Below are positions 1 to 38,729 of a stretch of 38,729 nucleotides of DNA, piece by piece. Position 1 is the first letter of the stretch, and each line of letters starts with the position of its first letter. The notes under the pieces were generated by a model. That model was not told the origin of the DNA, did no database searches, and worked only from the letters and a program-made list of their open reading frames with translations. The stretch is taken from contig CAMCUD010000039.1 of NCBI GenBank assembly GCA_945878865.1, positions 1 to 38,729 on the forward strand, read 5' to 3'. Origin of the DNA: Bifidobacterium breve. Its GTDB lineage: Bacteria > Actinomycetota > Thermoleophilia > Solirubrobacterales > Solirubrobacteraceae. Position numbers and translations under genes: made by a program.

Positions 1-689
1 CCGAGGGCCTCCCGCCGCTGGAGGCCGTCACCGACCACATGCTGAGCGCCGACGAGATGCTCGTCCTCACCGGCGATCCACTCGAGTACCCGCGCACGGA
101 CCTGCCGTCCGGGATCACGTTCGCCGGCGCGCAGAACTGGAGCCCGCCCGCGGACACGCCGGACTGGCTGCTGGAGGACGGCGACCCGTGGGTCCTCGTC
201 ACCTGCTCGACCGACTACCAGGGCGACGAGGCGCTCGCGGCCGCGGCCATCGAGGCGCTGCGCGACGAGCCCGTCCGCGTCGTCGTGACGCTCGGCGACG
301 CCGCGCAGAGCGCAGCCTCGCTGCCGCTGGCCGACAACGCCCGGGTCGAGCGGTTCGTCCCGCACGACGCGATCCTCGAGCGCGCCGCGGTGGTCGTGGC
401 CCACGGCGGGATGGGCATCGTGCAGAAGACCATCGCTGCGGGCGTGCCGCTGGTCGTCGTCCCGTTCGGGCGGGACCAGCCGGAGGTCGCACGCCGCGTC
501 GAGCAGGCCGGCGCCGGCGTCATCCTGCCGACGAAGCGGCTGTCGTCCGGAACGCTCAACGACGCGTTCCGCGCCGCGCTCGCCCTGCCGGACGTCGCCC
601 GCGCGTCGGCGCGGCTGCGTGCCGGTGGCGGCGGCGACCGGGTGGCCGACGCGATCGAGGCGCGCCTGCCCGCGGCCGTCGCGGCCTGA
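1..689 (+). CDS. Glycosyltransferase, family 1 / MGT type (C-terminal part)
   Basis: The gene enters from the left edge. Its frame is open from base 3, so the N-terminal acceptor-binding half is missing. What remains is the C-terminal Rossmann domain of a GT-B glycosyltransferase of the UDP-glycosyltransferase/macrolide glycosyltransferase family, which moves a sugar from a nucleotide donor to a small molecule or lipid. The evidence is the run VTCSTDYQ (start of the donor domain), then VERFVPHDAILERAAVVVAHGG, with the donor-binding His-Gly-Gly, followed by PLVVVPFGRDQPEVA, where the Asp-Gln pair normally contacts the sugar. The acceptor cannot be told. The stop codon directly abuts the stop of the convergent acyltransferase gene at 690, with no base between them. 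Confidence 0.85.
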   Translation, partial: EGLPPLEAVTDHMLSADEMLVLTGDPLEYPRTDLPSGITFAGAQNWSPPADTPDWLLEDGDPWVLVTCSTDYQGDEALAAAAIEALRDEPVRVVVTLGDAAQSAASLPLADNARVERFVPHDAILERAAVVVAHGGMGIVQKTIAAGVPLVVVPFGRDQPEVARRVEQAGAGVILPTKRLSSGTLNDAFRAALALPDVARASARLRAGGGGDRVADAIEARLPAAVAA

Positions 690-1316
690 CTACCGACCGC
701 AGGCGGTGATCGGCGCCTTGGCGCGGATCTCGGCGAGCAGCCGGGCGGTGAACGCAGACGCGTCCTCGCCCGGCTGCTTCGGCCCGCCTTCGGGCGCGAA
801 GAACTCGATCTCGACGCTGGGACGCGTGGGGAAGCGCGGGATGTCGGTCGTCCCGCGGATCGCCACGCTGAGGATCTGCGCCTCGGGGACGAGCTCGGCC
901 AGGCGGCCGAACCCGCTGCGGGCGCGCAGCTCCTTGCCCTTCGAGCGCGTGCCCTCGGGGAAGATGCCGATGCACGCGCCGCCGCGCAGCTCCTCGACGG
1001 CCCGGTCGAACGCGTGGGTGTCGCCCGCGCCGCGGTCGAGCGGGATCTGCCCCATGCCGTCGAGCACCCAGTGCAGGCCGAAGACCTTCCACAGCTCCTT
1101 CTTGGCGAGCGCGCGGACCTGGCGGTGGCGCAGCGCGGCGACGCCCACGGCGACCGGGTCCCAGTAGCTGTCGTGGTTGCCGGCGAGCAGCAGCGGACCG
1201 GCCGGCGGGATGGTCTCGAGCCCGCTGACCTGCAGGCGGCCCCACTGCTTGACGATCGGGGTGCAGACGGTCATGGCGGCCCGGTAGGTCCGGGTCATCG
1301 GCTCGCGGGGGGTCAT
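690..1316 (-). CDS. plsC: 1-acyl-sn-glycerol-3-phosphate acyltransferase (PlsC family)
   Basis: A 208-aa lysophospholipid acyltransferase-family protein, predicted to add an acyl chain to lysophosphatidic acid at the membrane. The catalytic motif NH-X4-D is present as NHDSYWD, and the glycerol-phosphate-binding motif as FPEGTRSKG. The intervening LDRGAGDTHAFDRAVEEL matches the usual block II. Length is normal for the bacterial family. I chose ATG at 1316 (MTPREPM...). A second ATG at 1298 is also possible. A much longer reading frame continues upstream across the opposite strand, but it is only a high-GC shadow of the oxygenase and hydrolase/cyclase genes. The gene is divergent from the oxygenase starting at 1377. 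Substrate preference within the family is not readable. Confidence 0.88.
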   Translation of the reverse strand: MTPREPMTRTYRAAMTVCTPIVKQWGRLQVSGLETIPPAGPLLLAGNHDSYWDPVAVGVAALRHRQVRALAKKELWKVFGLHWVLDGMGQIPLDRGAGDTHAFDRAVEELRGGACIGIFPEGTRSKGKELRARSGFGRLAELVPEAQILSVAIRGTTDIPRFPTRPSVEIEFFAPEGGPKQPGEDASAFTARLLAEIRAKAPITACGR

Positions 1317-1376
1317 GGCGCGGATGCTCGCACGAACCTCATCGCGCGGGCGGTCCGCTCCGTACCCTCGAGACAC

Positions 1377-2273
1377 ATGGCGTTCACCCCCATCCCGTTC
1401 CGCGCCGCCGCGCCCGGCGAGGGCTACTTCGAGGACGACAGCCCCATCCGCGTCGTCAACCGCGAGCTCATCGTGGCCTTCAGCGGCGCCCGGGCGCTGC
1501 TCATGCAGGCCTCGCACCCGGTGATGTTCGAAGGCTTCTACGACCGGACGACCGGGTTGCAGGATCCGCACGGGCGCCTCGCGCGCACCGCGACGGTGAT
1601 GAACACCATCTACTTCGGTCGCCGTGAGGACGCGGACTTCCAGACCGAGCGCGTGCGTCGCGTGCACTCGCGCATCCGCGGCGAACTGCCCGAGCCCGCC
1701 GGCCACTTCTCGGCCGGGACGCCGTACGCCGCCGACGACCCGCAGTACCTGCTGTGGACGCTCGCGCCGCTCTTCGAGTCCGCCGACCTCATCTACCGGC
1801 TGTACGTCGGCTCGCTGGACCGTGACGCGCGCGACGCGCTGTGGCAGGACTACCGCCTCGTCGGGCGACTGTTCGGGCTGGCCGACGACGAGATGCCGCG
1901 CACGATCGAGGACTTCGACGACTACTACCGCGGCATGCTCGAGGGCGGCGACCTGTGGGTCACCCCGCGCGCGGCGGAGCTCGGCCGCGCCGTCGTCTTC
2001 CACCCGCCCGCGCCGTTCTACATGTGGTGGCTCGTCGAGCTCGTGAACTTCGTCATCGTCGGCGCGCTCCCGCGCCGCATCCGCGCGGGGTACGGCCTGT
2101 CCTGGGATCCCGCGCGTGAGGTGGTCCGCCGCGGCGGCGCCGAGTACGTCAAGCGCGTGCTGCTGCCGCTGCTGCCGACGGTCATCCGCAACACGCCGGT
2201 CGCGGGCGGGCGGCTGCTCCCCGGCCCGCCACGGGCCGAAGACGACGAACCCGCGTTGCGTCGCGCCGCCTGA
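1377..2273 (+). CDS. MpaB/latex-clearing-type oxygenase family protein (DUF2236)
   Basis: A 298-aa protein of the DUF2236 family (ER-bound oxygenase MpaB / rubber oxygenase catalytic domain), a group of putative haem-dependent oxygenases common in actinobacteria. The family block is clear: ALLMQASHPVMFEGFYDRT with the conserved His near residue 47, then RLARTATVMNTIYFG, and a helical middle with WTLAPLFESADLIYRLY. A hydrophobic stretch (MWWLVELVNFVIVGALP, near residues 216-232) could sit on a membrane. The start is ATG 1377, and a TACCCT box at 1363-1368 lies 8 nt before it, so the message may be leaderless. The substrate is unknown, and most bacterial members are uncharacterised. Confidence 0.85.
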   Translation: MAFTPIPFRAAAPGEGYFEDDSPIRVVNRELIVAFSGARALLMQASHPVMFEGFYDRTTGLQDPHGRLARTATVMNTIYFGRREDADFQTERVRRVHSRIRGELPEPAGHFSAGTPYAADDPQYLLWTLAPLFESADLIYRLYVGSLDRDARDALWQDYRLVGRLFGLADDEMPRTIEDFDDYYRGMLEGGDLWVTPRAAELGRAVVFHPPAPFYMWWLVELVNFVIVGALPRRIRAGYGLSWDPAREVVRRGGAEYVKRVLLPLLPTVIRNTPVAGGRLLPGPPRAEDDEPALRRAA

Positions 2274-2279
2274 GCGCCG

Positions 2280-2292
2280 TATGGTCGGGGCG
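2280..2292 (+). promoter_or_regulatory. Leaderless-type -10 box (TATGGT) before the hydrolase/cyclase gene
   Basis: TATGGT at 2280-2285 fits the actinobacterial TANNNT -10 pattern. It is followed by only 6 nt before the GTG start at 2292. Transcription would start at or next to the start codon, and no Shine-Dalgarno sequence fits in between. No convincing -35 box was found, so this is a pattern-based call. Confidence 0.45.
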
Positions 2293-3617
2293 TGGCGCCC
2301 GAGACCCGGTACGTCCGCAGCGGTGACTTCGACATCGCCTACGCGACCGTCGGTGACGGGCCGCTCGACCTCGTGTGGGTCCCCACGTGGATCTCGCACC
2401 TCGAGCACCTGTGGGAGGAGCCGCGGATCGCGGCGCTGCTCGACCGGCTCGCGTCGTTCTCGCGGCTGATCCTCTTCGACCGGCGCGGCGCGGGCCTGTC
2501 GGACGGCCGATCGGGCGCGGCAACGCTCGACGACCAAGTCGACGACGTCCGGGCGGTGCTCGACGCCGTCGGTGCCGAGCACCCGACGATGCTGGCGATG
2601 ATGGAGGGCGCGGCGATGGCGGCGGTGTTCGCCGCCACGCACCCCGAGCGGGTGCGCGCGCTGGCCCTGTATTCGCCGATGGTCTGCGCCATGCGCCAGC
2701 CTGGCGGGTTCGAGTGGCAGGACACGCCGGAGGAGCGCGAGGCCCGGGTCCGGGAGTGGCTGCCGAGCTGGGGGCAGGGCGTGCAGGCCGCGGTCGTCGC
2801 GCCGAGCCTCGCCGGCGACCCGGCGCTGCGGCGCTGGTGGGGCGCGCTGGAGCGGCTGACCGCCGCGCCGTCCGCGGCGGCGGGGCACCTCGACATGATG
2901 GGCCGGCTCGACGTGCGGGGCGTGCTGCCGTCCATCCAGTGCCCGACGCTTGTCCTGCACCGCACCGGCGACACGATGTTCGACATCCGCAACTCGCGCT
3001 ACGTCGCCGAGCATGTTCCCGGCGCCCGGCTCGTCGAGTTGCCGGGAACCGACAACTTCATCGCCGTGGAGCCCGAGCCGATCCTCGCCGCCGTCGAGGA
3101 GTTCCTGACGGGCACGCGCCGCCCGACGGTCAGCGACCGGGTGCTCGCGACCGTGCTGTTCACCGACATCGTCGACTCCACCGGCCATGCGGCGCGGCTC
3201 GGCGACCGCTCGTGGCGCGACCTCCTCGAGCGCCACGACGAGCTCATGCGCGCGGAGGTCGAGCGCCACCGCGGGCGGATGGTCAAGACGCTGGGCGACG
3301 GCGTGCTCGCGGTGTTCGACGCGCCGAGCCGCGCGATCGGCACCGCCGTGGCGGTCCGCGAGCGCGTGCACGACCTCGGGCTGCGGGTGCGCGCCGGCCT
3401 GCACACCGGCGAGTGCGAGCTCCTGGGCGAGGACGTCGGCGGGATGGCCGTCCACATCGGCGCGCGGGTGATCGGCGAAGCCGGCCCCGACGAGGTGCTC
3501 GTCACCTCCACGGTCCGCGATCTCGTCGTCGGCTCCGGGATCGGCCTCGCCGAGCGCGGCGAGACCGAGCTGCGCGGCGTGCCCGGCGCGTGGCGGATCT
3601 ACGCGGTCGACGACTAG
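2292..3617 (+). CDS. Alpha/beta-hydrolase fused to class III nucleotide cyclase domain
   Basis: A 441-aa two-domain protein. Residues 1-275 are an alpha/beta-hydrolase fold (YATVGDGPLDLVWVPTW, FDRRGAGLSD, FAATHPERVRALALYSP). Residues 283-440 are a class III adenylate/guanylate cyclase domain (VLFTDIVDST, KTLGDG, RAGLHTGE). The architecture is known from mycobacterial Rv1900c. The cyclase keeps both metal Asp (D292, D336) and the usual substrate Lys (K332) and Asp (D381). The transition-state Asn is His (H388), while Arg (R392) is kept. In the hydrolase, the nucleophile Ser is Met (M104 in AMMEGA) and the catalytic His looks replaced by Asn (N255 in GTDNF). I therefore infer a non-hydrolytic sensor domain controlling a weak or atypical cyclase. 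The start is GTG, 6 nt after a TATGGT box. Confidence 0.9.
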   Translation: MAPETRYVRSGDFDIAYATVGDGPLDLVWVPTWISHLEHLWEEPRIAALLDRLASFSRLILFDRRGAGLSDGRSGAATLDDQVDDVRAVLDAVGAEHPTMLAMMEGAAMAAVFAATHPERVRALALYSPMVCAMRQPGGFEWQDTPEEREARVREWLPSWGQGVQAAVVAPSLAGDPALRRWWGALERLTAAPSAAAGHLDMMGRLDVRGVLPSIQCPTLVLHRTGDTMFDIRNSRYVAEHVPGARLVELPGTDNFIAVEPEPILAAVEEFLTGTRRPTVSDRVLATVLFTDIVDSTGHAARLGDRSWRDLLERHDELMRAEVERHRGRMVKTLGDGVLAVFDAPSRAIGTAVAVRERVHDLGLRVRAGLHTGECELLGEDVGGMAVHIGARVIGEAGPDEVLVTSTVRDLVVGSGIGLAERGETELRGVPGAWRIYAVDD

Positions 3618-3621
3618 CGGG

Positions 3622-4020
3622 TCAGCTCAGGCCGAACGCGCGCGGATCGTCCGCGTCGACGATCTCGCGACCGAGCGGGAGCAGCGAGATCGGCACCATC
3701 TTGAAGCTGCCCAGGCCGAGCGGGATCCCGATGATCGTGATGCACATCGCGATGCCCGTGATGATGTTGATCAGCGCGAGCCACCAGCCGAACAGGATGA
3801 TCCACAGGACGTTGCCGATCGCCGAGCCGGCGCCCGCGTCCTCGCGCTTGATCACGGTCTTGCCGAACGGCCACAGGGCGAAGATCGCGATGCGCAGCGA
3901 CGCGATGCCGAACGGGATCGTGATGATGAGGATGAACGCGATGAGCGCCGCCAGCGCGTAGCCGAGCGCCATCCACAGCCCGGCGAAGACGAACCAGATG
4001 ATGTTCAGGAGCACGCGCAC
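3622..4020 (-). CDS. YccF-family inner membrane protein
   Basis: A 132-aa integral membrane protein of the YccF (DUF307) family. It has two paired hydrophobic repeats of the typical form: NIIWFVFAGLWMALGYALAA followed by IIIPFG-like ITIPFGIASLRIAIFALWPFG, then NVLWIILFGWWLALINIITG followed by IIGIPLGLGSFKMVPISLLPLG. The duplicated IP-x-G ... PFG/PLG ends are the hallmark of the family. Function is unknown. The start is GTG at 4020 (MRVLLN...), and a TACGGT box lies 6 nt upstream on the minus strand. The gene is convergent with the cyclase fusion, only 4 nt apart at their stops. Confidence 0.88.
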   Translation of the reverse strand: MRVLLNIIWFVFAGLWMALGYALAALIAFILIITIPFGIASLRIAIFALWPFGKTVIKREDAGAGSAIGNVLWIILFGWWLALINIITGIAMCITIIGIPLGLGSFKMVPISLLPLGREIVDADDPRAFGLS

Positions 4021-4032
4021 GCCGTCACCGTA
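4018..4032 (-). promoter_or_regulatory. Leaderless-type -10 box (TACGGT) before yccF-like gene
   Basis: On the minus strand TACGGT (complement of 4027-4032) is followed by 6 nt and then the GTG start at 4020. This is the same arrangement as at several other genes in the window. There is no room for a ribosome binding site. Confidence 0.45.
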
Positions 4033-4080
4033 TCGCTGAGAGGCGCTTCAGGCGCACGGTCGGCGTCCGATGGTTCGAGC

Positions 4081-5742
4081 ATGCCCGTGTTTCGTCTCGC
4101 GTTCGCCACCGTCTGCGCGTTCCTCGCGCTCGCCGCCGCGCCGGCGAACGGCGCGCCGATGACCGTCGAGATCGTCAACAACTCGGGCGTGAAGCCGGAC
4201 CAGGTCTGGCTCAGTCTCTACAACGGACCGAGCGCCGACGGGCAGCTGCCGAACAACACGCCGGTGCAGCTGAGCTCGCTGACCAACTCGAGCTTCACGC
4301 TGGGCGACATCACCGCGGGGCGGCTCTACGTGGCGTACGGGTCGCAGGGCGTGGACATCAACACGACGACGATGTCGCCGATCCGCAACGACAAGATCGA
4401 GTTCACCAACCCGGGCGTCGCCGACCTCACCGCCGTCGACTTCTTCGGCATTCCCATGGGCCTCCAGACGCTCGACTCCGGCGGCAACGTCCTGGAGACC
4501 CTCGGCTTCCGCTGCTTCACCTCGACGCTCGCACCGGCGCTGCAGGCGCTGCCCGGCGGGCAGGCGAGCACGATCCTCACGTCGGCCAACACGTTTTCCA
4601 AGGTGCTCTCGCCGTCGCTGTCGGACGCCTACCCGCTGATGACCGCCTACGTCCAGGCGATGAGCGGCCAGACGATCACGGTGAACTCGACGTTCGACGG
4701 CCGCCCGGCCGCGGGCCTGCCGGCGGTAACCACGAACATGACCGGCACGTTCCAGCCCGACGGCTCGATCACGCTCAGCGGCACCTTCACGAACATCGCG
4801 ACCGGGGCGGTCACGCCGAACCAGACGCTGGCGGTCGCCGCGGGCGGGATCGCGCCGGGCATCTACTCCAACAACGGCTCGTACACGAAGAACGGCGCGG
4901 CCGGGGCGGTCGGCGACAACGACGCGTTCTCCACCGTCTACCGCGACCTCGTCGCGGGCTTCGCGATGGGCTACTGGGGCGGCCGGTACGGCAACCAGAC
5001 GAGCGCGTGGCTGCGCCAGCCGCCGTTCGCCGCCGCGTGGACGACCCCGCCGCCCTTCACGCCGTACTACCACCAGTACGGCGCGATGATCACCGAGTAC
5101 TCGTCGGCGTACGGGTTCCCGTTCACCGACCTGTCGCCCACGACCGTGCAGGCGGGCCTCGGCTCGAACGTCGCGACGATGCGCGTGACGATCGAGCCCG
5201 ACACCGGGCCGAACGTGCCGGGGTGCGCCGGGTCCTCAACGCCGACCCCACCGCCGCCGCCCTCGGGCAGCACGACCCCGGACCCGGTCACGGCGACCCC
5301 GGTGAACCCGGCCCCGTCGACGGCACCGGCGCCGATCACCGCCCCGGCGCCGAAGCGCACGACGAAGGGCCGCGCGGTGGCGATCGTCGAGCGCCGCGCC
5401 GTCCGGCTGGACCGCGCGGGCCGGCTGGTCCTGCCCGTGCGCTGCGACGGCGATCCGTGCCGGGGAGAGCTCGAGGTCTACACCCGCGTGCGCCGCGGCA
5501 AGAAGCTCGTCATCGTGCCGGTCGGCGCCGCCGAGCTGGCGGTCCCCGAAGCGAAGACCCAGCACCTGGTCGTCAAGCTCACGAAGACCGGCCGGGCGCT
5601 CATCCGGCGGGCCGGGCGGCGCGGTCTGTGGACCACGACGGTCGTCCGGCTCGGGGCGCGGTCGAAGGCCATCACCGTGTCGCGTCGCGGGGTGAAGGTG
5701 CTGCCCTACGCCAAGCCGACACCCAAGCGCAAGCACCGCTGA
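4081..5742 (+). CDS. Secreted GH64-like beta-1,3-glucanase with C-terminal beta-rich module
   Basis: A 553-aa exported protein. Residues 1-26 are a signal peptide ending near ANGAP. Residues 27-385 resemble glycoside hydrolase family 64: the opening VEIVNNSGVKPDQVWLSLYNG, GRLYVAYGSQG, then IEFT...VDFFGIPMG, and near the end ITEYSSAYGFPFTDL. By position in that pattern, E107 and D120 are the likely catalytic acids (inference from the family, where a Glu/Asp pair about 16 residues apart does catalysis). A Pro/Thr-rich linker follows (about 385-425). The last 125 residues form a beta-rich module with a Cys pair (RCDGDPCRGELE) and many Arg/Lys. Predicted role: cleavage of fungal or plant beta-1,3-glucan outside the cell. 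Cytosolic pathway partners are not nearby. Confidence 0.7.
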   Translation: MPVFRLAFATVCAFLALAAAPANGAPMTVEIVNNSGVKPDQVWLSLYNGPSADGQLPNNTPVQLSSLTNSSFTLGDITAGRLYVAYGSQGVDINTTTMSPIRNDKIEFTNPGVADLTAVDFFGIPMGLQTLDSGGNVLETLGFRCFTSTLAPALQALPGGQASTILTSANTFSKVLSPSLSDAYPLMTAYVQAMSGQTITVNSTFDGRPAAGLPAVTTNMTGTFQPDGSITLSGTFTNIATGAVTPNQTLAVAAGGIAPGIYSNNGSYTKNGAAGAVGDNDAFSTVYRDLVAGFAMGYWGGRYGNQTSAWLRQPPFAAAWTTPPPFTPYYHQYGAMITEYSSAYGFPFTDLSPTTVQAGLGSNVATMRVTIEPDTGPNVPGCAGSSTPTPPPPPSGSTTPDPVTATPVNPAPSTAPAPITAPAPKRTTKGRAVAIVERRAVRLDRAGRLVLPVRCDGDPCRGELEVYTRVRRGKKLVIVPVGAAELAVPEAKTQHLVVKLTKTGRALIRRAGRRGLWTTTVVRLGARSKAITVSRRGVKVLPYAKPTPKRKHR

Positions 5743-5748
5743 CCGGCG

Positions 5749-6483
5749 TCAACTGCGCAGGAACCGGACGAGCCCGAGCGTGATCGCACCCGCGACCTTC
5801 TCGCGGTGCGCGCCGTTCTTCATGCGCCGCGCGTCGCCGGCGTTGCGCATGTTCCCCATCTCGATGAAGATCGCCGGCCGGGTCGAGAGGTTCAGGCCGC
5901 CGAGATCGGTGCGCTCGTCGAGGCCGTGGTCGCCAATGTAGGTCGCGCTGCGCTCCCCGCGCGCCCACAGGGATGAGCGCATGAGGACGGCCAGCCGGCG
6001 TGACGCGGCGAGCCGCGCGGGGTCGCTGCCCTTGATCTTCCCCGGGTAGATGACGTGGAACCCCCGACCGCCGGGCCGGCCCCCATCGGCGTGCAGGGAC
6101 ACGACGGCGTCCGCGTTGGCCTGGTTGCCGATGGCCGCCCGGTCGGTGATGCACGGGCCGACGCCGTCGTTCGTCGTCCGGGTCATGACGACCGTCGCGC
6201 CGCGCTGCTGGAGCTTCTTCTGCACGCGGATCGCCATCGACAGGTTGAACGCGGCCTCGGTGAGACGCCGGTCGTTCGTCTCCGTGCCCGTCGTGTCGCA
6301 CGCCTTGCGCACGCCGTTGCCCGCATCGACGATCTTGTTGATCACCTCGGGGTGCTGCGCGTTGCCGCCGTTGTGCCCGGCGTCGAGGAAGACGACCTTG
6401 CCCGCGAGCGAGGTCGTCGCCGCGCGCGCGGGCGCGGGGGCCAGCAGTAGGACGGCAAGCGCGGCGAGACCCAGGATCCGCAT
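5749..6483 (-). CDS. Secreted N-acetylmuramoyl-L-alanine amidase (Amidase_3)
   Basis: A 244-aa zinc amidase that cleaves the bond between N-acetylmuramic acid and the peptide stem of peptidoglycan. A signal peptide covers residues 1-21. The zinc ligands are visible: H37 in VFLDAGHNG, E76 in LTEAAFN and H131 in VSLHADG. The catalytic Glu is E208 in IFIEMGN. An insert, PEVINKIVDAGNGVRKACD, is common in actinobacterial relatives. The protein has no cell-wall-binding domain. ATG 6483 gives a clean signal peptide. An in-frame ATG at 6501 (MRLTGS...) is an alternative. The stop is 6 nt from the convergent glucanase gene. The small secreted protein at 6522-6824 lies just upstream on the same strand. 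Confidence 0.92.
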   Translation of the reverse strand: MRILGLAALAVLLLAPAPARAATTSLAGKVVFLDAGHNGGNAQHPEVINKIVDAGNGVRKACDTTGTETNDRRLTEAAFNLSMAIRVQKKLQQRGATVVMTRTTNDGVGPCITDRAAIGNQANADAVVSLHADGGRPGGRGFHVIYPGKIKGSDPARLAASRRLAVLMRSSLWARGERSATYIGDHGLDERTDLGGLNLSTRPAIFIEMGNMRNAGDARRMKNGAHREKVAGAITLGLVRFLRS

Positions 6484-6521
6484 GGATCCAGTCAAGCGCA
6501 TCGCCCGGCCGACGGCGACGG

Positions 6522-6824
6522 TCAGACGAACAGCGCGGTGATGCGCGACCGCGGCTTGGACTTCACGCAGCCGACCCCGCGCGGCCCGGCCTGGCACGTC
6601 CACTTGCCGACCTTCGGGCCGACGCCATCGGCCAGCGCCCGGATGACCTTGCGGGCCTCCTTGCAGCTGGCGGGCCCGCGGGTGACCTTCACCCGCACGG
6701 TCTGGTCGCCGCGGCTCATCGTGCCGCAGTCCCGGGTCTTCGCGTCGGCGGTTGCGTGCGCCGTGGTGAGCATGAGCGCGCCGGTGAGCAGCGCCGCCGC
6801 GATCCCCTGTCGTCGGATCAGCAT
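6522..6824 (-). CDS. Small secreted Cys-rich protein, function unknown
   Basis: A 100-aa protein with a signal peptide (residues about 1-26: a basic MLIRRQG start, then a hydrophobic run). The mature part has four Cys (C33, C54, C77, C86), which can form two disulfides. The pattern SCKEARKVIRALADG followed by KWTCQAGPRGVGC matches a small extracytoplasmic module often seen in actinobacterial exported proteins. No enzyme signature is present. It is transcribed in the same direction as the amidase, with about 20-40 nt between them, so co-expression is likely. An actual role in the wall cannot be shown from sequence. Confidence 0.7.
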   Translation of the reverse strand: MLIRRQGIAAALLTGALMLTTAHATADAKTRDCGTMSRGDQTVRVKVTRGPASCKEARKVIRALADGVGPKVGKWTCQAGPRGVGCVKSKPRSRITALFV

Positions 6825-6844
6825 CCGCAGATCATTCCAAAGCT

Positions 6845-6860
6845 GCGGCCTTCCGGCCGC
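6845..6860 (-). terminator. Hairpin with GGAA tetraloop after the acetamidase gene
   Basis: A perfect 6-bp stem, GCGGCC/GGCCGC, encloses 4 nt (6851-6854). Read on the minus strand the loop is GGAA, a GNRA tetraloop. It lies 7 nt past the acetamidase stop and before the next minus-strand gene, followed by AGCTTTGG rather than a long U run. It is the best terminator candidate here, and stability is supported by the GC stem. Confidence 0.5.
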
Positions 6861-6867
6861 GGGTGGC

Positions 6868-7923
6868 TCAACCGTCGTCGAAGACGGACAGCGGCAGGCT
6901 CGCGGTGACGACCGTGTTCGGGTCGTTGACGATCGAGCCGATCCGCAGGTCCACGGCGACGCTCACGAGGATCAGCGCCTGGGGCGCGGAGAGGCCGTGC
7001 TCGGCGCCCAGGTAGCGCACCATGTCCAGCACCGCGTTGCGCGCCGCATGGCCGACGTCGTGGAAGCGGTTCTCCCCATCGTCGGTCACCGGGATCCCGG
7101 TGGTGACGAAGAAGCCACGCCGGTCGTCCTCGACGGTGTCGGGGTGCCAGAACGCCGGGGTGACGGGCCGGAACGCCGGCTCCTCGTCGAGGGTCACCCT
7201 GACGCTCGCGGTGCCGCTCGTCTCGATCGCGGTGACCATCGTCTCGCCGTCGCCCTGGGCGAAGTGCATGTCGCCGAGGGAGATATTCGCGCCGGGCACC
7301 TGCACCGTCACCCGCATCCGGCTGCCCTCCGTGAGCTGCTTGACATCGAGGTTCCCGCCGTTCTCCCGCGGGCCGACGGTGCGCAGACCGCCGGCGGCCA
7401 GTGGGGGCACCGCAGCGATCGGCGTGGGCTGCGGCGCGTCGGGGAGCTGCGCCTCCCGCGCGGTGTACCGGGCGAACTGCTCGTGGCCGATGCCGACGCC
7501 CATGATCCCGAGGAACGGCCGGCCCGGGATGGTGATGCCAGGCAGCTGCTCGGACCGCGCGACGCCGCCCGCGAGCTCCCAGTGCACGAGGAACGGCGGG
7601 AAGTCGTGGTCGCGCAGGTGGCCGTATCCGGGCAGGAGCATGGTCCACCCGTAGCCGTCGGGGCGCAGCTCGAGCACCTCGATCTCCAGCACGTCGCCGG
7701 GCTGGGCACCCTCGACGGCGAACGGGCCCGCCATCGGGTGGCTGCGCGACTGCACGACGTCGACGAGCTCGGCGGCGGTCGTGGTGGGCCCGATCTGCAG
7801 GTCGCAGCCGTCGAGGACATCGACGGTCAGCGTGTCCCCGGGGGCGATCGTGCGCTGCGGCGGGATGTCGGGGTGGAAGCGGTTGTGTCCCTGGGAGGGG
7901 TCGTCGACAAGGGCGCGGCGCAT
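6868..7923 (-). CDS. Acetamidase/formamidase family protein
   Basis: A 351-aa FmdA/AmdA-family amidohydrolase, predicted to hydrolyse formamide, acetamide or similar short amides to ammonia and a carboxylate. Family blocks are clear: an N-terminal beta region with IAPGDTLTVDVLDGCD, EGAQPGDVLEIEVLEL, FLGIMGVG, RENGGNLDVKQLTEGS (the conserved Gly-Gly-Asn block), LGDMHFAQGDGE (with the metal-site His/Asp region), and a C-terminal VDLRIGSIVN block. Length matches the family. I chose ATG 7923 (MRRALVDDPSQGHNRFHPD), since upstream sequence in frame is Arg/Pro-rich and unlike protein. The gene is divergent from the membrane-anchored gene at 8093. Confidence 0.88.
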   Translation of the reverse strand: MRRALVDDPSQGHNRFHPDIPPQRTIAPGDTLTVDVLDGCDLQIGPTTTAAELVDVVQSRSHPMAGPFAVEGAQPGDVLEIEVLELRPDGYGWTMLLPGYGHLRDHDFPPFLVHWELAGGVARSEQLPGITIPGRPFLGIMGVGIGHEQFARYTAREAQLPDAPQPTPIAAVPPLAAGGLRTVGPRENGGNLDVKQLTEGSRMRVTVQVPGANISLGDMHFAQGDGETMVTAIETSGTASVRVTLDEEPAFRPVTPAFWHPDTVEDDRRGFFVTTGIPVTDDGENRFHDVGHAARNAVLDMVRYLGAEHGLSAPQALILVSVAVDLRIGSIVNDPNTVVTASLPLSVFDDG

Positions 7924-8056
7924 GTCCCGCGGACTCTCTCGCGTGCCGTCCGACCGGCCGAGGGGCGGACGGTCGGCTTCGGCGCGCCGCGCGTTGTCCC
8001 GGTGGGCCACTCCTCGGGGCGCGTTCCCGCTGGGTGGAACCGCATGGCGCGCTCGG

Positions 8057-8092
8057 GGGGCGAGTTTCGGGTGGCTGTGCCCTACGAAGGGC
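8057..8092 (+). promoter_or_regulatory. Conserved upstream element, copy 1
   Basis: GGGGCGAGTTTCG (8057-8069), then 10 unconserved nt, then CCCTACGAAGGG (8080-8091), then C and the ATG at 8093. The same element with identical spacing stands before the gene at 17036. CGAGTTTCG is itself nearly palindromic, and the CCCTA...AAGGG part has mirrored CCC/GGG ends. It could be an alternative-sigma promoter or a protein-binding site that also places the ribosome site. Confidence 0.55.
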
Positions 8093-8656
8093 ATGACCAC
8101 CACCGCACCCTCACGTTCCCCCGCCGCCGTCGCCGTGCTCGGCGCGGCCGTCCTCGCCGCGGCGCTGCTCATCGTCGGCGCGGCGTGGTTGGGCTGGCGC
8201 GCGCTCGCCGGCGGCGGCGGCCCGGTCGAGACGTCGCCGACTCGCCTGAGCTACACGGCCGAGACGTTCGAGGAGGTCGCGTTCAGCGCGATCGACCTGC
8301 GCAACCGCGGCGACGAGCCCGCCGTCATCGAGTCCGTCACCCCGGTCGACCCGCCGATGGGCCTCGACGTGCTCGGCGCGCTGGCCTACGACACCCGGGA
8401 GCAGTCGAGCCCCACCCCGGTGACGACGTACCCGCCCGAGCTCGACGCCCGCGACGCCGTCGGCACCCGCCTACCGGCGCGCGCGGGATCGAATGTGAAG
8501 CTCGCCCTGGTGGTGCGCGCGACGAGGGCCGGCCGCTTCGTCATCGGCTCGACCGAGGTGCGCTACCGCGTGGGCGATAAACGCCACCGGGTGGTGGTTC
8601 CCGCGCACGTCACCCTCTGCGCGACGCGCGAGGACTCCGAGCGGGGCTGCGGCTGA
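8093..8656 (+). CDS. Membrane-anchored extracytoplasmic protein, unknown function
   Basis: A 187-aa protein with one N-terminal transmembrane segment (about residues 12-34: AAVAVLGAAVLAAALLIVGAAWLGW) and an outside domain of about 150 residues. The outside domain has an Ig-like flavour: FEEVAFSAIDLRNRGDEPAVIESVTPVDPP, then KLALVVRATRAGRFVIGSTEVRYRVGDKRHRVVVP, which resembles a DUF1573-like beta sandwich without close identity. Two Cys lie at the C-terminus (LCATREDSERGCG). No enzyme motif is visible. It is followed after 18 nt by recC, so it might be transcribed with it, but the subject differs. ATG 8093 follows GAAGGGC, which can act as a ribosome site. Confidence 0.65.
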   Translation: MTTTAPSRSPAAVAVLGAAVLAAALLIVGAAWLGWRALAGGGGPVETSPTRLSYTAETFEEVAFSAIDLRNRGDEPAVIESVTPVDPPMGLDVLGALAYDTREQSSPTPVTTYPPELDARDAVGTRLPARAGSNVKLALVVRATRAGRFVIGSTEVRYRVGDKRHRVVVPAHVTLCATREDSERGCG

Positions 8657-8674
8657 CGTCAGACCGACGGGCGC

Positions 8675-11600
8675 ATGCACGACCATGCAGGCGCCGTGCT
8701 GTTCGTCCATCGCTCTCACCGCGCCGATGACCTCGCCGCCGTCCTCGGCGACGTGTTCGCCGGCGCGCCCGCCGACCCGTTCACGCCCGAGGTCGTCGCC
8801 GTGCCGACGCGGGGCGTGGAGCGGTGGTTGACGCAGACGCTGTCGCTGCGGCTCGGCGCACGTTCCGGTCGCGCCGACGGCGTGGTGGCGAACGTTCGGT
8901 TCCCGTCGCCCCGGGAAGTCGTTGACGACGCGGTCGCGGCGGCCTGCGGCGTCGATCCTGATGTTGATCCCTGGCGTGGCGGCCGGATCGTCTGGCCGCT
9001 GTTGGAGGTCGTCGACGAACACCTCGACGACGAGTGGCTGGCGCTGCTCGCCGGGCACCTCGAGGACGTCGCGCCCGAGGGCGACGCCCCGCGGCCGCGC
9101 TTGGCCGCCGTCCGCCACATCGCGGCGTTGTTCGACCGCTACGCGCTGCACCGCCCCGACATGGTGCGCGCGTGGGCGGCGGGCCAGGATGTCGACGGCG
9201 CAGGCGCGCCGCTTCCCGTCGACTGCGCGTGGCAGGCGTCGCTCTGGCGGGCGCTGCGCGAGCGGATCGCCGTGCCGTCGTTCCCCGAGCGGCTTGACGG
9301 TGCCCTCGCACGGGTGCGCGAGGAACCGGCACTGCTGGATCTGCCGGCGCGGCTGGCGGCGTTCAACCTCACGCGGCTGCCGGCGGCGCATCTCGCGCTG
9401 TTCGAGGCGCTGTCGGTCACACGTGACGTCCACCTGTGCGTGCTGCACCCGTCGCCGGCGTTGTGGGACCGCGTGGCCGCCGCTCCGGCACCGGCCTCGC
9501 GGATGCGCACCGACGATCCCACCGCCGACCTCCCGCAGAACCGCCTGCTCGCCTCCTGGGGCCGCGACGTCCGCGAGCTCCAGCTCGTCCTCGGCAACGC
9601 GGCTGAGGAAAGGGTCGCAGAGCGGACCTTTCTTCAGGAGGGTTCGCTTCTGCGGCGCCTGCAGGCCGGCATCCTCGAAGACCGCGCCCCCGACGACGGC
9701 CCCGCCGACGCCTCCATCGAGATCCACGCCTGCCACGGCCGGGCCCGCCAAGTCGAGGTCCTGCGCGACACGATCCTCCACGCGCTCGCCGCCGACGAGA
9801 CGCTCGAGCCCCGCGACGTCATCGTCATGTGCCCGGACATCGAGACGTTCGCGCCGCTCATCCGCGCGACGTTCGGCGCGACGGAGACCCCCGCGCCCGG
9901 CGTCCCGCCCGACCTCCACGTCCGCCTGGCCGACCGCTCCCTGCGCCAGACCAACCCGATCCTCGGCACGGTCGCGCGGCTGCTCGAGCTCGCCGACGGC
10001 CGGATGACGGCGTCCGAACTGCTCGACCTCGCCGACCGCCCGCCGGTGCGGCGGAGGTTCGCCCTGGACGATGACGACCTCTCCCGCCTGGAGGGCTGGG
10101 TCCGCGACGCCGAGATCCGCTGGGGCCTCGATGCCGAACATCGCGAGGTCTTCAAGCTCGGCAAGGTCGAGGCGAACACGTGGGCGGCGGGCGTCGACCG
10201 CCTGCTGCTCGGCATCGCGATGACCGAGGAGCCCGGCCACCTCGTCGGCGGCGTGCTGCCCGTCGACGACGTGGGAAGCGGCGACATCGAGCTGGCCGGC
10301 AAGCTCGCCGAGCTCGTCGCGCGGGTGCGCGGGATCGTGGAACGGTTCGCCCAGCGACGGCCGCTCGCCGCGTGGGCGACGGAGATCGAACACGCCGCCG
10401 ACCTCCTCTGCGCGGCCAGCGAGCGCGACGCGTGGCAGCGCGGCGAGCTCGGCCGCATCCTCGCCCGCGTCGTCGAGGGATCGAACGACCAGCCGCTCGC
10501 GCTGGGCGAGGTCCGCGGTCTGCTGGCCGAGCGCCTGCAGGGCCGCCCCACCACCGCGAACTTCCGCACCGGCCACCTGACGTTCTGCACGCTGCACCCG
10601 ATGCGGTCGGTCCCCCACCGCGTCATCGCGCTGCTCGGCCTCGACGACGGCGCGTTCCCCCGCGCCGCCCCACGCGACGGCGACGACCTCGTGCTGCGCA
10701 GCCCGTTCCTCGGCGATCACGACGGCCGCACCGAGGACCGCCAGCTCCTCCTCGACGCGCTCATGGCCGCGCAGGACAAGCTCATCATCACGTTCACCGG
10801 CAACGACGAGCGCACGAATGCGGAGCTGCCGCCGGCGGTTCCCGTGGGCGAGCTGCTCGACGTCATCGGGGCGGAGGAGTTCGTCCACCGCCACCCGCTC
10901 CAGCCGTTCGACCCGAAGAACTTCGAGCCGTCGGCCCCCGCGAGCTTCGACGGCATCGCCCTGGAGGGCGCCCGCGCCCTCGCCGGTCCGCGGGTGGCGC
11001 CGCCGCCGTTCCTCGCCGAGCCGCTGCCGCCGATCGACGGCGACGTGGTGGAGCTCGACGACCTCGTCCGCTTCCTGCAGCACCCGGCCAAGGAGCTGCT
11101 GCGCCGCCGGCTGGAGGTCCGCTACCTGGAGATCGAGGAGGACCTCGACGACGATCTGCCCGTCGAGCTCGACGGCCTGGCGAAGTGGAAGGTCGGCGAC
11201 CGGCTCGTCGACGCGGTGCTGGGCGGCTGCTCGATGGACGAGGCGATCGCGTCCGAGCGGGCCCGCGGCGGGCTGCCCCCCGGCGAGATCGCGCAGACGA
11301 CGATCGAGGAGGTCCGCGGCACGGCGCAGCGCATCGTTGATGCGGCGACGGCGCACCTCAGCGCGCGGTCGGCCCGTGAGGCGCTCGACGTGCGGGTGGA
11401 GCTGCCCGACGGCCGCACCCTGACGGGCACGGTCAACGGCGTCGCGGGCGACCGGCTCGAGGTCGTCACGTACTCCAGCGTCGCGGCCAAGCACCGGCTC
11501 GCCGCGTGGGTCCGGCTCCTCGCGCTGGCGACGACGTACCCGTCGCGGACGTTCAGCGCAGCCACCCTCGGCCGCGGGTTCCGGGGGAAGATCGTCATCT

Positions 11601-11983
11601 CGTCGCTGGGGGCGCCCTCGGATCCGAGGACCAAGCTCATGCGCCTCGTCGAGCTTATGGACCTCGGGCTGCGCGAACCGCTGCCGTTCGCCGCCAAGAC
11701 GTCGGAGGCCTACGCGGCGGCGCGCAAGCGCAACGCCAAGAACGTCGCGAAGGCGACCGAGGACAAGTGGGTCGGCTCCTTCAAGTTCCCCGGCGAGAAC
11801 GCGGACCTCGAGCATCAGCGGGTCTATGGCGGCGTCGTGACGCTGCCCGAGCTCACCGCCGCGCCCGCGCGGGAGACGGAGTCCGGCGAGGGCTGGGACG
11901 AGCGCACGCCGTCGCGCTTCGGCCGGATCGCGCTGCGGGTCTGGCTCCCGCTCCTGGCCCACGAGCACCTGGCGGAGCTGTGA
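8675..11983 (+). CDS. recC: Exodeoxyribonuclease V gamma subunit RecC
   Basis: A 1102-aa RecC, the non-catalytic subunit of the RecBCD helicase-nuclease. It splits the DNA duplex and, in known complexes, scans for Chi. Its superfamily-1 helicase-like fold lacks working ATPase motifs. Recognisable blocks are the N-terminal VVAVPTRGVERWLTQTLSLRLG (about residues 35-57), EIHACHGRARQVEVLRDTIL (about 350), ILGTVARLLELADGRMTASELLDL (about 430), LTFCTLHPMRSVPHRVIALLGLDDGAFPR (about 635), and a C-terminal inactive nuclease-like domain with DLVRFLQHPAKELLRRRLEV. Length is typical. The stop codon shares one base with the recB ATG (TGATG), pointing to translational coupling. Order recC-recB-recD is the usual actinobacterial one. 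Confidence 0.95.
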   Translation: MHDHAGAVLFVHRSHRADDLAAVLGDVFAGAPADPFTPEVVAVPTRGVERWLTQTLSLRLGARSGRADGVVANVRFPSPREVVDDAVAAACGVDPDVDPWRGGRIVWPLLEVVDEHLDDEWLALLAGHLEDVAPEGDAPRPRLAAVRHIAALFDRYALHRPDMVRAWAAGQDVDGAGAPLPVDCAWQASLWRALRERIAVPSFPERLDGALARVREEPALLDLPARLAAFNLTRLPAAHLALFEALSVTRDVHLCVLHPSPALWDRVAAAPAPASRMRTDDPTADLPQNRLLASWGRDVRELQLVLGNAAEERVAERTFLQEGSLLRRLQAGILEDRAPDDGPADASIEIHACHGRARQVEVLRDTILHALAADETLEPRDVIVMCPDIETFAPLIRATFGATETPAPGVPPDLHVRLADRSLRQTNPILGTVARLLELADGRMTASELLDLADRPPVRRRFALDDDDLSRLEGWVRDAEIRWGLDAEHREVFKLGKVEANTWAAGVDRLLLGIAMTEEPGHLVGGVLPVDDVGSGDIELAGKLAELVARVRGIVERFAQRRPLAAWATEIEHAADLLCAASERDAWQRGELGRILARVVEGSNDQPLALGEVRGLLAERLQGRPTTANFRTGHLTFCTLHPMRSVPHRVIALLGLDDGAFPRAAPRDGDDLVLRSPFLGDHDGRTEDRQLLLDALMAAQDKLIITFTGNDERTNAELPPAVPVGELLDVIGAEEFVHRHPLQPFDPKNFEPSAPASFDGIALEGARALAGPRVAPPPFLAEPLPPIDGDVVELDDLVRFLQHPAKELLRRRLEVRYLEIEEDLDDDLPVELDGLAKWKVGDRLVDAVLGGCSMDEAIASERARGGLPPGEIAQTTIEEVRGTAQRIVDAATAHLSARSAREALDVRVELPDGRTLTGTVNGVAGDRLEVVTYSSVAAKHRLAAWVRLLALATTYPSRTFSAATLGRGFRGKIVISSLGAPSDPRTKLMRLVELMDLGLREPLPFAAKTSEAYAAARKRNAKNVAKATEDKWVGSFKFPGENADLEHQRVYGGVVTLPELTAAPARETESGEGWDERTPSRFGRIALRVWLPLLAHEHLAEL

Positions 11984-14900
11984 TGGACGGCTTCGATCTG
12001 CGCGCGCCGCTGACGAAGGGCGTCACCGTGCTCGAGGCGAGCGCGGGGACCGGCAAGACCTACACGATCGCGGGCCTGGCGACCCGGCACGTCGCCGAGG
12101 GGCTGCCCCTCGACCAGCTGCTCGTCGTGACCTTCACCCGGCTGGCAACCGGTGAGCTGCGCGAGCGTGTGCGCGAGCGGCTGGTGAGCGCCGAGGCGGC
12201 GCTGCGCACCGGGGTCATCGAGGACGGTGACGACCTCGCGGCGTTCCTCGCCTTGCAGGACCGTGAGGGGCGGCAGCGCAACCTCGCCAGCGCGGTCGCG
12301 TCGTTCGACAGCGCGACGATCACCACCACCCACGGCTTCTGCCTGGAGGCGCTGGGGTCGCTGGGCTTCACGGGGAACGTCGAGCGCGACTGCGCGTTCG
12401 TCGAGGACGTCTCCGACCTCATGGACGACGTCGTCAACGACCTGTTCGTCCGCCGCTTCGTCGGCGAGCGCCCGCGCTTTGCCCGCGGCGAGGCGATGGC
12501 CGTCGCGCGCGCGGCGATCGAGCACCCGAGCGCGCTCCTGGTTCCCGAGGCGGCCGCGCCGGACTCCGACGCCGCGATGCGGGTGCGGCTGGCGCATGCC
12601 GCGCGCGGCGAGCTGGAGCGACGCAAGCGCCTGGGGTCGTTGATGACGTTCGACGACGTCCTCACCCGGCTGGCCGACGCGCTCGACGGCCCGAGCGGCG
12701 ACCAGGTCTCAGCAAGGCTGCGCGAGCGCTACCGCGTGGTGCTCGTCGACGAGTTCCAGGACACCGACCCGGTGCAGTGGCAGATCATGCAGCGCGCGTT
12801 CGACCATCCGGACGGCACGCTCATCCTCATCGGCGACCCGAAGCAGGCGATCTACGCGTTCCGCGGCGCGGACGTCTACGCGTATCTCGACGCCGCGCGG
12901 TCGGCCTCCGCGCTCGGCACGCTCGACATGAACTGGCGCTCGGATCAGCGCCTGCTCGACGCCTACGACCTGCTGTTCGGCAACGCCAAGCTCGGCCACC
13001 CGGACATCGACTACCGCTCCACCCGCGCGACGCCGACCCACGAGGCGACGCGGCTCCACGGCGCGCCCGTCGACGCGCCGCTGCGCATCCGCGTCCTCGA
13101 CCGGCGCACCGTGCGCACCACGCCGAGCGGCTTCGCCTCGGCCCAACCGGCACGCGAGGCGATCGCGATCGACTGCGCCCGCGACATCGCCACCCTGCTG
13201 AACGCCGAGCCGACGATCACCCGCGGCACGCCGGGCGCCGAGCCGCGGACGGTGAAGCCCGGGGACATCGCGGTGCTCGTCCGCCGCAACCAGGACGCAG
13301 CACTCATCCAGGCCGAGCTACAGCACGTCGGGGTTCCTGCGGTCATCGCCGGCGCGGGCAGTGTGTTCGGCACCGACGCGGCCCGTGACTGGCTCGCGCT
13401 GCTCGAGGCGCTGGAGCGCCCGTCGTCGGTCGGCCGGGTCCACGCCGCGGCGCTGACCCCGTTCGTCGGGTGGTCGGCCTCGGCGGTGGCGGGCGCGGAC
13501 GACGCGGCTTGGGAGACCGTGCACGACCAGCTCCACGCGTGGGCGCAGGTGCTGCGCGACGACGGGGTCGCCGCGCTGCTGCAGGCGGTGACCGTGGAGT
13601 CCTCGCTGCCCGCGCGGGTGCTGGGCTTCGAAGGCGGCGAGCGCGTGCTGACCGACCTGCGCCACATCGGCCAGCTCCTGCACGCCTCCTCGATGGACGA
13701 GGGCCTGGGCGCCGCGGCGCTGACGCAGTGGCTGCGCCGCCGGATCCTCGACGCGAAGACCGAGGGCGACGAGGAACGCGCGCGCCGGCTGGAGTCCGAT
13801 TCGGCGGCGGTGCAGGTCCTGACGATCCACCGCTCGAAGGGGCTGGAGTATCCGATCGTCTACTGCCCCTTCCTGTGGGACCCGTCGTGGATCCCCGACG
13901 AGGCGCTGCCGGTCTTCTTCCACGACACGACCGGCGCCCGCACGCTCGACGTGGGGTTGTCGGGCGCCGCGTTCCGCGCGCATCAGGACGCCGAGCGCGC
14001 CGAGGAACGCGGCGAAGACCTGCGCCTCGCCTACGTCGCGCTGACCCGCGCCCGCCACCAGGCGGTGATCTGGTGGGCGGGGTCGTGGGACTCACGCAAC
14101 TCGCCGCTCTCCCGGCTGGTGTTCGCCCGCGCGGAGGACGGCACGGTGCCGGCGGAGGCGCCGCGCGAGATCCCGTCGGACGACGAGGCGTTCGCCCGCT
14201 TCTCGGCGCTAGGCGGCGAGGGGTGCATCAGCGTGGAGCGCGCGCCGGGCGCAGGGCTGCTGGCGGAGTGGTCGCCGCGGTCGGAGGACGCGTCCGACCT
14301 GCGCGCGGCGGAGTTCCGCCGGGGCATCGACCGGACGTGGCGACGCACGTCGTACAGCGACATCACCGCGCCGGCGCACGAGTCGTTCGGCTCGGAGCCG
14401 GAGGTCGACGAGGTGGAGGACGAGCGGTCGGTCGCCCCGGCCGCGCGCGCTGACGAGGCCGACGCGGCGCTGCGCGACATCCCCTCCCCCCTCGCCGACC
14501 TGCCGGGCGGGACACGGGTGGGCACGCTCGTGCACGACGTGTTCGAAGCAGTGGACTTCACCGCACCCGACCTGGGTGGCGCGATGGGCGTGGCGGTGCG
14601 CGAGGCGCAGGCGTACCGGCGGGTGGAGATCGGTGACCCGGACGTCCTCGCCGCCGCTTTGGCGGGCGTGGTTGAGACGCCGCTGCTCGATGGCCTCGCG
14701 CTGCGCGACATCGGGCCGGGCGACCGGCTGGACGAGCTGGGGTTCGAGCTGCCGCTTGAGGGCGCGGCGTCGCCGCGGGCGATCGGGGCGCTGTTGCGGT
14801 CGTTCCTGCCCTCCGATGACCCGCTGTTCGCGTACGCGGACCGGTTGGACGACCCGCTCCTGCGCCCCGTACTCCGCGGCTTCCTCACGGGCTCGATCGA

Positions 14901-15243
14901 TCTCGCGTTCCGCACGCCCGACGGCCGGTACGGCATCGTCGACTACAAGACGAACCGCCTCGGCGCGTTCGACGAGCCGCTGACGCTGTGGGACTACCGG
15001 CCGGCCGCGGTCGCCGAGGAGATGCGCCGCACGCACTACGCGCTGCAGGGGCTGCTCTACACGGTCGCGCTGCACCGGTACCTGCGCTGGCGGGTCCCCG
15101 GGTACTCCCCGGACCGTGACCTCGCCGGGTTCTTCTACCTGTTCGTCCGCGGGATGCCGGAGGCGGGAGTGTTCTCGTGGAAGGCGCCCGGGGAGCTCGT
15201 GGTGGCGCTGAGCGACCTGCTCGACGAGGGGACGGGCACGTGA
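11983..15243 (+). CDS. recB: Exodeoxyribonuclease V beta subunit RecB
   Basis: A 1086-aa RecB, the 3'-5' helicase and the sole nuclease of RecBCD. The helicase motifs are intact: Walker A EASAGTGKTYT with K25, motif Ia VVTFTRLAT, DEFQDTDPVQW (D256, E257), GDPKQAIYAFRGAD, TIHRSKGLEYPIVYCP (motif V) and LAYVALTRARHQ (motif VI). The C-terminal PD-(D/E)XK nuclease has H851 (GTLVHDVFE), D973 (GSIDLAF) and D987-Y-K989 (VDYKTN), so it should be active. An HYALQGLLYTVALHRYL block follows, also typical. ATG 11983 overlaps the recC stop by one base, and the stop overlaps the GTG start of recD. Confidence 0.96.
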   Translation: MDGFDLRAPLTKGVTVLEASAGTGKTYTIAGLATRHVAEGLPLDQLLVVTFTRLATGELRERVRERLVSAEAALRTGVIEDGDDLAAFLALQDREGRQRNLASAVASFDSATITTTHGFCLEALGSLGFTGNVERDCAFVEDVSDLMDDVVNDLFVRRFVGERPRFARGEAMAVARAAIEHPSALLVPEAAAPDSDAAMRVRLAHAARGELERRKRLGSLMTFDDVLTRLADALDGPSGDQVSARLRERYRVVLVDEFQDTDPVQWQIMQRAFDHPDGTLILIGDPKQAIYAFRGADVYAYLDAARSASALGTLDMNWRSDQRLLDAYDLLFGNAKLGHPDIDYRSTRATPTHEATRLHGAPVDAPLRIRVLDRRTVRTTPSGFASAQPAREAIAIDCARDIATLLNAEPTITRGTPGAEPRTVKPGDIAVLVRRNQDAALIQAELQHVGVPAVIAGAGSVFGTDAARDWLALLEALERPSSVGRVHAAALTPFVGWSASAVAGADDAAWETVHDQLHAWAQVLRDDGVAALLQAVTVESSLPARVLGFEGGERVLTDLRHIGQLLHASSMDEGLGAAALTQWLRRRILDAKTEGDEERARRLESDSAAVQVLTIHRSKGLEYPIVYCPFLWDPSWIPDEALPVFFHDTTGARTLDVGLSGAAFRAHQDAERAEERGEDLRLAYVALTRARHQAVIWWAGSWDSRNSPLSRLVFARAEDGTVPAEAPREIPSDDEAFARFSALGGEGCISVERAPGAGLLAEWSPRSEDASDLRAAEFRRGIDRTWRRTSYSDITAPAHESFGSEPEVDEVEDERSVAPAARADEADAALRDIPSPLADLPGGTRVGTLVHDVFEAVDFTAPDLGGAMGVAVREAQAYRRVEIGDPDVLAAALAGVVETPLLDGLALRDIGPGDRLDELGFELPLEGAASPRAIGALLRSFLPSDDPLFAYADRLDDPLLRPVLRGFLTGSIDLAFRTPDGRYGIVDYKTNRLGAFDEPLTLWDYRPAAVAEEMRRTHYALQGLLYTVALHRYLRWRVPGYSPDRDLAGFFYLFVRGMPEAGVFSWKAPGELVVALSDLLDEGTGT

Positions 15244-16997
15244 CCGAAGACCCGTTCGACTGGCAGCGCGCGGTGGCCGTCGTCGACGGGCTGCTCGCGG
15301 AGTTCAACGCGGCCGACGTCCTGGCGACCTCCGACGTCCATGCCGCGCTGCGGTTCGGCGCGCTGGTCGGCGAGTCGTCTGAGGAGGTCCTGCTGGCCGC
15401 CGCGCTGGCGGTCCGCGCGCCACGGTTTGGCCACGTGTTCGCGGATCTGTCGTCGGTGGTCTCGACGATCACGGTGGAGCCGGAGTCGGGGGTTGACGTC
15501 GCGGCGCTGCCGTGGCCTTCGGCCGACGCCTGGATCGCCGCGGTGGCCGCAAGTCCCCTGGTCGCGGAGGGCGGGCCGTTGCGGCTGGTCGGCTCGGCGC
15601 TGTACCTCGAGCGCTACTGGGTGCAGGAGGGCGAACTGGCCGCGGACCTGGGCGCGCGGAATATGCCGGCGCCATCGGTCGACGAGGCGGTGCTCACAGA
15701 CGGCCTGGCGCGGCTGTTTACCGACCCGGTGCAGGCGCGCGCCGGGGAGGTCGCGGTGCGCCGCCAGCTCTCGGTGGTCGCGGGCGGCCCGGGGACGGGC
15801 AAGACGACGACGGTCGCGCGGATCGCGGCGCTGCTGATCGAGCAGGGCGCCGAGTTGATCGCGCTGGCGGCACCGACGGGCAAGGCGGCGGCGCGACTGG
15901 AGGAGGCGGTGCATGCCGAGGCGGCTGGTCTGGACGCTTCCGCGGAAGCGCGCGCCGCGGTGGCGGGGCTGCGCGCGCAGACGCTGCACCGGCTGTTGGG
16001 CTGGCGCCCGGACTCGCGCTCGCGCTTCCGTCACGGCCGCGGGAACCGGCTCCCCCACGACGTAGTCATCGTCGACGAGACGTCGATGGTGTCGCTCTCG
16101 ATGATGGCGTCGCTGGTAGCGGCGGTACGACCGGGGTCGCGGCTCGTGCTCGTCGGCGACCCGGGCCAGCTGACGTCGGTGGAGGCCGGCGCGGTGCTCG
16201 GGGACATCGTGGCGAGCCCGGCGCTGGCCGACGGCGTGGTGGTGCTCGAGCGCGTGCACCGGTTCGCGGGCGGGATCGCGGAGCTGGCGACGGCGATCGC
16301 GGCAGGCGACGAGGACACGGTCATCGACCTGCTGCTCGCGGGGCTCGACGACGTGGTGTGGGTCGACGCCGATGCTGCGCTGGCGTCGGTCGACGAGCTC
16401 GACGAGGTGCGTGAGCTCGCGGTGGCGTCAGCGGCCCACGTGGTCGCGAGCGCGCAGGCCGGCGACGCGGCGCGCGCGCTGTCTGCGCTGGAGAGCTTCC
16501 GCCTGCTGTGCGCGCACCGTCGCGGCCCGCACGGCGCGACGACCTGGATGTGGGAGCTCGAGCGCTGGCTCGCCGAAGGCGTCCCGGGCTTCGACCCGGG
16601 CTCGGAGTGGTACGTCGGCCGGCCGCTCCTGGTGACCGAGAACGACTACGGGCTCAAGCTCTATAACGGCGACACGGGCGTGGTCATCGCGGTCGGAGAC
16701 GACCGGGTGGAGGCGGCGTTCGAGCGCGGCGGCGAGCCCGTGCGGTTCAGCCCGACGCGGCTGGGCGCGGTCGACACGGTCTACGCGATGACGATCCATA
16801 AGTCGCAGGGATCGCAGTTCGGGACGGTGGCGGTGGTACTGCCCGACGCGGCGTCGGCGATGCTGACGCGGGAGCTGCTGTACACGGCGGTGACGCGGGC
16901 GCGGGAGCGGGTGGTGTTGGTCGGGGATGAGGCGGCGGTGCGCGCGGCGGTGGCTCGGTCGGCGGGGCGCGCGAGTGGGCTCGCAGCACGGCTGTAG
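15240..16997 (+). CDS. recD: Exodeoxyribonuclease V alpha subunit RecD
   Basis: A 585-aa RecD, the 5'-3' helicase motor of RecBCD. The N-terminal 150 residues are the adapter region that docks to RecC. Then come Walker A VVAGGPGTGKTTT (K188), APTGKAAARLEEAVH (motif Ia), VIVDETSMVSLSMM (D279, E280), LVGDPGQLTSVEAGAVLGDI (motif III), YAMTIHKSQGSQFGTVAVVLP (motif V) and LLYTAVTRARERVVLVG (motif VI). All helicase motifs look functional. The start is GTG 15240, inside the recB stop (GTGA overlap), so the three subunits are likely made in a fixed ratio. Confidence 0.95.
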   Translation: MTEDPFDWQRAVAVVDGLLAEFNAADVLATSDVHAALRFGALVGESSEEVLLAAALAVRAPRFGHVFADLSSVVSTITVEPESGVDVAALPWPSADAWIAAVAASPLVAEGGPLRLVGSALYLERYWVQEGELAADLGARNMPAPSVDEAVLTDGLARLFTDPVQARAGEVAVRRQLSVVAGGPGTGKTTTVARIAALLIEQGAELIALAAPTGKAAARLEEAVHAEAAGLDASAEARAAVAGLRAQTLHRLLGWRPDSRSRFRHGRGNRLPHDVVIVDETSMVSLSMMASLVAAVRPGSRLVLVGDPGQLTSVEAGAVLGDIVASPALADGVVVLERVHRFAGGIAELATAIAAGDEDTVIDLLLAGLDDVVWVDADAALASVDELDEVRELAVASAAHVVASAQAGDAARALSALESFRLLCAHRRGPHGATTWMWELERWLAEGVPGFDPGSEWYVGRPLLVTENDYGLKLYNGDTGVVIAVGDDRVEAAFERGGEPVRFSPTRLGAVDTVYAMTIHKSQGSQFGTVAVVLPDAASAMLTRELLYTAVTRARERVVLVGDEAAVRAAVARSAGRASGLAARL

Positions 16998-16999
16998 CT

Positions 17000-17035
17000 G
17001 GGGCGAGTTTCGCCGCCACCTCCCCTAGAAGGGGC
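17000..17035 (+). promoter_or_regulatory. Conserved upstream element, copy 2
   Basis: GGGGCGAGTTTCG (17000-17012), 10 unconserved nt, then CCCTAGAAGGGG (17023-17034), C, and ATG at 17036. The first 13 nt are identical to the copy at 8057-8069. The distances from CGAG to CCCTA (19 nt) and from CCCTA to the ATG (13 nt) are the same in both copies. Confidence 0.55.
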
Positions 17036-17254
17036 ATGAACACCTCTTCACGCTTCCGCCCCTCCGAGATTCTGGTCCTCCTAGCGCATGCCGGGTTCCG
17101 CCGCATCGGCGCAGCGATCGGATTCGTGCTCGTCGTGCTGTGGCTGTGGTCCGCGGTCACCGGCGATGGGCTGGGGGATCGCTTCATGTTCCGCGGCAAG
17201 CACGGGAGCTTCGGCGTGTCGAGCCACTCGTCGTCACACCACTTCTTGCCGTAG
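17036..17254 (+). CDS. Small single-pass membrane protein, unknown
   Basis: A 72-aa protein with a basic N-terminus (MNTSSRFRPSEI), one likely transmembrane helix (about residues 24-41, IGAAIGFVLVVLWLWSAV) and a C-terminal tail rich in Ser, His and Gly (HGSFGVSSHSSSHHFLP). No family is recognised. Support for coding comes from the conserved element directly upstream, shared with another small membrane-protein gene at 8093, and from a coherent membrane topology. It lies 38 nt after recD and just before the hipBA operator region. Confidence 0.55.
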   Translation: MNTSSRFRPSEILVLLAHAGFRRIGAAIGFVLVVLWLWSAVTGDGLGDRFMFRGKHGSFGVSSHSSSHHFLP

Positions 17255-17265
17255 CGGGCCAGAAA

Positions 17266-17281
17266 TATCCCGATCGGGACA
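17266..17281 (+). promoter_or_regulatory. HipB-type operator O1
   Basis: TATCCCGATCGGGACA, an almost perfect inverted repeat with TATCC/GGACA half-sites around CGATCG. It is the first of three copies (next at 17315 and 17365) spaced 49 and 50 bp. E. coli HipB binds a TATCC-N8-GGATA site. The half-sites here are alike but the spacer is 6 nt. Confidence 0.65.
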
Positions 17282-17314
17282 GCACACACCTCGACAGCTC
17301 CCCGGCGCGGACAA

Positions 17315-17330
17315 TGTCCCGACCGGGATA
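17315..17330 (+). promoter_or_regulatory. HipB-type operator O2
   Basis: TGTCCCGACCGGGATA, the same inverted repeat as O1 read in the other orientation, with one change in the centre. It ends 4 nt before the TTGCAC box at 17335-17340, so a bound repressor would block RNA polymerase. Confidence 0.65.
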
Positions 17331-17334
17331 GAAG

Positions 17335-17365
17335 TTGCACGATCTGTCGACCGGTACCCTACGAT
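17335..17365 (+). promoter_or_regulatory. Candidate hipBA promoter
   Basis: TTGCAC (17335-17340) and TACGAT (17360-17365) form a -35/-10 pair with a longish 19-nt spacer. A TACCCT at 17355-17360 is an alternative -10 with a short spacer. The pair is bracketed by operators O2 and O3, which supports its being the regulated promoter. Confidence 0.4.
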
Positions 17366-17380
17366 GTACCGATCGGGACA
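17365..17380 (+). promoter_or_regulatory. HipB-type operator O3
   Basis: TGTACCGATCGGGACA, the third copy of the inverted repeat. It begins on the last base of the TACGAT box and ends directly before the first HipB-like codons, where a transcription start would fall. Confidence 0.6.
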
Positions 17381-17593
17381 ACGGTCAACACCGCGAAGGC
17401 ACTCGGCCACGCCATCCGCCAGGCCCGCAAGGCGCGCAACCTCACGCTGGAGGACGCAGCCCTCGGGGCCGGCGTCGGCATCCGCTTCCTCAGCGAGCTC
17501 GAGCGCGGCAAGGAGACTGCCCGCCTGGCGGAGACGCTGCGGGTGGTCGCCTCCTTGGGCCTCGAGCTGACGATCGAGGATCCGCTTGGCTGA
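17381..17593 (+). CDS. hipB: HipB-like antitoxin (Xre-family HTH), start codon unclear
   Basis: A helix-turn-helix protein of about 70 residues: ALGHAIRQARKARNLTLEDA, then GVGIRFLSELERGKET, RLAETLRVVASLGLELTIEDP. This is the Xre/HipB fold with the typical LGLELTIED ending. It is the expected DNA-binding antitoxin that neutralises HipA and represses the operon through O1-O3. In this frame there is no ATG, GTG, TTG or CTG between the stop at 17252-17254 and the HTH. The candidates are ACG 17381, GTC 17384 or ATC 17372. The ATG at 17364 is in another frame. I placed the start at ACG 17381, where one T-to-C change would turn ATG into ACG. The end overlaps hipA by 8 nt. Confidence 0.75.
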   Translation, partial: TVNTAKALGHAIRQARKARNLTLEDAALGAGVGIRFLSELERGKETARLAETLRVVASLGLELTIEDPLG

Positions 17594-18854
17594 GCGCACC
17601 CTCGACGTGTGGTGCTTCGACCACCGGGCCGGCACGCTCACCGAAACCGCCACCGGGCTGCGGTTCGCCTACACCGACGAGTGGCTGGCCGCGGGGCGCC
17701 CCGCCCTGTCCTTCTCGCTCCCACGCTCAGGCGCGTTCGATGACGCCGCCGCCGGCGCCTTCTTCGGCGGCTTGCTCCCCGAAGGGACTCCGCGGCTCAC
17801 GCTCGCCCGCCAGCTCGGCATCTCGCCCGAGAACGACTTCAGTCTGCTCGACGCGCTCGCCGGCGACACCGCTGGAGCGATCGTCATCACGCCTCCCGAA
17901 GACACCCCACCGACGACGTCGGACGACGTGGTCTGGCTCGACGACGATCAGCTCATCCGCGAGCTGGACGACCTCCCGATCCGCCCCTTCCATGCCGACG
18001 AAGACGGCGAATACCGGCTCTCGCTCGCGGGCGCTCAAGACAAGCTCCCGGTGGTGCTCTCCGACGACGGGCGAATCGGGCTCACCCACGGCCGCACACC
18101 GTCCACTCACATCATCAAGACCCCCATCCCGACGCTCGACGCGACGGTCGCCAACGAGGCGATGTGCCTGGACATCGGCCGACGTCTGGGCATCGCGACG
18201 GTGGAGGCCGAGCCGCGCCGAACAGGGGACCGCGAGTTCCTCCTGGTCACCCGCTACGACCGCGAGCGTGCCGGCGACACGGTGACCCGGCTACACCAGG
18301 AGGACTTCTGCCAGGCGCTCGGGATCCCGACAGCCCGCAAGTACCAAGCCGAGGGTGGACCGGATCTCGCGGCCTGCTTCGGGCTGATCCGGGATGCGGC
18401 CGCGGTCCCGGGGCGCGACGCCGTGGCGCTGCTCGACGCGATCGCCCTCAGCTTCCTCGTCGGCAACCACGATGCGCACGGGAAGAACTACTCGCTGTTG
18501 TACCGGCCCGGGATGACCAAGCCGGTGCTTGCGCCCGCGTACGACGTCGTGAGCACGTTCGTCTACCGAGGGGCGCGACGGATGTCGCGCAAGCTCGCGA
18601 TGTCGATCGGGACCGAGTACCGGCCGGACTACGTACGCACCCGACACCTTGAGGCGATGCTGGCCGACGCTGGGCTGGCGAGCGCGGCGGCGAAGCGGCG
18701 GCTGCGGCGGATCGCGGGGGATGCCCCTGGCGCGGCGAGCGCGGCACGCGACGATCTCCGGGATCGTGGGTGGGATGCACCGGTACTCGACCGAATCGTC
18801 GAACTGGTGGATCAGCGCTCGCGGTACTTGATGGAAATCGTCGACGGAAACTGA
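17586..18854 (+). CDS. hipA: HipA-family serine/threonine kinase toxin
   Basis: A 422-aa HipA-fold kinase, close in length to E. coli HipA (440 aa), which phosphorylates a tRNA synthetase and causes growth arrest. N-terminal subdomain: WLAAGRPALSFSLP and FFGGLLPEG. The Gly-rich loop with the autophosphorylated Ser is SLAGAQDKLPV (S146). ATP-binding Lys lies in STHIIKTP. The catalytic loop is GNHDAHGKNYSLL (D296), and the Mg-binding Asp is in APAYDVVST (D320). All key residues are kept, so it should be active. The start is TTG 17586 inside the hipB end (8-nt overlap), which ties its translation to hipB. The target in this organism is not known. Confidence 0.92.
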   Translation: MAERTLDVWCFDHRAGTLTETATGLRFAYTDEWLAAGRPALSFSLPRSGAFDDAAAGAFFGGLLPEGTPRLTLARQLGISPENDFSLLDALAGDTAGAIVITPPEDTPPTTSDDVVWLDDDQLIRELDDLPIRPFHADEDGEYRLSLAGAQDKLPVVLSDDGRIGLTHGRTPSTHIIKTPIPTLDATVANEAMCLDIGRRLGIATVEAEPRRTGDREFLLVTRYDRERAGDTVTRLHQEDFCQALGIPTARKYQAEGGPDLAACFGLIRDAAAVPGRDAVALLDAIALSFLVGNHDAHGKNYSLLYRPGMTKPVLAPAYDVVSTFVYRGARRMSRKLAMSIGTEYRPDYVRTRHLEAMLADAGLASAAAKRRLRRIAGDAPGAASAARDDLRDRGWDAPVLDRIVELVDQRSRYLMEIVDGN

Positions 18855-18967
18855 TCATGGCGCGCTCGACGCGCGTCCCAGCCGGTGCAACTCCTGCGCG
18901 TCACTCACTGCCGCAGGGCGGGAAGCCACAGCACCACGAAACTCGTGGAAGGTAAACCTCTGAGGCC

Positions 18968-18986
18968 CTGGACGCGAACCGTCCAG
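18968..18986 (+). terminator. Stem-loop after hipA
   Basis: CTGGACG / CGTCCAG, a perfect 7-bp stem with a 5-nt loop (CGAAC), 114 nt past hipA. No U run follows. It could stop hipBA transcripts or be part of a structured leader for the nuclease gene. Confidence 0.4.
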
Positions 18987-18994
18987 ATAGGCAC

Positions 18995-19033
18995 GACACC
19001 GAGGCGTCGGTGTCACGAGAACCCCGACGCCTC
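18995..19033 (+). repeat. Overlapping, mutually exclusive hairpins
   Basis: Hairpin A: GACACCGA (18995-19002) pairs with TCGGTGTC (19007-19014) around GGCG. Hairpin B: GAGGCGTCGG (19001-19010) pairs with CCGACGCCTC (19024-19033) around 13 nt. They share bases 19001-19010, so only one can form. This is the layout of an attenuator or switch. No ligand-binding core was recognised. Confidence 0.5.
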
Positions 19034-19126
19034 CTCTAGCACGTACGCGCACTTGGCCACCCGAAGCGAAGAACTGTGCAGACGCCAAGCTGAATGCGCC
19101 GCACATTGTCTAGTTGTAAAGCGGCC

Positions 19127-19155
19127 TTGCGCTAGGACTTGGATTCAGGTAGATC
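19127..19155 (+). promoter_or_regulatory. Possible promoter before the nuclease gene
   Basis: TTGCGC (19127-19132), a 17-nt spacer, and TAGATC (19150-19155). Spacing is ideal but the boxes match consensus only in part. The predicted start of transcription is about 20 nt before the TTG start at 19182. Confidence 0.3.
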
Positions 19156-19181
19156 GTTTCTCCTCACGAACGCTTCGCCCG

Positions 19182-20258
19182 TTGCCCCGCAGCCGTCTAT
19201 CACTCATCGACGCGACCAAGAAGATAGGCCGCGAGGACCGCCTGACCGAGATCCTGGCCACGGTCATTGAGAATTGCCCCGAGTTCACCGGTGCTGTGTT
19301 TCAGTACTTCGGCCTGTCGGTGGGACCGCGATACCGAGCGAGCACCCAGCTGCTCTTGGCGGACAGAAGCCGGATCGACATGCACGTCGAGAGTCTCACC
19401 GACCACGGGGTCGTCGTTTCAGAGATCTGGTCAGAGCACAAGCTCGACGCTGCCTTCGGTCAACAGCAGCGAGAGCGGTATCGCGACGGACTCGCCGATC
19501 GACCCGTGCCAGGACGGCTGATCTTCGTGGTTCGCCCAGACGCGGTTCCGGGCGCACCCGACGAGTGGACATACCTGACCTGGCAGGAACTCGGCGAGAT
19601 CGCCGAGGATGCCGGGAGACGATGGGCCGGCAAGGCCTGGCGCCAGGACGCATGCCGTCACGATGCCCCAGCCGGCTGGCGATTTCTGTGGGAGCTGCTC
19701 TGGGTACTGGAGGAGGAAGAGGAACTCGCCATGGGACAAGCCCTCGACCGCGACGATGTCGCCGCCTTCGCGATGTTCCACGACGTTGTCCTAAGGGTCA
19801 CGGCCTTGCTCGAGCGAGGCGCGCATCTCGCCGGGCCACTTGTTCCTGCAGGCGAGATCGAGGACGACGTCGCCACGTTCTGGCAACAGTTCGCGCCCCC
19901 GCGGAACTCTTGGCTCGCTCGTCTCCGTGGCCTCGAGGCGACAGCCGAGCTGATTGCCAGCCCTCGCGATCACTGGTCCGCCGAACGGCACGAGGGCCCG
20001 GTGTTCGGGGCGGGAGTCTCATTCGACGCAGCCCTGCATCCCGCACTGAGCGGACATAGGGACTGGGCGGCGACGCTTGCCGAGCAGGGATTCAGCTGCG
20101 AGCTATGGGGCGGCTGGGTCCGCGTGTACAGAACGAGGCCCATCGCGGACGTGGTGGCGTCCGGAGACACCATCGCGCAGCAGGCGGCATGCCTCGGCAC
20201 ATGGGCGCGTGACGCCGTGGGTACCCTCATGGAGCTGGGCCCAGGAGACCTCTCGTGA
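19182..20258 (+). CDS. PD-(D/E)XK nuclease-family protein, unknown system
   Basis: A 358-aa protein. The N-terminal 110 residues look like a PD-(D/E)XK nuclease: EDRLTEILATVIENCPEF, then RIDMHVES with D66, and EIWSEHKLDAAFGQQQRERYRD, where E85-H-K87 forms the E-x-K pair and the trailing Gln-rich helix fits motif III. Such folds cut DNA or RNA, and many occur in phage defence. The rest (110-358) is helical with WRFLWELLWVLEEEEELAMGQALDRDD and shows no known domain. TTG 19182 is chosen because the nuclease fold begins right after it. Upstream codons are not protein-like. The GTGA overlap with the 118-aa gene shows translational coupling. It sits between hipBA and hsdM. Confidence 0.65.
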   Translation: MPRSRLSLIDATKKIGREDRLTEILATVIENCPEFTGAVFQYFGLSVGPRYRASTQLLLADRSRIDMHVESLTDHGVVVSEIWSEHKLDAAFGQQQRERYRDGLADRPVPGRLIFVVRPDAVPGAPDEWTYLTWQELGEIAEDAGRRWAGKAWRQDACRHDAPAGWRFLWELLWVLEEEEELAMGQALDRDDVAAFAMFHDVVLRVTALLERGAHLAGPLVPAGEIEDDVATFWQQFAPPRNSWLARLRGLEATAELIASPRDHWSAERHEGPVFGAGVSFDAALHPALSGHRDWAATLAEQGFSCELWGGWVRVYRTRPIADVVASGDTIAQQAACLGTWARDAVGTLMELGPGDLS

Positions 20259-20611
20259 AGGCGGTCAGCAGACGCGCCACACAGGCGCCACGTGTCACGG
20301 CCGCCCGCCGCCGCGAGATATTGCGTCTGCAGAATGCGGTGAGGAATGCGGTCAACGTCAGCCGAGGTCGCGAGCGGAAACTCGGTGTGGATCCGGAGCG
20401 GCTGCGCCAGGCAATGACGCTGTATCGGATCGACGTCGGCCGGATCTCCTGCCGTGCACAACGCCTCCCCGTCGGATCTGATCTCCTCGCCGACTACAAG
20501 CTCTGGCAGGACGGCGAGTTGCTGTTCCGGCTCAAGCTGGTCCGGTGGGAGAACGATGTGGACGCGCGCTGGCATGTGAAGCGGCACCCCGAGGCGACGT
20601 GGTGGCGATAG
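20255..20611 (+). CDS. 118-aa protein coupled to the nuclease, unknown
   Basis: A basic 118-aa protein that I do not recognise. The N-terminal half is Arg-rich and helical (RRREILRLQNAVRNAVNVSRGRERKLG), which may bind nucleic acid. The C-terminal half is more beta-like and aromatic (LLADYKLWQDGELLFRLKLVRWENDVDARWHVKRHP...WW). The start is GTG 20255, overlapping the nuclease stop (GTGA), with GGAGA about 8 nt upstream as a ribosome site. The tight coupling suggests a working pair, such as a nuclease with its regulator, inhibitor or nucleic-acid adaptor. Direction of that relation is inference only. Confidence 0.6.
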   Translation: MKAVSRRATQAPRVTAARRREILRLQNAVRNAVNVSRGRERKLGVDPERLRQAMTLYRIDVGRISCRAQRLPVGSDLLADYKLWQDGELLFRLKLVRWENDVDARWHVKRHPEATWWR

Positions 20612-20801
20612 GCAAGCACGTGTCGTGTCTCAACTTTCCCAATTCGGAGGACACCGAGGCGGCTTCCGCTGCGACAAGGCCGCTCGCAAGGTGCAGCGTG
20701 CCAATTCACTGCAGCGGAGACGATCCCGCCGTTGCACAACGTGCGCGCCGAAGGAATCACCGATAGAGCTGGCGGGCGCCGTGTCTCGCACGCCAGAATT
20801 C

Positions 20802-22385
20802 ATGCCTCCTATGGCCCACGAGAACGACACCCCAGCCGAGAAGATCCTCTTCGACGCCGCGAATGCTCTGCGCGGCAGCGTCGAGTCTGCCGAGTACAAG
20901 CACCTGGTCCTCGGCCTGGTCTTCCTCAAATACGTCTCTGACAACTTCGACGCACGGCGGCAGGCTGTCGAGGAGCTGTCTCGCGACTCTGAGAGCGAGT
21001 GGTATGTCGAGGACGACCAGGATCGCGCTGACCTGCTCGAAGACCGCGACGCCTACGAAGTCGCGAACACGTTCTGGGTGCCGACCGAAGCCCGGTGGCC
21101 CGCGCTCTTGGCGCTCGGGTCGCAGTCGGACATCGGGGTGCAACTCGACCGGGCGCTGGATCTCATCGAACGTGAGAACCCGGCGCTCAAGGACGTGCTG
21201 CCGCGCGTGTACGCGCGGGCGGCGCTGTCACCGGAGACCCTCGGCAAGCTCGTCTCCGAGATCGCCAAGATCGGATTCGGCTCGGACCCCGAGAAGGCGC
21301 GTGACGTCCTGGGACGCGTCTACGAGTACTTCATCAAGGAGTTCGCCCGCTCAGAGGGACACCGCGGTGGCGAGTTCTACACCCCCGCGAACGTCGTCCG
21401 GCTACTCGTCGAACTGCTCCAGCCCGATCACGGCCGAATCTTCGACCCTGCGTGCGGGTCGTGCGGGATGTTCATCCAGTCGGCGAGGTTCTTGCGTGCA
21501 CACGCCGGCACGGGCGACGAGCTCTCCGTCTTCGGGCAGGAGCTCAATCAGGCGACCTGGCGGATCGGTCGCATGAATCTTGCCATCCATGGCCTCTCCG
21601 GCAACGTCGCGCTGACCCAGGGTGGCTCGCTGCTGAACGACGCGCACCCGACGCTCAAGGCGGACTTCGTCATCGCGAACCCGCCGTTCAATCAGAAGAA
21701 GTGGGGCGCAGCGCAGGTCGCCGAGGACTCTCGGTGGAAGTGGGGGATCCCGCCCGACGGCAACGCCAACTACGCCTGGATTCAGCACTTCGCTTCGCAC
21801 CTTGCGCCGGACGGCCGCGCCGGCTTCGTCCTCGCCAACGGGTCATTGACCTCTACTACCTCAGGCGAAGGAGCGATCCGCGAGGCGCTGATCCGCGACG
21901 ACCTCGTCGACTGCATCGTTGCCCTGCCTGGGCAGCTGTTCTACACGACGGGCATCCCGGTATGCCTGTGGTTCCTCGACCGCAACAAGGCGTCGGCGAA
22001 CGAACGCGACCGGCGCGGCGAGACGCTGTTCATCGACGCCCGCTCCATGGGTCACAAGATCAGCCGGACGCAGATCGAACTGTCCGATGAGGAAATCGGA
22101 CGGGTCACGAGTGTGTACCGAGCGTGGCGCGGTCAGACGGGGGCCGGGGAGTACTCGGACGAGCCGGGCTTCTGCCGCTCCGCCGACCTCGCTCAAATCG
22201 AGCAGGCAGGGTTCACGTTGTCACCGGGCCGGTACGTCGGTGCACCCGAAGACGAGGAGGACGCAGTCGCTTTCGAGGAGCGCATGGCCGAGCTCATTGA
22301 GTCGCTGGAAGACGAGATGGCTGAGAACCAGCGGCTTGCCGGCGCGGTCAGGGTTGCACTTGAGCAGGTGGGGCGTGCCATCTGA
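20802..22385 (+). CDS. hsdM: Type I restriction-modification DNA methyltransferase HsdM
   Basis: A 527-aa N6-adenine methyltransferase subunit. The N-terminal helical domain starts AEKILFDAANALRGSVESAEYKHLVLGLVFLKYVSD. Then come the GEFYTPANVVRLLVELL block, the AdoMet motif DPACGSCGMF (from D215; the usual form is GSGGM, so one Gly is Cys here) and the catalytic NPPF (from N293). A C-terminal coiled region (FEERMAELIESLEDEMAENQRL) likely contacts HsdS. With HsdS it methylates the recognition site, and with HsdR it also restricts. ATG 20802 is preferred, with ATG 20811 or GTG 20781 possible. About 190 nt separate it from the previous gene, so it likely has its own promoter. Its end overlaps hsdS. 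Confidence 0.95.
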   Translation: MPPMAHENDTPAEKILFDAANALRGSVESAEYKHLVLGLVFLKYVSDNFDARRQAVEELSRDSESEWYVEDDQDRADLLEDRDAYEVANTFWVPTEARWPALLALGSQSDIGVQLDRALDLIERENPALKDVLPRVYARAALSPETLGKLVSEIAKIGFGSDPEKARDVLGRVYEYFIKEFARSEGHRGGEFYTPANVVRLLVELLQPDHGRIFDPACGSCGMFIQSARFLRAHAGTGDELSVFGQELNQATWRIGRMNLAIHGLSGNVALTQGGSLLNDAHPTLKADFVIANPPFNQKKWGAAQVAEDSRWKWGIPPDGNANYAWIQHFASHLAPDGRAGFVLANGSLTSTTSGEGAIREALIRDDLVDCIVALPGQLFYTTGIPVCLWFLDRNKASANERDRRGETLFIDARSMGHKISRTQIELSDEEIGRVTSVYRAWRGQTGAGEYSDEPGFCRSADLAQIEQAGFTLSPGRYVGAPEDEEDAVAFEERMAELIESLEDEMAENQRLAGAVRVALEQVGRAI

Positions 22386-23670
22386 CACAAGGACCGGGGG
22401 ACGGCAGGCAACCACAGCGATTGATCCCGGGCGCTTCGGACTATCCATCGGCGATCCTGGGACGGCATTGCCGCACCGATGGACCTGGCGCAAGCTGACG
22501 GACCTCGCCAGGCTCGAAACCGGTCACACGCCGAGTCGACGTCGCCCGGACTGGTGGGGTGGAGACATCCCGTGGATAGGGATCAAGGATGCCACCGGCA
22601 ATCACGGGCGGCGGATTGAGTCCACGCTTCAGTTCACCAACGAGGAAGGAATAGCCAACTCGTCAGCCCGGGTCTTGCCAACCGACACGGTATGCCTGTC
22701 GCGCACGGCGTCGGTTGGATACGTGGTGGTCATGGGCTGTCCAATGGCGACTAGTCAAGACTTCGTGAACTGGGTCTGCGATCCCACTGTCCTGGACTGG
22801 CGATACCTGCGGTGGGTGTTGATGGCGGAGACAGCATCGCTGCAAAGGTGGGCCCACGGCACAACGCATCAGACGATCTACTTTCCAGAAGTCAAAGCCT
22901 TCCACCTGGCGGCGCCCTCAGTCGAGGAGCAACGGACAATCGCTGACGTGCTCGGGGCTCTCGATGACAAGATCGAGAGCAACCGTCGCGTCGCGGCAGC
23001 TGCAGAGGCACTGCTGGAGCATGCGCTAGTCGGGGCGCCGAGTGGACAAACCGAGCCTTTGTCTGCTGTCGCAGAGTTTCGGAACGGGGGCGCGATCACC
23101 AAGCTCGCCAACGGCGCCGGCCCTCCGATCATCCGCATCAAAGAGATGCGCTCGGGAATCGGCGGCGCGACGCTCCGGACCGATGTTCCGATCCGCGCGG
23201 AGCATCACGTTCAGCCCGGCGACTTGCTGTTCTCGTGGTCGGGAACACTGCTCACGGTCCGGTGGGACGGCCCCGCAGCGTTACTGAACCAGCACGTCTT
23301 CCGCGTGGACCCGCGCCCTGGCTTGCAACGGTGGATGGTCGAAGCGTGGGTCAAGCAGCACTTGCCCTCGTTTCGTGCGATCGCGGAGGACAAGGCGACC
23401 ACCATGGGGCACATCCAGCGTCGGCATCTCGACGAGGCGTCGGTGGTCGTCCCCAACGACGACGAACTCTCCCGACTCCATGCGCAATGGACACCTGTAG
23501 ATCAGCTGCGAGTCGGCCTGCTCGCTGAAGCAAGGAGCCTTGTGGCGATCCGCGACGGGCTGCTACCCAAGCTCGTGTCGGGCGCGATTCGCGTTCCGGT
23601 GTCTAACGATCCGGAAGAGGGGCTAGGCATCGCGGCCTCGCAACTCGAAGAGGAGCCTGCAGCGTCGTGA
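22375..23670 (+). CDS. hsdS: Type I restriction-modification specificity subunit HsdS
   Basis: A 431-aa subunit that reads the bipartite DNA target. It has two target-recognition domains: the first from LPHRWTWRKLTDLARLETGHTPSRRRPDWWGGDIPWIGIKD, the second from TEPLSAVAEFRNGGAITKLANGAG. Each is followed by a conserved helical spacer (APSVEEQRTIADVLGALDDKIESNRR and VDQLRVGLLAEARSLVAIRDGLLPKLVSG). These repeats set the gap in the target site. The start is GTG 22375, overlapping hsdM by 11 nt. It is visibly less GC-rich than the core genes, as is common for hsdS through exchange between strains. The target sequence itself cannot be predicted. Confidence 0.94.
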   Translation: MPSDTRTGGRQATTAIDPGRFGLSIGDPGTALPHRWTWRKLTDLARLETGHTPSRRRPDWWGGDIPWIGIKDATGNHGRRIESTLQFTNEEGIANSSARVLPTDTVCLSRTASVGYVVVMGCPMATSQDFVNWVCDPTVLDWRYLRWVLMAETASLQRWAHGTTHQTIYFPEVKAFHLAAPSVEEQRTIADVLGALDDKIESNRRVAAAAEALLEHALVGAPSGQTEPLSAVAEFRNGGAITKLANGAGPPIIRIKEMRSGIGGATLRTDVPIRAEHHVQPGDLLFSWSGTLLTVRWDGPAALLNQHVFRVDPRPGLQRWMVEAWVKQHLPSFRAIAEDKATTMGHIQRRHLDEASVVVPNDDELSRLHAQWTPVDQLRVGLLAEARSLVAIRDGLLPKLVSGAIRVPVSNDPEEGLGIAASQLEEEPAAS

Positions 23671-26600
23671 AGATCGACGAGATGGGGCTGGCGGAGAAGC
23701 CGGCGATTGAGTGGCTCGTCGGTGCTGGCTGGGCTGGTCGGAGCGGGCTATCGCTGGTCCCAGGTGTCTCCGCTGAGCGGCAGATCCCCAGCGATGTGGT
23801 CCTGCATGAGACCTTGACGGCGGCTGTGGCAAGGCTCAACCCGGTGTTGCCCGCCGCCGCGGTGACGCGTGCGGTCGAGATCGCGATGACGGGGACGAGC
23901 CCAATCCGCATCCTCGATCATCAGGGCTTTCACGAGTTGCTGCTCGCGGGCGTGCCGGTGTCGTGGTTGGACGGCGAGCGGGGTGAGCAGTCCACGCGTG
24001 CGCGACTGATCGACTGGGCCGATCCGGCGAACAACCGCTTTGAGGTCGTCGATCAGCTGACGATCGTCGAGGGCGGAAACAACCGCCGGCCTGACCTTCT
24101 CCTGTACGTCAACGGGCTCCCCCTCGGGCAGATCGAGCTGAAAAATCCAGCGGACGAGCAGGCGACCGCGATGGCGGCGGTCAACCAGGTCAAGCACTAC
24201 GCGCAGACGATTCCCGGGCTCTACCGCTACGTCGAGATCATCGGGGTATCCGACCTCATCAGCGCGCGCGTCGGGACCGTGTCGACGCCAGCGGAGCACT
24301 TCGCTGAGTGGAAGACGATGGACCCGGAGGAGATGAAGGGCGTCCCGCCGCTACGGGTGATGATCGAGCAGGCGTTCTCGCCCGCAGCATTCCTTGACCT
24401 CATCCGCAACTTCGTGCTGTTCGAGACCGACGGCGCGATGACGTGGAAGGTCATGGCCAAGTACCACCAGGTCGACGCGGTCAATCGAGCGGTGGAGTCC
24501 ACGTGGGCGGCGATGGAGGACCGCACACGGCGGGGTGGCGTCGTGTGGCACACCCAGGGCGCCGGCAAGTCGTACTCGATGGTGTTCTACGTCACCAAGC
24601 TGCGGCGCGACCCGCGGTTCGCCAACCCGACGGTGGTCCTCGTCACCGATACCAACGATCTCGACAACCTGTTGTCGGAGACCTTCGAGCGTCAGGCGCA
24701 CCTCGCTCCGGCGGTCGCGCGGGCGGAGCGCATCCAGCCGAAGGCCGGCGATTCGCGCAAGAGCCTGTACGAGCTGCTCGACGTTCCCGCGGACGGGATC
24801 GTCTTCACGACCATCCAGAAGTTCGGGCGTGGCAAAGACGAGGGCCCGATTCCGGTGTTGTCAGAACGGGAGAACGTCGTCGTGATCGCTGACGAGGCGC
24901 ACCGCTCGCAGTACGAGGACCTTGCCCGCAACCTCATGCGCGCGCTTCCGAACGCGACGCGCCTTGGCTTTACCGGGACGCCGATCGAGACCGCCGATCG
25001 GTCGACGAAGACCGCGTTCGGCGACTACATCAGCGTCTACCGAATGCGTCGGGCGCAGGAGGACGAGGCCACCGTCCCGATCTACTACGAGTCGCGGCAG
25101 GTCCCCGTCAACGCGGATCGCAGCGAGATCGACCAGGTGCAAGCGATCCTCGACCAGGAGACCGAAGAGGGACAGACCGAGCTGTCGAGCGAGTTCGCGC
25201 GCATGGACGCCATCATCGCCGCACCCGATCGCCTGGACACCGTGGCCGAGGACCTCGTCGCGCACTTCACCGACCGCTGCCGAACGTTCCCCGGCAAAGC
25301 GATGCTCGTCGCCTACAGCCGCCGCGCGGCGGCGGAGTATGCCGACCGGCTCAAGCGCCTCCTCGGTGACGAGGCGGTGGATGCCGTGATGGGCGCAACC
25401 GCCACCGATCCCCGGCCGATAAGCGACTACCGCAAGAACAAGCAGCAGCTCAAGCAGATCGAGAAGGACTTCAAGGACCCCGACCACCCGCTGCGGGTCG
25501 TGGTCGTCAAGAACATGTGGCTGACCGGATTCGACGCGCCCGTGCTTCACACGCTGTACGTCGACAAGCCCATGAGGGACCACGGACTGCTGCAGGCGAT
25601 CGCGCGAGTCAACCGCGTGTTCGAGGGCAAACCCGGCGGGCTCGTCGTCGACTACATCGGCATCGGCGACGACCTGCGCGCCGGCCTGACCGCGTACGCC
25701 AAGGACGATGTGGACGACGTCGTTATCCCGTTGGAGGTCGCGCAGGCGAAACTCCGCGAGAAGCACGAGGTGATGTGCGACCTCCTGCACGACATCACAT
25801 GGGTGCCGGATCCGGGCGCGACCGCCGGCGAACGCGCCACGGTGGTGCACGCTGCGGCCGAGGAGGCTGTCGCGCGATATGTCCTGGATGACGAGCAAGC
25901 CGGGTTGCTGCTCGACGAGCACGCTCAGTACGCGCGGTGGTTCCGGTTGGTCTCTCCGAACGAGCCGACCGTCGAGCAGCGGTTCGATCATGACTTCTTC
26001 GCGCTGGTCGTCAAGGTGCTGCGAGCGGCGCTTGCCGATGCCGGCGAGCGCGACGGCAGCGGGCCGAGCAGGGAGGCGCGTCTGGCCGTCGAGCAGTTCT
26101 TCTCGGAGGGGCTCGCCGGCGGAGAGATCGTGGACGTGTTCGAGATTGCCGGAGAGTCGCGGCCGGAGATCAGCGTCCTATCCGACGAGTTCCTGGACGA
26201 CATCAAGACGAAGCTCACGCGGCCGGAGACCCAGGTCGCCCTGCTGCGCAAGCTGCTGAACGGGGAGATCCGAGGTCGCTTTGCGTCCAACCGGACGCAA
26301 TCCAAGCGCTTCAGCGACGAACTGCAGGCAGTGCTCGATCGCTACCACGCGAAGCAGCTCACCTCGGCTGACGTCGTCGCCGAGCTGGTCAAACTCGCCA
26401 AGAAGTTGCGCGAGCAGCGCGATCGCAACGAGCAGCTCGGCCTGTCGCCGCAGGAACTCGCGTTCTATGACGTCCTGGCGTCCAAGGGCGAGGAGTGGGT
26501 GGATGATCCGCGGCTGAAGGGCATCGCCGCCGAGATCGTCCAGAGCTTGACCCGTCCGGACGATCCGGCGCTTGGGGTGGACTGGACCGAGCGCAGCAAC

Positions 26601-26762
26601 CTGGAGGCGAAGGTGCGGCTGAGGATCAAGCAGATCCTCAGGCGCAACAAGAAGCTACTGCCCACCAACGGCGGCGGCTTCGACGGGATGGTTGAGCGGG
26701 TCTTCGAGCAGGCCAGGGCCCTGTATCAGCGCTGGCCCGAGGTCGAAGGCGAATCCTCCTAG
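23667..26762 (+). CDS. hsdR: Type I restriction endonuclease HsdR
   Basis: A 1031-aa motor/nuclease subunit. The N-terminal nuclease has RRPDLLLYVNGLPLGQIELKNP with D143 and E157-L-K159, the PD-(D/E)XK set. The superfamily-2 translocase follows: VVWHTQGAGKSYSM (K301), VVIADEAHRSQY (DEAH at 409-412), GFTGTPI, and in the second RecA lobe MLVAYSRRAAAEYADRL, VVVKNMWLTGFDAPVLHTLYVDKPM and LLQAIARVNRVF. A helical C-terminus (KKLREQRDRNEQLGLSPQELAFYDVLAS) binds the methylase core. All motifs look intact, so restriction should be active. The start is GTG 23667 within the hsdS stop. Confidence 0.96.
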   Translation: MKIDEMGLAEKPAIEWLVGAGWAGRSGLSLVPGVSAERQIPSDVVLHETLTAAVARLNPVLPAAAVTRAVEIAMTGTSPIRILDHQGFHELLLAGVPVSWLDGERGEQSTRARLIDWADPANNRFEVVDQLTIVEGGNNRRPDLLLYVNGLPLGQIELKNPADEQATAMAAVNQVKHYAQTIPGLYRYVEIIGVSDLISARVGTVSTPAEHFAEWKTMDPEEMKGVPPLRVMIEQAFSPAAFLDLIRNFVLFETDGAMTWKVMAKYHQVDAVNRAVESTWAAMEDRTRRGGVVWHTQGAGKSYSMVFYVTKLRRDPRFANPTVVLVTDTNDLDNLLSETFERQAHLAPAVARAERIQPKAGDSRKSLYELLDVPADGIVFTTIQKFGRGKDEGPIPVLSERENVVVIADEAHRSQYEDLARNLMRALPNATRLGFTGTPIETADRSTKTAFGDYISVYRMRRAQEDEATVPIYYESRQVPVNADRSEIDQVQAILDQETEEGQTELSSEFARMDAIIAAPDRLDTVAEDLVAHFTDRCRTFPGKAMLVAYSRRAAAEYADRLKRLLGDEAVDAVMGATATDPRPISDYRKNKQQLKQIEKDFKDPDHPLRVVVVKNMWLTGFDAPVLHTLYVDKPMRDHGLLQAIARVNRVFEGKPGGLVVDYIGIGDDLRAGLTAYAKDDVDDVVIPLEVAQAKLREKHEVMCDLLHDITWVPDPGATAGERATVVHAAAEEAVARYVLDDEQAGLLLDEHAQYARWFRLVSPNEPTVEQRFDHDFFALVVKVLRAALADAGERDGSGPSREARLAVEQFFSEGLAGGEIVDVFEIAGESRPEISVLSDEFLDDIKTKLTRPETQVALLRKLLNGEIRGRFASNRTQSKRFSDELQAVLDRYHAKQLTSADVVAELVKLAKKLREQRDRNEQLGLSPQELAFYDVLASKGEEWVDDPRLKGIAAEIVQSLTRPDDPALGVDWTERSNLEAKVRLRIKQILRRNKKLLPTNGGGFDGMVERVFEQARALYQRWPEVEGESS

Positions 26763-26783
26763 GTGTCGCATATGCCTCCGGAT

Positions 26784-26804
26784 CCAGACCGCAGGTTCTG
26801 GTTT
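26784..26804 (+). terminator. Hairpin after hsdR
   Basis: CCAGACC-GCA-GGTTCTGG, a 7-bp stem with one bulged T, followed by TTT, 21 nt past the hsdR stop. It fits a weak intrinsic terminator for the hsd operon. Confidence 0.45.
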
Positions 26805-26990
26805 CAGCTTGCTGACCAGCTCCGCGGGACTATCGGCAGGAATCAGTGGCTACCCGCCCTGACGAAGTCCGCCGCCGATGCTCCTGTGAAGCGCCGGCCG
26901 AGCGTGATGTTGCCGCGTCGTCTGCGTGTCACGGCAAGCGAATCCACGCGCGGCCCCGAAGTCTGGCCGTGCCCCGCACCCAAGCCCCAG

Positions 26991-27019
26991 TTGAGGTGCC
27001 GGCAGCATGGCTTCATGCT
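26991..27019 (+). promoter_or_regulatory. Candidate vapBC promoter
   Basis: TTGAGG (26991-26996), 17-nt spacer, CATGCT (27014-27019). The -10-like box is the right arm of the first inverted repeat. Transcription would begin at or near the ATG at 27026. The stretch before it, from 26805, shows nothing else that I could support. Confidence 0.4.
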
Positions 27020-27039
27020 CCGAGCATGTCGCGCATGCT
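27004..27039 (+). promoter_or_regulatory. Double inverted repeat at the vapB start (operator)
   Basis: AGCATG-GCTT-CATGCT (27004-27019) and AGCATG-TCGCG-CATGCT (27023-27039). The two sites have identical half-sites and start 19 nt apart. The second covers the start codon of the antitoxin. This fits autorepression by the antitoxin-toxin complex, as known for FitAB/VapBC. Confidence 0.6.
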
Positions 27040-27259
27040 GCAAATCAAAGGCGTTCCCGAGCACGTGCACCGGACGCTCAAAGCGCGTGCCGCCCTGCGC
27101 GGCCAGACACTGAGCGACTACGTCCGCGGCGAACTCGAACGCTCGGCCTCCCGTCCCTCCCCCGATGAGCTCCTGGCGATGCTTGATCGCGATGCCCCGG
27201 CCGCGCTCGGCAAGAGCTCCGCAGCCGAGGTGCGCCGCGCCCGCGATCGCGCATCGTGA
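27026..27259 (+). CDS. vapB: FitA/VapB-like antitoxin
   Basis: A 77-aa antitoxin. The N-terminus MLQIKGVPEHVHRTLKARAALRGQTLSDYVRGELERSA is a ribbon-helix-helix DNA-binding domain of the FitA type (VPEHVHRTLKARA helix, then LSDYV). The C-terminal tail (PDELLAMLDRDAP...VRRARDRAS) likely wraps the toxin and blocks its active site. The start is ATG 27026, with an internal ATG at 27035. It ends in a GTGA overlap with the toxin gene. A double inverted repeat covers its start, so self-repression is likely. Confidence 0.87.
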   Translation: MSRMLQIKGVPEHVHRTLKARAALRGQTLSDYVRGELERSASRPSPDELLAMLDRDAPAALGKSSAAEVRRARDRAS

Positions 27260-27654
27260 GCGTCGTCGACGCGTCGCTGCTCATCGACGTCCTCCTCGGC
27301 CTGCCCGCAGGTCAGCCGTGGCGGCGATGGGTCGCGGAGACGAACCGGCTCGCCGCGCCCGACTGCCTCGGGGTCGAGGTCGGCCGGTATCTGCGCCGGC
27401 ACGTCACGACCGGCGCCTTGGATGGGCGCAGTGCCGACGACGCGCTTGCCGTGATGCGCGCGCTGCAGATCGAGCTGTACCCCACGCTGCCGCTGCTCAC
27501 CGACGCGCTCGCCCTCCGCGACACGTTCACCTTCGACGATGCCCTCTACGTCGCACTTGCGAGGCGCCTCGGCGAACCGCTGGCGACGAACGATCGCCGC
27601 CTGGCGCGCGCAGCCGGCCAGGCCGGTGTCACGGTCGTCGCGGCCCCAACCTGA
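27256..27654 (+). CDS. vapC: VapC-family PIN-domain ribonuclease toxin
   Basis: A 132-aa PIN-domain toxin, expected to cut tRNA, rRNA or mRNA when freed from its antitoxin. The four acidic positions are visible: D5 in SVVDASLLID, the Glu in LGVEVGRYLRR, the Asp pair in TFDDALYVALARRL, and the Asp in LATNDRRLA. Length is typical. The start is GTG 27256 in the stop of the antitoxin gene. The stop lies 13 nt from the convergent end of the RTX-like gene. Confidence 0.9.
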   Translation: MSVVDASLLIDVLLGLPAGQPWRRWVAETNRLAAPDCLGVEVGRYLRRHVTTGALDGRSADDALAVMRALQIELYPTLPLLTDALALRDTFTFDDALYVALARRLGEPLATNDRRLARAAGQAGVTVVAAPT

Positions 27655-27667
27655 CGGCGACGGCTGA

Positions 27668-30262
27668 TCAGCCGCGCTCGCCAGCGATCGACTCCGCCCC
27701 CGACGTCGTCGGACACGCCTTCGGCAGCGGCGCCACCGCCGAGCACACGTTGCCGCCACCATCCACCAGGAACCGGGCGAGCTCCACCCGCTCGCCGCAG
27801 ACCTCCGCCCGGGTCGCGCTCTGCGGCAAGTCCGGATCACCCGCGCATGCCCGCGCGGTCGCGCGCACGACGTGGCGGCCCGGCGGCACGGTGAACGTCA
27901 CGTCCTCCGAGCGCAGACCACCCGGGTCGGTCGGGTTCTCGGCCACCCGGCGCTCCACCGCCGCGTCCTCGTCGACGTAGCCCTCGAGCCGGTGCGCGGC
28001 GGCGAACAAGCCACCCCGGAAGCCGACCCGCAGCGTGATCGAGCGGCTCGCGCCGAGCGCGCGCGGACGGGACGACGAGCTCGGCGTGGGCGGCCGCGGC
28101 GCGACCCGTACGGCGGCGCCGATCGGCGTGTCGGCCGAGGGGGAACTCGCGATCGCGCCGCACGCGCGGTCCGGGGCGTCGCCCGAGCGGGCGGCGGCGC
28201 AGGCCCGCACCGTCCACCGGATCCGTGAGCCGGCGTCCGAGCCGCGCAGGAGCTCGGTGACCGGGAGGAACGGGTTGGTGGTGCGGGCGCAGCGTGGCGG
28301 GTTCGCCGAGGCGATGCACACGTTGTAGACCGCCGCGATCCGCCGCCAGGTGAACCGCTCGGTCGAGGTCGGAGTGATGGTGTCCCCGGCGCGCGGCTGC
28401 AGGTTCTCCGGCGCGCTCGGCGGCCGGGGGAAGACGCCGCAGATCGCGCCGTAGCTGACGAGGTCGGGCGAGCGGCCGAGGCGGTCGCCGCCGGCGGTCA
28501 GGCCGGTGACCGCCATCCCCGCGGGGCAGGTGGAGGTCCCGTCGATGCGGTCGTCCTCCTCGACGGCGGTGATCGCCGAGCCGATGTCGCCGAGCAGCGG
28601 ATCGAGGTTCCCGGCGAACGAGCACTCGAGGCCCGCGCGGCGGATGTAGATCGGGTCGTTGCGCTCGGCGAGCTCGGCCCACACGCCGGTCGCGACGCCA
28701 GGGCGCTCGGTGCCGCGCAGCGGCTCGTCGAGCTTGCAGCGCTCGGTCCACTCCGGGGCTTTGACGTTGAAGAGGCCGTCGCCGCCGTAGCGCTCGCCCA
28801 GTGTGTCGCCCGCCACCGGCGCGGTGAGACTGCCGTCCTCGGTCATCGTCGCGCAGAGCGGCTGGATCGCGCGGACGCCGTCGACCCCGCCGTTCACGAG
28901 CGCGATCTTGATGCTCGAACGGCCGCTGAACCCGACGACGTACTTGTCGACCCCGCCGCACGTCACGCTCAGGCGACCGACGTCCTCTCCGGTGGCGCCC
29001 AGCTGGGGGAGTTCGTTGCCGGTCTGTGCGGCGGAGGCTTTCAGGCCGTACACGCGGATCGTGGTGCGCCGCCCGCGCAGGCCGCGCTCCACCGAGGTGA
29101 CGATCGTCGGGCCCTTCGACGCCGAGGAGGGCACGGCGACCCGCACCGTCTTGCGCGCCCCCGCCCGCAGCCGGTACGACGAAGAACGTCCCCGCACGCC
29201 GCCCCGCGTGGCGCGCAGCCGGCCGCGGCAGCCAAGCCGCTGCACCGCCGCGGGACACCGCAGCCCCACCCGCAGCGCCCGGCCGCCGTCGCCGAACCGC
29301 CCCGCGCCCAGCACGACGTTCGGGCGCTCCTTCACCGCGCCGCGTGCACTGCGCTCGCAGGCCGCGACGTCGCCGACCTTGTCGCGCAGGTCGAGGTCGA
29401 CGTCGTCGGCGCCCGTACCGCACGCCACGGTGTCGGGCTTCCCTTCACGCGAGGTGATCGTGTCGTCGCCGCCGTCGCCGTCGAGCTGCTCGGCGGCGGG
29501 CCCGCCGGTGAGGACGTCCGCGCGCGGCGTGCCGATCGCGCCCTCCACACCGGTCAGCGCGTCGGTCCCGACGCTCGGCGCAGAACTCGTACCGACCCGC
29601 TTGACGGTCGCGCCGGTGTCAAGCCGCAGAAGCACAGAAGGCAGCGGACCGGTCGCCGTCATGAGCCCGCGGTAGTCGACGCGGTCGCTTCCCGGCCCGC
29701 CCGCCACGGTGTCCGCGCCCGGGCTGCCGAGCAGGCGGTCGTCGCCGTCGTCGCCACTCAGCGCGTCAGCGCCGGGGCCGCCGCCGATCGCGTCCCGGCC
29801 GGGACCGCCGGCCAGGTTGCCGCCACCCGCGCCCAGCCCACCGGCGTCGTCGCCCGGCCCGAGGGTGAGCGTCATCCGGTTGGCTGACTGGCGCACGCGG
29901 TCATCGCCGGCACCGAGGTCGCCGGTGACGTCGAGGCCTGCGACCTCCAGACGGTCGGGCCCGTCCGCCAGCGACACGGTCACCAGACGGCTGCCGCCCG
30001 CGGGGATGGGACACCGGACGAGCCGCACCTCGGCCAGGCAGCCGGTCGTCGTCGTGATCGCGTCCAGCCGGTTCTCGATGCGGATCTCCGGCGCGGCCTC
30101 GCTGCCTCCGAGGACGACGAAGACCTGATCCGGGCCGGACGAGCCCGTGATCCGCGCGCCCGCAGCCGGGTCGTAGACGACGTCGATCGGTGCCGCGCCG
30201 GCAAGGGCCGGCATCCCGAGGACCGCTGCGAGAGCAGCGCAGGCCGCCACAGGCTTCCGCAT
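27668..30262 (-). CDS. Secreted RTX-like calcium-binding-repeat protein
   Basis: An 864-aa exported protein. A signal peptide covers residues 1-23. Residues about 100-190 and 240-285 hold Gly/Asp-rich nonapeptide-like repeats (LGPGDDAGGLGAGGG, GGPGADALSGDDGDDRLLGSPGADTVAGGPGSD), which fold as a calcium-binding parallel beta roll. After this comes a Cys-pair, Arg-rich beta module (GLRCPAAVQRLGCRGRLRATRGG). The middle (about 420-620) has CGGVDKYVVGFSGRSSIKIALVNGG and several Cys, and may be a lectin-like or jacalin-like domain (guess). The end has more beta-sandwich sequence with paired Cys. No enzyme motif is visible. The start is ATG 30262, 6 nt after a TAGGCT box. Confidence 0.75.
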   Translation of the reverse strand: MRKPVAACAALAAVLGMPALAGAAPIDVVYDPAAGARITGSSGPDQVFVVLGGSEAAPEIRIENRLDAITTTTGCLAEVRLVRCPIPAGGSRLVTVSLADGPDRLEVAGLDVTGDLGAGDDRVRQSANRMTLTLGPGDDAGGLGAGGGNLAGGPGRDAIGGGPGADALSGDDGDDRLLGSPGADTVAGGPGSDRVDYRGLMTATGPLPSVLLRLDTGATVKRVGTSSAPSVGTDALTGVEGAIGTPRADVLTGGPAAEQLDGDGGDDTITSREGKPDTVACGTGADDVDLDLRDKVGDVAACERSARGAVKERPNVVLGAGRFGDGGRALRVGLRCPAAVQRLGCRGRLRATRGGVRGRSSSYRLRAGARKTVRVAVPSSASKGPTIVTSVERGLRGRRTTIRVYGLKASAAQTGNELPQLGATGEDVGRLSVTCGGVDKYVVGFSGRSSIKIALVNGGVDGVRAIQPLCATMTEDGSLTAPVAGDTLGERYGGDGLFNVKAPEWTERCKLDEPLRGTERPGVATGVWAELAERNDPIYIRRAGLECSFAGNLDPLLGDIGSAITAVEEDDRIDGTSTCPAGMAVTGLTAGGDRLGRSPDLVSYGAICGVFPRPPSAPENLQPRAGDTITPTSTERFTWRRIAAVYNVCIASANPPRCARTTNPFLPVTELLRGSDAGSRIRWTVRACAAARSGDAPDRACGAIASSPSADTPIGAAVRVAPRPPTPSSSSRPRALGASRSITLRVGFRGGLFAAAHRLEGYVDEDAAVERRVAENPTDPGGLRSEDVTFTVPPGRHVVRATARACAGDPDLPQSATRAEVCGERVELARFLVDGGGNVCSAVAPLPKACPTTSGAESIAGERG

Positions 30263-30274
30263 GGCCGGAGCCTA
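30260..30274 (-). promoter_or_regulatory. Leaderless-type -10 box (TAGGCT)
   Basis: On the minus strand TAGGCT (30274-30269) is followed by 6 nt and ATG 30262. No ribosome site fits, which implies a leaderless transcript. Confidence 0.45.
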
Positions 30275-30291
30275 CCTGCGAACGCCGCGCC

Positions 30292-31614
30292 TCACTTCAG
30301 CGTGAGCACCGTCCGCTTGCGCGCGAAGTTGTCCTTCGCATCGCTCGCCGACACCACCAGCTCAAGCTTCGGCCGCCCACCGCGCCGGAGGTACCTGCGC
30401 ACCGCCGCGAGGTCGTTCGCCTTGCGGAACCGCAGCGTCACCGTCCCCTGCGCGCCCGCGCGCAACCGCCGCACTTTCGTGATCTGCATCCACCAGCGCA
30501 CCTTCCCGGCCACGCGCACCTTCCCGAACGCCCGCACCGTGCACGCCTCGAACGGACAGCGCACCTTCAGCGCCACTGTCGCCGACGCAAGCACCGACAC
30601 GCTCGAGGGGAACGCCACCGAGAACGCCGGCGGCGCCTTGTCGCCGACCACCGCCGGCGGCGGGATCACGGCAGCCGCCGTCAGCGCGCGGCATGCCGGC
30701 CCGGCATCCCACCCGTACACGTCGACCCGCGGCACGTCGCGCTCAGCCACATAGACCCGGCACGACGCGTCCACGCCCAACCCGTACGGATAGCCGAACG
30801 CCTTCCCCGCCCCCGCCGGAGAGACGAGCGTCAGCGCCAGCTCGCCCGCCGGCGTGTAGACGTTCACCCGCCCGCCGGCGTCGGAGACGACCACGTTGCC
30901 TGCCGCGTCGACCTCCACGCCCAGCGGGCAGAACAGCTTGCCGGCACCGCTGGTCCCGAACTCGCCGAGCACCGCGCCCGACGAAGACAGGTGCACAACC
31001 CGGCCACCCGCGCACTGGTTGTCCGCGTCGACCGTCGCGTACACGTCGCCCGTCACCGGGCTCACCGCGACGTCGCGCGGCTGGGGCAGCGACGAGAACG
31101 TCGACAGCACCGCGCCCGACGTCGGGTCGTAGGCGACCACCCTGTCGTTGAACGTGTCGGCGACCAGCACCTCCTGACCAGAGACCACCGCCAGGCCTTG
31201 AGGGCACTTCAGCCGCGTCGCCCCGCCTGTGAACTCGCCGGCCGGCACGAAGTTCGCCGGGTCGATCCGCTGGACGCGCTGGCCGTAGCAGTCACTGACG
31301 TAGAGGAACCCGCCCCGCTCCTCGACGTCCTCGGGCAGACGGAACTGCCCGCGACCCGAGCCCGTCGAGCCGAACGCGCGCAGCCACGCGCCCGCCCCGC
31401 TCCACTCCGTCACCCGGTCGTTCAGGGCGTCGATGACCCAGACGTTGCCGTTGTCGCCGACCCCCACGCCGAGCGGGTGGTCGAACTGGCCGTCACCGGC
31501 GCCGAACGCGCCGAAGGACTGCTGCAGAGCGAACGTGTCGGCGGTCGCCGAAGGGGCGAGACAGCTCAGGAACGCGGCCGCGCAGACGAGGAACGAAACG
31601 ACGAAGCGGGACAT
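30292..31614 (-). CDS. Secreted NHL-repeat beta-propeller protein
   Basis: A 440-aa exported protein with a signal peptide (residues 1-25, MSRFVVSFLVCAAAFLSCLAPSATA region). Residues about 30-310 form an NHL-type beta propeller: repeats such as GQFDHPLGVGVGDNGNVWVIDALNDRVTEWS, GQFRLPEDVEERGGFLYVSDCYGQRVQRID and CPQGLAVVSGQEVLVADTFNDRVVAYD. The C-terminal 110 residues are a beta-rich module with a Cys pair (KVRCPFEACTVRAFGKV) and basic residues, like those in the two other large secreted proteins here. Likely role: protein or ligand binding at the cell surface. The start is ATG 31614, 6 nt after a TACGGT box. Confidence 0.85.
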   Translation of the reverse strand: MSRFVVSFLVCAAAFLSCLAPSATADTFALQQSFGAFGAGDGQFDHPLGVGVGDNGNVWVIDALNDRVTEWSGAGAWLRAFGSTGSGRGQFRLPEDVEERGGFLYVSDCYGQRVQRIDPANFVPAGEFTGGATRLKCPQGLAVVSGQEVLVADTFNDRVVAYDPTSGAVLSTFSSLPQPRDVAVSPVTGDVYATVDADNQCAGGRVVHLSSSGAVLGEFGTSGAGKLFCPLGVEVDAAGNVVVSDAGGRVNVYTPAGELALTLVSPAGAGKAFGYPYGLGVDASCRVYVAERDVPRVDVYGWDAGPACRALTAAAVIPPPAVVGDKAPPAFSVAFPSSVSVLASATVALKVRCPFEACTVRAFGKVRVAGKVRWWMQITKVRRLRAGAQGTVTLRFRKANDLAAVRRYLRRGGRPKLELVVSASDAKDNFARKRTVLTLK

Positions 31615-31626
31615 CCACCGACCGTA
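31612..31626 (-). promoter_or_regulatory. Leaderless-type -10 box (TACGGT)
   Basis: On the minus strand TACGGT (31626-31621) precedes ATG 31614 by 6 nt. This is the same layout as at the neighbouring gene. Confidence 0.45.
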
Positions 31627-31694
31627 CGACCGGACCGCCGACCCGCCCAGAGGAAGGTGCCGCAGACTTGCCGCCGCGAACTACCGAACGCTCC

Positions 31695-32720
31695 CTACGG
31701 CCACGTCACGGCCGGATACGACCCCGCTGGCAGCTCCGACGCGAGCCCCGCGAAGTACGACCCGGCCCACACCGTCAGCCCGGCCTGCAGCGCAAAGCTG
31801 CACCGCCCCAGCGCCACATCGCCCTCGACGGCCGCGGCCATTGCGGCCAGCGTCGACGCCTCGGTGACCTGCAGGAACCCGGTGCTCAGGTCGAGCACCG
31901 ACAGGTAGCTCGCGCCCTGCAACTGGCCGCCGCGCAGGATCGCCGTCCACGTCGCGCGGCCCGACTTCACGAACAGCCCGCCGAGCGTGTCGACGCGCTT
32001 CTCCATCGACGCCCAGCCCGGCGTCGCCGCTGCGCGCAGCTTCGTCAGCACCGGCTCGAGGTCGGTGCGGACGCCGAGCTGGTAGCGCTGCGACGGGTTG
32101 CGCAGCAGGTCCTCGAACCGCACGTAGCCGGGCGGCAGCGTGACGCCTTTCGGCGGATGCTCGACGACGATCTGCAGGTAGCCCTGGTTGTAGCCCTGGA
32201 TGAACAGCAGCGCTCCGAGCGCGCCGGAGTTCGCCGAGCGCAGCCGCTCGGCCGGGCCGCGCGCGATGCGCAGCAGCTGGCCGGCCGCCGCGTCAACGCC
32301 GCCCACCGTCCCGCGGCTGAACTTCCCCAGCAGCGGGGTGAGCGCGGCGTTCCTGACCTGCAGGCCGGGAACCTGGTCGCGGAACCACACGCCGCCGAAG
32401 TAGCCGGAGACCTGGATGTTGCCGAGCAGCGTCTTCAGCTCCGCCGGCGTCGCGCTGCAGATGTCGTCGAACGACGACATCGCCAGGTCGCCGTAGAAGA
32501 ACGAAGCCGACGCCTCGCCGGGGTCCACGCCCGGTGCGGGGGCGGGAACCTCGGCAGCGCGGCGCGCGATCTCCGCCGGGTCGACGGTGATGTTCCTCTG
32601 CGCGCTGCTCGGCAGCCTCGGGAGGGTGATCGTCGGATCGCCCGCCCCGTGCGCGGTCGCCGGCAGCGCGGCCGCGCACAGCGCCACCGTCACGGCGAGG
32701 GTCTTCACCCATCGGGCCAT
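31695..32720 (-). CDS. Exported protein of unknown function
   Basis: A 341-aa protein with a clear signal peptide (residues 1-26, MARWVKTLAVTVALCAAALPATAHGAG). The mature part is mostly helical with blocks SASFFYGDLAMSSFDDICSATPAELKTLLGNIQVSGYFGG, LLFIQGYNQGYLQIVVEHPP and LDLSTGFLQVTEASTLAAMAAAVEGD. Only two Cys are present (in DICSAT and GRCSFAL), so one disulfide is possible. I do not recognise a family. It is the first of three minus-strand genes for exported proteins. The start ATG 32720 lies 5 nt after a TATGGT box. Confidence 0.7.
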   Translation of the reverse strand: MARWVKTLAVTVALCAAALPATAHGAGDPTITLPRLPSSAQRNITVDPAEIARRAAEVPAPAPGVDPGEASASFFYGDLAMSSFDDICSATPAELKTLLGNIQVSGYFGGVWFRDQVPGLQVRNAALTPLLGKFSRGTVGGVDAAAGQLLRIARGPAERLRSANSGALGALLFIQGYNQGYLQIVVEHPPKGVTLPPGYVRFEDLLRNPSQRYQLGVRTDLEPVLTKLRAAATPGWASMEKRVDTLGGLFVKSGRATWTAILRGGQLQGASYLSVLDLSTGFLQVTEASTLAAMAAAVEGDVALGRCSFALQAGLTVWAGSYFAGLASELPAGSYPAVTWP

Positions 32721-32731
32721 GCCGCACCATA
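32718..32731 (-). promoter_or_regulatory. Leaderless-type -10 box (TATGGT)
   Basis: On the minus strand TATGGT (32731-32726) precedes ATG 32720 by 5 nt, again without space for a ribosome site. Confidence 0.45.
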
Positions 32732-32764
32732 CCGATGGTCTCTGGCGTCCGCGTGATCTGAGGC

Positions 32765-34573
32765 TCAGACCTCCTCATACAGGCCGTCGAACACCGCCGC
32801 GTGCTGCGCGTACACGACGTTGCGCTTGACCTTCAGCGTCGGCGTCAACTCGTTGTGCTCCTGTGACAGGTCGCGCGGGAGGATCACGAACTTCTTGACC
32901 TGCTCGATCCGCGCGAACCTCAGGTTCGCCGCATCGATGACCTTTTGGATCTCCGCGCGGACCTCCAGATTCTCGGCCAGCCGCTCGATCGGCGCGCCCG
33001 GCACCCCGGCGAGCTGCGCCAACGCCGGCGCCTCGTCAGGGTCGAGCGTGATGAGCGCTGTCAGGTACGGGCGGCGGTCGCCGAACACCACCGCCTGGGA
33101 GACCCAGCGGTGCTGGCGGATCGCACTCTCGATGTTCGCCGGCGCGATGTTCTTGCCCGACGACGTGATGATGAGGTCCTTCTTGCGGCCCGTGATCTTC
33201 AGGTAGCCGTCGGCGTCGATCTCACCGAGGTCGCCCGAGTGCAGCCAGCCGTCCTGGAGGTCCTTCGCGGTCGCTTCCTCGTTGCGCCAGTAGCCGTGGA
33301 AGATGTTGGGCCCGCGCATGAGGACCTCGCCGTCGTCGGCGATCTTCAGCTCCATCCCGGGCAGCGGCTTGCCGACCGTGCCGAGACGGTGCTCCTCGAT
33401 GGTGTTCAGCGTCGCCACCGCCGAGGTCTCCGTCATGCCGTAGCCCTCGAGCACGGGCACGCCGGCGGCCCAGAAGAAGTTCATGACGTCCGGCTCGATC
33501 GGCGCGGCGCCCGTGATGCAGACCTCGATCCGGCCGCCGAACAACTCGCGCACCTTGTGCAGCACGAGCTTGTCGGCGACCCGCTGACGCGCGCGCATCA
33601 CGCCCGTGACCGGGCGGCCCGCGCGCTCGGCCTCCACCACCGCGCGGCCGGCGGCGACCGACCGGGCGAAGATCTGCTCCTTCAGCCCGCCGGCCTCGGC
33701 GACCTTCGCCGTCGCCGCGGTGTAGATCTTCTCGAACAGGCGCGGGACCGACGGCAGGTGCGTCGGGCGCGCCGCGGCGATCTCGTCGAGCAGCGTCGTG
33801 GGGTCGCGCTTCCAGTAGACGAGCTGGGCGCCGGCGGTCATCGCCATGAACTGCACGACGCGCGTGAGCACGTGCGCGAGCGGGAGGAAGACGAAGTACA
33901 CCTCGTGGCCGTCCTGCGGCATCCGCTTGGCGACCATCGCGAGGTCCGCGCGGATGTTGCCGTGGGTGAGCACGCAGCCCTTCGGCGGGCCGGTCGTGCC
34001 CGACGTGTAGACGATCGTCGCGACGGCGTCGGGCGTGACCGCGGCCGTGCGAGTGCGGACGCTCTCCGTGGGGATGTCCTGCCCGCGCGAGACGAGCTGG
34101 CCGAGGGTGAGCACGTCGTCGTCCTCGGCGCGGCCTTCGAAGAGCACGAGCCGCGCGAGGTCCGGGCACTGCCCGCGCACCTGGGCGATCTTCTCCACCT
34201 GCGCGGGGTCCTCGCAGAAGAGGACCTTCATGCCGGAGTGCTCGATGACGTACTGGCACTCCTCCGGCGAGTTCGTCTGGTAGATCGGGACGACGGCCGC
34301 GCCGATCGCGAGGATCGCGAGATCGGCGAGCGTCCACTCGTAGCGCGTCGTCGCGAGGATGCCGACGCGGTCGCCGGGCTCGACACCCAGCGCGAGCAGT
34401 CCGCGGGCGATCGCGTCCACGCGGTCGGCGACCTGCGCGTAGGTCAGCGTGCGCTCGGCACCGGCCTCGAAGTAGCGCAGCGCGACGGCCGACGGGGTCT
34501 TCGGCGCGGCGGCGATCCCGGCGATCGTGGCTCCCGGCAGCGCCGCGGGCGTGGGCGGTACGGCGACACTCAT
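32765..34573 (-). CDS. fadD: Long-chain fatty-acid--CoA ligase (AMP-forming)
   Basis: A 602-aa acyl-CoA synthetase of the long-chain (FadD15-like/ACSL) group, which activates fatty acids with ATP and CoA for breakdown or lipid synthesis. Motifs: P-loop TIVYTSGTTGPPKG, YGMTETSA (AMP-binding), DGWLHSGDLGEIDADGYLKITGRKKDLI (hinge and adenylate contact) and the C-terminal catalytic Lys region LTPTLKVKRNVV. The LAHVLTRVVQF stretch fits a membrane-associated enzyme. The start is ATG 34573, with AGGAGA about 7 nt upstream, one of the clear Shine-Dalgarno sites in the window. Longer frames upstream are shadows. Confidence 0.93.
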   Translation of the reverse strand: MSVAVPPTPAALPGATIAGIAAAPKTPSAVALRYFEAGAERTLTYAQVADRVDAIARGLLALGVEPGDRVGILATTRYEWTLADLAILAIGAAVVPIYQTNSPEECQYVIEHSGMKVLFCEDPAQVEKIAQVRGQCPDLARLVLFEGRAEDDDVLTLGQLVSRGQDIPTESVRTRTAAVTPDAVATIVYTSGTTGPPKGCVLTHGNIRADLAMVAKRMPQDGHEVYFVFLPLAHVLTRVVQFMAMTAGAQLVYWKRDPTTLLDEIAAARPTHLPSVPRLFEKIYTAATAKVAEAGGLKEQIFARSVAAGRAVVEAERAGRPVTGVMRARQRVADKLVLHKVRELFGGRIEVCITGAAPIEPDVMNFFWAAGVPVLEGYGMTETSAVATLNTIEEHRLGTVGKPLPGMELKIADDGEVLMRGPNIFHGYWRNEEATAKDLQDGWLHSGDLGEIDADGYLKITGRKKDLIITSSGKNIAPANIESAIRQHRWVSQAVVFGDRRPYLTALITLDPDEAPALAQLAGVPGAPIERLAENLEVRAEIQKVIDAANLRFARIEQVKKFVILPRDLSQEHNELTPTLKVKRNVVYAQHAAVFDGLYEEV

Positions 34574-34720
34574 GGCATCTCTCCTACGTCCTGAGGGGAC
34601 TCCCAAGGTGGCGGTCGAATTCCGGAAAGACAAGAAGAACCGTCTGATCGCAGGACCGAAGATCATCGAGTCCGAAGTTGGAGGTCCTTCAATCGGAGGA
34701 GGCGGGTTCGGACCAACCAC

Positions 34721-34733
34721 TACTGTCCCCCGT
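34721..34733 (+). promoter_or_regulatory. Leaderless-type -10 box (TACTGT) before cysE
   Basis: TACTGT (34721-34726) is followed by 7 nt and ATG 34734. No -35 box is clear. The stretch 34574-34720 between the divergent genes holds no gene that I could support. Confidence 0.4.
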
Positions 34734-35585
34734 ATGGCCTCCACCCCCAAGGCCGACCCCACCGCCGCGTTCCTCGCGCGACTGGCCCACGAGCGCGAGC
34801 AGTACGCGCTGCCGACCAAGCTGCGCCACCTCGGCGAGCAGTTCATCCACCAGGCCCTCGAGCTGCTGTTCCCGCACTTCGCAGCAGAGGTGGGTGGCAA
34901 GGCCGGCGACGTCGCTGACGAGCTCAGCGCGCTGCGCGAACTGCTCCAGCACGCGCTGCGTCTTCCGGAGGCCCACTGCGCCGATCCCGACGACGTCGTC
35001 CGCCGCTTCTTCGTCCAGCTGCCGAACATCCGCGAGGCGCTGCTGCTCGACGCCCAGGCCATCTGCGACGGCGACCCCGCCGCCCACTCGGTCGACGAGG
35101 TCATCCTCGCGTACCCCGGCTTCTACGCGACCGCGGTCTACCGGCTCGCCCACCAGCTGCAGGGCTGCAAGGTGCCGCTTGTGCCGCGCGTCCTCACCGA
35201 GCTCGCGCATCGCGACACCGGGATCGACATCCACCCTGGTGCGGAGATCGGGGCGTCGCTGGCGATCGACCACGGCACCGGCATCGTCATCGGTGAGACC
35301 GCGATCCTCGGCGACCGCGTCAAGCTCTACCAGGGCGTGACGCTCGGAGCGCTGAGCGTGGAGAAGCGCTTCGCGCAGACCAAGCGCCATCCGACGATCG
35401 GCGATGACGTCGTCATCTACGCCAACGCGACGATCCTCGGCGGCGAGACCGTCATCGGCGAGGGCAGCCGCATCGGCGGCAACGTGTGGTTGACCGCGAG
35501 CGTGCCCGCGCATTCGATGGTCACCCCCACCGCGCGGGTGGAGTCGCACAAGCGCGACGACGACCTGCTCGACTTCAACATCTAG
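34734..35585 (+). CDS. cysE: Serine O-acetyltransferase (EpsC/CysE type)
   Basis: A 283-aa acetyltransferase that makes O-acetylserine from serine and acetyl-CoA, the first step of cysteine synthesis. An N-terminal helical part (about 1-165) leads to the left-handed beta helix: DTGIDIHPGAEIGASLAIDHGTGIVIGETAILGDRVKLYQGVTLG, then HPTIGDDVVIYANATILGGETVIGEGSRIGGNVWL. The catalytic His pair is in LAHRDTG and IDHGTG. The protein ends ...LLDFNI. A terminal Ile is what docks into the CysK active site in known cysteine synthase complexes. Next gene cysK starts 9 nt later with a strong GGAGG site. Confidence 0.92.
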   Translation: MASTPKADPTAAFLARLAHEREQYALPTKLRHLGEQFIHQALELLFPHFAAEVGGKAGDVADELSALRELLQHALRLPEAHCADPDDVVRRFFVQLPNIREALLLDAQAICDGDPAAHSVDEVILAYPGFYATAVYRLAHQLQGCKVPLVPRVLTELAHRDTGIDIHPGAEIGASLAIDHGTGIVIGETAILGDRVKLYQGVTLGALSVEKRFAQTKRHPTIGDDVVIYANATILGGETVIGEGSRIGGNVWLTASVPAHSMVTPTARVESHKRDDDLLDFNI

Positions 35586-35594
35586 GGAGGTCCC

Positions 35595-36560
35595 GTGAAG
35601 GCCGACAGCATCCTCGAGACGATCGGCGACACGCCGCACATCCGCGTGAACCGCCTGTACGCCGACCGCCCCGACGTCACGGTGTGGGTCAAGGCCGAGC
35701 GCGCGAACCCCGGCGGTTCGATCAAGGACCGGATCGGCCTGGCGATGATTGACGACGCCGAGCAGCGCGGGGTCATCACGCCCGGGACGAGCACGATCAT
35801 CGAGCCGACCTCCGGGAACACCGGGATCGGGCTGGCGATGGTCGCCGCGGTGCGCGGCTACCCGCTGATCCTCGTCATGCCGGAGTCGATGTCGCTGGAG
35901 CGCCGGCGGCTCATGGCGGCCTACGGCGCGAAGCTCGAGCTGACCCCCCGCGAGGGCGGGATGAAGGCCGCGATCGCGCGAGCGCACGAGCTCGCCGAAG
36001 AGATCGAGGGCGGCTGGATTCCGCAGCAGTTCGAGAACCCGGCGAACCCGCGCGTGCACGCGGAGACGACCGCGAAGGAGATCCTCGCCGACTTCCCCGA
36101 CGGGATCGACGTGCTCATCACTGGGGTCGGCACGGGCGGCCACATCACCGGCGTGAGCGAGACGCTGAAGCAGACGTTCCCGCAGCTGCAGACGTTTGCC
36201 GTCGAGCCCGCGAAGTCGCCGGTGATCAGCGGCGGCGAGCCGAGCCCGCACCGCCTGCAGGGCATCGGCGCCGGCTTCGTCCCGGCGAACCTGCACACCG
36301 ACACGCTCGACGGGACGATCCAGGTCAGCGAGGAGGACGCCTACGCGTACGCCGTGCGCGCCGCGCGCGAGGAGGGGCTGTTCGTGGGCCCGTCGTCCGG
36401 AGCGTCGCTGGCCGCCGTCGCGCAGAAGCTGCCCGAGATCGCCGAGGGCGCCACGGTGCTGACGTTCTGTTACGACACGGGCGAGCGGTACTTCTCGGTC
36501 GAGGGGCTGTTCGACGCGGACGGGACGAGCGTGCAGGTGGGCGCGCGGCCGAGCGGCTGA
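35595..36560 (+). CDS. cysK: Cysteine synthase A (O-acetylserine sulfhydrylase)
   Basis: A 321-aa PLP enzyme that joins O-acetylserine and sulfide to give cysteine. The PLP Lys is K44 in [11 protein letters not shown]. The substrate loop is TSGNTG (72-77), the phosphate-binding loop [10 protein letters not shown], and the C-terminal PSSGAS contacts the ring nitrogen. [18 protein letters not shown] is typical of CysK. Length is normal. The start is GTG 35595 with GGGAGG 4-9 nt before it. It forms an operon with cysE. Confidence 0.95.
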
Positions 36561-36592
36561 GTCGCCGTATCAGGCTCAAGGCGCTGGTTGAC

Positions 36593-36613
36593 GGTCGCCG
36601 CCGCCGGGCGACC
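36593..36613. terminator. Hairpin between convergent cysK and LLM genes
   Basis: GGTCGCC (36593-36599) pairs with GGCGACC (36607-36613) around 7 nt. No U run follows. It is 33 nt past cysK and the only strong hairpin I saw in the 181-nt gap 36561-36741, which holds no gene. Confidence 0.4.
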
Positions 36614-36741
36614 ACGAGGGACCCGAAGATCACGAAGCGGGAGGTACGTCCGCAGGAGGGGGACGGCGTGGTGAGAGGTCATGAGCGCGCATGGTCCGCG
36701 CCCACGCCGGAGCCCTCCAGTCCGGGATCTGTACCGAAAGG

Positions 36742-37788
36742 TCAGCCGAGCACGATCTCGGCGACCTTGCGGACCATCGCCGCGTCGCCGCCGATCAGCA
36801 GCGTCGTTACCACGCTGTCCCGCCACGCCTCGAGGTCGTGGCGGATCTTGTCCTCCGGCCCGATGAGCGCGAGCTGCTCGATGAGCGCCGTCGGGATCGC
36901 CGCCGCGGCTTCGTCCTTCTTGCCGTCCAGGTACAGATCCTGGACCTTCTCCATCTCCGCCTCGTAGCCCATCCGCACCGGCACGTCGTGGTGGAAGTTC
37001 GCGCCGCGCGCGCCCATCCCGCCGAAGTACAGGGCGTACATCGGGCGGATGAAGTCGGCCGCCTGCTCGACGTCGTCGTGGACGATCACCGGCACGGTCG
37101 CACAGATCTCGAAGTCGTCGAACGACCGGCGCGCGCCGTCGCGGGCGAAGCCCTCCTCCAGCCGCGGGACGTAGAGGTCCTCGTGGTGCGGGGAGTAGAA
37201 GAGCGCGAGCCACCCGTCGGCGATCTCCGCGGTCAGCGAGATGTTCTTCGGCCCCTCAGCGGCGAGGTAGATCGGGATGTCCTCGCGCACCGGATGCAGC
37301 GTCGGGCGCAGCGCCTTGCCGAGCCCGGCGACCCCCGGCCCCTCGGTCAGCGGGAACTGGAAGAACTCGCCGGAGAACTCGACCTTCTGCCGCGCGAAGA
37401 CCTGCCGGCAGACCGCGACGTACTCGCGCGTGCGCGCGAGCGGCTTCTTGAACGGCTCGCCGTACCAGCCCTCCACGACCTGCGGGCCGGACACGCCGAG
37501 GCCGAGGATGAACCGCCCGCCGCTGAGGTGGTCCATCGTCAGCGCGGCCATCGCGGCGGCGGTCGGGCGACGCGCGCTCATCTGCATGATCGCGGTGCCG
37601 AGCTGGACGTTCTTGGTCTGCGAGCCCCACCACGCCAGCGGTGTGAGCACGTCCGAGCCGTACGCCTCGGCGGTCCAGATCGAGTGGAAGCCGAGCTCGT
37701 CGGCGGCGGCGATCGCCTCCTCCGCGCCGTGCGGCGGGCCGGCGGCCCAGTAGCCGGTGTTCAGTCCGAGCTTGAGATCGCGCGCCAT
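36742..37788 (-). CDS. LLM-class (F420-dependent type) oxidoreductase
   Basis: A 348-aa TIM-barrel protein of the luciferase-like monooxygenase superfamily. Actinobacterial members of this kind mostly use F420. Signs: LKLGLNTGYW, AADELGFHSIWTAEAYGSDVLTPLAWW, VQLGTAIMQMSARRPTAAAMAALTMDHLSGGRFILGLGVSGPQVVEGWYG, and IPIYLAAEGPKNISLTAEIADGWLALFYSP. The SGPQVVEG turn and the A-x-GP loop bind the cofactor phosphate in the family. Substrate is unknown. The start is ATG 37788 with a TAGGCT box 8 nt upstream on the minus strand. Confidence 0.88.
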   Translation of the reverse strand: MARDLKLGLNTGYWAAGPPHGAEEAIAAADELGFHSIWTAEAYGSDVLTPLAWWGSQTKNVQLGTAIMQMSARRPTAAAMAALTMDHLSGGRFILGLGVSGPQVVEGWYGEPFKKPLARTREYVAVCRQVFARQKVEFSGEFFQFPLTEGPGVAGLGKALRPTLHPVREDIPIYLAAEGPKNISLTAEIADGWLALFYSPHHEDLYVPRLEEGFARDGARRSFDDFEICATVPVIVHDDVEQAADFIRPMYALYFGGMGARGANFHHDVPVRMGYEAEMEKVQDLYLDGKKDEAAAAIPTALIEQLALIGPEDKIRHDLEAWRDSVVTTLLIGGDAAMVRKVAEIVLG

Positions 37789-37884
37789 GGCCGCGGAGCC
37801 TACGCAGGATGGTCACGATCACGTGCTGATTCGTGACCCGCGGGCCTGCAGGATGTTCGGCATGTTCAACGGTGCGGCGCGAAG

Positions 37885-37910
37885 TGACCATGGTAAGCTG
37901 ACCATGGTCA
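37885..37910 (+). promoter_or_regulatory. Two TGACCATGGT operators at the Phd-type antitoxin start
   Basis: TGACCATGGTAA (37885-37896) and TGACCATGGTCA (37899-37910, a perfect 12-bp palindrome) lie 14 bp apart. TAAGCT (37894-37899), a possible -10 box, is between them. The second site covers the ATG at 37904. This suggests autorepression by the antitoxin. Confidence 0.6.
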
Positions 37911-38146
37911 TGCCTGAGGCGATGTACACCGCAACGCGTCTCAAGGCCGAGCTCCTTGGGGTCCTCGACGATGTCGCGCGCTCGGGAACGCCCGTCACCG
38001 TGACCAAGCATGGGCGCCCGATCGCGCGGATCGTCCCGTTCGATGACGGCGCCGCGCTGGCTGGATCCGTGACGTTCCACGTCTCCGACGACGAGCTCGT
38101 CGCACCGCTCGGTGAGACGTGGGACGCCGAGCCCGGAGCATCGTGA
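37904..38146 (+). CDS. Phd/YefM-family antitoxin
   Basis: An 80-aa antitoxin. The fold is shown by EAMYTATRLKAELLGVLDDVARSGTPVTVTKHGRPIARIVPF, where the TVTKHGRPIARIVP strand is the family signature. The C-terminal 30 residues (SDDELVAPLGETWDAEPGAS) are acidic and likely bind the toxin. The start is ATG 37904. ATG 37910 or 37922 are also possible, because the operator overlaps this spot. A GTGA overlap joins it to the PIN toxin. Confidence 0.9.
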   Translation: MVMPEAMYTATRLKAELLGVLDDVARSGTPVTVTKHGRPIARIVPFDDGAALAGSVTFHVSDDELVAPLGETWDAEPGAS

Positions 38147-38535
38147 TCGTCCTCGACACCCACGCTTGGCTCTGGTGGTCCGTCGATCCGGCCCGCCTCT
38201 CCAAACGTGCGCGAAGCGCGATCGATGGCGCGACGGAGATCGGCGTGAGCGCGATCAGCGCGTGGGAGGTCGGGATGCTCGAGCAGCGCGGCCGGATCTC
38301 ACTGGACCGCCCGGCCTCACGCTGGGTGCGCGCCGCCTTGGATCTCGATCCGCGCATCGTCGAACTCCCGCTCGACGCGCGCACGGCGGTCGATGCGGCG
38401 GCGCTGGCGGCAGACGGTCTCCCCGGCGACCCGGCCGACCGGTTCATCTACGCCACGGCGCGAAGCCGCAACGCCAAGCTCGTCACCCGCGACGCGGCGC
38501 TGCGCGCGCACGATCGCGCGCGGTCGATCTGGTGA
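38143..38535 (+). CDS. vapC: PIN-domain toxin of the VapC family
   Basis: A 130-aa PIN ribonuclease. Acidic residues: D5 in VIVLDTHAWLWW, Glu in SAISAWEVGML, Asp in PADRFIYATAR and Asp in LVTRDAALR. The THAWLWW start and SAISAWE block are typical for the subgroup paired with Phd antitoxins. It differs clearly from the VapC at 27256. The start is GTG 38143. The gene is convergent with the helicase tail, 6 nt apart. Confidence 0.9.
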   Translation: MIVLDTHAWLWWSVDPARLSKRARSAIDGATEIGVSAISAWEVGMLEQRGRISLDRPASRWVRAALDLDPRIVELPLDARTAVDAAALAADGLPGDPADRFIYATARSRNAKLVTRDAALRAHDRARSIW

Positions 38536-38541
38536 CCGCGG

Positions 38542-38729
38542 TCAGCTGGCCGACCCGAACGACTCCACCCGCACCACCGGCTCGCCCGCCGCATCGGACG
38601 CGTCGAGATCGACCGTCGCGACGATCGCCCAGTCGTGGTGGCCGTCGGGGTCGTCGATGATCTGCCGCACCCGCCACACCCGCGGGTCCGAGCGATCGAC
38701 GATGAGCAGGTCCGGCGAGCGCGCGGCCG
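38542..38729 (-). CDS. DUF3516 helicase, C-terminal tail (partial)
   Basis: About 62 residues are visible, running off the right edge: PDLLIVDRSDPRVWRVRQIIDDPDGHHDWAIVATVDLDASD then EPVVRVESFG and stop. The block WRVRQIIDDP-G-HDW-I-A-VDLDASD is the end of actinobacterial DEAD/DEAH-box helicases with a C-terminal DUF3516 domain. The helicase core lies outside the window. The stop is the complement of TCA at 38542-38544. Confidence 0.75.
   Translation of the reverse strand, partial: AARSPDLLIVDRSDPRVWRVRQIIDDPDGHHDWAIVATVDLDASDAAGEPVVRVESFGSAS

What the first reader, a model, noticed from the sequence alone, without database searches (positions are those of the whole stretch)
19182..20611. Uncharacterised nuclease plus small-protein pair inside a defence island
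A PD-(D/E)XK protein (D66, E85-x-K87) with an unknown 250-residue helical C-terminus is coupled by a GTGA overlap to an unknown basic 118-aa protein. The pair lies between hipBA and a type I R-M operon. Tight coupling, an intact nuclease core and the location fit a two-gene defence module or an accessory of the hsd system. I do not recognise either full-length family.
Basis: partly seen in the sequence, partly recalled or inferred. Interest (0 to 1): 0.7.

Follow-up and report, generated by a model that had tools for sequence, protein, structure and literature searches.

The report
An actinobacterium carries, at a chromosomal spot where a close relative keeps other anti-virus genes, an unnamed DNA-cutting-type enzyme whose scattered relatives also tend to sit beside defence genes; the small gene attached to it was found nowhere else searched, so the enzyme is probably a stand-alone defence nuclease and not half of a conserved pair.

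Summary
A 358-aa PD-(D/E)XK protein (TTG 19182 to 20258; E23, D66, E85-x-K87, Q96) overlaps by GTGA a basic 118-aa gene (20255-20611), between hipBA and an intact hsdMSR operon. Both read as coding; neither matches a Pfam, NCBIfam or PADLOC family. The nuclease belongs to a rare family conserved over its full length in Thermoleophilia: 6 of 399 genomes of the class matched; five clear homologues in four genomes were read. Where the core is present the catalytic set is identical. Neighbours of homologues include DarTG, PsyrTA and a type I hsdM. In a same-genus genome the same site (recBCD on one side, FitAB on the other) holds a type IV restriction enzyme plus an HNH protein, so this is a defence hotspot. 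The 'two-gene module' and 'hsd accessory' readings fail: no homologue of the small gene near any relative or in about 400 genomes, and four hsdMSR operons (65-78% HsdM identity) lack the pair. Best reading: a stand-alone, horizontally spread defence nuclease with a lineage-specific basic partner. Substrate, trigger and phage protection are untested. It is a new family of a known kind, of moderate interest.

The parts
19182..20258 (+). PD-(D/E)XK nuclease gene (358 aa, TTG start)
   Evidence: open frame, codon bias, full-length homologues
19248..19250 (+). E23 codon (LTE motif, helix 1), identical in all homologues that keep the N-terminus
   Evidence: alignment
19377..19379 (+). D66 codon (catalytic Asp)
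   Evidence: aligned Asp in every homologue with a core; on strand 2 of the model (low confidence)
19434..19442 (+). E85-x-K87 codons (catalytic ExK)
   Evidence: E-x-K in every homologue with a core; strand 3 of the model
19467..19469 (+). Q96 codon (invariant Gln after the ExK, in the helix following the core strands)
   Evidence: alignment
19989..20234 (+). C-terminal beta-alpha-beta-beta-alpha segment (about residues 270-351), conserved in the family, no known family match
   Evidence: alignments; model secondary structure (low confidence)
20255..20611 (+). 118-aa basic protein of unknown family (pI 11.5), starts in the GTGA overlap
   Evidence: no homologues found
20255..20258 (+). GTGA stop/start overlap coupling the two genes
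   Evidence: sequence
17255..17593 (+). hipB-like HTH open frame (neighbour; no ATG/GTG/TTG start in frame)
   Evidence: named by eye, not by a family match
17586..18854 (+). hipA (neighbour)
   Evidence: PF07804 E 1e-47, PF13657 E 6e-22
20811..22385 (+). hsdM (neighbour; ATG 20811 preferred to GTG 20625)
   Evidence: PF02384 E 1e-99; 20625-20810 lacks codon bias
22386..23670 (+). hsdS (neighbour, intact reading frame; start not fixed)
   Evidence: translation; not tested against a family library
23667..26762 (+). hsdR (neighbour)
   Evidence: PADLOC REase_I E 5e-218
17213..27013 (.). variable island (9.8 kb, about 65-66% G+C against 70-75% outside) between recBCD and FitAB; replaced by another 5.1-kb defence cassette in a same-genus genome
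   Evidence: synteny; composition

Best explanation
The first gene encodes a stand-alone, horizontally spread defence nuclease. A metal-dependent PD-(D/E)XK core (E23, D66, E85, K87, Q96) cuts DNA, and the long C-terminal part (helical middle plus a terminal beta-alpha-beta-beta-alpha unit) recognises the target or the signal that licenses cutting. The 118-aa basic protein, made by translational coupling, is a lineage-specific helper, most likely a nucleic-acid-binding accessory or regulator of the nuclease, and not a conserved second half of the system. Shown: both frames look coding; the catalytic set is conserved wherever the core exists; the C-terminus is conserved; the site is a variable defence hotspot; several homologues lie beside known defence or toxin-antitoxin genes. 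Inferred: that it is an active DNase, that it protects against phages or plasmids, and what each protein binds.
For: Full-length homologues with identical catalytic residues and a shared C-terminus. PD-(D/E)XK-like order of secondary structure with D66 on strand 2 and E85/K87 on strand 3 (low confidence). Weak core-only similarity of one homologue to PDDEXK_4 (E 0.014) and to the defence candidate PDC-S26 (E 4e-5). Neighbours of homologues: DarT/DarG and a MazF-like gene in G082, PsyrA/PsyrT directly upstream in Gaiella, type I hsdM in Conexibacter. The window genome has one N6-methylase gene in 4.96 Mb and it starts 0.55 kb from the nuclease; Conexibacter has two, one of them about 1.3 kb away. 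The same site in a same-genus genome holds a type IV restriction enzyme (E 7e-270) and an HNH protein. Island G+C is several points lower than its flanks.
Against: No function is shown. Two homologues carry apparent frameshifts (draft assemblies) and one has lost its core, so the family is often dispensable or decaying. One intact homologue (G131 C27) sits beside an RHH gene and an ABC transporter, not clearly defence. The structure model is low confidence (pLDDT 43.6). Defence association rests on six loci including the window, without a formal control set.
Confidence: 0.55

Rival explanations
1. A toxin-antitoxin-like pair: the nuclease is the toxin and the 118-aa protein its immunity partner, kept together by translational coupling.
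For: GTGA overlap; opposite charges (pI 5.0 and 11.5); toxin-antitoxin genes are frequent neighbours of the family.
Against: Homologous nucleases stand without the small gene, including the two with intact reading frames (L015, L016), so the nuclease does not in general need it; the putative antitoxin would come second and be strongly basic, unlike most type II antitoxins (established knowledge).
Confidence: 0.15
2. An accessory or regulator of the type I R-M operon: the pair, or the small protein alone in the manner of RptR upstream of hsd operons, controls or assists hsdMSR.
For: Position directly upstream of hsdM in the same direction; RptR (PMC12255303) shows that small regulators lie upstream of type I systems; in Conexibacter a nuclease homologue also lies upstream of an hsdM.
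Against: Four hsdMSR operons with 65-78% HsdM identity lack both genes; about 200 bp of non-coding DNA separates the pair from hsdM; other nuclease homologues have no hsd neighbour; RptR is 79 aa and helical, while the small protein is modelled as two helices plus four strands.
Confidence: 0.12
3. A decaying passenger: a gene once mobile with the island, no longer under selection for defence, with the small ORF fortuitous.
For: Weaker codon bias than neighbouring genes; frameshifted or deleted homologues; small ORF is an orphan.
Against: The window copy is intact with every catalytic residue; both frames keep codon bias; close overlap of the two genes.
Confidence: 0.13
4. A DNA-repair or housekeeping nuclease unrelated to defence.
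For: PD-(D/E)XK folds are common in repair (established knowledge); recBCD lies next to the site.
Against: Rare and patchy (6 of 399 class genomes including its own; 1 further among 396 of the phylum), absent from the two same-genus genomes searched, in a variable island.
Confidence: 0.05

Closest known systems
PDDEXK_4 (Pfam PF14281)
   Same: PD-(D/E)XK nuclease core; the Conexibacter homologue matches the core region weakly (E 0.014, below cut-off)
   Different: the window protein itself gives no match; the conserved C-terminal domain lies outside the model
PDC-S26 (PADLOC phage-defence candidate, PDLC04977)
   Same: weak match to the core of the Conexibacter homologue (E 4e-5)
   Different: window protein gives no match; only about 100 of 400 positions align in the homologue
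RptR (repressor upstream of type I R-M systems, PMC12255303)
   Same: small gene placed upstream of hsdM in a defence island
   Different: RptR is 79 aa and helical and directly associated with the hsd operon; here 118 aa, alpha-alpha-beta4 in the model, coupled to a nuclease gene and absent from related hsd operons

Membership tests
PD-(D/E)XK nuclease superfamily | conserved D and E-x-K on consecutive strands | tested here: met
   D66, E85, K87 conserved in every homologue with a core; strand placement from a low-confidence model
PD-(D/E)XK nuclease superfamily | alpha-beta-beta-beta-alpha-beta core fold | tested here: inconclusive
   order of elements fits but pLDDT 43.6 and no fold match
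PD-(D/E)XK nuclease superfamily | metal-dependent nuclease activity | not testable with these tools
   needs an assay
PDDEXK_4 (PF14281) | score over Pfam's gathering cut-off | tested here: not met
   window protein: no match; best homologue 15.8 bits against 22.3
PDC-S26 | match to the PADLOC model over most of its length | tested here: not met
   window: none; Conexibacter homologue: core only
type II toxin-antitoxin module | conserved two-gene pairing | tested here: not met
   small gene absent beside homologues
type II toxin-antitoxin module | toxicity neutralised by partner | not testable with these tools
   needs an expression test
type I R-M accessory | co-occurrence with related hsdMSR operons | tested here: not met
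   absent from four operons with 65-78% HsdM identity and from a fifth at about 46%
anti-phage defence gene | location among defence genes at a variable site | tested here: met
   no formal control set for the neighbour counts
anti-phage defence gene | protection against phage | not testable with these tools
   needs phage challenge

The most novel reading that the evidence does not exclude
A new family of stand-alone defence nucleases whose conserved C-terminal domain is the sensor, and which acquires interchangeable small nucleic-acid-binding partners (a 118-aa basic protein here, a ribbon-helix-helix protein directly upstream in G131) that set its target or its restraint.
Probability: 0.2. 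Interest if true: 0.6.

Novelty: new member of a known kind. Interest (0 to 1): 0.4.

Why it matters
If confirmed it adds an unlisted nuclease family to the defence repertoire of Thermoleophilia, a class whose defence systems are hardly described (one paper in the library searched held the three search terms), and it marks the recBCD-FitAB interval as a defence hotspot in this genus that can be mined for further systems.

Tried and rejected
Small-protein hit in G201 (L005, 49% over 57 aa): out of frame with the gene that carries the codon bias there (third-position G+C 0.95); rejected. TAL-effector hits of the profile in PDB sequences: sums of many sub-threshold repeats in the helical region; rejected. 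Fold searches: small protein, no Foldseek hit under E 0.001 in PDB or BFVD and best VIA Z 4.5, inconclusive; nuclease model too poor to search meaningfully. No relatives of the nuclease in plasmids, phages or viral contigs; none of the small protein in plasmids or viral contigs (phage records not searched with it). Genome-contig scans gave only the Conexibacter and Gaiella copies. No promoter or terminator consensus around the pair. A 30-nt similarity between the two intergenic gaps (18977-19006 and 20632-20661) is not significant (7% of shuffles reach it).

Full report
Observation. The nuclease frame is open from 18885 to 20258. E23, D66, E85, K87 and Q96 are present. The second gene (20255-20611, GTGA overlap, 118 aa, pI 11.5) has codon bias like the first. 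hipBA lies upstream and an intact hsdMSR operon downstream, each separated from the pair by non-coding DNA (about 330 and 200 bp).

Family. Neither protein matches NCBIfam or PADLOC at E 1 or Pfam at E 3, apart from one chance-level row for the small protein; PHROGs gives only a chance-level row for the nuclease. tblastn found two diverged relatives in the same taxonomic family; a profile made from these found more in the class: 6 of 399 genomes, the window's included. A second profile found 1 further among 396 genomes of the phylum; only the best few candidates per genome were scored in these searches, so the counts are lower bounds. The clear homologues are in Conexibacter arvalis (L015/L020, intact), G131 (two copies: L016 intact, L019 split over two frames), G082 (L018, split over two frames) and a Gaiella MAG (L014/L021, nuclease core missing and frame broken). 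Two further genomes gave only distant matches (L017, L024). The alignment shows a shared LTE helix, T-Q before the core, D, E-x-K, Q and a C-terminal segment with a recurring G-F / G-W / R / Q pattern. One homologue shows weak core similarity to PDDEXK_4 and to the defence candidate PDC-S26; the window protein does not reach either. The AlphaFold model is low confidence (pLDDT 43.6) but orders its elements as a PD-(D/E)XK core with D66 and E85/K87 on consecutive strands, followed by a helical middle and a beta-alpha-beta-beta-alpha end.

Setting. In G140, a complete genome of the same genus, window 8657-17212 (recC, recB, recD; 85% identity) and 27014 onward (FitAB) are collinear, but the 9.8 kb between them in the window is replaced by 5.1 kb with a PLD-helicase type IV restriction enzyme (PADLOC E 7e-270), an HNH protein and a 331-aa protein without matches. 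The island is about 65-66% G+C against 70-75% outside. Around the homologues: DarT and DarG (PADLOC E 2e-56 and 2e-131) on the opposite strand about 50 bp past the nuclease stop, and a MazF-like gene upstream, in G082; PsyrA and PsyrT directly upstream in Gaiella; hsdM about 1.3 kb away in Conexibacter with an HTH-like open frame between, which I read as a Xre/RES toxin-antitoxin remnant from the sequence, not from a family match; a UPF0150-like gene upstream, which I read as HicB with a HicA-like frame, and glmM/glmS around, in G131 C30 (glmM, glmS and HicA named by eye); an RHH/NikA-like gene directly upstream and an ABC transporter in G131 C27. N6-methylase genes number one in the window genome and two in Conexibacter, and in each one lies beside the nuclease. 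Under random placement that would be expected at about 0.1-0.3% per genome within 3 kb (my arithmetic); the test was chosen after seeing the loci, so it is indicative only.

The small gene. No homologue lies in the 14-18 kb around any homologous nuclease, in 232 genomes of the order, in 398 of the class, in plasmids or in viral contigs; the one apparent hit is out of frame. A single-sequence model gives two helices and a four-stranded sheet (pLDDT 63.7) with no significant fold match. So the pair is not a conserved module. HsdM homologues at 65-78% identity occur in four other genomes of the family with hsdR downstream and without either gene, so the pair is not a fixed accessory of this hsd system.

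Interpretation. The simplest reading that fits all of this is a stand-alone defence nuclease moving among defence hotspots, with a lineage-specific second gene. What is shown is sequence conservation and location; nuclease activity, target and protection are inference. Against it stand the decayed homologues and the lack of any experiment. RptR (PMC12255303) is the nearest published case found of a small gene upstream of a type I system, and differs in size, fold and association.

Noticed in passing
17265-17281, 17314-17330, 17364-17380: Three near-palindromic 17-nt repeats (CCCGATCGGG core) spaced 49-50 nt apart upstream of hipB; possibly HipB operators.
   Followed up: partly
17255-17593: The hipB-like frame has no ATG, GTG or TTG start in frame; an ATG at about 17362 lies in another frame. 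Unusual start, or a frameshift.
   Followed up: partly
18995-19006 and 20650-20661: The 12-mer GACACCGAGGCG occurs twice in the window, once in each non-coding gap flanking the pair; the surrounding similarity is not significant.
   Followed up: yes
L034:12052-17180: Same site in genome G140 holds a PLD-helicase-DUF3427 type IV restriction enzyme, an HNH protein and an unknown 331-aa protein.
   Followed up: partly
L021:7995-8841: Gaiella nuclease homologue has lost its catalytic core and is frame-broken, directly after a PsyrA gene.
   Followed up: yes
L017:3283-4473, L017:7140-8489 and L024:7495-8991: More distant PD-(D/E)XK-like proteins without family matches; two of them lie in one locus (L017).
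   Followed up: partly
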